DNA of 64,000 nucleotides from Nannobrachium achirus (lineage: Eukaryota; Chordata; Actinopteri; Myctophiformes; Myctophidae): the NCBI GenBank assembly GCA_963921795.1, contig OY997652.1:58764919-58828918 (forward strand), in the 5' to 3' direction. Positions within the stretch are counted from its first letter, which is position 1; each line of letters begins with the position of its first letter. Made by a program: the position numbers and the translations under genes. The notes beneath the pieces are model-generated. The model was not told the origin of the DNA. It searched no databases and was given only the letters and a program-made list of their open reading frames with translations. Below are positions 1 through 64,000 of the stretch, piece by piece.

Positions 1-1544
1 TGTGTTCATTATAATTTCCCTGAAGCTGAAGTTGTTGGAAAGCATGTACATGTCTATGTGTGAAAGACCCAAAAAGGCAGTTGCATTCATTTCATTGAGA
101 TAATCTCTCTCTTTTTTATTAATTTTTTTAATAAAAAAAATAATTTCTAAGATACATTGTTTTGGTCTCTGATTTTATCTGAAGTCATTGCTACAACTAC
201 ATACAGTAGAATCGGACAGGAAATATAATACCTTGTTTACAGCCATTTTGACAACATGCAAACTCAAGAATAATACAGGTATAAGTCCCTTCTGTGCCAT
301 AAATCTTAGCAAATGGATTCATATTGCTTGTATTTGCAAAAGCAGTCAACAATCATGGTAGAAATTATGTTAAAGCTCTATTTTGGGAGTCCACCATCTT
401 GCAAATATGCACAATAAAGGTCCAGACACACCCAATAATAAAATTAGCTATTCCATTGAGTCTCCCATGGTCAGACACCATGAAATAGACACCAAGTTTG
501 CGTTTCTAGCTCATCTGGTTCAGAAGTTAGAGGCAAAACCTATTTTCTGGGTCCTTACATTATGGCGGCCATATTGTGGCGGCCATATTGGATTTCATGG
601 AAACTTGCAATACAAAAAATGTTCATATGTATACCATTGATCAACCTGTGAAGTTTCGTGGAAATATCCCTCAGTTTAAATTTGTTCCCTATTCACCCCC
701 CATTAAAACTAATAGGGGCTAATATTGAGGCGGCCATATTGGAACTTTGCCGTACAAATTGACCGGGTTGTCCATATAGGTTGTGATCCTACTGGGTCAT
801 AGATAATATTTCTGGTGGACAACCTTTTATGTCGGGGCAAATGCAGCACACCTTCCTTTTCCCCCTGGGTAATAACCTATTTTATAAAGTGTCTACTGTC
901 TACAATCTACTGTCTTGACACTCGAACCAAAATTGTTCTATAGATCATAATCTACAAATTGGAAGTGAAAAATAAACTAAACACAAATTTAAAATGAAAA
1001 CCAAAAATTACATGTACACGGAACCCCACTATAGGCAGAGTGTAGAGCGCACCACAGCCTCAGCGACTGCGAGCCGCCTCACAGGCGGTCCTTCGTGCCT
1101 CTCCCTCCTTTTGCTGTCTTTTCCTGTGTTTTATTTCATTCATTATTGTTAAATTCTGTGTTGAGGGTTGTGTGACAGACCTTTATGGGGCATTTGGTTA
1201 AATACGGAACAAACCGCGTTCCGTATTGGTTCAATACGGAACGCATCTTTTAATTGTCCAATACGGAACGATTCCGTATAATACGGAACGGGTGGCAACC
1301 CTACTAGTACCACATTCATGAAAAAATAAATACACTTTTGACCACAACAAATAGTATAAAAGTGATAGGCTTATAAGCTCCACTCTATGCTATGAGAGCT
1401 GCTGTGCTCTGCTGGGGAAACTGGACAGCAGGGGCGTTTCTGCCTAATAGACCCCAAGGACAGTCATTTTGGATCAATATAAGTAGGAAAACGAGCCTAG
1501 AAGTGTTTTAGGGAGGAGTTGTCCTTTAACTCCTCGTCCAGCAT
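1..1544. other. Gene-free repeat-rich stretch
   Basis: I see no gene here. The stretch is AT-rich. It holds a cluster of CGGCCATATTG repeats near 566-745 and a cluster of direct and inverted copies of AATACGGAAC near 1203-1290. The longest open frame (383-640, 85 codons) overlaps the CGGCCATATTG repeats and resembles no family I know. Confidence 0.6.
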
Positions 1545-1616
1545 AAATAGCAGATCTACAAGCTTACAGCGCGGCACTCGGTGTCGCGCTGTGAGCTTGT
1601 ATATCTGCTATTTTTC
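1545..1616. repeat. Palindromic hairpin, GCGCGGCAC inner-stem type
   Basis: Near-perfect inverted repeat with outer arms AAATAGCAGATCTACAAGC and its complement, and an inner stem built on GCGCGGCAC/GTGTCGCGC. It belongs to the recurrent hairpin group found throughout the window. Confidence 0.85.
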
Positions 1617-1870
1617 AATAGCTAAAGGCCCCTCCACCTTGGGCCCTAGAGTTAGGTTTGCAGCCAAAACTCAGGTGAACATACCCTCCTTTTCATCGTG
1701 CTAAATTGCTCCATCACTTAATCCAGTAAACCTACTCCAATCTGTGCAACGTGACAATTAATTGGTCTCTCTGTTCAAATTTCGCGAGGAACATTGTCCA
1801 AGGTCAAGGGAAGAAGACTTCATTGGCATTACTTTTTATAATTAGGGATTTGATGAACCACTCAAACCCA

Positions 1871-2086
1871 ATATCTTCACTGTCGGGCAGAAACCTCGTA
1901 TCTCCAAGTTTCAAATTTGTAACTTTTTTTCGCAAAGCATAGACAAGGCCGTCGCACAAAGTAGTGAAAACAGCAGATGTGTGCTTGTAGATCGGCTGTT
2001 TTCACAAGTTTAAATCGCTTTTAAAACGATAAATACAAAACAAACGGTTTTGGACATACAAGGTTTCCAGGCAACAACGACGATAT
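1871..2086. mobile_element. Family A MITE (ATATCGTCG ends) with short hairpin
   Basis: The left end begins ATATCTTCACTGTCGGGCAG and the right end finishes with GCAACAACGACGATAT, forming imperfect terminal inverted repeats. The core (1964-2005) is a short version of the hairpin (GTGAAAACAGC ... GCTGTTTTCAC). The same layout recurs at 15289, 37100, 52345 and 53187, which defines a family. No transposase is present. The superfamily is not certain. Confidence 0.75.
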
Positions 2087-2521
2087 ACTTACAGTGGTTG
2101 GCTGGAGTCCCCCAGGGGTCTATACCATCTTTCCCCTCTACATTAAATATCCAAATAGACAATCTACAAGCTCACATTGACTATTATCGCCAAATAGGGG
2201 TTCATGTCGCTACAAGTTTTATGAATCCCTCCTTTTGCCCCAGGTTCATACAGCTCTATGTCCTCGGGGGGTTTGGACAGTTGACACGTGTGTTTGTGAA
2301 TATCGAAGCGTGTGTGCGTGTGTGTGTGTCTCCCGAAGGGACAGTAGTGTCCCCATGTGTTCCTCCTGTGTCCCTGCTGAGCCCTCTCCCGGGGGTTAAT
2401 ACCCATGCCAGAACTGTCCTCATTAGACCATACGTACGTGGTCATCTCCGGTCCTGAGGGACCAAGGTGGAGCTGTGCTGTGAGTAGGGGCGTCACAAGG
2501 GGGGAGGAAAGTGGGACTGAC
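2087..2521. other. Gene-free stretch
   Basis: No gene is supported. Two overlapping open frames on opposite strands (2050-2457 and 2164-2532) have no recognisable domain. Near 2486 begins a CAAGGGGGG-type repeat end, GGGGCGTCACAAGG, that recurs at 13286, 50606 (inverted) and 56688. Confidence 0.5.
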
Positions 2522-2752
2522 CCACTAAGCACGCCGTCTAAAAGTGGTCTAATAGTGGTATAGATTTGAAAGTTTTTTAGTTGTCTAAACTTAGAGTAGA
2601 CGACTAATAGACTTCTATAGTCGTTTAAATGTAGACGGTCTATATTTAGACGACTATTAGAAGTCTATTAGTCGTCTAGTCTAAGTTTAGACAACTAAAA
2701 AACTTTCAAATCTATACCACTATTAGACCACTTTTAGACGGCGTGCTCAGTG
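2522..2752. mobile_element. Foldback element with ~105-bp arms
   Basis: The two halves are almost exact reverse complements: CCACTAAGCACGCCGTC at the left and GACGGCGTGCTCAGTGG at the right, with only a short centre near 2630. Ends starting CACT(A/G) would suit a CACTA-type MITE, but I see no clear target duplication. It lies inside another repeat that resumes at about 2755. Confidence 0.75.
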
Positions 2753-3057
2753 GGGAGTTACTAGGGCCCAAGGCGGAGGGGCCTTAATTATTTTATACTT
2801 TAGCTATTCAGGTATACAAGCTCGCAACTTGTAGATCTGCGATTTTTGAATAGTCGTGAAAATGTGTGCAAATCTTTGAATAATGTGTACTTTTTAAGCG
2901 AACACTTGTAACTCAAATTTTGCTTCTGGGGGGGTCCCTGGAATTCATTATTTTGAGATGGGGGTCAGTAGCCAAATACGTATCATTTTGGGGGTCTTTC
3001 AGATGAAAAAGTTAGAGCACCACTGACAAAGAAAATCTTTTTTTTTTTTTTTTTTTT

Positions 3058-3126
3058 TAATAGCAGATATTCAAGCTCACAGCGCGGCACTTGGTGCCGC
3101 GCTGTGAGCTTGTATATCTGCTATTT
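3058..3126. repeat. Palindromic hairpin, GCGCGGCAC inner-stem type
   Basis: Arms AATAGCAGATATTCAAGC and GCTTGTATATCTGCTATT flank the inner stem CACAGCGCGGCAC/GTGCCGCGCTGTG. It is almost fully self-complementary over 69 bp. Confidence 0.85.
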
Positions 3127-3435
3127 TTCAATAGTTTATGTTGTTTATGTTTAGTCTATATATTGTGTATTTGTGTGCGTGCGTGCGTTCGTGCGTGCGT
3201 CCGTGCGTGCGTGCGTGTGTGTGTGTCCTTATGGCTGCTTGGTGCAAAATGAATTTCCGCAAGGACAAATAAAGCATCTATCTATCCACCTCTTTCCGCG
3301 GGAGTTTGCTGGAGGCGACTGGAGATTATTTGGACCACACTTCCGGTTTAACAGCAGACATACAAGCTCACGTCGCGTCGCAGATGCAGCCTGTGAGCTT
3401 GTAAATCACACTCGGCTGCGGCGCCGGAAGCTCGG

Positions 3436-4786
3436 TAGGGGAGAGCGGGATAAACTGAGACACTTTTTACATTTGCTCCCCTCTAGGCGAACTAAAAAAT
3501 ATATCAGTAAAAATGTACACATTTCCCAGTAATTTGGGATGTTTCCTAACAATGGAAGATATCAGAACATATTCAAGACAAAAGGCAGAGAAAATATGAT
3601 TGTTTTAAAAAAAGTGGTCTTGTGTCTCAGTTTACCCCAGGACCGGGATAAACTGAGACAGACCAGATAAATCAACGGGGTAAAGTGATCCAGTCACTTT
3701 TTTCACTTTAAAACTACCATAAAAACACAAAAACCCGGTTAACCGGGTTAAATATGCGCAATACTAAAATGTACATAGCAGACATTCTTTTAATAGGCTT
3801 TGTCCTGTCATTTCCACCCATTTGTCAAATAATGTGACACATGGGCAGAAGGAAGAAACTAAAAACCCTATAAAAAATTGATAGAAGGGTTTACCAAACT
3901 TTCCTCAGTTGATCCTTATGTAATTTTTCCTGTAGAATCTATTTCTGCAAAGTATATTGTTGTATTGTGCATAACTAATGAAATAATTAGCATATTTAGT
4001 CAAATGTAGTCAAATATGCTAATTATCTCATTAATTATGCACAATACAAAGACATTTATATCAGAAATGGATTCTACAGGGGAAAATACATAAGAACCAG
4101 TAAGACTCCCTAATCGGGAGATAAGCGACCGTCAGGTCGCAGCGTGATTTTAGGGAAAAATGTGTAGGAGCAGTGTCCAAAAATGTGTTTGAAAAAATCG
4201 GCCAGATGGTGGCGCTATATGGGACAGATCCATGTTGATGACATGAGTGTATACATACTGTGTACCGATTTGCGTGATTTTAGGGCAAAATCTGTAGGAG
4301 CAGTGTCCACAAATGTTTTTGAAAAAATCGGCCAGCTTTCTCCCTGTCTATCATGTTGGGATAATGTGAGATAGTGTCTCACTTTACCCCGAAGCAATTG
4401 TCTCACTTTACCCCACAGCCACATTTTGGGAAAAGGGATATTTTTTATCAATTCAGGGTAATCTTCAGCTAGCATCTATCACATGGATTTATAAGTTGGT
4501 AGTTCATCAACATGTATGATGTAAAATGTTCTCCCTGCACCAATTTGCTTTGACACAACAGCTGATTATGTTGACAGCAAGAAAACTTACTTTTACATGC
4601 AAAAAACACATTTTTGTGAAAAAAGCATGTTTTCTACAGCACTATCAGGTCTCTCTTTTCATGACAAGTGGGAAATTCAAGGGGCTTGAAAATATAATGG
4701 TCACATGACCACAAATGTGTTCCATTGCCTAGATACAGGGGGTGTCTCAGTTTACCCGGTGACTCAGTTTACCCCGCTCTCCCCTA
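3436..4786. mobile_element. ~1.35-kb TIR element (TAGGGGAGAGCGGG ends)
   Basis: The left end TAGGGGAGAGCGGG(A)TAAACTGAGACAC is mirrored at the right by GTGACTCAGTTTACCCCGC TCTCCCCTA. Copies of the CTCAGTTTACCCC motif recur inside in both orientations (near 3630 and 4380). It encloses an AT-rich palindrome (3968-4050) and a module with GGAGATAAGCGACCGTCAGG (about 4099-4140) that also appears at 14372, 44118 and 61941. There is no coding potential and no clean target duplication. Confidence 0.65.
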
Positions 4787-5642
4787 CAGCGTCTGTGCAA
4801 TGCACTATGGGGCGTTGGAAACTCGTGGATATATCCTCTCTGCTATAGGGTGAATATTGAGCTTGAGCATATCAATTTTCAGTATTTTTACTTCTACTCC
4901 ACTACGACTCAGAGGCAAATATCATACTTTTACTCCAATACAATTATTTTAAAGCTTTAGTTACTAGTTACTTACTTTTGTTAATTATTACAAAAAAATA
5001 CATCACCCACTTCAGCCCTAAATGAATTACAGATACACAAGCAAGAACACAATTATATCGTTGCTGCCAACCTCCATATTCTAACGTGTTTTATCGCAAA
5101 TACAGCGTCACACAAAAGCATAAAAAGTAACAAATATACAAGCAAACGATACAGTATAGGCAATGCATTTACTGTGCATATTATAATGCATATTATGCAT
5201 TATAGTAGGATACTATCTATTAATATGTTACCACCTGCAATATAGACAAGAAAGGTATCTTAGTTACTAGTTACTTTGTAGATTTTGATAATCATTACAA
5301 AACATACATTACCTACAGCCAATCTACAACCTCACACGTGTAATGCAACATATTTTTTGTGAGCTTGTAGGTCTGCTTTGTGAGCTTGTAGGTCTGCTAT
5401 AGATTGATATACATTTGAAAACATTGAAAACGGGACATTCTGCACAATGATTTGCTGCTTTTGCTATTTTTGAATTGGACACCTGAAAAGTAACAGTTTT
5501 GGACATACCGGTAATGGGTTTCCACCGCAGACGGTTATATAATAATATCACATTTACCACCTGCGATATCGACAAGAAAGTTGTCTTTAGGGTTAAAAGT
5601 GACGAAATGGAGTCCTCAACTCGAAGGTGATTCATTGTACGG
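4787..5642. other. Gene-free stretch with transposon relics
   Basis: The segment near 4885-4920 (TTTACTTCTACTCCACTAC) matches the inside of the hAT-like element at 32724. A palindromic TATGCATTATAATGCATATTATGCATTA-like tract lies near 5170-5205. A degenerate hairpin with a repeated right arm (GTGAGCTTGTAGGTCTGCT twice) is at 5324-5396. Confidence 0.5.
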
Positions 5643-6043
5643 CAGAGGTCTTCAAAGTTTTCAGGCCAAGGACCCCTTAGTTGAGAGAGAGAGATGAAGC
5701 AGCGACCCCCACAACCTGAAACCATATAGTTTCATCGTTTGACAGCACAATCATCAGTGTAGTTTGGATTCATGTCAATTTGTGTTTCTAGACATTTAAC
5801 CACTTGAGCCGTCAATACTTAATGAACTTGACCTTTCACTCTTTTCCCCCTTTAAACCAAACCTCTTAACCAAAAATAGCCGATCTACAAGCTTGTAGAT
5901 CTGCTATTTTTGGCTACAGTTCTCAGAATATGGACACTAGGGTTCAAGTTGTTGATATAAAAAAGGATTGGAAGATTCGAGGACCCCCTGTGGTAACTCT
6001 GGGGACCCCCTAGGGGTCCCGGACCCCCTGTTGAAGACCCCTG
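5643..6043 (-). mobile_element. Family C hAT-like MITE, inverted copy
   Basis: The ends are CAGAGGTCTTCAA and TTGAAGACCCCTG, flanked by TTGTACGG and TTGTACAG (7 of 8 bases alike), an 8-bp duplication typical of hAT insertion. A loopless hairpin sits inside at 5871-5913. It is about 400 bp, like its relative at 44363-44762. Confidence 0.85.
5871..5913. repeat. Loopless palindrome inside family C MITE
   Basis: CAAAAATAGCCGATCTACAAG meets CTTGTAGATCTGCTATTTTTG with no spacer. It corresponds to the outer arms of the long hairpins without the inner stem, as expected after central deletion. Confidence 0.85.
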
Positions 6044-6282
6044 TTGTACAGTAACTAGTCCATATTCTGGGATGCATGCTGGCCAATTATGCAGATGTCT
6101 GGGGATCCGCTTGGCACAACTCTGTGTGCAGACTTGGCAAAAATGCTTGTAATAAACAGTGTAAGTTTGGGATAATTTAAACATTTACTATCAGTCCCTA
6201 TCTATGCCAACGCTCAATGCCCTGCATGTGCAATTTCAGAATGATTGGCCAGCCCTGTAAGAGCATGAGAATGGCTACATAA

Positions 6283-6678
6283 TAGTCCATGGGCCATACG
6301 AGATGTCGCTCTCCGAAAGGTGGCAAAGGTTACTATGCAGCTCTATATCTGCATATTTTGGTATGATAACCCTTCATGAGTCACAGCTAAATTGGTGTTA
6401 TCAGCTGCTAAAGTCGGTGTCCCATTAACTTTACTATACAGGGGGGGAAAAAATGCAAAAGTAGCATATGAGGGGTCAAACTAGGGTTTTTTCATGATTC
6501 TGAATCCATTGCAAACATGTTTTTTTTTCTTCTTTTTTTAGCTGATAACAACAATTTAGTTGTGTCTCAGAAAGGGTTATCATACCAGAATACAATCTAC
6601 AGATATAGAGCTTTTCAAAAATGCATAGTAACCTTTGCTACCTTACGGAGAGCGACAGCTCGTATGGCCCATGGACTA
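6283..6678. mobile_element. Foldback element with TAGTCCATGGGCC ends
   Basis: The left end TAGTCCATGGGCCATACGAG and the right end CTCGTATGGCCCATGGACTA are inverted copies, and the complementarity continues inward through CTCTCCG...CGGAGAG and AGGTTACTATGCA...TGCATAGTAACCT. The middle carries AGTAGCATATGAGGGGTCAAACTAGG, a motif shared with the foldbacks at 6950 and 32305. Confidence 0.75.
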
Positions 6679-6949
6679 TAACCTTATAAAAGTCCCCATC
6701 CACTAGTTGGTTGTGAAGCCGTTACCTTAACACCCAACCAACAACCAATACAACCGCGGCATGGTCATCCTCCCGGGCTATGGAACCGTGACTACAGATC
6801 CCACAGACCAGCAATCTGGGAACCCATCGTCAAAGAAAAGTGAAAAACAGTGCCCTCTATGTTTTGCTCCTTTTCAGCACAGCATCTGTTCTTGAGAGAT
6901 TAGCAGACTAATAGTCCAGGCGTTATGGGCAGTATTTTGATGGAATCGT

Positions 6950-7555
6950 GCACTTTATGAAAGAAGCATGACATTTGGCACACAGTTAGAACATGCCATA
7001 TGGAACATTTTTGGCTATAGGGACATCGCAGATTTGTCATGGGAAACTTGTGGGAGCCAATCAAAGTTGGGCTCTCATAGACTTTACTATAGGGTAAAAA
7101 AATACAAAAAATAAATATGCTTTAAGTAGCATGTGAGGGGTCAAACTAGGTGTTTTTCGGGATTCTGAATCCAATGCAAACATTTGTTTTGCAGGAAAAA
7201 CATTCCTTGAGCTAAAAACTGACCCATAATTTGGCAATAAAACTATGATTTAGTGATGAGTCATCACTTTTCACAGTATTGTGGCGGACGTTTCTTGGAA
7301 AAGGAATGTTTTTCGTGCAAAACAAATGCTTGCATTGGATTCAGAATCCCGAAAAACACCTAGTTTGACCCCTCACATGCTACTTAAAGCATATTTATTG
7401 TTTGTATTATTTTACCCTATAGTAAGAGCCCAACTTTGATTGGCTCCCACAAGTTTCCCAAGACAAATCTGCGATGCCCCTATAGCCAAAAATGTTCCAT
7501 ATGGCATGTTCTAACTGTGTGCCAAATTTCATGCTTCTTTCATAAAGTGCACGAT
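6950..7555. mobile_element. Long foldback element, ~245-bp arms
   Basis: Starting at GTGCACTTTATGAAAGAAGC and ending in GCTTCTTTCATAAAGTGCAC, two arms of roughly 245 bp are nearly perfect reverse complements around a centre near 7250. The arms include GACCCCTCACATGCTACTTAAAGC, also present in the element at 32305-32592. No ORF. Confidence 0.85.
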
Positions 7556-8431
7556 TTTTGCCTGAAACGCTCTGACTACTAGTGGTTCACAAAAATTAAA
7601 ATGTCAATGGCCACCGATAACCCCCGGGAGCTATGCAAATGAAACCAAATGGACCCGGGCCCATTTGGTTTCATTAATCAGAGTTCTAGACCTGTAAAGG
7701 TCCATCTGACCCCCTGTGTGGCCCAGGACCTAGGGCTGTCACGATTAATACATAATCGTCTATTCGCGATTATTTTTCATATTCGCGAATATTTTTCATA
7801 TTCGCGATTATCGTCAATTATCTAATTTAATTAAAAAAGTAGTGAGTTTTGACAATAAAACCATTCTTAAACAAGTTAAACCTCACGTCAACACTTGCAT
7901 TCTTGAATGCGCCTCCCCCTTGTTGCCACGGGGACCCGTGAACGCTCAATGCTGGTCCTCCTTAGTCAGTCAACACAACAGCAGCACGGCACGCACTGTC
8001 ACACAGCACAGGCAGGCTGGCTGGCTAACTAAAAATGCTTAAACAGTTTGTTTTTTCCAGACGGTCGGAACAGACACATGTACCATACACATCCCGGGAC
8101 TATATATTCCTTTTGATACGATACAGAAAAAGGCGTTCACTTTCGTTTTGAAGATTGATTGAAGAATTTATTAGAAGTTTGCAATAGAAAAAAGTACAGT
8201 TTCATGACAGTACAAATCACTGGTACAAGGTCAACTAAAAGGAGATCCTAGAAAGCAGAGGCTTATTTCCACAGGAACCACACTTTAAGTATCTCATATA
8301 ACATTAAAAGAGAGACGGATAGAACATAGTACTTTATCTAGGATAATATCAGTTTCAAAAGCATAACATCAAATACAAAAGGCAGAATACAAAGAAAAAG
8401 GGGGGGGGGGGAGCATGGGGGCTTAGTCTGT

Positions 8432-9013
8432 TTACAAGTCACGGGTAGCTGCTGTCTGAAGGTGACTTTTCATACCAATTTTGAAGGAGGCTAGGGATTT
8501 GCTCTCCTTTAGGGCTTGTGGAAGGGCGTTCCACATGTTGATGGTATAGCAGGAGAACGAGTTAGCGCCTTGTTTAGTGTTAAATCTACGCTGATGATGA
8601 TTAGTGGAGCTGCCTCTGGTGTTATGATCGTGAACATCCTTGACCTTTAAGAAGTAGTTTGTCAGGTACATGGGAATCTTGGAGGTGTAGTGTATCTTGT
8701 ACACCAGGCCCATTGCAAGATGCTGTACTCTGTCAGCTACTTTGAGCCACCCCACGCTTTCGTGGTGATGCTCGGTAAGGTGGGTCAGAGGAGGGAGACC
8801 AAACACAACCGTAATTAGTTTGTTTTGGGCTGTTTGGAGCTTTAGCTTTAAGGCAGCTGGGGCGTCGCGATACCAGACAAGGACTCCGTAATCAATGAGG
8901 GGCCCAATAAGAGCACCTCCTAGTGTCTTTCGGGATTTAATATTGATCAGTGGGGCAACTCTTTGCAAGAAGCGAATTCGTTGATTGACTTTATTGATTA
9001 CCTTGGTGGTCAT
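8432..9013 (-). pseudogene. 5'-truncated LINE ORF2, C-terminal tail
   Basis: The 193-codon frame encodes the region after the reverse transcriptase fingers/palm of a jockey/CR1/L2/Rex1-type non-LTR retrotransposon. Visible hallmarks are NQRIRFLQR near the start, PLIDYGVLVW, LQTAQNKLI, GWLKVADR, a P-x-YL motif, the HNTRGSS motif and the closing MWNALPQALKESKSLASFK. Endonuclease and catalytic RT motifs (including YxDD) are missing, so the copy is dead on arrival and truncated at its 5' side near 9060. About 290 bases of 3' UTR run down to about 8140. It lies in the hAT-like element 7731-9826, so it inserted later than that element. Clade assignment is tentative. Confidence 0.85.
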
Positions 9014-9348
9014 TTTTTCACTGGATAGGTTAGCCTCCAGGATGCAACCCAGGTTTCAACCCAGATGTAACCCAGGTTTCAACACAGAGGACTGGAGTCA
9101 GTGCCTTTACTGCAGCTTAGCTTAGCATAGCTCTGGTCCATAGCGTTAGTGGAGTTCTCCCTCCACTAACGCTATGGACCAGAGCTAAGCTTAGCACTGC
9201 TGCTCTGCTGTGGAGAGAGAGGATGATGATGATGATTACACACAGACGGCGACTAACTAACTATAGATGTTGGATCGTGGTCGTGATAAACATTAGGCCT
9301 ATTAGGCTACTGTCGCTATTTTCAGCTGTCGGCTATTTTTGCAGTTGT

Positions 9349-9575
9349 CTGCTATTTTCACAACGCAGCGCGACGCGTTGTGAGCTTGTAGATCGGCTAT
9401 TTTCACAACCCACCGCGACGCGTTGTGAGCTTGTTGATCGGCTATTTTCACAACGCAACGCAACGCGTTGTGAGCTTGTAGATCGGCTATTTTCACAACG
9501 CACCGCGAGCTTGTAGATCGGCTATTTTCACAACGCACCGCGACGCGTTGTGAGCCTACAGATCGGCTATTTATT
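9349..9575. repeat. Tandem array of hairpin arms
   Basis: Five head-to-tail units of roughly 45 bp (GGCTATTTTCACAACGC...CGCGACGCGTTGTGAGCTTG) are arranged directly. Each holds the inner part CACAACGC/GCGTTGTG of the hairpin plus one outer arm. This tandem state is unique in the window. Confidence 0.85.
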
Positions 9576-9834
9576 TTCAAATAGCTACGGTATAAAATAG
9601 GGCTAAAGTTAGCAAGTAAATGTACTTAATAGTTACTTTACACCACTGAACTGATGTTTAAAAAGCAATTAAATTGCTCATTAAGGTACAGTGTGAGTAT
9701 GAGCTCAAAGCCTATTATCATAGTGGCATAAAATGAAGGGGGGAAAAAAGACGATATATTCGTCAATCGGCGATTATTTGTATGACAATTAATCGTCTGG
9801 AGAAAATCCTAATCGTGACAGCCCTGCCAGGACC

Positions 9835-10081
9835 CCACTTTGAGAACCACCACCGTCATGGCAAAACATGCTTATTATTGTAAACCTCTTAGATATGCAT
9901 TTATGCATAATTTACAGTCTTAAGTGAGTGGCAGAGTGGATAAAAAAAAACACCTTCAATATGGGAAAAGTCAGCTCCATCAGCTCGTCTTCCTCAGTCC
10001 CTGAATCTATGCACACGTTCAAAGTCCACATCGATCGGTCATCCCACTGAGGAGAAACATGGACGAGGACAGAATGACTGT
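9835..10081. other. Gene-free stretch
   Basis: Nothing recognisable apart from an A-run near 9941. Confidence 0.5.
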
Positions 10082-10514
10082 CAGGGACTTGCAGAGAATG
10101 TTAGAGAGGCTGACATTTCTAAAAGGGCCTTTTGGTGAAAATATCGAAAATAGCATGCAGACCTCCAAGCTCACAACGCTCTGCGACGCGTTATGAGCTT
10201 GGAGGTCTGCTATTTTCCATGCTTGATACCACACTAAACTAAGCATAATCAAGTCAATACTGGAGATGTGGCGTAACGGCATGGATTTCTACACAGAGAG
10301 GGCAATTCTTTCAACATAAGATGCTGCATTCAAGTTCAGGAGAGTTTGGACAAGGCAATTCTCTTGAATCCTGCCTTAAGGCATTGCATGGAGAGAGGGC
10401 ATTTGCATTTCTTTCACCATAGTGAAAACTGCATTCATGGTTCAGGGCACTTTTTACAGACTGATAAAAGGGCAGGGACTCAAGCCCCATTTGATATCTG
10501 TGTGCACGTGCCTG
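10082..10514 (-). mobile_element. Family B hAT-like MITE, inverted copy
   Basis: It begins CAGGGACTTGCAGAGAATG and ends GTGTGCACGTGCCTG, the mirror of the copies at 12092 and 43614. It carries a hairpin at 10146-10216. The flanks do not give a clean 8-bp duplication. Confidence 0.7.
10146..10216. repeat. Palindromic hairpin, CACAACGC type
   Basis: Arms GAAAATAGCATGCAGACCTCC and GGAGGTCTGCTATTTTC with inner CTCACAACGC...GCGTTATGAG. The outer arm here is the CCTCCAAGC variant, shared with 12308 and 11196. Confidence 0.85.
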
Positions 10515-11590
<1,076 letters not shown>

Positions 11591-12083
11591 GTGCGTGCAT
11601 CCCACATCTCTCTGCATCTCTCTGCTAATACACCAGATTGTTGTCGACGAATGAAACAAATCAGTTTCCATTCTTGAAGTGGCCTGCACCTTTGATTCTA
11701 GCTTATAGAGGATCGCCCATACGTATGTCATTTCTTTTTTACATTAGGTGGGTACATGTTTCAAGATTTTTTCTTCTCTAGGCAATGTTAATGGAGGACA
11801 TTTGATTTTATCGTGACAAAATTATTTCACTGAAAAACAAAATCTTGTGAAGATGAAAAATTAAAGCAAGAGAGGAAAAGCTAAAAACAAACAATGACTA
11901 GGTAAACAGTCTACAAAGCAGAGCAAACCCAGAGGCCAGCTGTAAGAGACAGTAAACAGTCAGCAGCCTGTCCTGCCTACTGCTTGAATGTTGGACTTCA
12001 ATACGTGGAACAGAGCTGTTTGTTCTGCTAAGCCCTCTAGTCCAAGAGAAAACACAGCACAAAGGAAGAAGCTTCCATAGCCT
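11591..12083. other. Gene-free stretch
   Basis: No recognisable feature. Confidence 0.5.
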
Positions 12084-12091
12084 ATACCCAG

Positions 12092-12451
12092 CAGGCACGT
12101 GCACACATAGACACCAAAGGGGGCTTGAGCCCCTGCCCTTTTATCAGTCTGTAAAAGGTGCCCTCTCCAGACCACGAATGTAGTAACTCTCCTGAACTTG
12201 AATGCAGCATCTTATGTTGAAAGAATCGCCCTCTCTGTGTAGAAATCCATGCCGTTATACGTATTGACTTTTACGTACTATGCTTAGTTCAGTGTGGTGT
12301 CAAGCACCGAAAATAACCGACCTCAAAGCTCACAAAGCGTCGCAGCGCGGCGCGTTGTGAGCTTGGAGGTCGGCTATTTTCGATATTTTCACCAAAGGGC
12401 CCTTTTAGAAATTTCAGCCCCTGCCTCTCTAACATTCTCTGCACGTCCCTG
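12092..12451 (+). mobile_element. Family B hAT-like MITE
   Basis: The ends CAGGCACGTGCAC and GCACGTCCCTG are inverted, with flanking ATACCCAG and ATACTCAG (7 of 8 alike). It holds the hairpin 12308-12382. The sequence CCCCTGCCCTTTTATCAGTCTG inside is shared with copies at 10082 and 43614. Confidence 0.85.
12308..12382. repeat. Palindromic hairpin
   Basis: Arms CGAAAATAACCGACCTC and GAGGTCGGCTATTTTCG with inner CACAAAGCGTCGCAGCGCGGCGCGTTGTG. It is in the middle of a family B MITE. Confidence 0.85.
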
Positions 12452-13520
12452 ATACTCAGGGTTTGATGAAAAAATGTAAAAGATAGAATGTGAATGAACG
12501 GAATACCCGCACACTGCTGTTGCTGCTCCCAAAGTGACTTTCATTCGTACGCTTTCATCGGTGTGGACTTTGTCGTAAAGCACATAAAATGTTCATTTTT
12601 ATATCGGGTACATCAAATGAATATTTGATAGCCTATACTTGAAGACCACACAGGTCAAAACATTGAGCGGATGAAAGTCACTTTGGGAGCAGCAAGATAG
12701 ATCAGTTCTATTTCTGTACTGTAATTGTATTTATTTTTTAATCCTGCACCTGCTGAAATTCACTTTTGGATGTGCGTGTAATATAGCCGTGTACTCAATG
12801 TTAAAGGTTCAAGGTTGTACTTTATTGTTACATCTTTTGTACAGGTACATAAGAGTACAACTTGTTTTGCTTGGCATCCTTCAGACAATGCAGTGGTATA
12901 TCCAAAATAACAGCAAACAATATAATAAAACCACATCTAAAAAATAATAATAATCTAAAAGGGGTAATAATAAGACTTAGAAAGATGAGAAAAGAAAGAG
13001 AGTGCAAAAGGCACAAGGGTACTAGCTGGGACATTGTCTTACTATAAGCACCATATACTTTGTTATATGACCAAAAGTGAAAACGAGGGCGCTATCAAAG
13101 GCAGAGGCAGGCATTTACACCACCATCCCCCCGAGCAAATGGAGCCCTGCCTCCACTAAACGAGCATCTGAGGCAGTGAGGCTGGAATGCCAGTCCATTC
13201 CCTGTTGGCTTTGTAGCAACCTCCATAATGACTGCGCAGGGAATTTCTGTAATCATATATTGTCATATCTGGGCTACAACAAAAGGGGCGTCACAAGGGG
13301 GGGAAACGTGGGATTGAGTTACTAGGGCCCAAGGTGGAGGGGCCTTAATTATGTTATACTTTAGCCCAACTTTGTTCTACAACAGACTATAAATCAGTCT
13401 AGGTGGAGGGGGGCCAAAGATGGTGCATGTACATTAAAGAGGTGTTGCCATAGTTTTGTACTTGTTCTGTTTTGTATGTGTCTATGGAGTTAACAATACT
13501 CTAATAGACCCCCAGGTGTG
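12452..13520. other. Gene-free stretch with transposon relics
   Basis: No gene. A GGGGCGTCACAAGGGGGG end (13286) is followed by GGGCCCAAGGTGGAGGGGCC, as at 2755 and (inverted) 50560-50606. Confidence 0.5.
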
Positions 13521-13528
13521 GTTATAAT

Positions 13529-14630
13529 TAGGGATGGGTATCGTCTGCGATACTTTAATGGTATTGATCGCATGACGTCGATACTATCGGTATCGGTTCA
13601 CGTAAAAATGAACGATACCTCGTTTCGATACTCTGGAACGCACCCCTGGCCGATCGCATCTGTAACAGTTGGGCTACTGAGAGTGTAATGACTGCTTTAG
13701 TAGGCTACACTCGTTACTGTGGAAAATAGCCGACAGGTCGCATTTACTACCAAAACCTCCACGGGCTGTCCGTCTGTCAGTGAGTCAGTGAGTCAGTCGA
13801 TCACACTTTTGCCCTGCTCATATCTCCACAACCGTTGCCCCCATCCATGCCAAATTTTGCACACACACTTCTTACCTGCCAAACTACAACCTCCAAGGAC
13901 CCCCGCAGCTCCAGGGACCCCCAGGTCCCTGGGGGACCCCCAGGTGTCACACGTCACATGTCACACTTTTGCCCTGCTCATATCTCCACAACCGTTGCCC
14001 CCATCCATGCCACATTTTGCACACACACTCCTTACCTGCCAAACTACAACTTCCAAGGACCCCCGGAGCTTCAGGGACCCCCAGGTCCCTGGGGGACCCC
14101 CAGGTGTAAAAAATGACCAAATGTGCAAAAATGACCAAATGACCACCCCAACGGGGCTGCTCACGGGGAATTCCTGGGGACCACCCACTCCTGGTGCTCC
14201 AGAACGGATGCAAAAGTGGTGGCGCCCCCAGTGGAGGACCCCCTCCACTGCAGCTCACATAAAATGCCGTAACTCGGGCTAGGAGCGTCCGGGAGAGCCG
14301 GGGCCGGTACCTGTTTGTCCGCCAAGGCAACGCGGACACCCCACCCCTCTTTGTGTATACATGTGACCTACGGTCGCTTATCTCCCGATTAGGGAGTCTT
14401 ACTGGTTATTATGATGATTATCCAACATCTATACTCTCCGCTCCGCCACACTGTGTGGTCATCACCATCATCTGCTCTACCGCAGCAGCCAGCGAGTCAC
14501 CACTCTTTCCGTGTTGAAGTTAAACTTAAATAAAAAGTATCGAAAATGATATCGAAAAGGGTATCGTATCGATTCCCAGGTATCGAAAAAGGTATCGTAT
14601 CGATTCAAAGGTGAACGATACAAATCCCTA
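13529..14630. mobile_element. hAT-like element, 1.1 kb, with nested insertion
   Basis: The ends TAGGGATGGGTATCG and CGATACAAATCCCTA are flanked by a perfect 8-bp duplication GTTATAAT (13521-13528 and 14631-14638). ATCGATAC-type repeats fill both subterminal zones. A second unit (about 13729-14406) lies inside: it opens near a GACAGGTCGCA module, has an internal ~135-bp direct duplication (near 13805 and 13972) and closes with GGTCGCTTATCTCCCGATTAGG. Confidence 0.9.
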
Positions 14631-14638
14631 GTTATAAT

Positions 14639-15288
14639 ATACAATATGTCTTCTCTGTGTATTGTTGGTTACTTCCTGAAAGCTGAAAGCCTCAGAGTCA
14701 AAAGACCCAAATAAAATACACTGATATAATGACATCATAATAAGGGCGAGGTCGCGCATATGGGTGCGCGCACATGGGCACTTTGGCATGTATACCCTTC
14801 TGCTGAGCTGCATGGTCATCACTGTGATGTCAGAACAGGTCAGCTATATCCATAACTCCCCGGCTCCACTGCAGCCGGGGGGCTCCACTGCAGCCGGGGG
14901 GCTCCACTGCAGCGAACGTTCCCTTTTTAATCAATGAAGTGTGCTCCACTGCCGACGTCAACGTCGGACGCCCAATTCGCCTTGTTTAATTTTCTGACGC
15001 CTGCCCAACGCAACGCTCCCAGTGGAGACCTGGGGTGAATGTAGTCCATGAGGTCAGATGTAGAGGTATTGACCAGCTCCATATGATCTAGGTTATGATC
15101 CAGTCCTCTCCATGTATGGATATCCAGGGTTTGATGAGGTCAGTGTTGTGATCTTCATATGAGATCCAGGTGATGATAGTCAGCAGTCTTGATTTGCAAA
15201 TGAATTCTGTCTTTGCCATATATGGCGTACGTGAGGTCAGATGTAGCGGTCAGGAGATCTAGGTGATGATCGCAGCAAAATCACTCAA
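14639..15288. other. Gene-free stretch
   Basis: The GGGGGGCTCCACTGCAG motif is repeated two to three times at 14861-14915. Several related TGAGGTCAG/GATCCAGGTGATGAT segments recur from 15040 to 15275. No gene. Confidence 0.5.
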
Positions 15289-15532
15289 ATATCATCACTG
15301 TCGGGCAGAAACCTTGTATCTCCAAGTTTCAAATGTGTACGTCCTTTGGTAAAGCAAAGCCCTGCTTCATCATACAAGACTGTCGCACAAAACTATAGTG
15401 AAAACAGCCGATCTACAAGCACACTTGTAGATCTGCTGTTTTCACTAGTTTAGTATATTGTATAGATGATAAATACAAAACGAACGGTTTTGGACATAGG
15501 CCTACAAGGTTTCCACCCGGCAACGACGATAT
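15289..15532 (+). mobile_element. Family A MITE with short hairpin
   Basis: It starts ATATCATCACTGTCGGGCAG and ends CCCGGCAACGACGATAT. The central hairpin 15397-15446 (AGTGAAAACAGCCGATCTAC ... GTAGATCTGCTGTTTTCACT) lacks the long inner stem. Confidence 0.85.
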
Positions 15533-15971
15533 GTTATAAATTTAAGGTGCTGGGAGTGAAATTTATAATTTAGGGATGCCTCGGATTAAAAAGATATTTA
15601 TGGGGTGCCCTGAGACAAAAAAGTTTGGGAACCCCTGATATACAGCCATAACACCACCAACATTACACCAACTGCAGGAACACTAGCATCTCTATAGTTT
15701 GCCAAAAATAGCAGCTCTACAAGCTCACAACGCGTTGCAATGCGTGAGCAACACCCACATCTAAACCCTGCTGTACGTACTGTGCACCGGTTAGTGATTA
15801 CAAATGAAAATACACAGCCAGAGCAAATTACACATGCGCATGCACGCACACACACAACCACACACAGTCAACCATAGGGCCGGACAATACACCAATAGGC
15901 CTATTATGTTGATATAATGTTATGAGACTAGATACCATCTCAGATTTTGAATAATACTATAGTATCGTCGT
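15533..15971. other. Gene-free stretch up to the gap
   Basis: It contains a half hairpin (15706-15748). The last bases before the gap, TAGTATCGTCGT, resemble the outer end of a family A MITE, so such an element may run into the gap. Confidence 0.45.
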
Positions 15972-16171
15972 NNNNNNNNNNNNNNNNNNNNNNNNNNNNN
16001 NNNNNNNNNNNNNNNNNNNNNNNNNNNNNNNNNNNNNNNNNNNNNNNNNNNNNNNNNNNNNNNNNNNNNNNNNNNNNNNNNNNNNNNNNNNNNNNNNNNN
16101 NNNNNNNNNNNNNNNNNNNNNNNNNNNNNNNNNNNNNNNNNNNNNNNNNNNNNNNNNNNNNNNNNNNNNNN
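15972..16171. other. Assembly gap (200 N)
   Basis: The run of 200 N stops exactly inside the 3' LTR. By alignment to the 5' LTR, base 16172 matches 31696, so 1,469 bp of LTR (31695 down to 30227) plus the downstream target duplication should lie in the gap. The stated gap length is therefore too short if the LTR is complete. Confidence 0.95.
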
Positions 16172-16780
16172 ACAGCATACATTATACAGTATATCAGAAA
16201 TCAACAGCCTATGCTTAAAGGAAGCTTTTCTACATTTGCAGTATATATGCATCTACAGTACTAGCACACTAACTGCATAATAAAATGTATGTCCCTTTTT
16301 GTTGATTAACATATGGAGAATATATTGGGCCATAACATTACTTCTTCACCAGCTCACTGGCGAGGAACGTGGTTGCGTTTCTCCTTCCTCTTCCCGGCCT
16401 GCTTCTCCTTTGGGGCAGAGGTCACAGGGGTTGTAGGTGCCTGGGCTGGAGCCTGCACTGGGGCAGGTGCTGGGTACAGAGGTTGCAGGTTTTGCATGGG
16501 ATAAAAGGCCATGTGAGGCCCAAGCTGTGCCACCGGAGCTTGCATCTGCTGCAGAGGTTGTTGTTGGGGTGGTGGAGGTGGTGGCATGGCTTGGCGATCC
16601 GCAGTGGCAGTGGGTCCAGGTGACTGCTGTCTGTCTGAGCCCACAGATCCTCTGCGCTTCTCCTGGCGGTTGTCTCCCTTGCGGCGGGCATCGCGGTGGT
16701 CACGGTCATTGTAGTATGGCTTGAATGACCTGGGTGCCACACCCTTGGGGTCACGAGCAGGTGCTCCGGGGCCCCTAACA
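16172..16780 (-). repeat. 3' LTR, proximal 609 bp (rest in gap)
   Basis: It matches 31696-32304 base for base as far as I can read. On the viral strand it begins TGTTAGGGGCCCC directly after the purine run AGAGGGGG. It contains the last 142 codons of the 3' ORF and part of U3. The promoter, R and U5 parts lie in the gap. Confidence 0.85.
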
Positions 16781-17577
16781 CCCCCTCTGGCACCCTGGTT
16801 CTTCTCGAGTGCAGCCACAACATCATCGGATGGCCACACTTTGGGGTCTCGAGTAACCTCTCGAATCCCCTGGGAATTCTTCTCCCATTTTCCCCGGATC
16901 ATCCTGGGGCCCAGGATGGTTTCCAGGATGCCGAAGCGGTTTCGCCCTGCTGCCTGGGTCTCGATAGTTGCCCACACTTCGCCAGACTGGTAGCGTAGGT
17001 TGTTTTGCATGACCCTGTAGGTGGTCACGCACACAGGAACGATGGAGCGCCAGTTGTTTCCCACCAAGCGGCTGTAGATCACCGACCGCTTGATGGAAAC
17101 AGTTTTCAGCAGCACGTAGGTCTCCCAGTTGGGTGTCAGGAACGGATCTTTGTTGGACATATGCCCTCTGCGAATGCCCACGATGTCCTCCCAGACCTGG
17201 GGGATTTTCAGGCTGTCATCGGCGATTTTAGCACCTTTAGTATTATACAGCTGCATTCTGGGCATCCCAGCCTCCTCGTCCTCGTCGTCTTGGGTATCGG
17301 CAGGGGGAGGAATCACCACCCTCCAGACTGCCCCTCCTTCGAGCCCAGAGGGCTCAGAGTGTTCATCCATTGGAGCCGGAGTGGTTGCTCCACTCCGGTC
17401 CTCCTCCGGTTGGCCCTCGGAAAGTAAGTCATTTTCCTCAGGATCCATGGCAAGAAGATTGTCATCGTCCATGTCATCCAGGCTGATGATCTGCTCTTGT
17501 CTCTCGCTGGCCATGGCTAGGTCGTAGATGGGTTTAAATTCTTCACGCAGAATATTAAGTGCCTGAGCAACGTCCAT
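16354..17577 (-). CDS. 3' accessory ORF (407 aa) running into the LTR
   Basis: Function unknown. The start is ATG at 17577, the first AUG after a possible splice acceptor (CCCCTCAG, viral strand, near 17612). The N-terminal ~120 residues are very acidic (LDDMDDDNLLAMDPEEND, DTQDDEDEEAG) and could serve as an activation domain. A central folded-looking part (about 120-250) has many Trp and Tyr. The C-terminal third is basic and Pro/Gln-rich (PPPPPPQQQP) and ends in a Lys/Arg cluster (KEKQAGKRKEKRNH) suited to nuclear import or RNA binding. Codons 266-407 lie in U3, as with sag of mouse mammary tumour virus. By position it resembles foamy bel/tas or the 3' ORFs of fish retroviruses. A transcription or RNA regulator is my inference. 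No homology recognised. Confidence 0.8.
   Translation of the reverse strand: MDVAQALNILREEFKPIYDLAMASERQEQIISLDDMDDDNLLAMDPEENDLLSEGQPEEDRSGATTPAPMDEHSEPSGLEGGAVWRVVIPPPADTQDDEDEEAGMPRMQLYNTKGAKIADDSLKIPQVWEDIVGIRRGHMSNKDPFLTPNWETYVLLKTVSIKRSVIYSRLVGNNWRSIVPVCVTTYRVMQNNLRYQSGEVWATIETQAAGRNRFGILETILGPRMIRGKWEKNSQGIREVTRDPKVWPSDDVVAALEKNQGARGGVRGPGAPARDPKGVAPRSFKPYYNDRDHRDARRKGDNRQEKRRGSVGSDRQQSPGPTATADRQAMPPPPPPQQQPLQQMQAPVAQLGPHMAFYPMQNLQPLYPAPAPVQAPAQAPTTPVTSAPKEKQAGKRKEKRNHVPRQ
16781..16788 (-). other. Putative polypurine tract
   Basis: Viral-strand AGAGGGGG stands immediately before the LTR start TGTTAGG. It lies in the coding sequence of the 3' ORF. It is short. A stronger-looking purine run (AAAAGGGGGGG, 31511-31521 in the 5' LTR) is a rival. 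Confidence 0.55.
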
Positions 17578-17611
17578 ATAACAGCCAACGGGAGTTATGA
17601 CAAAAGCTAGC

Positions 17612-17640
17612 CTGAGGGGCTCCTTTTATGCAGCGCCTCA
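17612..17640 (-). promoter_or_regulatory. Possible internal promoter / acceptor before the 3' ORF
   Basis: Between the env stop and the 3' ORF start, the viral strand reads GCATAAAAGGAGCC (TATA-like) followed by CCCCTCAG|G (acceptor-like). Foamy viruses drive their regulatory genes from an internal promoter near this place. The match here is weak. Confidence 0.25.
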
Positions 17641-17655
17641 GGCCACGGCTCCTCC

Positions 17656-20600
17656 TCATGGGAGGGGACGCCCCTCCCTCTGAGCTCCTCCTCTCTTTGC
17701 ACACATCCATTTCAGCATGTCCTTGAGAGCTCTGCCCACGCCCCCTAGGAGGCCCAGGCGGTACAGTACTGAGAACACGATAAGCCATCCCAGTAACATC
17801 AAACAAGGGATAGCCCATTTGAGCACACCTGCTACAACTCTCCAGGAGGTCTGAAATACAGATGTGACTTCTTCGAACGCCTCTATAGTCCCTTCTTTTA
17901 CGGACTCTCCTATGTCGATAGCCGCATAACCTACTATTGAGGTTAACAGAAATGTGGCCGACTTGAAATCACCCCAGCCGGTCCTAGGCCTTTTCCTGTA
18001 ATCCGCCTCAGGCCATCGGTTAGGGTGACACGTACCATTAGTCATGTTGACTGCATGAGTTTTGGGGTACACGGCCTGCATGGAGAATGTTCGGGCCGTC
18101 CATCCGATTCCCGGATTCAATGATGGCCTCCCTGAGACTAGGTAATCAGATGGGGGAGCCCATGGCGTGCCGAAGTCCATGAACACTGAATCACATGGCC
18201 CTAAAAGGGCTCCCACCCAACCAGCCTGTCCACAGGTGCCATAACAATGGCAATTGCCTTTGCCGTTGTTGTTACAAAATGGACCGTTGGCAAATCCCCA
18301 ACGATTCAGTAGGTACGCATCGGGCGGCCAGAAGTAAGGAAACCCCTTGTCCAAGAGCCTAGCTGACACAGAATCAAGGGGTCCACACCGTTCAGTCCGC
18401 CCTGCCCAGTCTAGGGTGTCCTGCTTCGGTCCTAGTGGAGACGTAGGGGAGGCCTGGTAGCAACGTACCAACATCGCCGGTGCCCCTACTCCCTCTGTTG
18501 GGTTGACAAACTCCCTTTCTTGTCTTCCTATCACAGGCCTCCACCTCCAGGAATCATATTTTTTCTCCAACACAGGAGAGTCATACCAGTGCATGTTGTT
18601 CCATGCATGCTCCTGGGGAGGAGGATTGCGTGTGACATAATATCGTGCCACCATTTTCTTAGCGTCACAACCTATTTCGGCAGCTTGGTCCCTTTTAAGG
18701 GGACCCCAATTGATCCATGCGACCTCATGACCATCGCCCTCGGTCACGTGGGTTATGGTTCTGGTGGAAGCTATATCCACCATGGCAGAAGTCGCCTCAT
18801 CCACATGGGTTGCTGGATGAGTGTCTTGGGTTGTACACTGGCTCTGATCTTCCAAGGTACAATACTGCTTTCCCCTGATACCATATGTAGTCTGAGGATA
18901 CGCTCCCACCTGGGCTCCTGTGGCCTTGTACGTAGGTTCCAACCCCCAGCGCAGGATAAAACCAGTGTCGGTTTTCTTCGCTAATATGAGGGGTGGAGGA
19001 AGAGAGATTTTTCCTTGGTTCCGATCGTCTTCTGGTAGTCTAGAGAACGGCTTTTGGGGGTCTTCCCTCTTCCAATCCAATATCCATTCCCGAACAGGCC
19101 TTTCAGTCTTGTCCGGATTGATATTAGGGTTCGGCCTGGTCTCTTCTGGAGGATCTTTGTTATTTCCCCCCAGAGTGACCATGAAGGAGCCCGGGTAAAG
19201 AGTAGGGTTGGCCCCTGATGTCCCTTCACCCCGCCCGATTAATTGGCGCCATGAATACAGTTGGAATCCCAAAACTTGGGCCGCAAACTGTTGATGAAGG
19301 AACATCTTCAGCCTTTCCTCCTCTGTGTTCCCAGGTCTAGCCCAGCACTTATCGAGGAGTTTCACTTCTTCGTTCGTCAGGCCCAAACCCGCATAGTTTT
19401 TTATGTTGTTTAAAGGCCCTTCATGATCCCATTTACCCCACGAGGTCTGTGAGGCTGTCAAGTCAGGGAACACCCTAAACCTCCTCAGCATAGTTCTGAA
19501 GTCTACTCTGCATGAGGATTGACCAGGGATTATAGTCCCATTCGTGCGGACAGTTAGGGAGTCCCGTGGGATCCCCATCCGTTTTCCTTCACGACAGATG
19601 GGTATTAGTTCCCCCATCTTGTTCGCTAGGCGTTTGATGACTTTCTCCACCGTAAGTCCCCTCCATGGGAGGTCGGTGGGGTCGAGCTTGGCTGCTACAC
19701 ACGTGAGCAATGAATCAACCACCTTGGTTCCCCATGGACCCTCTATTGCCCCAACCTGGTCAGCTGATAACACCGGAGTGTCCATGTAGTATAGAGTTTT
19801 CCCACCAGCGAGCGGCCGATTTTTCATCCACAGCAAGCCAGGTGGGTAGGAGTACATCTTCTTGCCTGGCTTGGTTATCCCCACAATCCACTTAAACCAT
19901 TTGGTAGTGATTCTGTGGGGACAGCCACCCGCTTGGTCGGTGACCGGTGGTGGCTTGTAGCCAGGCGTAGCCCTCCTTGCTCTCGGGGAAGAGGAATTAT
20001 TCCTCAGTGGTGACACGTAGCTCAGCAGCGCTTGGAGTTCCCTCTCAGGGGACGGTGGCCAAACAGTGAGCAAAGTCACTTTTTCAGCGGCTATATCCCC
20101 TTCCAAGGCTAACTCTCTGCGATGTATCCGTAGTTCCACCGCCTCGGCTCCATCCACTGAGGCATCGGAGCAATTGGATATGTCTTCCCACAGTCCCCAC
20201 TCCTTCTCACTGCTGTAGCGAGATCGGGCAGTGACCGTGGTACATTGGTATACTTTTTGAATCCCTTTGGCCAGTTTGACGCTTGTAGATATCTCACCGA
20301 CAGGGTCGGATGGGTAGACTCTCAGTACTACCGCCCCCTCTGCCCCCTGGGATACCTCGTCTACTTGGTCACTGAGATCCTGCCATGTGATATGACCGTT
20401 ACAACCATGTCTAGGTTCAAGCACCCAACACTCAGGTTCCATGCTGGCTACTGAACATTCTGGGGGCTCACCCCAGCCGCCTGCGGGCGGGCTACTGCCC
20501 AGTGCCGTGGCCTTATAATTATTATAGGCCAACCACCGGTCAGTGAGATTTTCAGGAACACAGGGGATAGGGCTGGTTATACGTGCGTATACTACCGGCA

Positions 20601-20952
20601 CCCCCTCATGCTCTCTGATAGTTGGGTCTCTGAATTCCCATTCCATGCGAGTCTTGGGGTACTTGAGGGCCCTTACGAATCCCAGCACCATCACCACTGC
20701 CATTATCAGAAGGGTCCCCTTCATAATGTGCCTGGTGATTAGGTTGGTGATGGAAACCTTGGGCTTGTGAGCCATACTAGGTGCAATCCCCTCGGGCTCT
20801 GTTACTGGTTCCCCAGACTGCACGGTTTCCTCTTCTGTCGAGGATATCAGGCCCTCTCTCGACTCCTCAAGATGCGTTGAGCGGGCCAAGGTGATTGTCC
20901 TACCCATTCCAGGAGCCTCCAACAGGGCTATACGGACCAGGCGGGCATCCAT
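17656..20952 (-). CDS. Env-like glycoprotein (1,098 aa)
   Basis: Likely the envelope glycoprotein for receptor binding and fusion. I start it at ATG 20952, the first AUG after the strong acceptor at 20996; an upstream GTG in frame (20973) is unlikely. Residues 1-77 look cytosolic and acidic, then a hydrophobic segment (about 78-96, LLIMAVVMVLGFV) could be an uncleaved signal-anchor, as in foamy Env leaders. The ectodomain has many Cys and potential N-glycosylation sites near 135, 260, 318/319, 471, 969 and 972. A furin-type RARR is at 324-327. A Cys-rich patch lies near 893-920. The C-terminal membrane anchor is about 1045-1069 with a short basic tail. No gammaretroviral CX6CC motif is seen and no evident fusion peptide follows RARR. 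The length is near that of epsilon- and spumavirus Env. Identity rests on position and topology. Confidence 0.8.
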   Translation of the reverse strand: MDARLVRIALLEAPGMGRTITLARSTHLEESREGLISSTEEETVQSGEPVTEPEGIAPSMAHKPKVSITNLITRHIMKGTLLIMAVVMVLGFVRALKYPKTRMEWEFRDPTIREHEGVPVVYARITSPIPCVPENLTDRWLAYNNYKATALGSSPPAGGWGEPPECSVASMEPECWVLEPRHGCNGHITWQDLSDQVDEVSQGAEGAVVLRVYPSDPVGEISTSVKLAKGIQKVYQCTTVTARSRYSSEKEWGLWEDISNCSDASVDGAEAVELRIHRRELALEGDIAAEKVTLLTVWPPSPERELQALLSYVSPLRNNSSSPRARRATPGYKPPPVTDQAGGCPHRITTKWFKWIVGITKPGKKMYSYPPGLLWMKNRPLAGGKTLYYMDTPVLSADQVGAIEGPWGTKVVDSLLTCVAAKLDPTDLPWRGLTVEKVIKRLANKMGELIPICREGKRMGIPRDSLTVRTNGTIIPGQSSCRVDFRTMLRRFRVFPDLTASQTSWGKWDHEGPLNNIKNYAGLGLTNEEVKLLDKCWARPGNTEEERLKMFLHQQFAAQVLGFQLYSWRQLIGRGEGTSGANPTLYPGSFMVTLGGNNKDPPEETRPNPNINPDKTERPVREWILDWKREDPQKPFSRLPEDDRNQGKISLPPPLILAKKTDTGFILRWGLEPTYKATGAQVGAYPQTTYGIRGKQYCTLEDQSQCTTQDTHPATHVDEATSAMVDIASTRTITHVTEGDGHEVAWINWGPLKRDQAAEIGCDAKKMVARYYVTRNPPPQEHAWNNMHWYDSPVLEKKYDSWRWRPVIGRQEREFVNPTEGVGAPAMLVRCYQASPTSPLGPKQDTLDWAGRTERCGPLDSVSARLLDKGFPYFWPPDAYLLNRWGFANGPFCNNNGKGNCHCYGTCGQAGWVGALLGPCDSVFMDFGTPWAPPSDYLVSGRPSLNPGIGWTARTFSMQAVYPKTHAVNMTNGTCHPNRWPEADYRKRPRTGWGDFKSATFLLTSIVGYAAIDIGESVKEGTIEAFEEVTSVFQTSWRVVAGVLKWAIPCLMLLGWLIVFSVLYRLGLLGGVGRALKDMLKWMCAKRGGAQREGRPLP

Positions 20953-20979
20953 CTCGGCTTCCCCCCCTCTCACTCTCTC

Positions 20980-21015
20980 TTACCGGCAGGATTACCTGAA
21001 AGAGAGAGCAACAAG
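20980..21015 (-). promoter_or_regulatory. env splice acceptor, with a donor 12 nt further on
   Basis: The viral strand reads TTGCTCTCTCTTTCAG|G, a textbook acceptor ending at 20996. Only 12 nt later comes CCG|GTAAGAG, a good donor (GT at 20983-20982). No AUG lies between the acceptor and the env start at 20952. Confidence 0.75.
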
Positions 21016-21044
21016 GTTAGGGGCCCGCCGTGGAACAGCATCAA

Positions 21045-22574
21045 TTACTCGGAATCCTTTGACCTTCTCTCCTTTTTAAGGGAAAGGCCAGCCAAGAACT
21101 TCCATAGGGTATCCCCCTTAGGCCCCAACCCTGCACTGCCCTGGAAGTGCACCCTGCGTGGTTTGATCCGTGAGACCCTTAATGGGTCTCCCACCACTGG
21201 ATTCTCGGTACCAGGGGTTATGTCCACAGAGATCCCTCTAATGGGATGTGGCATAGCCCCCACCTCCAGAGTGATTGAGAAAACCACGAATTGGTACTCT
21301 CCCCCTCCGGCAGGCCGGATAGTAGACCCCACAGCGATAGGCTCACCTCCTGACCCCTTGCGGGTCACAACGGGGCCATTCCTCACCAGGAGTTTGGTTG
21401 ATAAGGTCTCTCTGAAACCTTTATCATTTAACTCCCCGCTGACTGTGGTAAACCAGTCAGGTGTATCGCCATCTTTAGGCATATCTGTTTGGAACGACAC
21501 TGCCACCAGGCCAGGTATCGCCAGAAGGGCCCTGGCCGCCAGCATCATACGAAACAGACTAGCACAGTCAAGCAGCAGGTCCATCCCCTTGATATTGCTA
21601 GCTTCGCTAGGCAACTGATATTTGGGGAAAAGCTTGGCTCGCTCCTCCGTGTCCTTCACCCAGAAAGTATCTGGACCACGGTTTGAATACAACCTGGATC
21701 CCCTGGAGGGCATAGCCCTGGGGAAAGAGAGGCTGAGAGTTCGCTCGAGGGAGGTTTCCATCAGACTGTCCAGATTCTCCATGCTGCCCTTGAAGGTGAT
21801 ACCTCCACGGCCGTGGGCTCCTTTGCGAACCGGTGCGTCACCGGCTTGCAGGAAACCACCGCCCTTGGTCAGATGGATACCTGAGTTCAACTTCACTCCC
21901 TCATGGTATTTGCATTTGGCCAGGGCGAAACCTAGCCATGTGCATGAGCAACTGGCCGCTGTTTCAGCGGTCATGACAGGATAGGCAGCCAGAGCAATGC
22001 GCGGTCCGTACAGGACGTAGCACCCCGGGCATACCAACGCTCTACATCCCCTGGGTCCTTCTTTAGGCCCAAAGGTAAAGGCCTCGCCACCAGGGCGAAG
22101 GAGGGGTTTGCTATCATGCGGCACTTGGGGCGGGCGGTTGCGAGATGGACCCTGCCACAGCAGGTTGGTCACTGGGATCAGGCATAGCATGCACTTCCCC
22201 AGACTGTGTCCATACCTTTGCCAGAGAATGGGGTGGCCCGCAGGCCCCGCCACATACTCTGGTTTAGGTAACCATCCATCCTCTGCCATATCCAGGCTTG
22301 GATTATGCACCACTGACCTCACCGTTGGCATGAAGCCCTCTCTGGCCAACTTCACCGCTCCATCGGACACGCCTAACCAGGCGCTGGCACTCTTTCCAAC
22401 TCCACTGTCCCCAGAGGCTGGGGACCGTCCTGGCGCTACACAGATCAACACTTTTTGTCTGGCGCACTCCAAAGCGAAGGGCATCTCCTTACGAGAACCA
22501 ACAGTTACCTGCCCCATGCCTGGCGCAACCTCACCATCCCTGACTAAGGGTGTACAACCCGAAGCTTCGGCCAT
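21045..22574 (-). CDS. Novel 509-aa ORF between pol and env
   Basis: I do not recognise this protein. ATG at 22574 has a favourable context (G at -3, G at +4) and lies 10 nt beyond the last base of the pol stop. It is the first AUG after a strong splice acceptor at 22740, so a spliced mRNA is likely. Features: a sequence GDSGVGKS at 55-62 that fits the P-loop pattern G-x4-G-K-S and is preceded by the hydrophobic strand KVLICVA (41-47); Cys pairs CMLC (128-131) and CPGC (182-185) that could bind zinc; a further CSC/CKYH group (209-224); a beta-rich looking C-terminal third; and a basic tail (KKERRSKDSE). It has no signal peptide. Most retroviruses have no ORF of this size here; lentiviral vif occupies the same slot but is much smaller. 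A regulatory or host-antagonist role is possible, but nothing proves it. Confidence 0.75.
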   Translation of the reverse strand: MAEASGCTPLVRDGEVAPGMGQVTVGSRKEMPFALECARQKVLICVAPGRSPASGDSGVGKSASAWLGVSDGAVKLAREGFMPTVRSVVHNPSLDMAEDGWLPKPEYVAGPAGHPILWQRYGHSLGKCMLCLIPVTNLLWQGPSRNRPPQVPHDSKPLLRPGGEAFTFGPKEGPRGCRALVCPGCYVLYGPRIALAAYPVMTAETAASCSCTWLGFALAKCKYHEGVKLNSGIHLTKGGGFLQAGDAPVRKGAHGRGGITFKGSMENLDSLMETSLERTLSLSFPRAMPSRGSRLYSNRGPDTFWVKDTEERAKLFPKYQLPSEASNIKGMDLLLDCASLFRMMLAARALLAIPGLVAVSFQTDMPKDGDTPDWFTTVSGELNDKGFRETLSTKLLVRNGPVVTRKGSGGEPIAVGSTIRPAGGGEYQFVVFSITLEVGAMPHPIRGISVDITPGTENPVVGDPLRVSRIKPRRVHFQGSAGLGPKGDTLWKFLAGLSLKKERRSKDSE

Positions 22575-22584
22575 TTCTCAGTGC

Positions 22585-25500
22585 TCACCTGGTCTTGCGA
22601 ACTTGGTCTATATGAACTATGCCCGAGTTCTCCAACCTAAGCCTATGTGGGCCAAGGATCTCAGCAACGGTGTCTTTTGATTCACACTTCTTGCTGGGGT
22701 TTCCTGGCAGGGGTTTTCTCAGCACCCAAACAGCTTCACCTGTGGAGAAAGGACAAGAGACACCCGTGTTATCTTTGGACACACATCTCTTCTCCTCTCT
22801 CCCAAGGTTGACCGATTGGTGAATTTTGAGAAGAGGAGAAGGCTCATCCCAAGAGCTCTCCATGCCCTCTTTAATTATCTGTTCTTTTACTGAGCGAACA
22901 GCCCTCTCCGCAACTCCGTTAGTCTTAGCATGGTACGGAACTGAGTATTCCACCTGAATACCCTCATCCTCCAGCAAAGACTTAACGCTAGTGTGCGTAA
23001 AATAAGTCGCATTGTCCATTCGCAGGGACTGTACCCCGTTCTCTTCCCGTAGGAATTGGGATATACAGTGGCAAATGATCGCCGCAGTAGGTGTCTTAAT
23101 AGGATACACCCTTATGGCACCAGGCCCGTTATCAGCGATAACCAGCCCGTGTTTGTGTCCTTTCCGCGTTGTCTGGGACATAGGCCCAAACACATCGGCG
23201 GAAAAATTCGTGCCCGCTATGGGCACCGCAATTTGCCCTGGAGGTACAAATTCCGGTTTTGTGCCCCTTACTAGGGCACAGCGTTCACATGCCTTACGCA
23301 CTGTGATAGCTCTTTGCCTAGCTTTTGGGATCAGCAAATCCTGCGTCCGCAGGTACTTGAGTAGCCTTTGGCTGCCCACGTGACCGAGACCCACATGAAT
23401 CGTCCGGATTATGTGGTCGGCCTCGTCTTCGGGCACTTCCACCACCTTGCCTTTGCCCCACGCCATCGGCAGGGCTAGGCGCAGGCGTTTCAGCCCAACT
23501 GCATTGGCCAGCTGTCTGCGCTGGGCCAGGGCATCCACCTCCCGGTTCCCGGTGAAGTGGATGCCTTCTCCATCCGTATGGCTCTTAATCCATTTCCATG
23601 AGAGCCTCATGTTTTTGGATTGCTCTACTATAAGGGCCCAGAGTTCACCATGAGCCATGGGGCGGCCTGAGCTTGTCTCATAGCCTTTGGCTTCCCAGAA
23701 CTCTAGATTCTCAGCCCCACCTTGGTAGCAGTAGTCACTATCGGTCACGATCAACAGCTTCTGGATATGTTTACCCCTAGCTGTGATAATTCCCTCTAGT
23801 ATGGCAGTCACCTCGGCCATCTGGGCCGAACCGTCAATCCATCCTGAGGATGATTTCACGGTCTTGTCCTTGTGTTTAAGGACAAATGCCCATTTGGCCC
23901 GGTCACCGTCGGCCTTCTGCTGGCTCCCATCAGTGTACAGGACCCAGGGGGGTTCCTCCACGGGGGCCTGGGGCTTAGGCTTTGCTTCGATGGGGCATTT
24001 GGTGCCGGTGGTTATAAACTTAACCCGAGGGTCAGTAAGCATTCCGGCCCAGTGTCCCCACCTCTGCGACATGGCTCGTGACCCTGAGATAGTCCCCTTG
24101 GATGCGCACTGCAGTGCGGGGTACTCCGTGGTGACTATCACGTCTCGGTCTTGAGCGAGGTCTTTCAGTCCGTTCAAGAACTTGAATACTCCGCAGAGAA
24201 TTCGCTCTTGGTCGGGATATCTCTGCTCTGGGCTGGAGAATTGCATGGACAAAAAGAGACATGGGGCTTTGCCCAAACGGTTCATGCACCTGAGAGTTAT
24301 TCCCTCACCTTCCAGGCAAGGGAAAACCTCCAAGTGCTTCCCGGGGTCTCTTTTCTCCAAATCGGTGCAATGTTCCAGCACATGGGTTTGGAATATAGAC
24401 CAGTGGGGTTTGGCGTCCGCTATCGGTATGTTCCGGTTGCGGGGGTTCTTACCCTGTAGTGCCTTTCCCTTGAGTCTATGTAGGGGTGCTGCCTTGGCAG
24501 CGTACCCCGGGACGTGGTTCATTATGTGACCACACTTTCCCAGGGCATGATCCAGGTGAGCCAACAAGGTAGGCTGGGGAAGGGCAGCGATTTGTTCTAG
24601 GTACTCTTTGCTGACCGATTTCCCAGTGTCTGTTATGTTGAAACCCAGATACCTCAAAGAGTATTTTGCGATTTCGCATTTCTTGAGGCCAATCTTGAGC
24701 CCTGAGGAAGCCAGACGGGTGACCACCTGGTCTAGCAGGTCAAGGTGCTCGTCTTCAGTCTCATTTGTCCAGTAAATGTCGTCCACATATACCGTGACAT
24801 CCAGGCCTTTCAGGATGTCCTCAACGACACTCTGAAAGTGCGAGGGGCTAGACTTAAAGCCCTGTGGTAAAACGGTCCAGCCATAGGAGACTCCGTTCCA
24901 GGTGAACGCAGTTTTTTGGGTGGACAGTTCGTCTATTGGCACACACCAGAAGCCATTCTTCAGATCCAGACAGGACTTGAACCGTTTATTTGGCAAGTTC
25001 CTGGTTGTCTGCGCAATGTTGAACATTGACCTGGTATCCGAGGTCGACCTCGCGTTCAGGGCAATGAGATTATGTACTAGTCTCCATCCTTCCCCACCTG
25101 GTTTTGGAACCCCTAGGATAGGTGTGTTGGTGAGGGCGGAGTCCAGTCGCTTCAGTTGCCCGCCTTGCTCCAGCTCATCGATGGTAGCTGTGAGCTCGGC
25201 TTTGCACCGAGGGTCTACTCGGTGCTGGGGCTGTCTGTCTGGCACTCGACCCCTAATAGTATATGTATACTTGGGGTCGACCCTGCCAGCGTCATTCTTA
25301 TGCGTCGCATGACGGCCTCTCTTAAGAATTCCTCTGATTCGGTCTTTCTGTTGGCCGTCCGACGCTTCCACAATCTTTTCAATCTCCTTTGCCACATCTA
25401 TGGGACGCATGTATTTAAGGCTATATTTAATACATACGTTCTTAGGTGGCTCTGGGGTATCAAGACCGGGGAAAAGGAATTCCTTCTCATAATCATCTGA

Positions 25501-26034
25501 AGTTATTTCCTCCAGGTTGATCATGATCAGGTCTTTGGGGGCTATCAAGGGTTCTGCATATACGGGGCCAACGACCCCGTGTATTCCATGCTTGTCCCCC
25601 GTCCCCATAGTGGTGATTGAGCCATCACCTAGTTCCACCTCCATGGATCCCGTAATGGGAATACCTGTGTGCAGTGTTATTTCAGCCCCGGTATCTAAAC
25701 GATACTGGTCTGTCCCTAACTGACACAAAAGTTTCCCATCTGACTCCCTTGTCTTGCTTGCTATAGCGTTCAACAGGGGTCGTTTGGTGGGGTCTATTGT
25801 CAGGTGTATGATAGCTGAGGGAGGCTCGGTCACTGTTCCTTCTCCTGTTCTTGAGCCTCGCGCGCGGCTCTTGCCGCCGCTCTCAGAGCTATCCGTGCCT
25901 CCTTCTCCTCCTGTGGGAGGGCGGCCCATTCTTCTGCAGGCAGGAAGGTCGGGACCTTCGGTCCCCCCTTCCCTGCCTGTTTCTGCGCCGGAGCCTTTTT
26001 CGGGGGAGCCTTTTTGGTGGCTCCCCGCTCCCCG
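22585..26034 (-). CDS. Pol: protease, RT, RNase H, integrase
   Basis: The pol frame is open from the frameshift site (26034) to TGA at 22585, 1,149 codons. The first Met in frame is at 25929, and the numbers below count from it. Protease: LDTGAE with D-T-G at 79-81. Reverse transcriptase about 200-500: catalytic Asp 322 (LDLKNG) and YVDD at 381-384, preceded by LPQGF. RNase H about 660-810: D667, E706, D730, H784, D799. Integrase: zinc H845, H850, C881, C884, then catalytic D912, D972 and E1008 with the standard 35-residue spacing, and a C-terminal SH3-like part (GEAVWVLRK). All catalytic residues are present. Pol would be made as Gag-Pol by -1 frameshifting and cut by its own protease. Residues YVDDIYW and LGFNIT recall foamy-type RT; no separate pol mRNA start is needed. 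Confidence 0.95.
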   Translation of the reverse strand, partial: RGAGSHQKGSPEKGSGAETGREGGTEGPDLPACRRMGRPPTGGEGGTDSSESGGKSRARGSRTGEGTVTEPPSAIIHLTIDPTKRPLLNAIASKTRESDGKLLCQLGTDQYRLDTGAEITLHTGIPITGSMEVELGDGSITTMGTGDKHGIHGVVGPVYAEPLIAPKDLIMINLEEITSDDYEKEFLFPGLDTPEPPKNVCIKYSLKYMRPIDVAKEIEKIVEASDGQQKDRIRGILKRGRHATHKNDAGRVDPKYTYTIRGRVPDRQPQHRVDPRCKAELTATIDELEQGGQLKRLDSALTNTPILGVPKPGGEGWRLVHNLIALNARSTSDTRSMFNIAQTTRNLPNKRFKSCLDLKNGFWCVPIDELSTQKTAFTWNGVSYGWTVLPQGFKSSPSHFQSVVEDILKGLDVTVYVDDIYWTNETEDEHLDLLDQVVTRLASSGLKIGLKKCEIAKYSLRYLGFNITDTGKSVSKEYLEQIAALPQPTLLAHLDHALGKCGHIMNHVPGYAAKAAPLHRLKGKALQGKNPRNRNIPIADAKPHWSIFQTHVLEHCTDLEKRDPGKHLEVFPCLEGEGITLRCMNRLGKAPCLFLSMQFSSPEQRYPDQERILCGVFKFLNGLKDLAQDRDVIVTTEYPALQCASKGTISGSRAMSQRWGHWAGMLTDPRVKFITTGTKCPIEAKPKPQAPVEEPPWVLYTDGSQQKADGDRAKWAFVLKHKDKTVKSSSGWIDGSAQMAEVTAILEGIITARGKHIQKLLIVTDSDYCYQGGAENLEFWEAKGYETSSGRPMAHGELWALIVEQSKNMRLSWKWIKSHTDGEGIHFTGNREVDALAQRRQLANAVGLKRLRLALPMAWGKGKVVEVPEDEADHIIRTIHVGLGHVGSQRLLKYLRTQDLLIPKARQRAITVRKACERCALVRGTKPEFVPPGQIAVPIAGTNFSADVFGPMSQTTRKGHKHGLVIADNGPGAIRVYPIKTPTAAIICHCISQFLREENGVQSLRMDNATYFTHTSVKSLLEDEGIQVEYSVPYHAKTNGVAERAVRSVKEQIIKEGMESSWDEPSPLLKIHQSVNLGREEKRCVSKDNTGVSCPFSTGEAVWVLRKPLPGNPSKKCESKDTVAEILGPHRLRLENSGIVHIDQVRKTR
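22587..22592 (-). promoter_or_regulatory. Splice donor CAG|GTGAGC overlapping the pol stop
   Basis: On the viral strand the last pol codons and stop read ...ACCAGGTGAGC, a near-consensus donor (GT at 22588-22587). Together with the acceptor at 22740 it would bound a 151-nt exon lacking any AUG. Confidence 0.5.
22738..22765 (-). promoter_or_regulatory. Splice acceptor for the 509-aa ORF
   Basis: The viral strand reads TCTCTTGTCCTTTCTCCACAG|G, a long pyrimidine tract and CAG ending at 22740, inside the integrase C-terminus. No AUG occurs from here to the ORF start at 22574. Confidence 0.75.
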
Positions 26035-29000
26035 TTTTTTGAATCCTTGGCCTCGGTTGTCTCAGCCTTAGGCTGGGTTTCTTTCCTCGGGGCCTTCTTG
26101 CCTTGCGGCTTGGGTTGCTCTGACCCTTTTTGATTCCCATGTTTTTTCTTCAATGAGAGCAGCGCCTTGGTCTGATCGTACTTCATACATTCAGTCCGTA
26201 GCTGCGCCTGTGTCCAGTGGGCACAGCCCACGGCCAGGTTTAGTCCTCCTGGGATTTTAGAGAACAACTTCTCCAGCAGGAGGGTAGCTTGGTTGATAGG
26301 CACGGAGCAGGAGATTTTATCGGCTGCAACAGCCAAGTTCAATTCCCCCTCCGCTACCAGGGTGGCTAATTCTTCCACCATCCTCTCTCCAGGGTTCACC
26401 CCGGGAATTCTCACGTCCATTGAGCTCAGGGACTCGAGGGAGGCCCCTCCGGGGACGTCCAAGCCCCTGACATGGCCCAGTATGCGGGCTGCCTCTGGAT
26501 CGTGATAGAGTATAGACCCCTCAAATAGAGGGATTGTTCTCCGCAAGTAGTTTGCTTGCGTCTCGCCCGGGTCTCTCGCCGTGGTCAAATTCTTCATCAA
26601 CTGCGCCTTGCTAAGGAGGTCGCTAACGTATGATTCTTCCCCTGAAAGGTGGCCTTGGCCCGAGAGCCGGTTCCCTTCCGGGCGAAACGAAGCACCCATT
26701 CTGGTGCTGCTTGTTATTGGGGTGGGTGCCAATCTGGAAGGAAATGAATATTCCCGCCTGGCTTGGTATGGGGATAAATCTTCCCTCATGGTTATACCGG
26801 GATCCGAGGGGGTGTTGTTGTAATGTACAAACCTCCTTGCAGGCTCTGCCATTGCCTGATCCCTCAGTATGACCTGTTCCCGCATCGCTTCATAACCCGC
26901 GTGCAGGTAAGCATCCTTGAAGGACCCGGTCAGGCCATGTTGCCAGAGGACTCTCTCCGCCGAGGGTGATCGCGCCAGTGCTCTGGCGGTTTCCCACTCG
27001 ACAGGGTATCCGTCGCACATTTGTCCTGACTCGTTGCCCCTAAGCTCTCCTTCGTCCCCAGCCGGGACACCTTCGATACCCGTGGTCCAGCTAAGTCCAC
27101 TGCGGGTTTGGAAGAGCTTGCCTTTCAGTGGAGATTCCACTTTTAGAGGCCTCAGTAGCCGGGCTTTGGCGTTCTTGTTCCTAGCTCTGGGAGGCGGGCC
27201 CCGAGGGTACATTTGCCTTTCCCTGGACCTGGAACGAGAGCCTGACCTAGACTCTGACTCAGAGACCGAAGAGGCCCTTGAGGATGCCCTAGACTGGGAT
27301 TCCTCGTCCTCCGGCTCGTAGTCCGGGTCGGAGTCTTCCTCGCTCTCTTCCTCCTCCTCGATACGGGGGGAGTTCCGAACTAGAATCCCTGGGGGTTCAA
27401 GCGGGCGAGGGGCCTGCGGTGGCGGGTTGAACCGCACCCTAGGGGTCCCTCTAGTAGCTTGTCTACCCCTTGGGGGTTGGTTTTGGTTCTGCTCTCTCCG
27501 CGTGACGGAGAAGGAGCGGTTTGGGGTGCCTGGAGCAGAGCTCCCAGATCGGGACTCCGCACCGGCACTGCTTCTTTGGCTGTTTCGGCCCGTTGACCTG
27601 ACGGATCCAGCCTCTGAAGCCTCGGCAGCCTCTCTGGCCCGTACCAGAGCCGAGACTGCCTCGAAGTCCCCATCGTTCACCAACAACCGAATGAACATGT
27701 TGTGTGTGTTTCTGAGGGAATAAATGGCGGCCAGTATGGCCTCTTGCATCCATGTCTTCCTCAAGCCTTGGACCTTGAATCTACCCCATTTCATCATGAT
27801 CGCCAGTCTGTAGGGGTTACCTGGCGCTCCGGTCCCCTCGAAAGAGGACCGTGCGAGCAGTGCTTTCCTTATGTCCCGCTCCATTTTAGCCTTCTCCTGG
27901 TCTTTGAGGGCTCTAAGTTGTAGCGTGGATTCCCTAAGAGCCAGGTGGACTATTTTGGAGGCACCCGGGAGGATTCCCAGGCAGGGAGTCACCACAGGTA
28001 TACCGGCATCCAGGTTGTATGGTATTCTGGCCTCCATCACGTCCTTTCGGAGGTTTCTGTATGGAGTACCACCTTTTCCTGTGAGATACGTCTCCCACTT
28101 TTCCGTCGTTGACAAAGACGTGGTTGTAAAGGTGAGTATTGCCCACAGGCCATGAGTGGGGTGTTCCACTAGGTCCCCATTTTGAACGTCGATCTCCATG
28201 GGGGTGTTCCTAGGGGGTTCCAGCACCACTCCCAGATCCTCGTTGGAGGGTCCGGGGAATGCCCCGTGATCTGACACCTCGAGTCGTCGGGATGTAGGTG
28301 AGACAGGATTTCGCTCCATAGGTATGGGCTGTTCAACCTGTCCCGGTGTTGAGGCGGCCAAAGGCCTCCCGAGGTCAGGTGATGACCTCGGGGCCTGTTC
28401 TGGCGCCACAATCCTTGAGGGGTCCAGAGGGATAGTTCCCCGGTAGAGGGGCGGTGGATCCCTGTGGGCGTCCCCTCTTCTCTGTGACCGTGTCTGCACC
28501 CGGCCTGTATCCTGGTATAGGGGACCGGGTGCCGGCAGCTGTCTAGGTGCCCCAACGGGGGCCTGGGGGGTTTGGAGCGGTGTGGTTCCGAGGTCAGGAC
28601 CTCTCACCTCTCGAGGCTGCCCCCTAGGTTCCTCCGCGGGAAGTGGGCTTTGTGAAGGCCCTGCCGGGGGATAGGTGGTTAACCACACATTCCGGTCCTC
28701 CGGGGGAGGGCCTCTCATCCCATTGTTTTGTTCGCCTGTCATGGGCCAAGTTCGATTGGCCGTTATGCGGTGACTCTCCACCCTTTGTATGAGATCTTGC
28801 ACCACGTTAGTCCTTCGGGCGTTTGCGAATGTGTCGCCCCACCCGTGCCTCTGGTGTGGCGGCCAGGCCTCCATCTGGGCTCGACGGAGAGTGTTAGCCA
28901 GCCATGCCTCTGGGACCAGCAAAGTTATTTCTAGCCGGTCGTCGGGCAGGCCTTGGAACATCTCCATAAAGCACCAAATGCTGAGGGCCTGGTCGTAATC

Positions 29001-29882
29001 CCACGTACCAGTTCCAAACAAGGTCATAACTAGGTTATAAACTTGCATGTCATAGGCTTGAGCAAAGAGCTTGCCATAGTATGCCAGAAGGGTAGACCTT
29101 TGGTCTTCCTCCCTGGTGCCTCTAGCAACATTCTGCATAGCCATGTTGATAATACCTTGATATCCTTTATGGGCAAGTTGGTATGGTGCACATACCAGTA
29201 CTTCTCCATTCTCGAGTTTTCGGTTTGGTCTGGACTCCACTATGTTTCGGCACCATGTGGCGTAGCTTTGACCTGCACCGTGTGCTATGGCTGCCGCCAT
29301 GCCCGCATTGTTGTCTAGGTACCTATTTGCGGGATTCACCACAAAGGGCCTGTTTCCTGCAGGCACGAGTTGTTCGAACCTTTCGGAGGAAATCTTTAGT
29401 TTCACCATTCTCTCGGGGGTTATGGTGTGTGTCCTGGCGGGGATTTGCCAGGAGAAAGTGTCCAGCACCTGAGGCGGCGGGGGAAGTCTCCCCTGCAGCT
29501 CAGGTTCAGCCTGTTCCCCGTCGTTTGTCTGGGGATCCCATTCTAGGCCACCGGTCCCTGTGGGGCCATGTAGCCAAGGAAGGGGGGCTGTAGCGTCGGC
29601 TCGCGTTGCTCCCTGATTCCAATTCAGCAACGTTTGGAGATCAGGATATGCGCTCCCCGTACTGGATTCGTAACGGGCCGCTTGTCCTCCGCATGTGTTA
29701 TGCAGTACTACTGGGGCCATTACGCCCATACTGTCGTAGGTACTGCTGTCAATGTCCTCGTCCCACGAGTCCACCGATGGGGGTGCCATGGTGCCAGTCG
29801 AGGGAGTAGGGGAGGCAGGCCTCGCCCCGCCAACCGCTCCCGCAGGAGCGTTGTCTGTGGCGGTGGGATAGGCAGAGTCCAT
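25830..29882 (-). CDS. Gag-like structural polyprotein (1,350 aa)
   Basis: Identified by position between the primer site and pol and by the frameshift signal; not by clear similarity. It is about twice the usual Gag length. Residues 1-400 include a PPPP late-domain-like motif (134-137) and a helix-rich part (about 150-380). Residues 400-560 are Pro-rich and look disordered. A helical block lies at about 580-760. Residues 755-910 are Ser/Arg-rich with an acidic stretch (EEEEESEEDSD) and an RS run (SRSGSRSRSRER). Residues 1080-1200 look capsid-like, with a weak echo of the major homology region around GETQANYLRR. The end (1235-1350) is Lys-rich and probably nucleocapsid-like. No CCHC zinc knuckle is present, as in foamy viruses. 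ATG 29882 has a good context (G at -3 and +4). The large N-terminal part might be extra proteins fused upstream of a normal-sized Gag. Confidence 0.85.
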   Translation of the reverse strand: MDSAYPTATDNAPAGAVGGARPASPTPSTGTMAPPSVDSWDEDIDSSTYDSMGVMAPVVLHNTCGGQAARYESSTGSAYPDLQTLLNWNQGATRADATAPLPWLHGPTGTGGLEWDPQTNDGEQAEPELQGRLPPPPQVLDTFSWQIPARTHTITPERMVKLKISSERFEQLVPAGNRPFVVNPANRYLDNNAGMAAAIAHGAGQSYATWCRNIVESRPNRKLENGEVLVCAPYQLAHKGYQGIINMAMQNVARGTREEDQRSTLLAYYGKLFAQAYDMQVYNLVMTLFGTGTWDYDQALSIWCFMEMFQGLPDDRLEITLLVPEAWLANTLRRAQMEAWPPHQRHGWGDTFANARRTNVVQDLIQRVESHRITANRTWPMTGEQNNGMRGPPPEDRNVWLTTYPPAGPSQSPLPAEEPRGQPREVRGPDLGTTPLQTPQAPVGAPRQLPAPGPLYQDTGRVQTRSQRRGDAHRDPPPLYRGTIPLDPSRIVAPEQAPRSSPDLGRPLAASTPGQVEQPIPMERNPVSPTSRRLEVSDHGAFPGPSNEDLGVVLEPPRNTPMEIDVQNGDLVEHPTHGLWAILTFTTTSLSTTEKWETYLTGKGGTPYRNLRKDVMEARIPYNLDAGIPVVTPCLGILPGASKIVHLALRESTLQLRALKDQEKAKMERDIRKALLARSSFEGTGAPGNPYRLAIMMKWGRFKVQGLRKTWMQEAILAAIYSLRNTHNMFIRLLVNDGDFEAVSALVRAREAAEASEAGSVRSTGRNSQRSSAGAESRSGSSAPGTPNRSFSVTRREQNQNQPPRGRQATRGTPRVRFNPPPQAPRPLEPPGILVRNSPRIEEEEESEEDSDPDYEPEDEESQSRASSRASSVSESESRSGSRSRSRERQMYPRGPPPRARNKNAKARLLRPLKVESPLKGKLFQTRSGLSWTTGIEGVPAGDEGELRGNESGQMCDGYPVEWETARALARSPSAERVLWQHGLTGSFKDAYLHAGYEAMREQVILRDQAMAEPARRFVHYNNTPSDPGITMREDLSPYQARREYSFPSRLAPTPITSSTRMGASFRPEGNRLSGQGHLSGEESYVSDLLSKAQLMKNLTTARDPGETQANYLRRTIPLFEGSILYHDPEAARILGHVRGLDVPGGASLESLSSMDVRIPGVNPGERMVEELATLVAEGELNLAVAADKISCSVPINQATLLLEKLFSKIPGGLNLAVGCAHWTQAQLRTECMKYDQTKALLSLKKKHGNQKGSEQPKPQGKKAPRKETQPKAETTEAKDSKNGERGATKKAPPKKAPAQKQAGKGGPKVPTFLPAEEWAALPQEEKEARIALRAAARAAREAQEQEKEQ
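26003..26040 (-). promoter_or_regulatory. -1 ribosomal frameshift signal (gag-pol)
   Basis: The viral strand carries the slippery heptamer A AAA AAC (26040-26034) in the correct gag phase (TCA AAA AAC). After a 7-nt spacer comes an 8-bp perfect stem GGGGAGCC/GGCTCCCC with an 8-nt loop (26026-26003). The -1 frame is open from here through pol. Gag ends 67 codons later in the 0 frame. Confidence 0.9.
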
Positions 29883-30208
29883 GCCTGAAACTTTTTAGGT
29901 TGGTCGCAAAGGTTGTTATAATATTATTAGATGTTTCTCAACTGCTATTTTATCTAGTTCCTAATGGAGATGTTTTTTACCGATTACTGGCCGTCTGCTG
30001 CGCACACAGACCTCCACTTCACTATGTTCAAAATCTCCGACGCTCCGGGGAGTTTTGTGAATAAAAACACTTAAGCCTTGATAATATTAACTATCCTTTA
30101 CTTCTGTAGTAATAACTATATTCCAAGGGTCTCTCGGCTATTCTTTATGTGGCGGTGGACACGAATTTAATTAATCAATTACTAATCAATAATCAATAAT
30201 CAATCAAT
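29883..30208 (-). other. Proviral leader (5' UTR / packaging region)
   Basis: 326 nt lie between the primer site and the gag ATG. Possible major splice donors on the viral strand are GAA|GTAAAG (GT at 30101-30100) and CGGTAAAAA (GT at 29980-29979); neither is a strong consensus. ATCAATAATCAAT repeats at 30173-30207 lie next to the primer site. Confidence 0.55.
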
Positions 30209-30226
30209 GTCCACCCAGGGACGCCA
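30209..30226 (-). other. Primer binding site for tRNA-Asn
   Basis: The viral strand reads TGGCGTCCCTGGGTGG, complementary over 16 contiguous bases to the 3' end of vertebrate tRNA-Asn(GTT), CCA included; of the next two bases one matches. It directly follows the LTR end ...CATTACA. Confidence 0.9.
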
Positions 30227-30530
30227 TGTAATGAGCTCGGAGCTACTGAATGCCCTTTCACCTTAAAGCACTCCTCTAAGCCGCCCGGAACCCTCCGTAA
30301 GCTTGCTAGGCCCACAAAGTTACCAGATCTCTTTTTAATAAACACTGTCACTAACACTACACTATACCTTTAAGTTAACACAAACAGGTGTTATAACCTT
30401 TCTCATTTGTATAAACCTACTATTACTGTATATGCACCTATTACTGTACGAATACAACTTTCTCTGAATAAAGACTGAACTGTCTATGAAACCCTCTTTA
30501 ACTGGTGAATATTATTACTATCTACAGCTA

Positions 30531-30542
30531 CTTTATTTTATA
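30531..30542 (-). promoter_or_regulatory. Second TATA / poly(A)-like motif in LTR
   Basis: The viral strand reads TATAAAATAAAG. It contains both a TATA-like core and AATAAA, about 300 nt before the LTR end. It could be the poly(A) signal that closes R. Confidence 0.35.
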
Positions 30543-30752
30543 GACCAAGAATATTGCACCTCTCTTGAGAAATGTAGACCATAAGTCTGGATGGAGAATG
30601 CCAAAACCACAAAGACAATATAAAGTGTGAAACTGTTACCTTGTAGCTTTCTCCCAGGGACTGTTTTTTGGAGAAAAGCAGCTTGACTTATTTAATACAA
30701 AAGAGCCCACTGCGGACAAACTGTCCGTCCGGTTAGGGTTGGGAATTTGTAT

Positions 30753-30758
30753 TTTATT
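30753..30758 (-). terminator. Candidate poly(A) signal AATAAA
   Basis: The viral strand reads CAATAAAATAC within the putative R/U5 area, downstream of the TATA box at 31195. Either this or the AATAAA at 30531-30542 could be used. Confidence 0.4.
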
Positions 30759-31190
30759 GTCTGCCAAGCATACCCAACTGACACCTGCCCGCGCAGGGTC
30801 AGTCACTGAGAAGGTGAAAGACTTTTAAATTAAGAAAATATACTTGTTGATTCTTACCAAAAGTCTAACTCAGCTCCAACAGCCAGAAGTTGCCTTGAGT
30901 GCCCTGAGGTGCTAACACCTCTTTCCCATGGAAGCGGAACTTCCCCGAAGGGAAGTTAAAAAGTCAAAACCTTAAAAGTTGTAAACTCTGGAAAATGAAT
31001 TCAGACAGACACCAAGCAAAAGTGAATAAAAAGCTTTTAGTGAAGTAAAAACAGTTACAAATTATAAGCTCACCAATACAGAAATTGGTAATGAAAATCA
31101 AAAAGAAGTACAGTATGTGTACTTAACTAAACAGAGTCAAACTCTCTCTAAGTAGACAGAAAAGAACTGCCCAGAGCTACGGATACACAG

Positions 31191-31199
31191 CCTTTTATA
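31191..31199 (-). promoter_or_regulatory. LTR TATA box
   Basis: The viral strand reads CCCTATAAAAGGCTG, a canonical TATA element. Initiation would be expected near 31165, giving a U3 of about 1.1 kb and R plus U5 of about 0.9 kb. Confidence 0.65.
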
Positions 31200-31877
31200 G
31201 GGTGCTCCGCTACAACATCTCAATAGAGTTACACACACACAACTTCAGTTTAGCACACACACATTTGGCACGCGCTTGTGCACGTACATGCATGAACATG
31301 CACGATGTTTCGCAATGGAGACAGTTGAAGGCCAGACCAACTCCCCAGTCCACGTGAATTTGGGGAGTTCTCCGGTTCACATGTTAGAAGTCGACATGTT
31401 GCCCTTTACTCCCTCAGGAAGCGTTATCTCATGTTGGCAATAAGAAGATAACGGTTCGTTAGCGCGGTACAGGAATGTCGGGGAGTCAATGATACCGCCT
31501 GGCACCATCTACAACCCCCCCTTTTCCACCCCAAGTCCAAGGCCGTGCCTCGCAGGTGCAGGCAACGAAGCGGCTAGTGTAACCAGTATGTCATGTTCTA
31601 ACTATGAGTACATTCATTTTTTAACCTTTACTCATGTCAGTGAAGAAACCACGTATATATGTAGTTCTTACATGCACATACAGTATATCAGAAATACAGC
31701 ATACATTATACAGTATATCAGAAATCAACAGCCTATGCTTAAAGGAAGCTTTTCTACATTTGCAGTATATATGCATCTACAGTACTAGCACACTAACTGC
31801 ATAATAAAATGTATGTCCCTTTTTGTTGATTAACATATGGAGAATATATTGGGCCATAACATTACTTCTTCACCAGC

Positions 31878-32304
31878 TCACTGGCGAGGAACGTGGTTGC
31901 GTTTCTCCTTCCTCTTCCCGGCCTGCTTCTCCTTTGGGGCAGAGGTCACAGGGGTTGTAGGTGCCTGGGCTGGAGCCTGCACTGGGGCAGGTGCTGGGTA
32001 CAGAGGTTGCAGGTTTTGCATGGGATAAAAGGCCATGTGAGGCCCAAGCTGTGCCACCGGAGCTTGCATCTGCTGCAGAGGTTGTTGTTGGGGTGGTGGA
32101 GGTGGTGGCATGGCTTGGCGATCCGCAGTGGCAGTGGGTCCAGGTGACTGCTGTCTGTCTGAGCCCACAGATCCTCTGCGCTTCTCCTGGCGGTTGTCTC
32201 CCTTGCGGCGGGCATCGCGGTGGTCACGGTCATTGTAGTATGGCTTGAATGACCTGGGTGCCACACCCTTGGGGTCACGAGCAGGTGCTCCGGGGCCCCT
32301 AACA
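31878..32304 (-). pseudogene. 5' LTR copy of the 3' ORF C-terminus
   Basis: This is the duplicated last 142 codons of the 3' ORF, present because they lie in U3. An apparent start codon for this frame comes from the flanking host repeat, so it is not an independent gene. Confidence 0.85.
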
Positions 32305-32592
32305 CACATCTAACAAAGTTTTAAATTCAATATCCCTAGGGGACTTTTTGACAGCTGCTGAAGTTTGGGGACCCCATGCACTTACTATACACGGAGTGTT
32401 TTTTGTGCAAAACAAATGCTTGCAATGGATTCAGAATCATGAAATACCCCTAGTTAGACACCTCCACATGCTACTTAAAGCAGATTTATATTTTGGGTAT
32501 TTTCACCTGTAATAATTGAATGGGACCCCAAATTTCAGCAGCTGTCAAAGATTCCCCTAGGGATATTGAATTTCAAACTTTGTTAGATGTGT
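32305..32592. mobile_element. Foldback element hit by the provirus
   Basis: The left arm CACATCTAACAAAGTTTTAAATTC and the right arm GAATTTCAAACTTTGTTAGATGTG are inverted repeats, extending through ATATCCCTAGGGGA. The provirus starts within a few bases of the left end, so it inserted into that arm. The centre shares AAACAAATGCTTGCAATGG with the foldback at 6950-7555. Confidence 0.8.
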
Positions 32593-32723
32593 TACTAGAC
32601 GCCTTTACAAACACATCGGTGAAGAAATGTCTTGGTAAGGAATTTATTCACAGATTTTATTAATCTCCCTATTTATTAAAGCTGGCCCTGGATACTGATG
32701 TCGGTCATCAGAGTGCTCTTGAA

Positions 32724-33498
32724 CAGTGGTGTAAATTAACTAAGTACATTTACTTAAGTACACTTTTGAAGTATTTGTACTTTACTTGAGTATTTCCAAT
32801 TCCCAATTTTACTTCTACTCCACTACATCTCGGATCCAAATATTGTACTTTTACTCCACTACAATTATTTGAAACAATTCTAGTTACTAGTGACTTTGCA
32901 GACATAAATTATAATATTATACAACATACATGCACCACTATAGCCCTATTTAATACAGGCTGTTTGAAAATAGCCGATCTACAAGCTCACAACGCGTCGC
33001 GATGCGACGCATTGTGAGCTTGTAGATCAGCTATTTTCAAACATTTAGTTTTACTTTTGGTACTTTAAATACATTTTGATGCCAATACTTTCATACTTTT
33101 ACTCAAGTACATTTTGAATTCTGGACTTTTACTTGTAAGGGTGCCCTCAAACCAACATACCTGAGAGTGGAATCCACGTTCCGCCAATGCATTTCAATGA
33201 GAGTGAAGCGGTTTCATGCCAGCAGAGGATTTCTGCAAAAAACGCTCCCTTAGGCCTTAGGGTGCCCTCACGCCAAAATACCTAGAGTGGAATCCGCCAA
33301 TTCATTTCCATGAGAATGGAGTGTTTTTTGCAGAAATCCTCTACTGGCAAAAAACACTCCATTCTCATTGAAATGCAGTGGCGGATTCTACTCTAGGTAT
33401 TTTGGTGTGAGGGCACCCTTATCATTACAGAGTACTTTTACATTGCAGTATTGATACTTTTACTTAAGTACAATATTTGTGTACTTTTTCCACCACTG
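32724..33498. mobile_element. hAT-like element (CAGTGGTGTAAA ends), 775 bp
   Basis: It begins CAGTGGTGTAAATTAAC and ends TTTTTCCACCACTG, flanked by CTCTTGAA and CTCTTGGA (7 of 8 alike). It holds a perfect hairpin (32961-33043) and another nested foldback (about 33138-33420, AGGGTGCCCTCA ... TGAGGGCACCCTT). A relic of the same family is near 4885. Confidence 0.88.
32961..33043. repeat. Near-perfect 83-bp palindromic hairpin
   Basis: The arms run TGTTTGAAAATAGCCGATC ... GATCAGCTATTTTCAAACA, with the inner stem CACAACGCGTCGC/GCGACGCATTGTG. It is the longest regular example of the group. Confidence 0.92.
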
Positions 33499-33601
33499 CT
33501 CTTGGAACATGCTGCAGACCAGCCCCTCCCCAGCGTCCCATGGCAGCTCTCCATGGTGCTGCTGCTACAAGGGCCAGTTAATAGTCCATTTAAGCTTTAG
33601 T

Positions 33602-33605
<4 letters not shown>

Positions 33606-33680
<75 letters not shown>
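33606..33680 (+). repeat. (CA)n microsatellite
   Basis: A pure CA run is followed by GCATGCATGCATGCA and more CA/CG-rich sequence to about 33770. Confidence 0.97.
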
Positions 33681-33684
<4 letters not shown>

Positions 33685-34042
33685 TGCATGCATGCACTAC
33701 GATAAAGCACTACACACGCACACACACGTACATGCACGCACGCACGCACACACGCACGCACGCACGCAGTATCACACACATGGACCCCCGTGACCATCTG
33801 TGCCAGTGTGCATGTGCCAGGCACGGCTTGTTTGTTCCATATCCTCCCTCTTTCTATTGGTCACTGCCCCTCAGGAATAGGTCTAACCGTCATACCGTCG
33901 TCATACTGTTGGGTGGAAACCTTGTATGTCCAAAAAAAAAAAAAACACTAGGAAAAAACGGATCTGTGTTCCAATGGGTCCAATGGATTTTTTTGAATAC
34001 TTCAATATTGAATATTGAATATTTGTAAAACCACAGACACAC

Positions 34043-34827
34043 TTAACGGAGTAGTTCACCCCCAAATTGACTTTTTTTCTATTGATTACTAACACCATGG
34101 AGACTTGAATTCAATAATATCTTTTTTAGTTTTTTGTTGCATTCCTAAGACAAACATTTGAATATAGCAAACTTACCCTGACGGTTTCCCCATCCATTGC
34201 CATGCATTTGGGTCCCCATCCAGGGCCATGTATTGGGGACCCCATTCGGAATCAACGGGGGTAACTTTACTATAATCACATTTTTGTCTTAAAGGGGCAG
34301 TCCACCACTTTTCAACCTATGTTCATATAATTGGTCCTCACTCAAAAATAGCTTTTTTCTTTTTTTTTTCTCAGAGGAGGGCTGTGGGCAGGTCAGAAAC
34401 CCATCGTCTTGTGACATCATCGATTGCCAATCCAGCTTATAGAAACTGCAGGCTTTCTATTCCTGAAAAGTTGCAATTTTAAAGTGGAAGCCATTGTTCT
34501 CGCGATAATAACAATTTAAATATTTTTTTCAAAAATATAGATTACATTTTTTTTTTTTGGGGGGGGGAAATGATGATGTCACAAGATGATGGATTCTGTA
34601 CTTCCCACAGCTCTCCTAGGAGACTTGGACTGAGTAGAAGAAAATTGTGATATGTTATGAACATTAGTGAGGACCTATTATATGAAGACAGGTTGAAAAG
34701 TGGTGAACTACTCCTTTAAGAATGCGACAAATATAATTTATTTATTTATGTATTATTGAACTCAAGTCCACATGGCATGAGTAATCAATAGAAGAAAAGC
34801 CATTTTGGAGGTGAACTACTCCTTTAA
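34043..34827. mobile_element. TTAA-flanked foldback MITE with nested element
   Basis: Both ends are TTAA followed inward by (A/C)GGAGTAGTTCACC. The subterminal sequences (CCATGGAGACTTGAATTCAATAAT and its complement) pair over about 80 bp. A second foldback (34291-34719; AGTCCACCACTTTTCAACCT arms) is inserted inside. TTAA duplications suit a piggyBac-type MITE. Related ends occur at 38637, 40949 and 50895. Confidence 0.75.
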
Positions 34828-35925
34828 GTCCTATTTAGGACAAGTAGGATATTAAAGGGTCTCCTATACTGAACGATGACCCAAGCATCAAATTATTGCC
34901 TTCAGAATCTCCATGAGTTTGGGTGAACTACTGTGGAGGTTCTTTTACATACGGAAGACAGGATCGGTGTTGTTGCTATCTTCCTTCCCCCCCTTCATTC
35001 ATTCGCCAACACGTTAATTCATTCACACTCCCACAAGTGCAGTCTGTCACCTCATGTTCATTCTCTTTCTCATTCTCATACGCCCTCTTACCCACAGTGC
35101 ATCTCAAGCGGTTTATTTAAGCAGTTCTATGTTCAGCCTAGGTGTTTAGCTGTTGCTACTGGGGGTTGTGCAGTGCACCTGTGAGGGTTCAAAATCCCTC
35201 CACCTCCCCGGCCTCCTCCCTGTGGAATGTAGTTATATATCTCTGCTGTCAGGCCAAAACCTCCTAACTCCAAAATGTTCATTTTCGGGAAAATGAGCTC
35301 AAGTGGAGTTAGGAGGTTTTGACCGAAGGGCTTTTTACAACTTTTCATTGGTTCAATATTATTTTAACCAACACACAGACGTAAAGGGTGTTCAATAGCA
35401 CATATTTATGAAAAAAAAGAGAGGGCCGGTGTAGGAGTTAGCTGGTTTGGCAGAAAGTGTGGAGTTAGGAGCTTTTGTCCCAAGCACATTTTACTACTTT
35501 CCATTGGTTCAATATTATTTTAACCAACACTCAGATGTAAAGGGTGTTCAATAGCCCTGATGTATGCCAAAATAATCAAAAACCTAAAAAATGGAGTTAA
35601 GAGGTTTTGGCCAGACAGTGACATGTGATATGTTAATATGTATAGTTGTTTATGGATTGTACTGTGTTCAACGGATTGATTATGACATGTCATGTCTTAA
35701 TAATGCAACTGAAGGTTCAATGTTACCTGCATGTAATATCTGTATATCAATGCTTTTCTCTGGGGTGTTTGTGATGTCAGATTAAGTCTCATGTTCGAGC
35801 AGATAATCTGTTATATCACAGCAGAGCTACACCGCCAAACTAAAATGCAATATCATTGCATATTAAATGGCAAATATCATTGCAATAAATGATATGGTTG
35901 ATCTAAACGGTGTGGTTAATCCTGA
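34828..35925. other. Gene-free stretch with inverted motifs
   Basis: It holds several inverted copies of GGAGTTAGGAGGTTTTG (35255-35330, 35455-35610), probably transposon ends. No gene. Confidence 0.45.
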
Positions 35926-36090
35926 GCTGAAGTATATTGCTCCCGGTGAGCTGGTTGGTGCCTTGCATGGTTTCCTCCGCCACCGGTGTATGAATGTGTG
36001 CATGAATGGGTGAATGTAATACACAATCTCTGTAAAGCGCTTTGGATAAAAGCGCTATATAAATGCACCATTTACCATTTACCATTTATA
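35926..36090 (+). mobile_element. tRNA-SINE, 3' portion
   Basis: The tail CTGTAAAGCGCTTTGGATAAAAGCGC followed by TATATAAATG and three copies of ACCATTT is the typical 3' end of a teleost tRNA-derived SINE. The 5' head is missing here. Confidence 0.75.
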
Positions 36091-36304
36091 TAAAAGAAGA
36101 AAAAAAAACAGAGGTTGAAATATGGAGATACAAGGTTTCTGCCGGACTGCACGGATAGACATGTTCACATGAACCACAGGGAACTCACATTAGTCACACT
36201 ATTAGCTACACTCCAATGAACAGCATCTCGCTCCTAGAAGGAGAGCTGTACTGTGAACTCTATGGTTGCTGTTGCTTAAATAAGCAACACGGTATCATAT
36301 TCAG

Positions 36305-36930
36305 AATCATGGTCGATATCATGTCATTATCATGGTCGGTATCGTGTCAGTGTCATGTTAGTATCATCATGTCAGTATCATGGTCAGAATCTTGGTCGAT
36401 ATCATGTCAGTATCATGGTCAGTATCATGTCAGTATCATGGTCAGTATCATGTCAGTATCATGGTCAGTATCATGTCAGTATCATGGTCAGTATCATGTC
36501 AGTATCATGGTCAGTATCATGTCAGTATCATGGTCAGTATCATGGTCAGTATCATGTCAGTATCATGTCAGTATCATGTCAGTATCATGGTCAGTATCAT
36601 GGTCAGTATCATGGTCAGTATCATGTCAGTATCATGGTCAGTATCATGGTCAGTATCATGTCAGTATCATGTCAGTATCATGGTCAGTATCATGGTCAGT
36701 ATCATGGTCAGTATCATGTCAGTATCATGTCAGTATCATGGTCAGTATCATGGTCAGTATCATGGTCAGTATCATGGTCAGTATCATGGTCAGTATCATG
36801 TCAGTATCATGGTCAGTATCATGGTCAGTATCATGTCAGTATCATGGTCAGTATCATGTCAGTATCATGTCAGTATCATGTCAGTATCATGGTCAGTATC
36901 ATGTCAGTATCATATCAGTATCATGGTGCT
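36305..36930 (+). repeat. Minisatellite of 11- and 12-bp units
   Basis: About fifty units of GTCAGTATCATG (12) and TCAGTATCATG (11) are intermixed. Because the two lengths shift phase, all three forward frames are open for about 190 to 255 codons; this is not a gene. Confidence 0.95.
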
Positions 36931-37099
36931 TTTCAAAAGGGCATTTTGGTATTGCAGCTGAAAAGGCTAGGAATGATAGATAGACAGACAGACAGAACAT
37001 GAGTGTCTGAGTGGTTGTTAAGGCTTAATTAATTTTTATAGCCTACATAATATATATATATGCTTTTTCTTTTTACTGTACATAGCATATATGTACAGC

Positions 37100-37354
37100 A
37101 TATCGTTGTTGTCGGGTGGAAACCTCGTATCTCCAAGTTTCAAATTTCGTAAAGCAAAGCCCTGCTTCATCACACAAGACTGTCACACAGGACTAGTGAA
37201 AATAGCAGATCTACAAGCACACAACGCCTCGCGGCGCGAGCCGTTGTGTGCTTGTAGATCGGCAATTTTCACTAGCTTAGATCATTTTCAAAATGATAAA
37301 TACAAAACGAACGGTTTTGGACATACAAGGTTTCCACCCCGACAACGGCGATAT
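37100..37354 (+). mobile_element. Family A MITE with long hairpin
   Basis: It starts ATATCGTTGTTGTCGGGTGG and ends CCACCCCGACAACGGCGATAT. The internal hairpin 37194-37274 has the inner stem CACAACGCCTCGC/GCGAGCCGTTGTG. Confidence 0.9.
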
Positions 37355-38002
37355 ATAATGCGCTGTTCATTTCACTCTGCTGTTCATTTTTTGCACTGCT
37401 CCTTCCAGAAGGGTGGCTGGTGCCCGGCTTGTGTGGCAGCTTTACAGCCTTGTGGGATGTCTGTGCCAGAGATAGCTCAGAGACGAGTGACTCATTCCCT
37501 CCCCCAACCCAACCCGACCGGCTGCGGAGAGCAGAAGCCCCGGGGAATCAATCCAGGCTGTTAGAACCGCTGATCCAAAGGGAGCTGAAAGGCTCACCGC
37601 CTCAAAGGTGTGATGATGCCGTCATCAGACTGTGTAATAGAGCCCGATTCACGCTCCTTGGCGGGACGGCGTGGCGCGCCTGCCGAAAATAGCTGACCTG
37701 CAAGCTCACGCCGCGGCGCGTTGTGATCTTGTACGTCTGCTATTTTCTGGCATTGTGCGACGGAGCGAAACAAAACAAGCATTTTGCCGGCTAGCGATGC
37801 CTTTTTTCCTATTCTGTTTTCTTTTTCTTTTGTTTTTTTAAACCTGGGGTTATTTCGGAGATGTTTGCATTCCGACTATCCTTTGATCACTAATCTCTTT
37901 CTTGTGTAAATTACAGAGAGAAGTCCTTAAGGAGGACAACAAACAACAAACAACAGTGCTAATGGTGCGATAGCAAGCTGAGAGGGGGGGAAATGTTATA
38001 CT
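37355..38002. other. Gene-free stretch with one hairpin
   Basis: It contains the hairpin 37685-37747 (GAAAATAGCTGACCTGCAAGC arms, GCCGCGGCGCG centre) and nothing gene-like. Confidence 0.5.
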
Positions 38003-38427
38003 GCAAGGGTCTTCAACAGGGGGTCCGGGACCGCTATGGGGGCCTTTTTTATATTAACCAGTTGAACCCTATAGTCCATATTCTGAGAACTTTAGCCAAA
38101 AATAGCAGATCTACAAGCTGCACAACGCCTCGCAGCGCGAGGCGTTGTGCGCATGTAGATCGTCTATTTTCGGCAAAGGGGTTTGGTGTGGAGGGGGAAA
38201 AAAGAGCAGACTAAGTACAGAGTGAAAGGTAAAGTGTATTAAGTATTGACGGTTCAAGTGGTTAAATATCTGAAAACAGTAACACACATTGACATGAATC
38301 CAAAATACACTGATGATTGTGCTGTCAAACAATGAAACTATATGGAATCTATGAAAAGGTTGTGGGGGTCCCTGCTTCATCTTTCTCTCAACTAAGGGGT
38401 CCTTGGCCTGAAAATGTTGAAGTACCC
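38003..38427 (+). mobile_element. Family C hAT-like MITE with long hairpin
   Basis: It begins CAAGGGTCTTCAACAGGGGG and ends near GAAAATGTTGAAGTACCCT. The hairpin 38095-38174 has the inner stem CACAACGCCTCGCAGCGCGAGGCGTTGTG. Target duplication is unclear. Confidence 0.7.
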
Positions 38428-39280
38428 TATATATCCACTTTGCCCATGTGCTCTTACTTTGTCAAGCTGCTTTTGTCTGCTGCATTTTCCCCAGGATCTC
38501 TTTATTAGCGGTGCCAGCCAGGCCAACATAGGCTGGGAGGCAGAGGTGTTTTTGCATGTGTGTGTCCGTCCATGTGTGTGTCTGTCTGTGCAGTCTGTGC
38601 ACAGCTAATCTCAGATACCGCTGAGGCTGATCGCTGTTAAAGGAGTAGTTCACCCCCAAAATGACTTTTTTCCTAATGTTTACTCACACCATGGAGACTT
38701 GAGTTCAATAATATTTTTTTCGTTTTTGTCAATACAAGACAATAAGACAATAATGTGATTACAATGAATTTACCCCCGTTGATTACGGATGGGGACCCGA
38801 TTGCATTTGGGTCCCCATCCTGAATCAATGGGGGTACATTTACTATAATCCCCCCCCCCCCCCCCAAGAATTGTTCTCCATTGGACCCCATTCATTAACA
38901 TTTTCATATTATGAAAATACTTTATGGTTCCTATCGCTAGTTAAAAATTGCCTTTCAATCACAATGTGAAAATAAGGTCCCATTTATGTTAAAATTGATG
39001 ATAAAGTTGCAGGGTGTGGCCAACTAAACTGATACCAGCCGGCTGTGTTCTTCTTTGTGTGCTGTATTTCGGGAGGCTCCGACCACATTCTCCCATGTAT
39101 CTCTGTGGTTGCCGTTGCACGTGACCGTTGGCAGCCAATAGCCTCCTCCGGTCGCATTTCAATCTATGATGGCGACACCCATGCCAAGGACCCAAAATAC
39201 TTCAGTTGCGCTGCATAGAAACCAATGGCTTCGCACTGTCCATATATTTGACGGATTCCTTGAATCATGACACAACTCGG
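38428..39280. other. Gene-free stretch
   Basis: A TTAAAGGAGTAGTTCACCC end (38637) marks another TTAA-type MITE that runs to about 38900 with a poly-C run at 38851. No gene. Confidence 0.5.
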
Positions 39281-39476
39281 GTGGCAGTGGCTCAGGGGTA
39301 GTGTGGCCGGTAGAGTGGCCGGATGGAGACACTGCAAGGTTCCCAGTTCGATCCCGTCCTCCCCCTGAGTGAGTGTCGAAGTGTCCTTGAGCAAGACGCT
39401 GAACCCCTAATTGCTCCCGATGTGTATGCATGGTTTCCTCTGCCATCGGTGTGTGAATGGGTGAATGTACAAACAA
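39281..39476 (+). mobile_element. tRNA-derived SINE, 5' portion
   Basis: GGCAGTGGCTCAGGGGTAG (A-box-like) and GGTTCCCAGTTCGATCCCG (B-box-like) are spaced as in a polymerase III promoter. They are followed by TGTCCTTGAGCAAGACGCTG, a hallmark of fish SINEs. Confidence 0.75.
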
Positions 39477-39545
39477 TTATATGGGGAGTTAAAAAGGTAA
39501 ATGGTGTATTTATATACACCATTTTAACTCCCCATATAATTGTGG
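39473..39545. repeat. Perfect AT-rich palindrome
   Basis: CAATTATATGGGGAGTTAAAA and its complement flank a short TATATACACC centre. It follows directly on the SINE. Confidence 0.8.
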
Positions 39546-40319
39546 ACCCCCTTGTCAATGGGGTTATTCCCTATAAAGGATTTCAACACATTGGGCTACA
39601 CCCATTTTGGCCTAATTACAAAGGGTATTGAATAACACAGCGAGGCGTGCATTTACATGTTGCGTGTTGCGTTGTTCCCCAACTTGCATCGTGCACCAGT
39701 CTAGTTCCATGCTAATGATTCAAATTAAAAAGAATCGTGTGGATCTTGGTATCCAAAGGGGAACGGCGTGGCTCCAGTTATAGATGGCTAGCCTCCTGCG
39801 GAGCATTGCCATAATAACAAAGGAACAAACCAAATTAAAAAGAAACATGTGGATCTTGGCATCCAAATGGGAATAGTTATAAAAATCAGAGATTCAGTGT
39901 ATCATGAGGGACACATTGAATCTTGACCATCAGGTCAAACTTTATGTCAGATCCTGTGTCTATACTGTAGGTGAGACATGACTTTCAGACCAGAGTCCTG
40001 CAACGGGTCGGGGCCCCGCGGGTACCCGTGTTTGATGGGCGGAAACGACCGGAATATATACTATTATAAATTCATGGGGAACGGGGACGGGCGGTGCCGT
40101 TTATTGTGAAATTTAGACAACTGTTTCCGCCCAAAGAACATCATAGGAGTGCACACATGAGCAGCAGAACAGAACCACGGCATGCATACAGCACTGTTTC
40201 CGCCTAAACAATGTGGAGCGCACACAGTGGGAAGTGGCACTGGACAGCAGGACACACATAACACACAGACAGGCAACCACAGCACTCACCAGCACGTGAC
40301 CTGGCGTTTATGTAAATAC
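39546..40319. other. Gene-free stretch
   Basis: Two related segments with ATGTGGATCTTGG..ATCCAAA (39740 and 39850) are the only visible structure. Confidence 0.4.
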
Positions 40320-40740
40320 TGTAACGTTTAGGGGACTGAGTGAGGCAGCTCGCTCCCTACTGGGACGCGAACCCCAGCCCCCCACTCAGCAGATGAGGAA
40401 GCAACCCACAACGCCAAGAAGGATAGCCCACTTGGCGGAGCGAGTTACTGCCTGGTCTCTTGCAGGGTCGTTACACTACCCCCTCCTCACAGAAGCGTGC
40501 CCCCCCTGCTTCACTGCCCACGGCCGAGTCCCTCACGTCCCTCACGCGAGGGCACACTCCACGGGTCCGCCCGTCTGACACCAATGTAACGTTTAGCGGA
40601 CTGAGTGAGGCAGCTCGCTCCCTACTGGGACGCGAACCCCAGCCCCCCACTCAGCAGACGAGGAAGCAACCCGCAACGCCAAGAAGCCTAGCCCACTTAG
40701 CGGAGCGAGTTACGGCATGGTCTCTTGCAGGGTCGTTACC
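40320..40740 (-). mobile_element. Miniature LTR element (TRIM-like)
   Basis: Two 156-bp direct repeats (40320-40475 and 40585-40740), about 95% alike by eye, start TGTAACGTTTA and end GGTCGTTACA (the last A is C in the right copy). They flank only about 109 bp. On the minus strand, TTGGTGTCAGACGGG follows the first LTR (primer-site-like) and GAGGAGGGGGTAG precedes the second (purine tract). The flanks show the 4-bp duplication ATAC. It has no coding capacity. Confidence 0.8.
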
Positions 40741-41649
40741 ATACTGTATATTGCGTTGCAAACACTGAGGACGGCGTGCGGGGACGATCGAGTGCGATGC
40801 ATTTTGGAAGCACGCACGCACATCTGTAGGCTATTTACTTTACTGCATGTAATCACGGGTAGCGGGGCGGGCGACGGGTCTTTTTTTTAAACGGATCTGG
40901 TTTTGATTTTTATATAATCACGGGTAGACGGGCGGTCCACGGATCTGATTAAAGGAGTAGCTCACCCCCAACATGACTTTTTTTCTATTGATTACTCATG
41001 CCATGGAGACTTGAGTTCAATAATATTTTTGGGTTTTTGTCACATTCCTAAGACAAAAATGTGATAACAATACATTTTCCCCCATTGATTCCGGATGGTG
41101 ACCCGTTTCGAAACGGGTCACCATCCGGAATCAATGGGGGAAAATTTACTCGAATCAAATTTTTGTCTTAGGAATGTGACAAAAACCAAAAAATATTATT
41201 GAACTCTAGTCTCCATGTCAAATTTGGACCCGTGCAGGACTCTGCTTCAGAGACAAATAGAAGAGCAGGGAGACATAATGCAACCACAACAAATCGAAAA
41301 GTTATATTGTATTAAAATACCGTTACCATGTATTTCTCAAAGCGAACGAGATGAAGATCAGATTCAGTGAGGGGTGAAACTCATTTGTCTCTCATCACAA
41401 TGTCTAGTCAAGATTCAACATGTGGCGTATCAATCAAACAGTACGGTTGCGACCATAGGTCACAGTTTAGTATGTGAACGGTCACAGCTTGTCCGTAACT
41501 CTGTCTATAACGCCTGACACTGTGGTTCCACTGACACATCACTGTGACATCATGCTCTGACTGTGATGTCAGGGGAACCACTTAAAATAATGGGATTTCC
41601 GCTCTGACATCACGCTATGGCTTCACTGTGATTTCACACTAACAGAGTC
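40741..41649. other. Gene-free stretch with TTAA-type foldback
   Basis: 40949-41219 is a foldback with the TTAAAGGAGTAG end and a centre ATTCCGGATGGTGACCCG/CGGGTCACCATCCGGAAT. Nothing else is recognised. Confidence 0.5.
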
Positions 41650-41950
41650 CCTTTTATGCCCATATATGGAGTTTCCTGATGTCATAAATATTAAGCCCTT
41701 ATCTAACAGGACTTCACATGGGAATGCCCATATATGGAGGCCACATCGGCCACATACCACACTAATGGCTGGTTCTACAGACAGGGATGTATGGGCATAA
41801 AAGGGAATGATGTCAGATGTCATAGACATCATAGGACTTTCGCATAAAGAATAACTGATTAAGCATGTTTGGGCTCTTACAGCATATCTCCATATACAGT
41901 ACATGGATCTCCATATATGGGTACCAGGGGTCTCCATATATGGGTAACTG
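41650..41950. repeat. Cluster of CCATATATGG motifs
   Basis: CCATATATGG occurs at about 41658, 41730, 41908 and 41935, with related CCATATACAG. Each exact copy fits the CArG pattern CC(A/T)6GG. Similar clusters are at 45325-45520, 60400-60570 and 61500-61650, in the same repeat family (TTTTATGCCCATATATGGAG). Confidence 0.7.
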
Positions 41951-42650
41951 GTCCGATATACACTTGCCAGATGGCCAAGAAGTGCGACCTCGCCTCCATT
42001 TTCTCCTTCTCTGAGACTGAAAATGTCAGTTTTAAGTCAAAGCATTAGTCTGTCATGTTCATGGGATCGTGTCAATGTAAATTTAGCACAACCCACCACT
42101 AATTACTAATACATTTCACTGTTCTCAATAGTTGCAGAGGTATTGTGGCAAGAAATGTCTATAGACAAGTCTGTTTAGAAATTGAATGGGTGTATTTCTT
42201 GCACTCATTGGTGAGTTAAAGTTAACTACACAACCTTAAAGCCCAAAGTAGCCATATCCGCCGGTGCAAAAACATAGATTGCCCTTGGCGGATTTGGGTC
42301 TGGCCCTGCTCAATTTCATTTCCTCACCCCGAAGAGTTGGGTCCAGTATTGGTCTGGTCTAACCAATTGTATCCAAGGCCATTTTCTTTACCCACCCATT
42401 GGAAAACCATATTCCATATAGAAGTACCAGACTAATATCCACGCAGTGATATAGTCTGGCTACGCGAGGCTACTACCAAGGTGCTGTGCTTTGTTTTTAA
42501 GCATTCCTGACACGAATTGCTAACAATCCTATAAGCTCATGTTCAGACCAAGCACACTGCTTTGATAGCTCCCTCACAGTTCTGCATATCACAGGCGGCT
42601 CAGCACAGCGGGCAGGCACAGGAAGAACAGGGTGCGGGAGAGAGAGATAG

Positions 42651-42695
<45 letters not shown>

Positions 42696-43613
42696 AACAG
42701 AAAAGGGCAAAATTGTTATTTCTTGCATGTGATGTGATGTGAAATACGTCCTTCCACTGTGAAGGCAGTGCGCTGGTGCCGGCTGAAAGATATCTTGGGG
42801 CCAAGTTGTCTTTGTTTGTTTTAGTCACTGCGCCAATGCTTTGTAGGTGCATAAATATGATTTATTTCATGTTTACTACTTGCTGTGTGACACAATGCCA
42901 CAGTGCGACACAGACTAAACTAAATTGCATGTCAACCAAATGAATCGTGACCCCTGAAATGCAACACACAGAGATCCCATTGGACTGAAGTAGAGGCGTA
43001 CTGTATGAGAAATGTGTTTTAGCATGTTTTATCCATTTTTTGAGAGAGTAATGAAATATTGACGACATTGGTGTGGTTAAAATATGCAGGAGACTGTGGG
43101 CTGAAATAATGTCTCCCAACTTCTTCCTCCCCTGCGGCAGCACATCCACTCAGGATGAATTTTTCATAAGCACTGACTAAAGAGCAACACACAGATAACG
43201 CAAATAAATATATAATCTTTGCAGCAAACTGTTTATAAGTCTTTCTTCCCCCTTGACTTTGGGCCAGGCTGATAGCTTTAAATTGCCCAGGTTGCTTGGG
43301 CTTTGATATTAAAGTCTCCTCACGTTAGATTTTTTGTTTATCGGAGTGGGTTTGTCGGCAGAAATGTAGCATGGGTTATGAATATTAAAGGTTGAAACTC
43401 AGACATAACTCTGAGAATGTACTTGTGTCAGGTCAATGCAAGGCTTGATTTCCTCGGGGAGAAGATGGGGTGTGGCCGTGCAGGGGTGTCGCACCAAATT
43501 CTGGGCCCTGGGTAGAAGCATTCACTGCGTTATTTTGACTATTGAAAAATAGTAGAGCTCACTCGAGCTAAACTGTAATCCTGGGCGCTACTCTCCCTCT
43601 GCCAACCTGTGTG
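41951..43613. other. Gene-free stretch
   Basis: A (GA)n tract lies at 42650-42690. No gene or transposon ends recognised. Confidence 0.45.
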
Positions 43614-43993
43614 CAGGCACGTGCACACATAGACATCAGAGGGGGCTTGAGCCCCTGCCCTTTTACCCGTCTGTAAAAAGTGCCCTCTCCGGACCATGAA
43701 TGCAGTTTTTACTATGGTGAAAGAAATGCAACTGCCCTCTTACCATGCCATATCTGAAGGCAGCATTCAAGAGAATTGTTCAAACTCTCATGAACCTGAA
43801 TGCATGCATCTTATGAAAGAATTGCTCTCTCTGTGTAGAAATCAATGCTGTATGGACTTGATAATGCTTAGTTCAGTGTGGTAACACACGCTGAAAATAG
43901 CCGACCTCCAAGCCCTATTTTTGACCATTTCCACCAAAAGGCCCCTTTAGAAGTTTCAGCCCCTGCCTCTCTAACATTCTCTGCACGTCCCTG
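43614..43993 (+). mobile_element. Family B hAT-like MITE
   Basis: It starts CAGGCACGTGCACACATAGAC and ends CTGCACGTCCCTG, flanked by CCTGTGTG and CCTGCGTG (7 of 8 alike). The hairpin here is reduced to one arm (43893-43912). Confidence 0.85.
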
Positions 43994-44362
43994 CCTGCGT
44001 GTGATAGAACAACAGGCCGTAGACACAAGCCTTAAATATGGAGCCATTGACCTACCAGCACTGGCGATCAATTGGCAAACACTGCTGTACACACTCAAGA
44101 CGTGCCACATATAGATTGTCGCTTATCTCCCGATTAGGGAGTCTTACTGGTTTTAGATTTTAGCCATTCAAAAATAGTGGACATACAAGCTCATAGCGCA
44201 TCACTTCACGCTATTTAGTTTTTAAAGAGAGGAGAAAGAAAAAAAGAACAACTTGATGTGCCCTTCTATGAGTAGAAATCCTGACACCACAACCTTTTTT
44301 TCTCAGGTCCAGCAACAAGATTGTACGAGAATTGAGGTTTGACTTCTCATAGAAAACTAGGA

Positions 44363-44762
44363 CAGGGGTCTTCAACAGGGGGTCCTCAGAGTTACTACAG
44401 GGGGTCCTCCAAATCTTTGAGTGATAGAAAGTTTTTTTTTCTCCTTTTTTATATTAACCACTTGAACCCTATAGTGTCCATATTCTGAGAACTTTAACCA
44501 AAAATAGCCGATCTACAAGCTCACAACGGCTCGTAGCAAGAGGTTTGGTGTAGAGGGGAAAAAAGAGCAGAGTGAAAGGTCAAGTTTATTAAGTATTGAC
44601 GGTTCAAGTGGTTACATTTCTGAAAACACAAATTGATACTAATCCAACATACACTGATGTTTGTGCTGTCAAACGATTAAACTATATAGAATCTTTTGAA
44701 AAGGTTGCTTCACCTCTTTCTCAACTAAGGGGTCCTAGGCCTGAAAACGTTGAAGACCCCTG
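44363..44762 (+). mobile_element. Family C hAT-like MITE
   Basis: It starts CAGGGGTCTTCAACAGGGGG and ends AACGTTGAAGACCCCTG, with the perfect 8-bp duplication AACTAGGA (44355-44362, 44763-44770). The hairpin is broken to a single arm near 44508. Confidence 0.92.
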
Positions 44763-44770
44763 AACTAGGA

Positions 44771-46169
44771 TGTATCTCTTTCATGAATAGTGTAGTACCT
44801 TCTCCGAGGTTCTATTAGGCTCTACTAACGTGTGCTTAGTATTCATGCTTAATTCCTTAACGTCGGTGTACTATTTCCAGGTTGATGAAAACATTGTGTA
44901 TGCATAATAAGGCCCCTGTAGACACTATGGTGAACATAATGTGGTTGCACGGTCCATATGTGCAGTTAGTTAACCTTTAACACACAATTATTTTGTTGTT
45001 TCTTTCTCATCCCAAGTGGTATACATCCACTGTCGGGTGGAAACCTTGTATGTCCGAAGCAGTTACTCTTCAGGAAATGGGTAAAATAACATTGCGTTCC
45101 AATGGATCCAATGAAGTTATTATTTAGTCAAAAGCCCTTGTTAATACTTTTCATTGGTTAAACTACAGTAGAAGCTTTCCGGGCGGCCGAGCATTTAGTC
45201 GGGGACCGTGCCTACTCGGGAACGATGTAAATAGGGAATGAATGCCCCACCCTTTAATGCAAACCCCATTATACCTGTTGTCATAGGACCCGTTTTGGCC
45301 ATCTGATTGCCTTTGTCCATTTATGCCCATATATGGAGATATCTGTATCTGTATCTGTCTGTCTGCGTCCATTTTATGCCCATACATGGAGATCTCTGTA
45401 TCTTCCTGTCTGTGTCCCTTTTATGCTTGTATATGGAGTATCTCTGTATCTGTCTGTCTGTGTCCTTTTATGCCCATATATGGATATCTCTGTATCTGTC
45501 TGTGTCCCTTTATGCCCATATGGATATCTCTGTTTCAGACCAAAGGCCTGAAATGTCAGGACCTACGCACATACTCACAGAGATTTATCGCATTTATTGT
45601 AAGATGTTTATACAACCCAAAGATGCACTTAACCACTTTCAGTTAAATAGCCTTTTGATAGCACAGAAAAGAGCACATCTAGAAGCTCACAACGCATCGC
45701 GTTGCGACACATTGCAAGCTTGTAGCTCGTCTAGTGTTTTGATTCTTTCGCGCGAAATGCTTGCATGACGAAGTAGCGTGTTCAATTAAAAGAGAATGGA
45801 GATACAAGGTTTCTGACCGACAGCAAGCATGCATTGTGCTAATACCGTCTTCTGAAAGGGCATTAGCTGCTCAGCGGGACACATCTAAGAGAGATATAAT
45901 GTGAAACTACATGCATAAACACTGTCTACTTTAGATTTCCCTGGCATGCTATATCTATATATATTGTATATCATATATATATGTTATCAAGAAATGAAAG
46001 CTCTAAAAGCTGCCGAAATGTCACTTTTTTCCTAAATTTGACAGGCTGCGTTGCACCTCTAACTATGAATGAATTTCCCCCAAACTTTGCTAAAATCATT
46101 TGTATAGACAGTGGAACAAAGTTCTAGATGGAGTGAGATGATTTTTTTTGCATTGAAATTTGATGCACC

Positions 46170-46170
<1 letters not shown>
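44771..46170. other. Gene-free stretch with family A-like ends
   Basis: CACTGTCGGGTGGAAACCTTGTATGTCC-like sequence (from 45030) and its inverted partner near 45800-45825 (GATACAAGGTTTCTGACCGACAG) may delimit an 800-bp relative of family A with a diverged hairpin (45667-45740). TCTGTATCTGTCTG repeats and CCATATATGG motifs fill 45325-45535. Confidence 0.5.

Positions 46171-46231
<61 letters not shown>
46171..46231. repeat. (AT)n microsatellite
   Basis: About 60 bp of pure AT. Confidence 0.97.
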
Positions 46232-46233
<2 letters not shown>

Positions 46234-48780
46234 GTGGAAACCTCATATGTCCATAGCTGTTATTTTTCATTAACTCTTTTACTGCTTTATTTATGTCAAT
46301 GGCTCTTGCTGATTTATTTGTGTCACTGCCATCAAAGTAGCTTAAAAGTAACTTACCTTCGCGATGTTATAGAACATTATCCATCTATTATTTCCAAACA
46401 AATGGGCATAGAACTGGATTAACTAGATCCAGTCCATATAAAACGGCCAGAAAGTGATTTCGCCTCCATTGTTGTTTATGGTTGGTCGAGATTTGAGACC
46501 AGCGTTAAGGGAGCTGTTTCTACTGTACAGACCCGCGCCACCCCTCATCTGCTTACAGTGCTCAAACAAGGTAAAAGAGCAGTAAAAGAGTTAAAATGTG
46601 AAAATAGCAGAGAGTGTTGAGCTTGTGGATGTGCTGTTTTTGCTACTTTTGTGTGACACTGTAGTATGACAACATATACTGCAAAAATATGGAGGTAAGA
46701 GGTAACAATATCATGATTTCTCATTAAACAAATATGACCTGTGAGTGAAGAAATCACAGGTCAAAGAGAGTGCTCAAGAAATTCCAAATGAGGTTGAAAC
46801 TATAGCCCTATGAGATAGAGAGAAGGAGAAAGCACAATGCCTGAGTGGGCATTATCATTTTATATTTTCTGCATCCTAGGGCTCAAACTCACAACCTTAC
46901 ACCAAGAGGGCACACCAAGTCATAACTTGTTGAACTACTTGCCAAGTGAGAAACACTATAGCTTCACTTTGTCTTATGCAATCACCACCATATCGCATGT
47001 AGGCAGCTAGATTTCAAACTAATGTAAAACAAATCAGTCAGACTATACGTACTCTAGACTACTTACTTTTAAAGAGGCGGTGCCATAGTGTTGTACTTTA
47101 TCTGGTTTTCATGTGTCTAGGAGGTTGACCGTACTTCATTAGACCCCCTGGTGTGGTTGTTATGAGCAATTATGTATTCCCTTTGTATTTGGGGTTTCTT
47201 CCTGGAGGCTGACACCTTGTGGGTCAAAAGTGCAGACAGATAAAATGACATCATATAATCCTCCCCTCCCATTTTACCATTCACCCAACACTGTGGGTGT
47301 GGCTAACTTCAGCTGGGTCACCACCCACCATGACAACCAGGCATACTTAATGAACTGGTGAGTGTGGCCACATAGAAACCTAATTTTAACTCTTTCTGTA
47401 CACTTTTTGGGGAAAACATCTTCCTCCTAATCATAATACCTGATAGGGAGGGAAAAATCATGGCACTTCATCTTTAAACAAAGATTGATCGCTTCAAAAC
47501 TGACGTTTAAAGATACTGTATTTACTTTTCCCCCCCTACCTCGATGGATTGGAAATTGTAAATAAACAGCATTAAGTTACACTTTTGAGCATGAAAACTG
47601 GCATAGTCCTACAATATGTTAAATGTAGCCATAGACTATAATTTAAACATTGTAGGGTAGTAGCCTAGGTGTTGGCTGATTTGAACACCGGGCCTGAGTC
47701 AATGAGCTAATTCCCGTCAAGTCCCGCCCCCAGTCACTCTGATACTAGGTGGGACAAAAAAGTCAGGGAAGACTTTTTTGTCCATTCACTCCCATTGAGA
47801 TGTCTATGCAAGGCTGTAATCTACGATTTTTTTTATCGTTTCAACAATTATTCACTTTGTATTCACTCTATAGACCGGTTTCTTGTTTACAAACATTGAG
47901 ACTAAATGCACAGCTGAATGTATCATGTAATCAATTCCCACCAATCCCCAAACCTGTTGTTTTGGGGAGCGCTGGTTTCATTGGCTAATTTTGGTACAGA
48001 CCTGCGTGCGCATCTACTTCTTATCAGTGTAACGTGGACCAGAAACCCGTCCATTGTGTTCCAAAATGTTCCTATTTATCATGACAAAGCAAAAAATAAA
48101 ATACAAATAAAAATACATATCAATTTAAAACTACACTCTTTCCATTGATGTGAATGAAGGATGTGGACTTTGTCCCACTGCATAACTCCGCCCCCGGTAG
48201 CAAAAGTGAAGGATTTTTCTGGTTGCCCAGTCAGGGACCAATCAGAAGGCTGACAAAGGGTGAATTGATGCACACGGAATAAATCAGCCATCCACACGCA
48301 CACAACAAGAGCTTCTGTCAACACAGAATCTGATGTTATCCTCCAACATAATTATTTCCAAGTTGGCTGTCTACTCTATGTTATGATTAAAACAACTAAG
48401 GCATGGCAAGCAGCGTAATGGAAGCTACTTGGTTGGAAAAATAAAACAACTATCCAGATACCTGCTGTCGTCTGGCCTGTCCCCTACCACTGAGCATTGA
48501 TACAGTCTGCAGTTTAATTGCGTCGGAGTCTTTGTTGAATTGGTACAGTGTCAGTACCGCCTCTTCATCATGAGACTCTAGCAGGGTTGAGAAGGTTCCC
48601 CGACAGAGCAACTCGATGACGTACAGGGCTTGTGAGCAGCGTGGGTGGGGTTTTCCTAGAACTCATGTGCGATTCCAAGTAACCCAGCGCCGACGCCGTA
48701 CAGTACAGCACATTCCTAAACATAAACATTACGTCGCCCACCGCGGTAACATGCGATCATATCAATCTCGCTATGAAACA
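46232..48780. other. Gene-free stretch
   Basis: Apart from a family A-like end at 46232 and a half hairpin at 46607-46640, I recognise nothing. Short open frames here have no domain features. Confidence 0.45.
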
Positions 48781-48995
48781 TCAGTAGCAGACATGTTTTT
48801 ATGTGTTGTCTACAAGCACACGAGGCGTTGCATTGTGCTTGTAGATCATGTGCTTGTAGATGTGCTTGTAGATGTGCTTGTAGATCTGCTGTTTTCACTA
48901 CTTTTGTGCAACAGCCTTGTATGATGAAGCAAGGCTTTACTTTGCGAAAGAACGTACAAATTTGAAACTTGGAGATACGAAGGTTTGTCGTCAAT
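48781..48995 (-). mobile_element. Family A MITE fragment, inverted, with repeated hairpin arm
   Basis: GCAAGGCTTTACTTTGCGAAAG and GAAACTTGGAGATACGAAGG are the reverse of family A internal sequence. The right hairpin arm GTGCTTGTAGAT is repeated four times in a row (48834-48889). Confidence 0.75.
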
Positions 48996-50310
48996 AATGT
49001 GTATTTGCAGCTTGCCACAAAAACACAAATTGTAGTAATATTCAAGAACATAATAACAATGAATCATTGGAACAATGGCTATTTATCGAAGTCAGGAACA
49101 AAGTCCAATTTGTAAGGTCCACCAAATAACAGGAAAAAGAAAGGCTATTAAGAAAAGGAACAAACGAGCAACAGAATTCTTGCTCTCTCAGGTCCTAAAA
49201 CTTGTTGATGTAGTTCTCACAGTCTCCCTGTCTCCTTGGTTTACTTGAATTGATGCAGACACATAGACTTTTATTAGCACGGTTTGCCATTGTGATTTCC
49301 AATTACGCGATATATAAGCTCTGTGGTGGGGAATTGTTTTCTCGATACAAGGTTGGCACTGTTGTCGTAAAACAACGAGGCGCGTCAAGAGGAGCAGGGG
49401 TGTCACACCAAATTCAGGGCCCTGGGTACAAGGATTCACTGCCCCCCCCCCCCATGAATGTTCTTCATAGGGGGGACGGGGTTTAACCCATTTAGACTGG
49501 GAACGCATTATTATGCATTATTTTGTGCTATATTGAAAAATAGCAGATCTACAAGTTCACCAGAGTGCCGCGCTGTGAGCTTTTAGATCTGCTGTTTTTG
49601 AAAAATCGTGAACATTTGTGCAAGTCTTTGAATATTTCAAATCCTTCTAAGGTTTTTTTTTTTTTTTTTTTTGAAAAACCTATGTTTCTATGTCAGTGGT
49701 GCTCAAACCTTTTCATGTGAAGGACCCCCAAAATTATATGTATTTGGCCACGGACCTACAGTAGCCTGACACTCAGCCTGAATTGACATTTCGTTTCACT
49801 CCATTCCAGTCTGAAGTTGCTCCCACCCAGGGCGATTGCTGGGATGGGCGTTGCCAAAGAGGCAGTCTTCTGCGATTGGTTCACCGTCTGACCAACCCAA
49901 CAGTAGCAAAGCAGATGACGTAGTGTTATTATGTGTGGCTGGCTAGTGGCTAGCCTGTTGCTTGCTAGTGCTACTTGCTAACCAAAGAAACAGGCAGAAT
50001 AGGAGCACTACAAACTAGTAATCAAACACAACATAACATGCCTGCTACTGGTGTTTCATAGCAAGATCGATACGATCGCATTTTACTGCATTTTACCGCG
50101 ACGCGATGCGCAGTACGGTACGGCGGCGGCGCTGGTTTACTTGGAAACGCACATGAGTTGTGGGAAACCCCCACCCACGCTGATCACAAGACGTTGATTC
50201 ACGACGCTGATTCGCCGTACGGATTTTCGAACGAGGAAAGCCTCTCAATGAGAGCAATTCTAGACCCCTGAATCGCCAAAACAAAAATTTAAAGGGGTGT
50301 GGCTAGCGAT
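48996..50310. other. Gene-free stretch with transposon relics
   Basis: It contains a hairpin at 49532-49600 (GCAGATCTACAAGTTCAC ... GCTTTTAGATCTGC), a poly-C run (49443) and poly-T (49651). The sequence GGGGTGTCACACCAAATTC at 49400 recurs at 43484 and inverted at 57230. Confidence 0.5.
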
Positions 50311-50451
50311 TCAGGGTCTGGAACTAGGCTACCACGGACCCCCATCTCAAAACATTTAGTTCCAGGGACCCTCCAGAAGTAAAATGTGAGTTACAAATGT
50401 TCGCTTAAAAATACATATATTCAAAGGTTTGCACACATTTTCACGACTTTT

Positions 50452-50526
50452 CAAAAATAGCAGATCTACAAGCTCGCAGCGCGGCACCGAGTGCCGCGCT
50501 GTGAGCTTGTATATCTGCTATTTTTC
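50452..50526. repeat. Near-perfect 75-bp palindromic hairpin, GCGCGGCAC type
   Basis: TTCAAAAATAGCAGATCTAC and its partner flank the inner stem GCAGCGCGGCACCGAGTGCCGCGCTGTG. It lies in a repeat (about 50310-50606) that ends CTTGTGACGCCCCTG. Confidence 0.9.
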
Positions 50527-50606
50527 AATAGTGAAAGTATAAAATAATGAAGGCCCCTCCACCTTGGGCCCTAGTAACTCAGTTCCCCCCCTTGTGACGC
50601 CCCTGA

Positions 50607-52344
50607 AGAGGAGAACTTCGTGCTGGATGAGTTACCAGCTGTCCCGTGCTCTCCCGTTTCACTCAGCGGCATAAATTACTGGCTGTTCCCCCAGTAAACC
50701 TGCCAGCCATATCCCTCATACATATCATTGGGGTGGGGAATATAAAACATTAACTCATTTTCCCCAAATATTCGCAATGATGCATAGGAAGTTATCTGTT
50801 ACACCACAGCATGCCTGGAGAAGTGAGAGAGGTGCATGGAATATAACAGAAAGGTGCAACAACAGAATAACAGGTATAAAATGATAATGGTTACTTAAAG
50901 GAGTAGTTCACCCCCAAAATGACTTTTTTTGTCACATTGCTAAGACAAAAATAGATTTTAGTCAATTTACCCCCATTGGTTCCGGATGGGGACCCAAATT
51001 GTTATCAGGCCCTCCTCCTCCAGGACCCCTCTCCATACACTCCCATTGTAACAACAACAAACTCCTTTTTAACCATGATAGATTCATTTGTTTTTAATAG
51101 TTTTTATTGTATTTTTCTTTTCATTTTCTCAAAGAATTGTTAAAAATTAAGTAAAAGAAATATTTAAAAAAAAACACGGCCTGCTCACGTATTAGGAGGA
51201 CAGTACGAGTCACCAGAAAAATAAATAAATAATGGGTGTCTTTAATGAATCTATCATGGTTAAAATGGAGTTTGAAGTTACAATGGGTGTGTATGGGACC
51301 CTCCTCCTGGAGGAGGACTGATGGCATTTACATCAAATATTTAAATATTGAAATATCCCTTTAATCCATACTCGTAATACACAGTAATAATGCACAGTAA
51401 TACACAGGGAAGTCATAATACATAATGCTATACACCCTGTTTGATGTTGTTCTTATGTCTATTGTTATCAATATCACACCCCTACTAGGACCCATGATTT
51501 GAGTCATGTATTTGGCACTTATCAATATCACACCCCTACTAGGACCCATGATTTGAGTCATGTATTTGGCACTTTTTCATACTGGTATACTTACTGCTTA
51601 CGTACTTACTCATAATGTAAGGTACAAGCAGTGAAATGTGCTACAAAATCAATACCATATAAGTTACAACTACTACTACTACTACTTACTACTAAGTGAT
51701 TAAGTAAAAGGACAAAGTACATACATGTAAAAGTGCAGGTAGAACGGCAGGTGTGATGATAAACTAGACAGGTATATATTTAGCAGCCGTTTCAAAATGT
51801 GCAAAGCAGAAGGCATACATACATTTTCAGCAGCAGTGTCAAATGTGAAAAGAAGCAGACATGTACTGTAGCACACAAACGTCAAAACCACTAGTGTGTT
51901 TCATCATTCTGAGCTGATGCTCAGGACTGTCTGCCATGTTTGAAGAGATTGTTGTCGCTGTTAGTTATAGCAAGTTCGCTTGGTGTGTCTAGGGCTTAGG
52001 GAGTCAAATAAGCCTACAAGAATGACTACAACAACAGAGCGAACTCTGGCATCGAATGTATTTTACGGGTTCTGGATTTGTTTCCTTATACACTACAAGT
52101 TTGATTGATTGATTGATTGATTGATGTTATTAGACAAAAATGTAGAACAGTACAGTGTAGTCAATACAATAAAAAATGTAGTACAGTAAAAAGTACAGTT
52201 AAACACCCTGCCTAAAGGAACATCCCAAATAAGTCCTTACGGTCCGGTTAAGATTCTCAAGAACCTAATGTTGGTCCCTGCTCAAGAGAAAGGCATGCAA
52301 TAATATGCAAAACACTATCAACACTAGTACAGTAGTAATGAAAC
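50607..52344. other. Gene-free stretch
   Basis: It has a TTAA-type MITE end (50895), a perfect 54-bp tandem duplication (about 51467-51574), ACT repeats (51668-51690) and a GATT repeat (52104-52125). Confidence 0.5.
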
Positions 52345-52572
52345 ATATCGTCGTTGTCGGGTGGAAACCTCGTATCTCCAAGTTTCAAATTTGTACGTTC
52401 TTTCGCAAAGTAAAGCCCTGCTTCTTCATGCAAGACCGTCGCACAAAAGTAGTGAAAACAGCAGATCTACTTGTAGATCGGCTGTTTTCACTAGTTTAAA
52501 TCCTTTTTAAAATGATACATGCAAAATGAACGGTTTTGGACATACAAGGTTTTCACCCGACAACGACGACAT
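52345..52572 (+). mobile_element. Family A MITE with short hairpin
   Basis: It starts ATATCGTCGTTGTCGGGTGG and ends TTCACCCGACAACGACGAC. The core 52452-52493 is the loopless hairpin form. Confidence 0.9.
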
Positions 52573-53186
52573 TATGTACAGTTAACCTCCTCTTTCAAGG
52601 CAAAAACAAAACAAAAACTATGTTTTGTTATTATTCCCCCTTTTATTTCTGCAGCCATGCAGATATATCACTCTTTCCCTCCCTTTCTTTTTGCAAACCC
52701 AGATTATACTCACCTTCTTTTACTCACCTTGGGCTGTCACACCTATCAACAGAGGTGTCATATTCTCCCTCCCCCCCCCCTTTTTTTTTCAAGTGAGAAT
52801 TGGATGTCACTCTTATGACAGGGGCAGCCTTTTTGGGCACAAGATCCCCTAGCCGCTTTTTTGCTGAATTACCGAAAATGGACAATGAAATAGAACACAA
52901 AACTCTGGATGCTGCAAATCTGATCACAGAGCCATGTTTCTGAAAATGCAGGCGATGCCAGAACTGAAGCACAAAGCAAACACGAGGATTGTATTGGGTC
53001 AAATTCCGTGTTTCCACATCAAATTGGCAATTTCCTTTTTGTGATATGAGCTGTTACTTGTGCCATCAAATGTACTGGTCTGTGGACAAAGAGATACATG
53101 AAATGGGACACTGCTCAGTAAACGTTTACAGCCCGGCAGCCCACTACCTATCTGCTGTCCAATGCTCTAACCTTCATCAGACAAAG
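52573..53186. other. Gene-free stretch
   Basis: A pyrimidine-rich tract (52640-52795) is the only visible structure. Confidence 0.4.
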
Positions 53187-53437
53187 ATATCGTCACTGTC
53201 GGGCAGAGACCTCGTATCTTCCACGTTTTTTCGCAAAGCAAAGCCCTGCTTCATCGTACGAGGCCGTCGCACAAATGTAGTGAAAACAGCAGATCTACAA
53301 GCACACAACGCCTCGCGGTGCGAGGCGTTGTGTGCTTGTAGATCGGCTGTTTTCACTAGTTTAGTTTGTTTTTTTAAATGATAAATACAAAACAAACACT
53401 TTGGATTTAGAAGGTTTCCACCAGACAACGACGATAT
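53187..53437 (+). mobile_element. Family A MITE with perfect long hairpin
   Basis: It starts ATATCGTCACTGTCGGGCAG and ends CCAGACAACGACGATAT. The hairpin 53279-53357 is nearly perfect over 79 bp with inner stem CACAACGCCTCGC/GCGAGGCGTTGTG. Confidence 0.92.
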
Positions 53438-53675
53438 GTTTCTTGTTCTTGTACTCTGTGTGTGCGCGTGTGCGCAAGCATGCGTGCATGCATGGTTGCT
53501 TCTGCCTGTGTGAGCATGTGCACATGCATGTGCACATGTTTGTGTGACTGTGCCCTTGCTCACAGTCACACTGCAGTCGGTAGGTAAAGACTAAAGCAGA
53601 TAGCATGAAGTGCAGTGGACCTTGAGAAAATACCAATACTGATGCTTTTTGTCCCTTTTGTCATCAGCGCTCAAC

Positions 53676-54598
53676 GTACTTTCTAAAATGGCTTGTTCCA
53701 TTCCTTGATTCTGATTGGCTGGTTTCCCTTTAATTGCTGCGGTATAATATGAGACTATAACCCACACCTTGAATCAGTTTATATCAAACCCAGGTGTGTG
53801 ATTTCTTTCCACATTGTTCCACAGTGGACCAATCATCTGCACCTGTGTTGTTGGCACAAAAAAAAACTGGGAACTACTTTCTTGTAGCTGGGAACTACTT
53901 TCTTGCAGACCTTGTAGTGAGTTATTAGTGAAATAGAACAGTTGTAATTGGTACATGTCAATGACTTTTCCTGTTGCCATATTGTAACCATTTTAGAAAG
54001 GCAATAAGCCACACGAGGCATGTGGTTACCTGTATTTTATAACGGCTGAGAGGGTTGGAGACACTCGGCTTCGCGCCTTCGCCTCGTGTCTCACCACGCC
54101 TCTCATCCGTTATAAAATACCAGGTAACCCCATGCCTCTTGTGGCTTATTGAAGCCATAAGAGGAGAGTGGTTACCTGGTATTTTACACCGGCTGAGAGG
54201 CGTAGGGAGACACGAGGCACAGCCGAGTGTCTCCAACCCTCTCAGCCGGTGTATAATACAGGTAACCACAAGCCTCGCGTCTTTTCTAAAACGGTTACTA
54301 TATGGCAAGATGAAAAAATCATAGACATGTACCAATTAAAACTGTTCTATTTCACTAATAATACACTATAAGGTCTGCTCTGCAAGAAAGTAGTCCCCAG
54401 CTACAAGAAAGTAGTTCCCGGCCAGGCTGCAGAAACAACACAGATGCAGATAATTGGTGCACTGTGGAACACTGTGGAAAGAAATAATGCACCTGGGTTT
54501 GATATAAACTGATTCAAGGTGTGGGTTATAGTCTCATACTGTATACCACAGCAACCAGCCAATCAGAAAAAAGGAATGGAACTAGCCGTTTTAGAATG
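53676..54598. mobile_element. Long foldback element
   Basis: The arms of roughly 300 bp are diverged reverse complements: TTCTAAAATGGCTTGTTCCATTCC at the left, GGAATGGAACTAGCCGTTTTAGAA at the right, each with CCTTGAATCAGTTTATATCAAACCC. The centre holds GGCTGAGAGG/CCTCTCAGCC repeats. No ORF. Confidence 0.8.
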
Positions 54599-54841
54599 CT
54601 TCATTAACCTGTCTGGTTAGGTTTTCACATACCCGGAGCTCATCGTACTAATAAACGACCGAATGTCTATCTGTCCGATGTCTGTCTGATATATCTGACA
54701 TCACTGATACTAAACAGTGCCTAAATGTGGAGATAAGTGACATCACTGATACCGCCACCTATACTGCACATGCATCTCCGTTATGGTAACAGTCGCATGC
54801 TGAAACAGTGCCCAAATTTGGAGATGACTGACATTACTGAT

Positions 54842-56194
54842 TAGGGGTGTAACGATACATTTTAGCGATTCGATACATATCACGTTACATGGTTGACGAT
54901 ACGATACATGGACGATATTGGTTCATTCATGCACACTAAAAACTGCTGGGTAGATTCATCTACCCAAAATCTGAGTAAAAAATGGTTTACCCATTATGGG
55001 TTATTATAATGGTGTTTGTATGTATAATGGGTTGTTTTGTACAGCTCATACATTACCCAGCTGCTGAGTAAAATTGTTTTACTCAGTATGGGTAGTTTTA
55101 AACTTAAGTTGGTCACCTGGTATGCAAAGCATGCTGGGAAAAGCATTTCTCTAGGTTTTCAGGGATATTTTCTAAGCTTTTGGTAGCTAAAAATGCTAAA
55201 TGTATCATATCCATGTGTCTGCCTTGGCAAGCTGACTGTCATATGTCAGAATTTCATTTGTCAGTATTTGAGCTAAAACCCTAACCGTAACTGCTAGGCT
55301 GCTAGCTTATGCTTGAGCTCCCTCCCCCTGCTGTTCTGTAAGAGAAGATCTCATGATACATTTGAGGTTATCATGTTGATCTACTCTAAACTTCTCTGAT
55401 TATAGCTTATCAACATTGTTGCATAATTTACAATTATGTACTTTTATGGAACAAGTTATCTGAGAAAAAAATCCTGAAACAAATCTTATCTTATGTTAAT
55501 GTCAAATAATATTAGCATGGTCATTTACAATGAGTAAAATATACTAAATAATAGTGGTTGACCCAGAACTCAGTAAAATATTCTACCCAGGATGTGGTAG
55601 AATATCTTACTACGGTGCTGGGTAGAAAGCACCTACCCATTTTGCTGTGTAAGATTTACTACTGTTGGGTAGGGCCAATAGTTACCCAGGGGTGGGTTAT
55701 AATACAACCCAGATTGGGTTATTTTCAACCCAGCCGTTTTTAGTGTGTGGCAATAAGATTCGATTCATGACTTAAAATCGATATACTGTAGTAACTATTT
55801 AGCAAAGAAATTAAATCTGTGTGAAAAGTGTGGATAGTGCAGGTTTTTAAGGGAAACATGTATTATTATGGATATAAATAAGTAAACAGTGATTATCTGG
55901 CAAATACATGGATATTGTATTTGAACACTCATGGACAAACCTGCACCTTGACATGAACATAGACGTATACATTGATCGATTGACCAGTGTAGCTACTGTA
56001 TATGGAAAGGAAAAGTAATTAAACCCCTCCTTTTCATTTTTTCATCTTAAAAATGCTAAATACAGGTAGTATCGATACAATTGATTATTTTCACTGCAGA
56101 TTCAATTCGATCAAACGATACGATTCGATTTTAGCTGTCATTTTTTTTAAATAAAAACGATATTTCGATGCAGTTACTATATCGTTACACCGCA
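54842..56194. mobile_element. hAT-like element (TAGGGGTGTAACGATA ends)
   Basis: The ends TAGGGGTGTAACGATA and TATCGTTACACCGCA are flanked by TTACTGAT and TCACTGAT (7 of 8 alike). A second element (about 54934-55748; CACACTAAAAAC ... GTTTTTAGTGTG, rich in TACCCA/TGGGTA) is nested in it. No transposase. Confidence 0.85.
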
Positions 56195-56202
56195 TCACTG
56201 AT

Positions 56203-57642
56203 ACATCTGGCTTCTCAATTCAATCCCTCATATACAGTGCACACCCCATAACCCAAACTCTGCACATCATTCTAAAATGTGATTAATTCACTTGCGACAA
56301 ATCCGACGATAAAGTGACAGGCCGATTTATCGGCACAAATAAAGTCATCAACTGTATCAATGAGGCATGATTTCTATGAATCGCTTGATGCGAAATAATT
56401 TGCAAAACGCATTGGTCTCTGCACCTATACAGCCACCCAGACAACCTCCAGCCTGCAGTATCTCAGTGTATGGCAGCAACCCCTTGATACAATGACAGGC
56501 ACATACATTAATCAACGGGACAACGTTGCTGGGAGGAACACATAGGTAGATTATAGAACAGAGCGGGAGAGGGAGAGAAAACAATACAGGAGAGTGAGAA
56601 GATGGATGACACAGAGAAAACAAAAATGTTGTGGTGAGATATGGAGTGCATGGTATTGTACTGTACTTAGATTGTGTATAGTCAGGGGCGTCACAAGGGG
56701 GAGGGGGGGGGGCTGAGTTACTAGATCTGCTATTGAAAAATAGCAGATCTACAAGCTCACAGCGCTGCGAGCTTGTAGATCTGCTATTTTTTTTAAGTCG
56801 TGAAAATCTATGAATATATGTATTTTTTGAGCGAACATTTGTAACTCACATTTTGCTTCTTGGCGGTCCCTGGAACTAAATATTTTGAGATGGGGGTCCG
56901 TGGCCAAATACATATAATTTTGGGGGTCCTTCACATGAAAAGTTTGAGCACCAATGACACAAAAACATAGTTTTTTTCAAAAGACCTTAGAAGGATTTGA
57001 AATATACTTGCACTTGCACAAATTTTCACGATTTTTCAAAAATAGCAGATCTACAAGCTCGCAGTGTGACAATCAGTGCCGCGCTGTGAGCTTGTAGATC
57101 TGCTATCTTTCATAGTTAAAGCAGACAACAATGCGTAATAATGCGTTCCCAGTCTAAACGGGTTAAACCCCCTCCCCCCGAAGAACATTCATGGGGGGCC
57201 CGCAGTGAATCCTTGTGCCTAGGTCCCAGAATTTGGTGCGACACCTCTGTGTATTAGTACAAACACACTGGCACGGTTTAGTGATTATCCTCAAGTAACA
57301 TGAAGCACATAATTTGATATGTAGTTTGCTATGAAAGTCACAGCCATTTTAAAAACAACAACATTAATCCTTGCATCATTGATAACAATGTCAAAGCAAT
57401 TGCAATTTTCAAAAATGTTGAAAACCTTCGCATTTTCTAAAATTATTAAATTGAGAAAATAGCTGATTTACTATTTTTCGCTATACAATTAAAGGGGAGG
57501 ACCACCCATTTTCAACATTGAACTATGTCATTAATATACCTTGGAGGATATAAAAAAAGTTCCCCCCTTTCTGTGTTGCCTAGAACTGGAGGATTGATTT
57601 GGGGGTTTGTATTGTAAATCACACCGGTGTGATGTCATCACG
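56203..57642. other. Gene-free stretch with two hairpins
   Basis: Hairpins at 56735-56795 and 57037-57110 flank a segment related to 50310-50460 (GAGATGGGGGTCCGTGGCC). The GGGGCGTCACAAGG end is at 56688. Confidence 0.5.
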
Positions 57643-57650
57643 GTGTGATC

Positions 57651-58110
57651 CAGTGGCGTCAGTTCAGAAAAAGCTAAGGTATGGCAACATGACTGGTGTC
57701 GCGCTTGTGCAAGACACCAGTCATTTTGCCATACCTTAGCAACAGGCATGATACATTTATTTTAAGAAGTACATTTGATTTTTATCCCCCGTTTCTATGG
57801 TTTCTTGGGCTGGATATGGCAGCCTGGAACGGTTGTTCAAGTGCATTGCACCACGTGCAGCTGACCTGCGGAACCTGGGAATATACCATGCCCACTTTTG
57901 TCAAAATGGGGAGAATAAAAGTGTGTTAAAGTGACCATTTTGTAACATTTTGCATTTGTAATTATTTTACTGTAATTTAACAACATAATAACCAGCACAG
58001 ATAGACAAAGAGACATTCATGGATTTATATTTAAAAGTAACTGTTATTTTCCCCCCTGGACCCAGGGTATGGCAGCTGCATACCCCTGCCATACCCAATT
58101 GACGCCCCTG
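57651..58110 (+). mobile_element. Family D hAT-like MITE, copy 1
   Basis: It starts CAGTGGCGTCAGTTCAG and ends CAATTGACGCCCCTG, with the perfect 8-bp duplication GTGTGATC (57643-57650, 58111-58118). Confidence 0.93.
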
Positions 58111-58526
58111 GTGTGATCCATGGATTTCATTTCTACACAGGATTCAAACCACCTGCACAAGCACCCTCACTTTCACTGCAATGGGAGGGCATGTTTTGGA
58201 AGGAGAGCTGTTTCCATTTGAGTTTCCTGCATTAACTGTTTGCCCCAACTGCAGGATCTAAGTTAAACACTTGTTAGTTATTAACATACAGTACACTACC
58301 CCACTTAGGCTTACCCCAGGTCCCCAAACTTTACTGAAATGGCTTTTTCAAAAAGCAGAAACAGCTGACGTACAAACTCGCTATGCACGCTGCAGGCATC
58401 GTGAACTTAAATGACACAGATGCTTTCCCAGTTTTAATGGGTTTAACCAAAAAAAGAAAAGAGTTATGGGTTGTAGCTTTAAGTAGGCCTATTTAATCTC
58501 AGATCTCAGAAAGCTTCCCCCGCTGC

Positions 58527-59075
58527 CAGTGGCGTCAGTTCAGAAAAAAACTAAGGTATGGCAACATGACTGGTGTCTTGCACGCGCCTTAGCGCGCGTG
58601 CAAGACACCAGACACCAGTCATGTTGCCATACCTTAGCAACAGACATGATACATTTATTTTAAGAAGTAATGTTTTTCCCCCTGTTTCTACGGTTTCTTG
58701 GGCTGGATATGGCAGCCTGGAACGGTTGTTCAAGTGCAGCTAAACTTGGCATGTTAGTAAACACGCCACGATTAACAATAATGCATTGCACCTGTGCAGC
58801 TGACCTGCGGAACCTGCGGAACCTGGGAATATACCAATTTGTCAAGATGGGAAGAATACAAGTGTGGAGAATATAATTATAATACCTTGTTAAAGTGACC
58901 ATTTTGTAAAATTTTGCATTTCTAGTTATTTTACTGTAATTTAACAACATAAGGAATAACATAAAGTAGACAAAGAGACATTCATAGATTCATATTTAAA
59001 AGTAACTTTTATTTTCCCCCCTGGACCCAGGGTATGGCAGCTGCATACCCCTGCCATACCCAATTGACGCCCCTG
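58527..59075 (+). mobile_element. Family D hAT-like MITE, copy 2
   Basis: It has the same ends as copy 1, with the perfect duplication CCCGCTGC (58519-58526, 59076-59083). It is longer than copy 1 because of a fuller palindrome (GCACGCGCCTTAGCGCGCGTGC, 58579-58600) and an extra segment near 58740. Confidence 0.93.
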
Positions 59076-59083
59076 CCCGCTGC

Positions 59084-60308
59084 CTTGTAAACTTTGTGGA
59101 GATGATGAAGTGATGGAGTCAGAAGCACTCAGCAGGCCCGCCCGAAAGCTCCGCAGCACATTATCAAGGTCCATTTGGATCACAACTCGCCCAATCCTTC
59201 ACTTTGCTGCTGCATGGATATTGATCCGCTGATGGAGGCCGATGCGGCGTGGCCACTCATTTGGCCCCCGACTGCAGAATGAAATGCGCCGCGGATAATA
59301 GCCGATGACAGACACGTGAAGGGAAACAGGTGTCAAGTGCTTTAGGCGCGTTGATACCTCACACTCCACCGGGCGATATAATCAAGGGAATGTGTGAATG
59401 TAAGTGTGCGTGTGTGTTTGTGTGTGTGTGTGTGTGCGCACGCATGTGCGCGCGTGTGCAGCGCGTGCATACGTGTGCAAGTGCATACAGTACGTGCGTG
59501 CATACAGTGATTGCGACCGTCAGGTTGCAGTTACTATCAAAACCTCCACCGGCTGTCTGTCTGTCTGTCTGTCTGTCCGTCACGTCACACTTTTGCCCCT
59601 ACTCATATCTCCACCACCGTTGCCCCTATCCATGCCAAACTTTGCACACACATTCCTTGGATGGCAAACCACAACCTCCAGCCCTGATTTCTCACATGCC
59701 CCTCTTCTAGCGTCACCATGAGGCAGAAATGTATGCAAAACACAATTTTGGACACTGCTCCTACAGATTTTGGCCTAAACTCATGCAAAACGGTACACAG
59801 TATCTCTAAAGTCATGTCATCAACATGGATCTGTCCCATTTCCCATATTCCCCCCTGATTGGCTACGATTGCCTTCTAAAGTTTGTGTATGCAACATGAT
59901 GGTAGCGTTGCCCCTTCTCACATGCCCCTCTTCTAGCGCCACCATGAGGCAGATTTTTGCAAAACACAATTTTGGACACTGCTCCTACAGATTTTGGCCT
60001 AAAGTCATGCAAAGCGGTACTAGTAGGGCCGTTTAATCCCGAATTTTTCCCAGACATAAAAATATTCAAATATTGTGTCATTAGTAGCCCTTTGAAATAA
60101 TCAATCATATTTTTTTGGAATTTTCATGAAAAAGTAGGTGAAAAGGTGTGTTTTATGACCGGTCACAATTGTGACCGGTGGGATAATGTGTTGTATCAAC
60201 CCTTTAAAGAGTTTATAGTAAATATAGTTACCCTAGAAAGTGAAAATCTTACACCAAAGGCCATAACTACCTACCTACCACCATACTGCATCCCTCATTA
60301 AACTACCT
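59084..60308. other. Gene-free stretch
   Basis: A GT-rich tract (59404-59500) is followed by a GCGACCGTCAGG module, (CTGT)n at 59558 and an about 80-bp direct duplication spaced 228 bp (CTCACATGCCCCTCTTCTAGCG at 59691 and 59919). Confidence 0.5.
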
Positions 60309-61752
60309 ACCAGTAAGACGCCTAAGGGTGAAAAGCGACCTCGCCCTAAAGGGCGAGGTCGCACCATATCTTGGTCATCTGGCCAGTGATATATATCGGA
60401 CCAGTTACCCATATATAGAGACCCCTGGTACCCATAGATATTCACAGATATGGGATTAATATTGATGACATCATCAATATTGATGATGTCATCAATATTG
60501 ATGACATCACGAATAAAAGGGATTTGGTTCCCCTGGCATCACAGGGATCTCCATATCTCCATATATGGGCATACAAGGGATTTGGTTCCCCTGACATCAC
60601 AGTGATATCAGAGTGTGAGAGTCAGCATGATTTTAGAGCGGCAAACCCATAGACCGTAAAAAAAGCGTGACGGACGGACAGACACGGACATGATGTGCCG
60701 TTTCTCATAATAAACTGCGGTTTCAACCATCTACCATCTAACTATCTACATACCATGATAGTGCATCCTTCATTTAAAGACCTACAGTATCTACCACCAT
60801 AATGGGTCCCTTATCTAACTACCTACCTACCACCATACTGCAGCCCTCATACAACTACCTAACTACCACCATACAGCATCCCTTCATCTAACCACCTACA
60901 TGCATATACCGTACCAATCACCATATTGCATCCCTCATCTAACTATACCACACCATACTGCATCGCTCATCTAACTACCCTCTTACCACCATATTGCATC
61001 CATCATCTAACTACCTACCTACCTACCACCATAATGAATCCCTCATCTACCTACTGTACATACCTACCTACCACCAAAATGCATCCATTATCTAACTACA
61101 TAGGCCTACCGGTACCTACCACCTTACAGCATCCATCACCTACCTACCTACCTACCTACCTACCTACCTAACAAACATACTGCATTCATCATCTAACTAC
61201 CTACCTACCACTTTACTGCATCCATCATCTAACTATGTACCTCCATACTGCATCCCTAATCTAACTATTTACCTACCAACCACCACAGCAGTATGGTCTA
61301 CATACCTACCTACTACCATCATCCCTCATCTAACTATCTACAATACCTTCCCACCAACATATACCACCATACCGTGTCCTTCATCTTCTAACTACCAACC
61401 ACAATACCGCATCCATCATCCAACTACCTACAGCCATCCACCATACTGCATCCCTCATCTTACTACTTACCTACCACCATCTTTATGGCTGGTTCTACAG
61501 ACAGGGCTCTCCATATATGGGCACAAAAGGGATTGTATGTATGATGTCAAATGTCATAGACGTCATAGGACTTTCACATAACAAATAACTGAGTATAAGC
61601 ATGTTTGGGGTCTCACAGCATATACAGTACAAGGATCTCCATATATGGGTAACTGGTCCAATAAACGTACATAACTGGTCAGATGGCCAAGACATGGCGT
61701 GACCTCACCCTTCATGGCAAGGTCGCTTGTCGCCCTTAGGCGTTTTACTAGT
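60309..61752. mobile_element. TIR element with CTAC minisatellite inside
   Basis: The left end CAGTAAGACGCCTAAGGG(TGA) and the right end TCGCCCTTAGGCGTTTTACT are inverted, followed inward by GGTCATCTGGCCAG/CTGGTCAGATGGCC and GGACCAGTTACCCATATAT. Between them lies about 700 bp of CTACCTACCACCATACTGCATC-type minisatellite (60740-61480). Confidence 0.7.
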
Positions 61753-62767
61753 AAGTCATCGTTCCACTCATCTACTTGCATAAATTCAGCACGTGCAATC
61801 AACAGCCTGGCTTGCCCCTAATAACCTGTTTGCCCCTAATAGTCCATGTCTGACACATCACTATCACAATCACTGAGGACAGCATCTTTCTCACTTTGAG
61901 ACACTGCAACACTTGTCTGGGAGCTAATTGTCATCCAACAAACCAGTAAGACTCAATAATTGGGAGATAAGCGACCGTCAGGTGGCTTGGGGGGCGAGTT
62001 ACGGCCTTTTTAGTGGGCTGCAGTGGCGGGGGTCCGCCGCAAGGTGGCGCTCTATGCACGGCTGTCTCCGCGCCGCCGAGGCGGACGCGTGGGTACCGGC
62101 CCCAGCTCTCCCGTTCGCTCCTAGCCTGAGTTACGGCATTTTATGTGCGCTGCCGGCATTTTATGTGCACTGCAGTGGCGGGGGTCCTCCACTAGGGGGC
62201 GCGACCACTTTTGCATCCGTTCTGGAGCACCAGGAGTCGGTGGTCCCCGGAAATTCCCCAGTTAAAGTAAAAGAAAACAGCAGAAAGAGAATAATATGCT
62301 ATGTGTATTAGCATGTGTATAGCTACAGTAGTTGCTAATGTATTATCCCACCGGTCACTATTGTTGCCGTGGATATGTTTGTTCGTTTTATGACCACACT
62401 GAACACATTTGAGTAATTGCAAAGGCATACACCAATACTAGACATCTTAAAGAAGACGTGTACCAAAAATCATGGTCCTATCTTTATGTTAAGATACTTT
62501 ACTAACATTTTCCTTTGGGGCTTTGATGCTTCCATCCTCTCCTCTTGGTGCAGACAGGAGGTAAACAGGTCTGGTCATGTGACAATTTAAAGTTAACATG
62601 TGACACTGCACATATTTGATTGGGACCCTTTAACCTTTTCAATAATTGCTGGAAATGCATGAATATATCATTCAATAACATTTTATAGCCTCATAAATGA
62701 AGAAAATAATTACGGTCACTATTGTGACCGGTGGGATTAAACGGGTTGTGCAAAATTGTTACGCGGC
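61753..62767. other. Gene-free stretch
   Basis: 61941-62270 repeats parts of the unit nested at 13729-14406 (GGAGATAAGCGACCGTCAGG; TTACGGCATTTTATGTG; TGGAGCACCAGGAGT). Nothing else seen. Confidence 0.45.
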
Positions 62768-63800
62768 GGATAAAAGCATGAAATTTGATACAGAGGTCCC
62801 TTGGGTCATCCAAAAACATCCTAGAAGGGGTGCCCAAAAAATCTCATACAGGAAGTGAGTTATGGACAAAATTCAAAATGGACGCTCAAACTGTTGACCG
62901 TTGACTCAAAAGACACCAAAAGAATCTCCAAAATGCATAGGATTTGGCACACATGTCCCTTGGGTCATCCTAAAACATCCTAGAAGGGGTGCCCAAAGAA
63001 ATCTTAAACAGGAAGTGAGTTATGGACAAAAGTCAAAATGGACGCTCAAACTGTTGACCGTTGACTCAAAAGACACCAAAAGAATCTACAAAAAGCATAA
63101 GATTTGGCACACATGTCCCTTGTGTCATCCTAAAACATCCTAGAAGGGGTGCCCAAAGAAATCTTAAACAGGAAGTGAGTTATGGACAAAAGTCAAAATG
63201 GCCACTTAAACTGTTGACCGTTGACTCAAAAGACACCAAAAGAATCTCCAAAAAGCATAAAATGTGGCACACATGTCCCTTGGGTCATCCTAAAACATCC
63301 TACAAGGGGTGCCCAAAAATTATTTAAACAGGAAGTGAGTTATGGACAAAAGTCAAAATGGCCGCTTAAACTGTTGACCGCTAACTCAAAAGACACCAAA
63401 AGAATCTCCAAAAAACCTATAGAATCTCATAGACGCATATACTTTGGCATATGTATCCCTTGGGTCATCCTAAGACATCCTAGAAGGGGTGCCAAAAGAA
63501 ATCTGAAACAGGATGTTAGTTATTGCCTAATTTACAGTATTGACAGATGATGTAAAAGACACACACCTAAAGAGTAAAGAATATCATAAAGGCATGACAT
63601 GTGGTACAAATATTCCTTGGGTGATCTTAACGCATCCTACAAGGGGTGCCCAAATATGTTTTAAACAGGAAGAGGGTTTTTGTCGAATTTCAAAGTGGCC
63701 ACCTAAAGCAGTTGACACAAAAGAAAACATAAAGGGACACTATACTGTATAAACATATTATTTGGCATGTAGGCCTTCCCCTTATTATATCCTAGAAGGA
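62768..63800 (+). repeat. 160-bp tandem repeat
   Basis: Four regular 160-bp units, marked by GTTGACCGTTGACTCAAAAG at 62894, 63054, 63214 and (GTTGACCGCTAACTC) 63374, are followed by two more diverged ones. Open frames repeat with the same period and are not evidence of a gene. The last 200 bases of the window show nothing recognisable. Confidence 0.93.
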
Positions 63801-64000
63801 GTTATTTATTTGTTTGGGAAGGGACCATACTGAAGTAATTCTAAAAGACTGTTTAAACAGTTGACAGCTGCACAGTCTGCATAAACCTGGGGTATTTTTC
63901 AGTCTACCTTCTGTGTACATCCCCCTTCTCTGTGTACATAATCTCCCCCTTCTCCGCTCCCTCCACTGGCTCCCGTTTGCTGCCCGCACAGAGTAAACAG

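What the first reader, a model, noticed from the sequence alone, without database searches (positions are those of the whole stretch)
16172..32304. An apparently intact giant retrovirus of about 17.6 kb
Five long ORFs (1350, 1149, 509, 1098 and 407 aa) are all open and all Pol catalytic residues are present. A 13.4-kb internal region is well above known retroviruses, including foamy viruses and epsilonretroviruses of around 12-13 kb. The combination of giant Gag, extra ORF between pol and env, and LTR-overlapping 3' ORF fits no group I know, so this may be an undescribed lineage.
Basis: partly seen in the sequence, partly recalled or inferred. Interest (0 to 1): 0.95.

Follow-up and report, generated by a model that had tools for sequence, protein, structure and literature searches.

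The report
Giant foamy-like fish retrovirus, macrodomain Gag
This is an apparently young, giant retrovirus insertion that likely belongs to an already described group, the foamy-like retroviruses of ray-finned fish; what stands out is that its Gag shell protein carries a macrodomain, predicted to bind or remove ADP-ribose, a mark that cells likely use against viruses.

Summary
On the minus strand there are five long open frames (1350, 1149, 509, 1098 and 407 aa). The 5' LTR is 2078 bp, and a sister copy in the same genome measures 17,602 bp. A 200-N gap cuts the window's 3' LTR (609 bp visible). The claim of an undescribed lineage does not hold: RT and integrase match foamy-virus proteins best among solved structures, and size and gene order (gag-pol-acc3-env-3' ORF) match the acc3-bearing fish FLERVs of 17.4-17.5 kb published in 2017 (PMC5512871). 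Three features go beyond what I found in print. (1) Gag contains a macrodomain (Pfam above cut-off, fold match), present in the four FLERV families found here; the most canonical copy is closest by sequence to human PARP14. (2) A conserved A AAA AAC heptamer plus hairpin at the gag-pol overlap predicts Gag-Pol frameshifting, unlike the spliced Pol of mammalian foamy viruses. (3) Two kinds of non-autonomous proviruses lack RT and most of Env yet keep the macrodomain, the 3' accessory frame and all or part of acc3; in one kind acc3, and probably the macrodomain, is under purifying selection. Family A looks young: 25 loci have gag, pol and acc3 all open; 8 compared LTR pairs are 99.9-100% identical.

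The parts
30227..32304 (-). 5' LTR, 2078 bp, TG...CA
   Evidence: Same length as, and 100% identical to, the 3' LTR of the C24 copy
30207..30226 (-). Primer binding site TGGCGTCCCTGGGTGGACAT, tRNA-Asn-like
   Evidence: Directly after the 5' LTR; tRNA-Asn identity is recalled, the genome check did not complete
25830..29882 (-). gag, 1350 aa, no CCHC zinc knuckle
   Evidence: homologs P0021 and P0022 of 1382 and 1367 aa
28989..29339 (-). Macrodomain inside Gag (aa 182-298)
   Evidence: PF01661 E 1e-7, 32.4 bits against cut-off 22; fold matches to macrodomains; aligned loops
26034..26040 (-). Candidate -1 frameshift heptamer A AAA AAC, in gag phase
   Evidence: Only in-phase A6C of gag, at the start of the open -1 frame; also in families B, C, D
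25959..26033 (-). Hairpin-forming stretch directly after the heptamer
   Evidence: -27.8 kcal/mol, z -2.4; families B, C, D z -5.4, -3.6, -4.0, against single-base shuffles
22585..26061 (-). pro-pol frame (PR, RT, tether, RNase H, integrase), -1 relative to gag
   Evidence: best solved matches are foamy virus PR-RT and IN
21045..22574 (-). acc3-like ORF, 509 aa, with 10 invariant Cys/His
   Evidence: Homologs P0006-P0013 at 55-71%; families B-D at 29-35%; no family match and no significant solved match
17656..20952 (-). env, 1098 aa from ATG: leader, hydrophobic segment near aa 82-104, RARR at aa 331, C-terminal membrane segment (aa counted from the GTG at 20973)
16354..17577 (-). ORF5, 407 aa, 3' accessory ORF running into the 3' LTR; position of bel1/acc1
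   Evidence: homologs in family B and in the A' and B' satellites
16781..16788 (-). Polypurine tract AGAGGGGG before the 3' LTR
16172..16780 (-). Visible 609 bp of the 3' LTR
   Evidence: 100% identical to the 5' LTR
15972..16171 (.). 200-N gap that cuts the 3' LTR

Best explanation
This is a provirus with foamy-virus-like RT and integrase that likely belongs to the giant, acc3-bearing foamy-like endogenous retroviruses of ray-finned fish; its Gag carries a macrodomain, and its Pol is likely made as a Gag-Pol fusion by -1 ribosomal frameshifting. Shown: gene order, LTR/PBS/PPT anatomy, about 30 near-identical copies, LTR pairs 99.9-100% identical in 8 other copies, and a macrodomain in the Gag of the four FLERV families found in this genome. 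Inferred: translation slips at A AAA AAC ahead of a hairpin to make Gag-Pol. The macrodomain, carried by Gag into the cell and present at assembly, would bind or strip ADP-ribose and so blunt PARP-type antiviral responses; it was probably captured from a host PARP9/14/15-like gene. acc3 is predicted to be a zinc-binding accessory protein, and ORF5 a Tas-like regulator of the LTR. Non-autonomous relatives lacking RT and most of Env are predicted to ride on the autonomous proviruses while keeping the macrodomain, acc3 (whole or in part) and ORF5.
Against: No formal RT tree (no FLERV, epsilon or class III references held). The acc3 name rests on position and length (509 vs 465 aa). Only one 3' accessory ORF, where AliFLERV has two. 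PBS looks tRNA-Asn-like, not tRNA-Lys as in AciFLERV and AliFLERV. The window Gag alone finds PDB macrodomains only weakly (best E 0.016) and stays below all NCBIfam cut-offs. P0022 scores below the Pfam cut-off (18.2 vs 22) and has NPAD for NPAN. The macrodomain model is of moderate confidence (pLDDT 50, pTM 0.51). In family B's copy L016 the -1 frame meets a stop before PR, apparently through a small indel. An ATG in the pol frame (25929) leaves spliced Pol possible. The Env profile finds no solved structure at E <= 1. The selection test used open copies only.
Confidence: 0.8

Rival explanations
1. It is a member of a truly undescribed retroviral lineage, or an epsilon- or SnRV-like virus that grew large.
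For: Only one 3' accessory ORF, tRNA-Asn-like PBS, predicted frameshifted Pol and macrodomain Gag are not in the parts of the FLERV paper that I read or searched. A review reports macrodomain proteins in fish ERVs of epsilon type (PMC4977317, passage).
Against: RT and IN are closest to foamy viruses by a wide margin; size and gene order nearly equal AliFLERV's.
Confidence: 0.07
2. Pol is made from its own spliced mRNA as in mammalian foamy viruses, starting at the ATG at 25929; the A6C heptamer is chance in a lysine-rich tail.
For: [quoted passage not shown] an ATG in context AGAATGG sits in the overlap, and family D also has an ATG in the pol frame before PR.
Against: The heptamer is the only in-phase one in gag and sits where the -1 frame opens; it is followed by a hairpin in four families. 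Family C has no ATG in the pol frame between the heptamer and PR.
Confidence: 0.25
3. The non-autonomous proviruses keep the macrodomain and acc3 only because the DNA there holds packaging or splicing signals; the proteins are passengers.
For: Gag 5' ends often hold packaging signals (recalled). A' keeps only parts of acc3. The selection signal may date from autonomous ancestors, and broken copies were left out of it.
Against: In open B' copies dN/dS is 0.36 for acc3 (bootstrap 0.26-0.52, 13 copies) and 0.42 for the macrodomain part (0.16-0.84, 13 copies); 12 of 13 full-length macrodomain frames are open.
Confidence: 0.35

Closest known systems
AciFLERV and AliFLERV, acc3-bearing ray-finned fish FLERVs (PMC5512871, section 6 read, other passages seen)
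   Same: About 17.4-17.6 kb; gag-pol-acc3-env-acc order; young LTR pairs; several copies
   Different: Those had stops, frameshifts and TE insertions, tRNA-Lys PBS and two or more 3' accessory genes; here frames are open, the PBS is tRNA-Asn-like, one 3' ORF. A macrodomain or Gag-Pol frameshift is not mentioned in what I read or searched
Mammalian foamy viruses (Spumaretrovirinae)
   Same: Closest RT/RNase H and IN among solved structures; Gag without CCHC; 3' ORF in the bel1 position
   Different: About 10 kb genomes per PMC5512871; Pol from a spliced mRNA (PMC3705302, passages); no acc3 in their five-ORF gene set; no macrodomain known to me (recalled)
Viral and PARP macrodomains (coronavirus Mac1, alphavirus nsP3, rubella p150, PARP9/14/15)
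   Same: Macro fold, NPAN-type and FGCG-type loops
   Different: Here inside a retroviral Gag; the GGG loop is weakened in the window copy
Macrodomain proteins in fish ERVs (Basta et al. 2009, seen only as cited in PMC4977317)
   Same: Macrodomain in a fish retroviral element
   Different: Described there as additional ORFs of epsilon-like elements; here inside Gag of foamy-like ones. The 2009 paper is not held

Membership tests
acc3-bearing ray-finned fish FLERVs | Genome of about 17.4-17.5 kb | tested here: met
   17,602 bp in the C24 copy; window copy consistent but gapped
acc3-bearing ray-finned fish FLERVs | Order gag, pol, acc3, env, 3' accessory gene | tested here: met
   order as
acc3-bearing ray-finned fish FLERVs | acc3 sequence homology to AciFLERV acc3 | not testable with these tools
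   No FLERV sequence held; position and length only
acc3-bearing ray-finned fish FLERVs | Pol placed in the FLERV clade by a tree | not testable with these tools
   No references held; only best-match scores
acc3-bearing ray-finned fish FLERVs | acc1 and acc2 between env and 3' LTR | tested here: inconclusive
   One 407-aa ORF; the paper found acc2 in 5 of 27 FLERVs
Spumaretrovirinae (foamy viruses) | Foamy-type RT/RNase H and integrase | tested here: met
   248 vs 101 bits; 43.7 vs 28.1 bits; best match, not a tree
Spumaretrovirinae (foamy viruses) | Gag without CCHC zinc knuckles | tested here: met
   0 of 3 Gags has one
Spumaretrovirinae (foamy viruses) | Pol from a spliced mRNA, no Gag-Pol fusion | tested here: inconclusive
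   Conserved frameshift signal argues against it; no RNA or protein data
Spumaretrovirinae (foamy viruses) | Foamy-type Env | tested here: inconclusive
   No solved match to the Env profile; leader-type hydrophobic segment only
Spumaretrovirinae (foamy viruses) | Tas/Bel1 transactivator in the 3' region | tested here: inconclusive
   ORF5 in that position, no family match
Macrodomain family PF01661 | Profile score above the curated cut-off | tested here: met
   32.4 vs 22 bits; relatives up to 55.4 bits; P0022 below it
Macrodomain family PF01661 | Macro fold | tested here: met
   on a model of moderate confidence
Macrodomain family PF01661 | ADP-ribose binding or hydrolysis | not testable with these tools
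   NPAN kept; GGG loop weakened in the window copy
Epsilon-/gammaretrovirus type | Pol closest to MLV-type enzymes | tested here: not met
   Foamy virus matches score over twice as high; no epsilonretrovirus reference was available

The most novel reading that the evidence does not exclude
Fish foamy-like retroviruses captured an antiviral-type (PARP14-like) macrodomain and built it into Gag, so that every incoming particle carries its own ADP-ribose reader or eraser. They make Pol by frameshifting rather than by foamy-type splicing. And they are parasitised by satellite retroviruses that dropped RT and most of Env but keep, under selection, the macrodomain and acc3.
Probability: 0.35. Interest if true: 0.82.

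Novelty: new variant of a known kind. Interest (0 to 1): 0.55.

Why it matters
The virus is not a new lineage, but young, open copies let one read what decayed copies hide. If the Gag macrodomain is active, it would be a retroviral counter to PARP-type immunity delivered in the particle. If Pol is frameshifted, foamy-type spliced Pol need not be ancestral to the whole foamy/FLERV clade, which bears on how the two retroviral subfamilies split. The satellites point to which genes matter in the cell and make the unknown acc3 gene testable.

Tried and rejected
Rejected: undescribed lineage. Rejected: chimera, since about 30 loci share the gag, pol and acc3 frames. Considered lokiretroviruses: passages of PMC9040795 and outline with abstract of PMC12440569 seen; set aside after the foamy match. 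My first reading of a 610-bp LTR and a 16.1-kb element was wrong because of the N gap. PMC9503650 passages name no retroviral macrodomain.

Led nowhere: viral contigs with Pol, 4 pattern matches, no relative; acc3 structure prediction, pLDDT 29, not searched; acc3 profile vs PDB, best E 0.38, and Env profile, no row; NCBIfam for ORF3, Env and ORF5, 0 families. One search also lists SPX-titled and ribosomal chains; I took the SPX rows as matches to a fused carrier and did not check.

Selection test, rows dropped: of 18 B'-type loci examined acc3 used 13; out were L009 (cut), L021 and L032 (stop), L030 (partial), L033 (family C). The macrodomain used 13; out were L024 (divergent), L031 (stop), L027, L030 and L033 (no match). 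Leaving out further divergent copies (L020, L027, L028 for acc3; L020, L022, L032 for the macrodomain) gave 0.37 and 0.36, 10 copies each. Only open copies were used, which leans towards low ratios. Bootstrap: 60 replicates.

Literature limits: Basta 2009 and Ruboyianes & Worobey 2016 are not held; the latter, as I recall it, already reports long gag and larger-than-known genomes in teleost foamy-like ERVs and may say more. 'Not found in print' rests on the listings (some show only the top 10-25 papers) and the passages.
Full report
What is there. On the minus strand, from 32304 down to 16172, lies a provirus. Its 5' LTR (32304-30227, 2078 bp) is followed directly by a PBS (30226-30207). Then come gag (1350 aa), a -1 frame pro-pol, a 509-aa ORF, env (1098 aa from ATG) and a 407-aa ORF that runs into the 3' LTR. 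The 3' LTR starts at 16780 after a polypurine tract and is cut by a 200-N gap at 15972-16171. The 609 visible bases are identical to the 5' LTR. The sister copy on C24 has both LTRs, 2078 bp and 100% identical, with ATTTC on either side, and spans 17,602 bp by coordinates.

Copies and age. One search lists 31 full-length acc3 frames at 98-100% identity. One search lists 31 full-length pol (30 without a stop) and one truncated. One search lists 32 family-A gag loci, 29 with a full frame. Twenty-five loci have all three open. These searches score only the best candidates, so counts are lower bounds; env and ORF5 could not be counted. I looked at LTRs of nine copies other than the window's (C24, eight). 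In eight, both LTRs could be compared (one in part): 5 substitutions and one gap in about 16.4 kb. In the ninth the 5' LTR was not found in the fetched stretch. At the fish rate of 1.46e-8 quoted in PMC5512871 that is roughly 10,000 years. Against the window LTR, the best aligned stretches of the eight copies are 96.5-97.9% identical (C24 100%), so most are separate insertions, not duplicates. Target duplications are 5 bp in four copies (ATTTC, CTACC, AGTAC, GGTAC) and 4 bp (CATG) in one; the other four could not be read from the fetched ends.

What it is. Against all solved structures Pol scores 248 bits with simian foamy PR-RT and 235 with marmoset foamy virus, 101 with the best non-foamy RT and 80 with Ty3. 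The integrase scores 43.7 bits with PFV integrase and 28.1 with the best chain that I take, from recall, as non-foamy. Gag has no CCHC knuckle. Aiewsakun and Katzourakis 2017 (PMC5512871; [quoted passage not shown] A review (PMC6431247, passages) gives 'up to 17 kb'. The finding is thus likely another, better preserved member of that clade. I could not build a tree, since none of the reference sequences is held.

How Pol is made. Gag and pol overlap in the -1 frame. In gag phase there is exactly one A AAA AAC, at 26040-26034, just where the -1 frame opens; codon shuffles place one in the last 215 nt in 1.1% of trials. The same heptamer, in phase, precedes a hairpin in families A-D (z -2.4, -5.4, -3.6, -4.0 against single-base shuffles). 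In family B's copy L016 the -1 frame then meets a stop, apparently after a small indel. Mammalian foamy viruses make Pol from a spliced mRNA without Gag (PMC3705302, abstract and passages). If the signal works, FLERVs of this type make Pol as orthoretroviruses do. An ATG at 25929 keeps the spliced route open as a rival.

acc3 and ORF5. acc3 has ten invariant Cys/His (C128, C131, C177, C182, C185, C209, C211, C221, H224, H234) across 12 sequences from families A, B (with its satellites) and C and from unnamed sources, which suggests zinc binding. Its fold could not be predicted. ORF5 sits where foamy viruses carry bel1, is acidic near its N terminus and basic at its C terminus (by eye), and has relatives in family B and in the satellites. 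A Tas-like role is inference from position.

Satellite proviruses. Two kinds lack RT and most or all of Env. B' (C3 copy: 8,836 bp by coordinates, LTR pair 873 bp and 100% identical, PBS present) keeps a 375-aa macrodomain ORF, an acc3-like ORF (466 aa from ATG in the C13 copy), an env leader remnant and the ORF5 relative. Its LTR region is 97-99% identical to family B, but its macrodomain ORF is only 47% identical to B's Gag at the protein level, so it is a mosaic. A' (C8 copy: 8,447 bp, LTRs 99.0%, same PBS as the window) joins Gag 1-323 in frame to Pol 695-1149, with a stop before the end (676-aa ORF), and keeps pieces of acc3, the env C terminus and ORF5 at 93%. One search lists 13 B' full-length macrodomain frames (12 open) and 17 loci whose frames look like A'; I read only two A' loci (L034, L038). 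In open B' copies dN/dS is 0.36 for acc3 (0.26-0.52) and 0.42 for the macrodomain part (0.16-0.84); with doubtful copies left out, 0.37 and 0.36. Part of that signal may date from autonomous ancestors. The pattern fits elements that use a helper's particle and enzymes but need their own host-facing genes.

Verdict. The macrodomain in Gag, the predicted Gag-Pol frameshift and the satellites are what deserve attention. The searches joining foamy viruses and macrodomains and fish foamy-like frameshifting listed no paper whose title or abstract reports them, but two key papers are not held.

Noticed in passing
L014, L015, L009/L013 (G000 C13, C21, C3): Non-autonomous B' proviruses with macrodomain ORF, acc3 and ORF5 relative but no RT and only an env remnant; the C3 LTR pair is 100% identical.
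   Followed up: yes
L034 and L038 (G000 C8, C13): A' proviruses share a central module (98.5% identical) of Gag-macrodomain joined to RNase H-integrase plus short acc3, but sit in different LTR/ORF5 backgrounds (LTR stretch 82% between the two; ORF5 93% and 54% to the window), a sign of modular exchange.
   Followed up: partly
L037 (G000 C7:48967000-48969600): An open frame of 741 aa seems to fuse the Gag macrodomain part directly to an ORF5-like part.
   Followed up: partly
P0022 (Gag homolog): The second Asn of the NPAN loop is Asp, and the Gag frame runs on into sequence that resembles the start of Pol, so this macrodomain may have lost activity.
   Followed up: no
window 36292-36927: Array of 12-base units (GTATCATGGTCA) with three overlapping open frames of 193-255 aa; likely a plain tandem repeat.
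   Followed up: no
window 13801-14107 and 62772-63414: Two tandem arrays that both have a 160-base period.
   Followed up: no
window 33259-33419 and 32304-32592: Long inverted repeats (71-73 nt arms, 93% complementary) beside the 5' LTR; they look like MITEs, one arm starting at the LTR edge.
   Followed up: no
window 60001-62000: Strong GC skew (-0.31), perhaps due in part to CACCATA-type tandem repeats at 60791-61470.
   Followed up: partly
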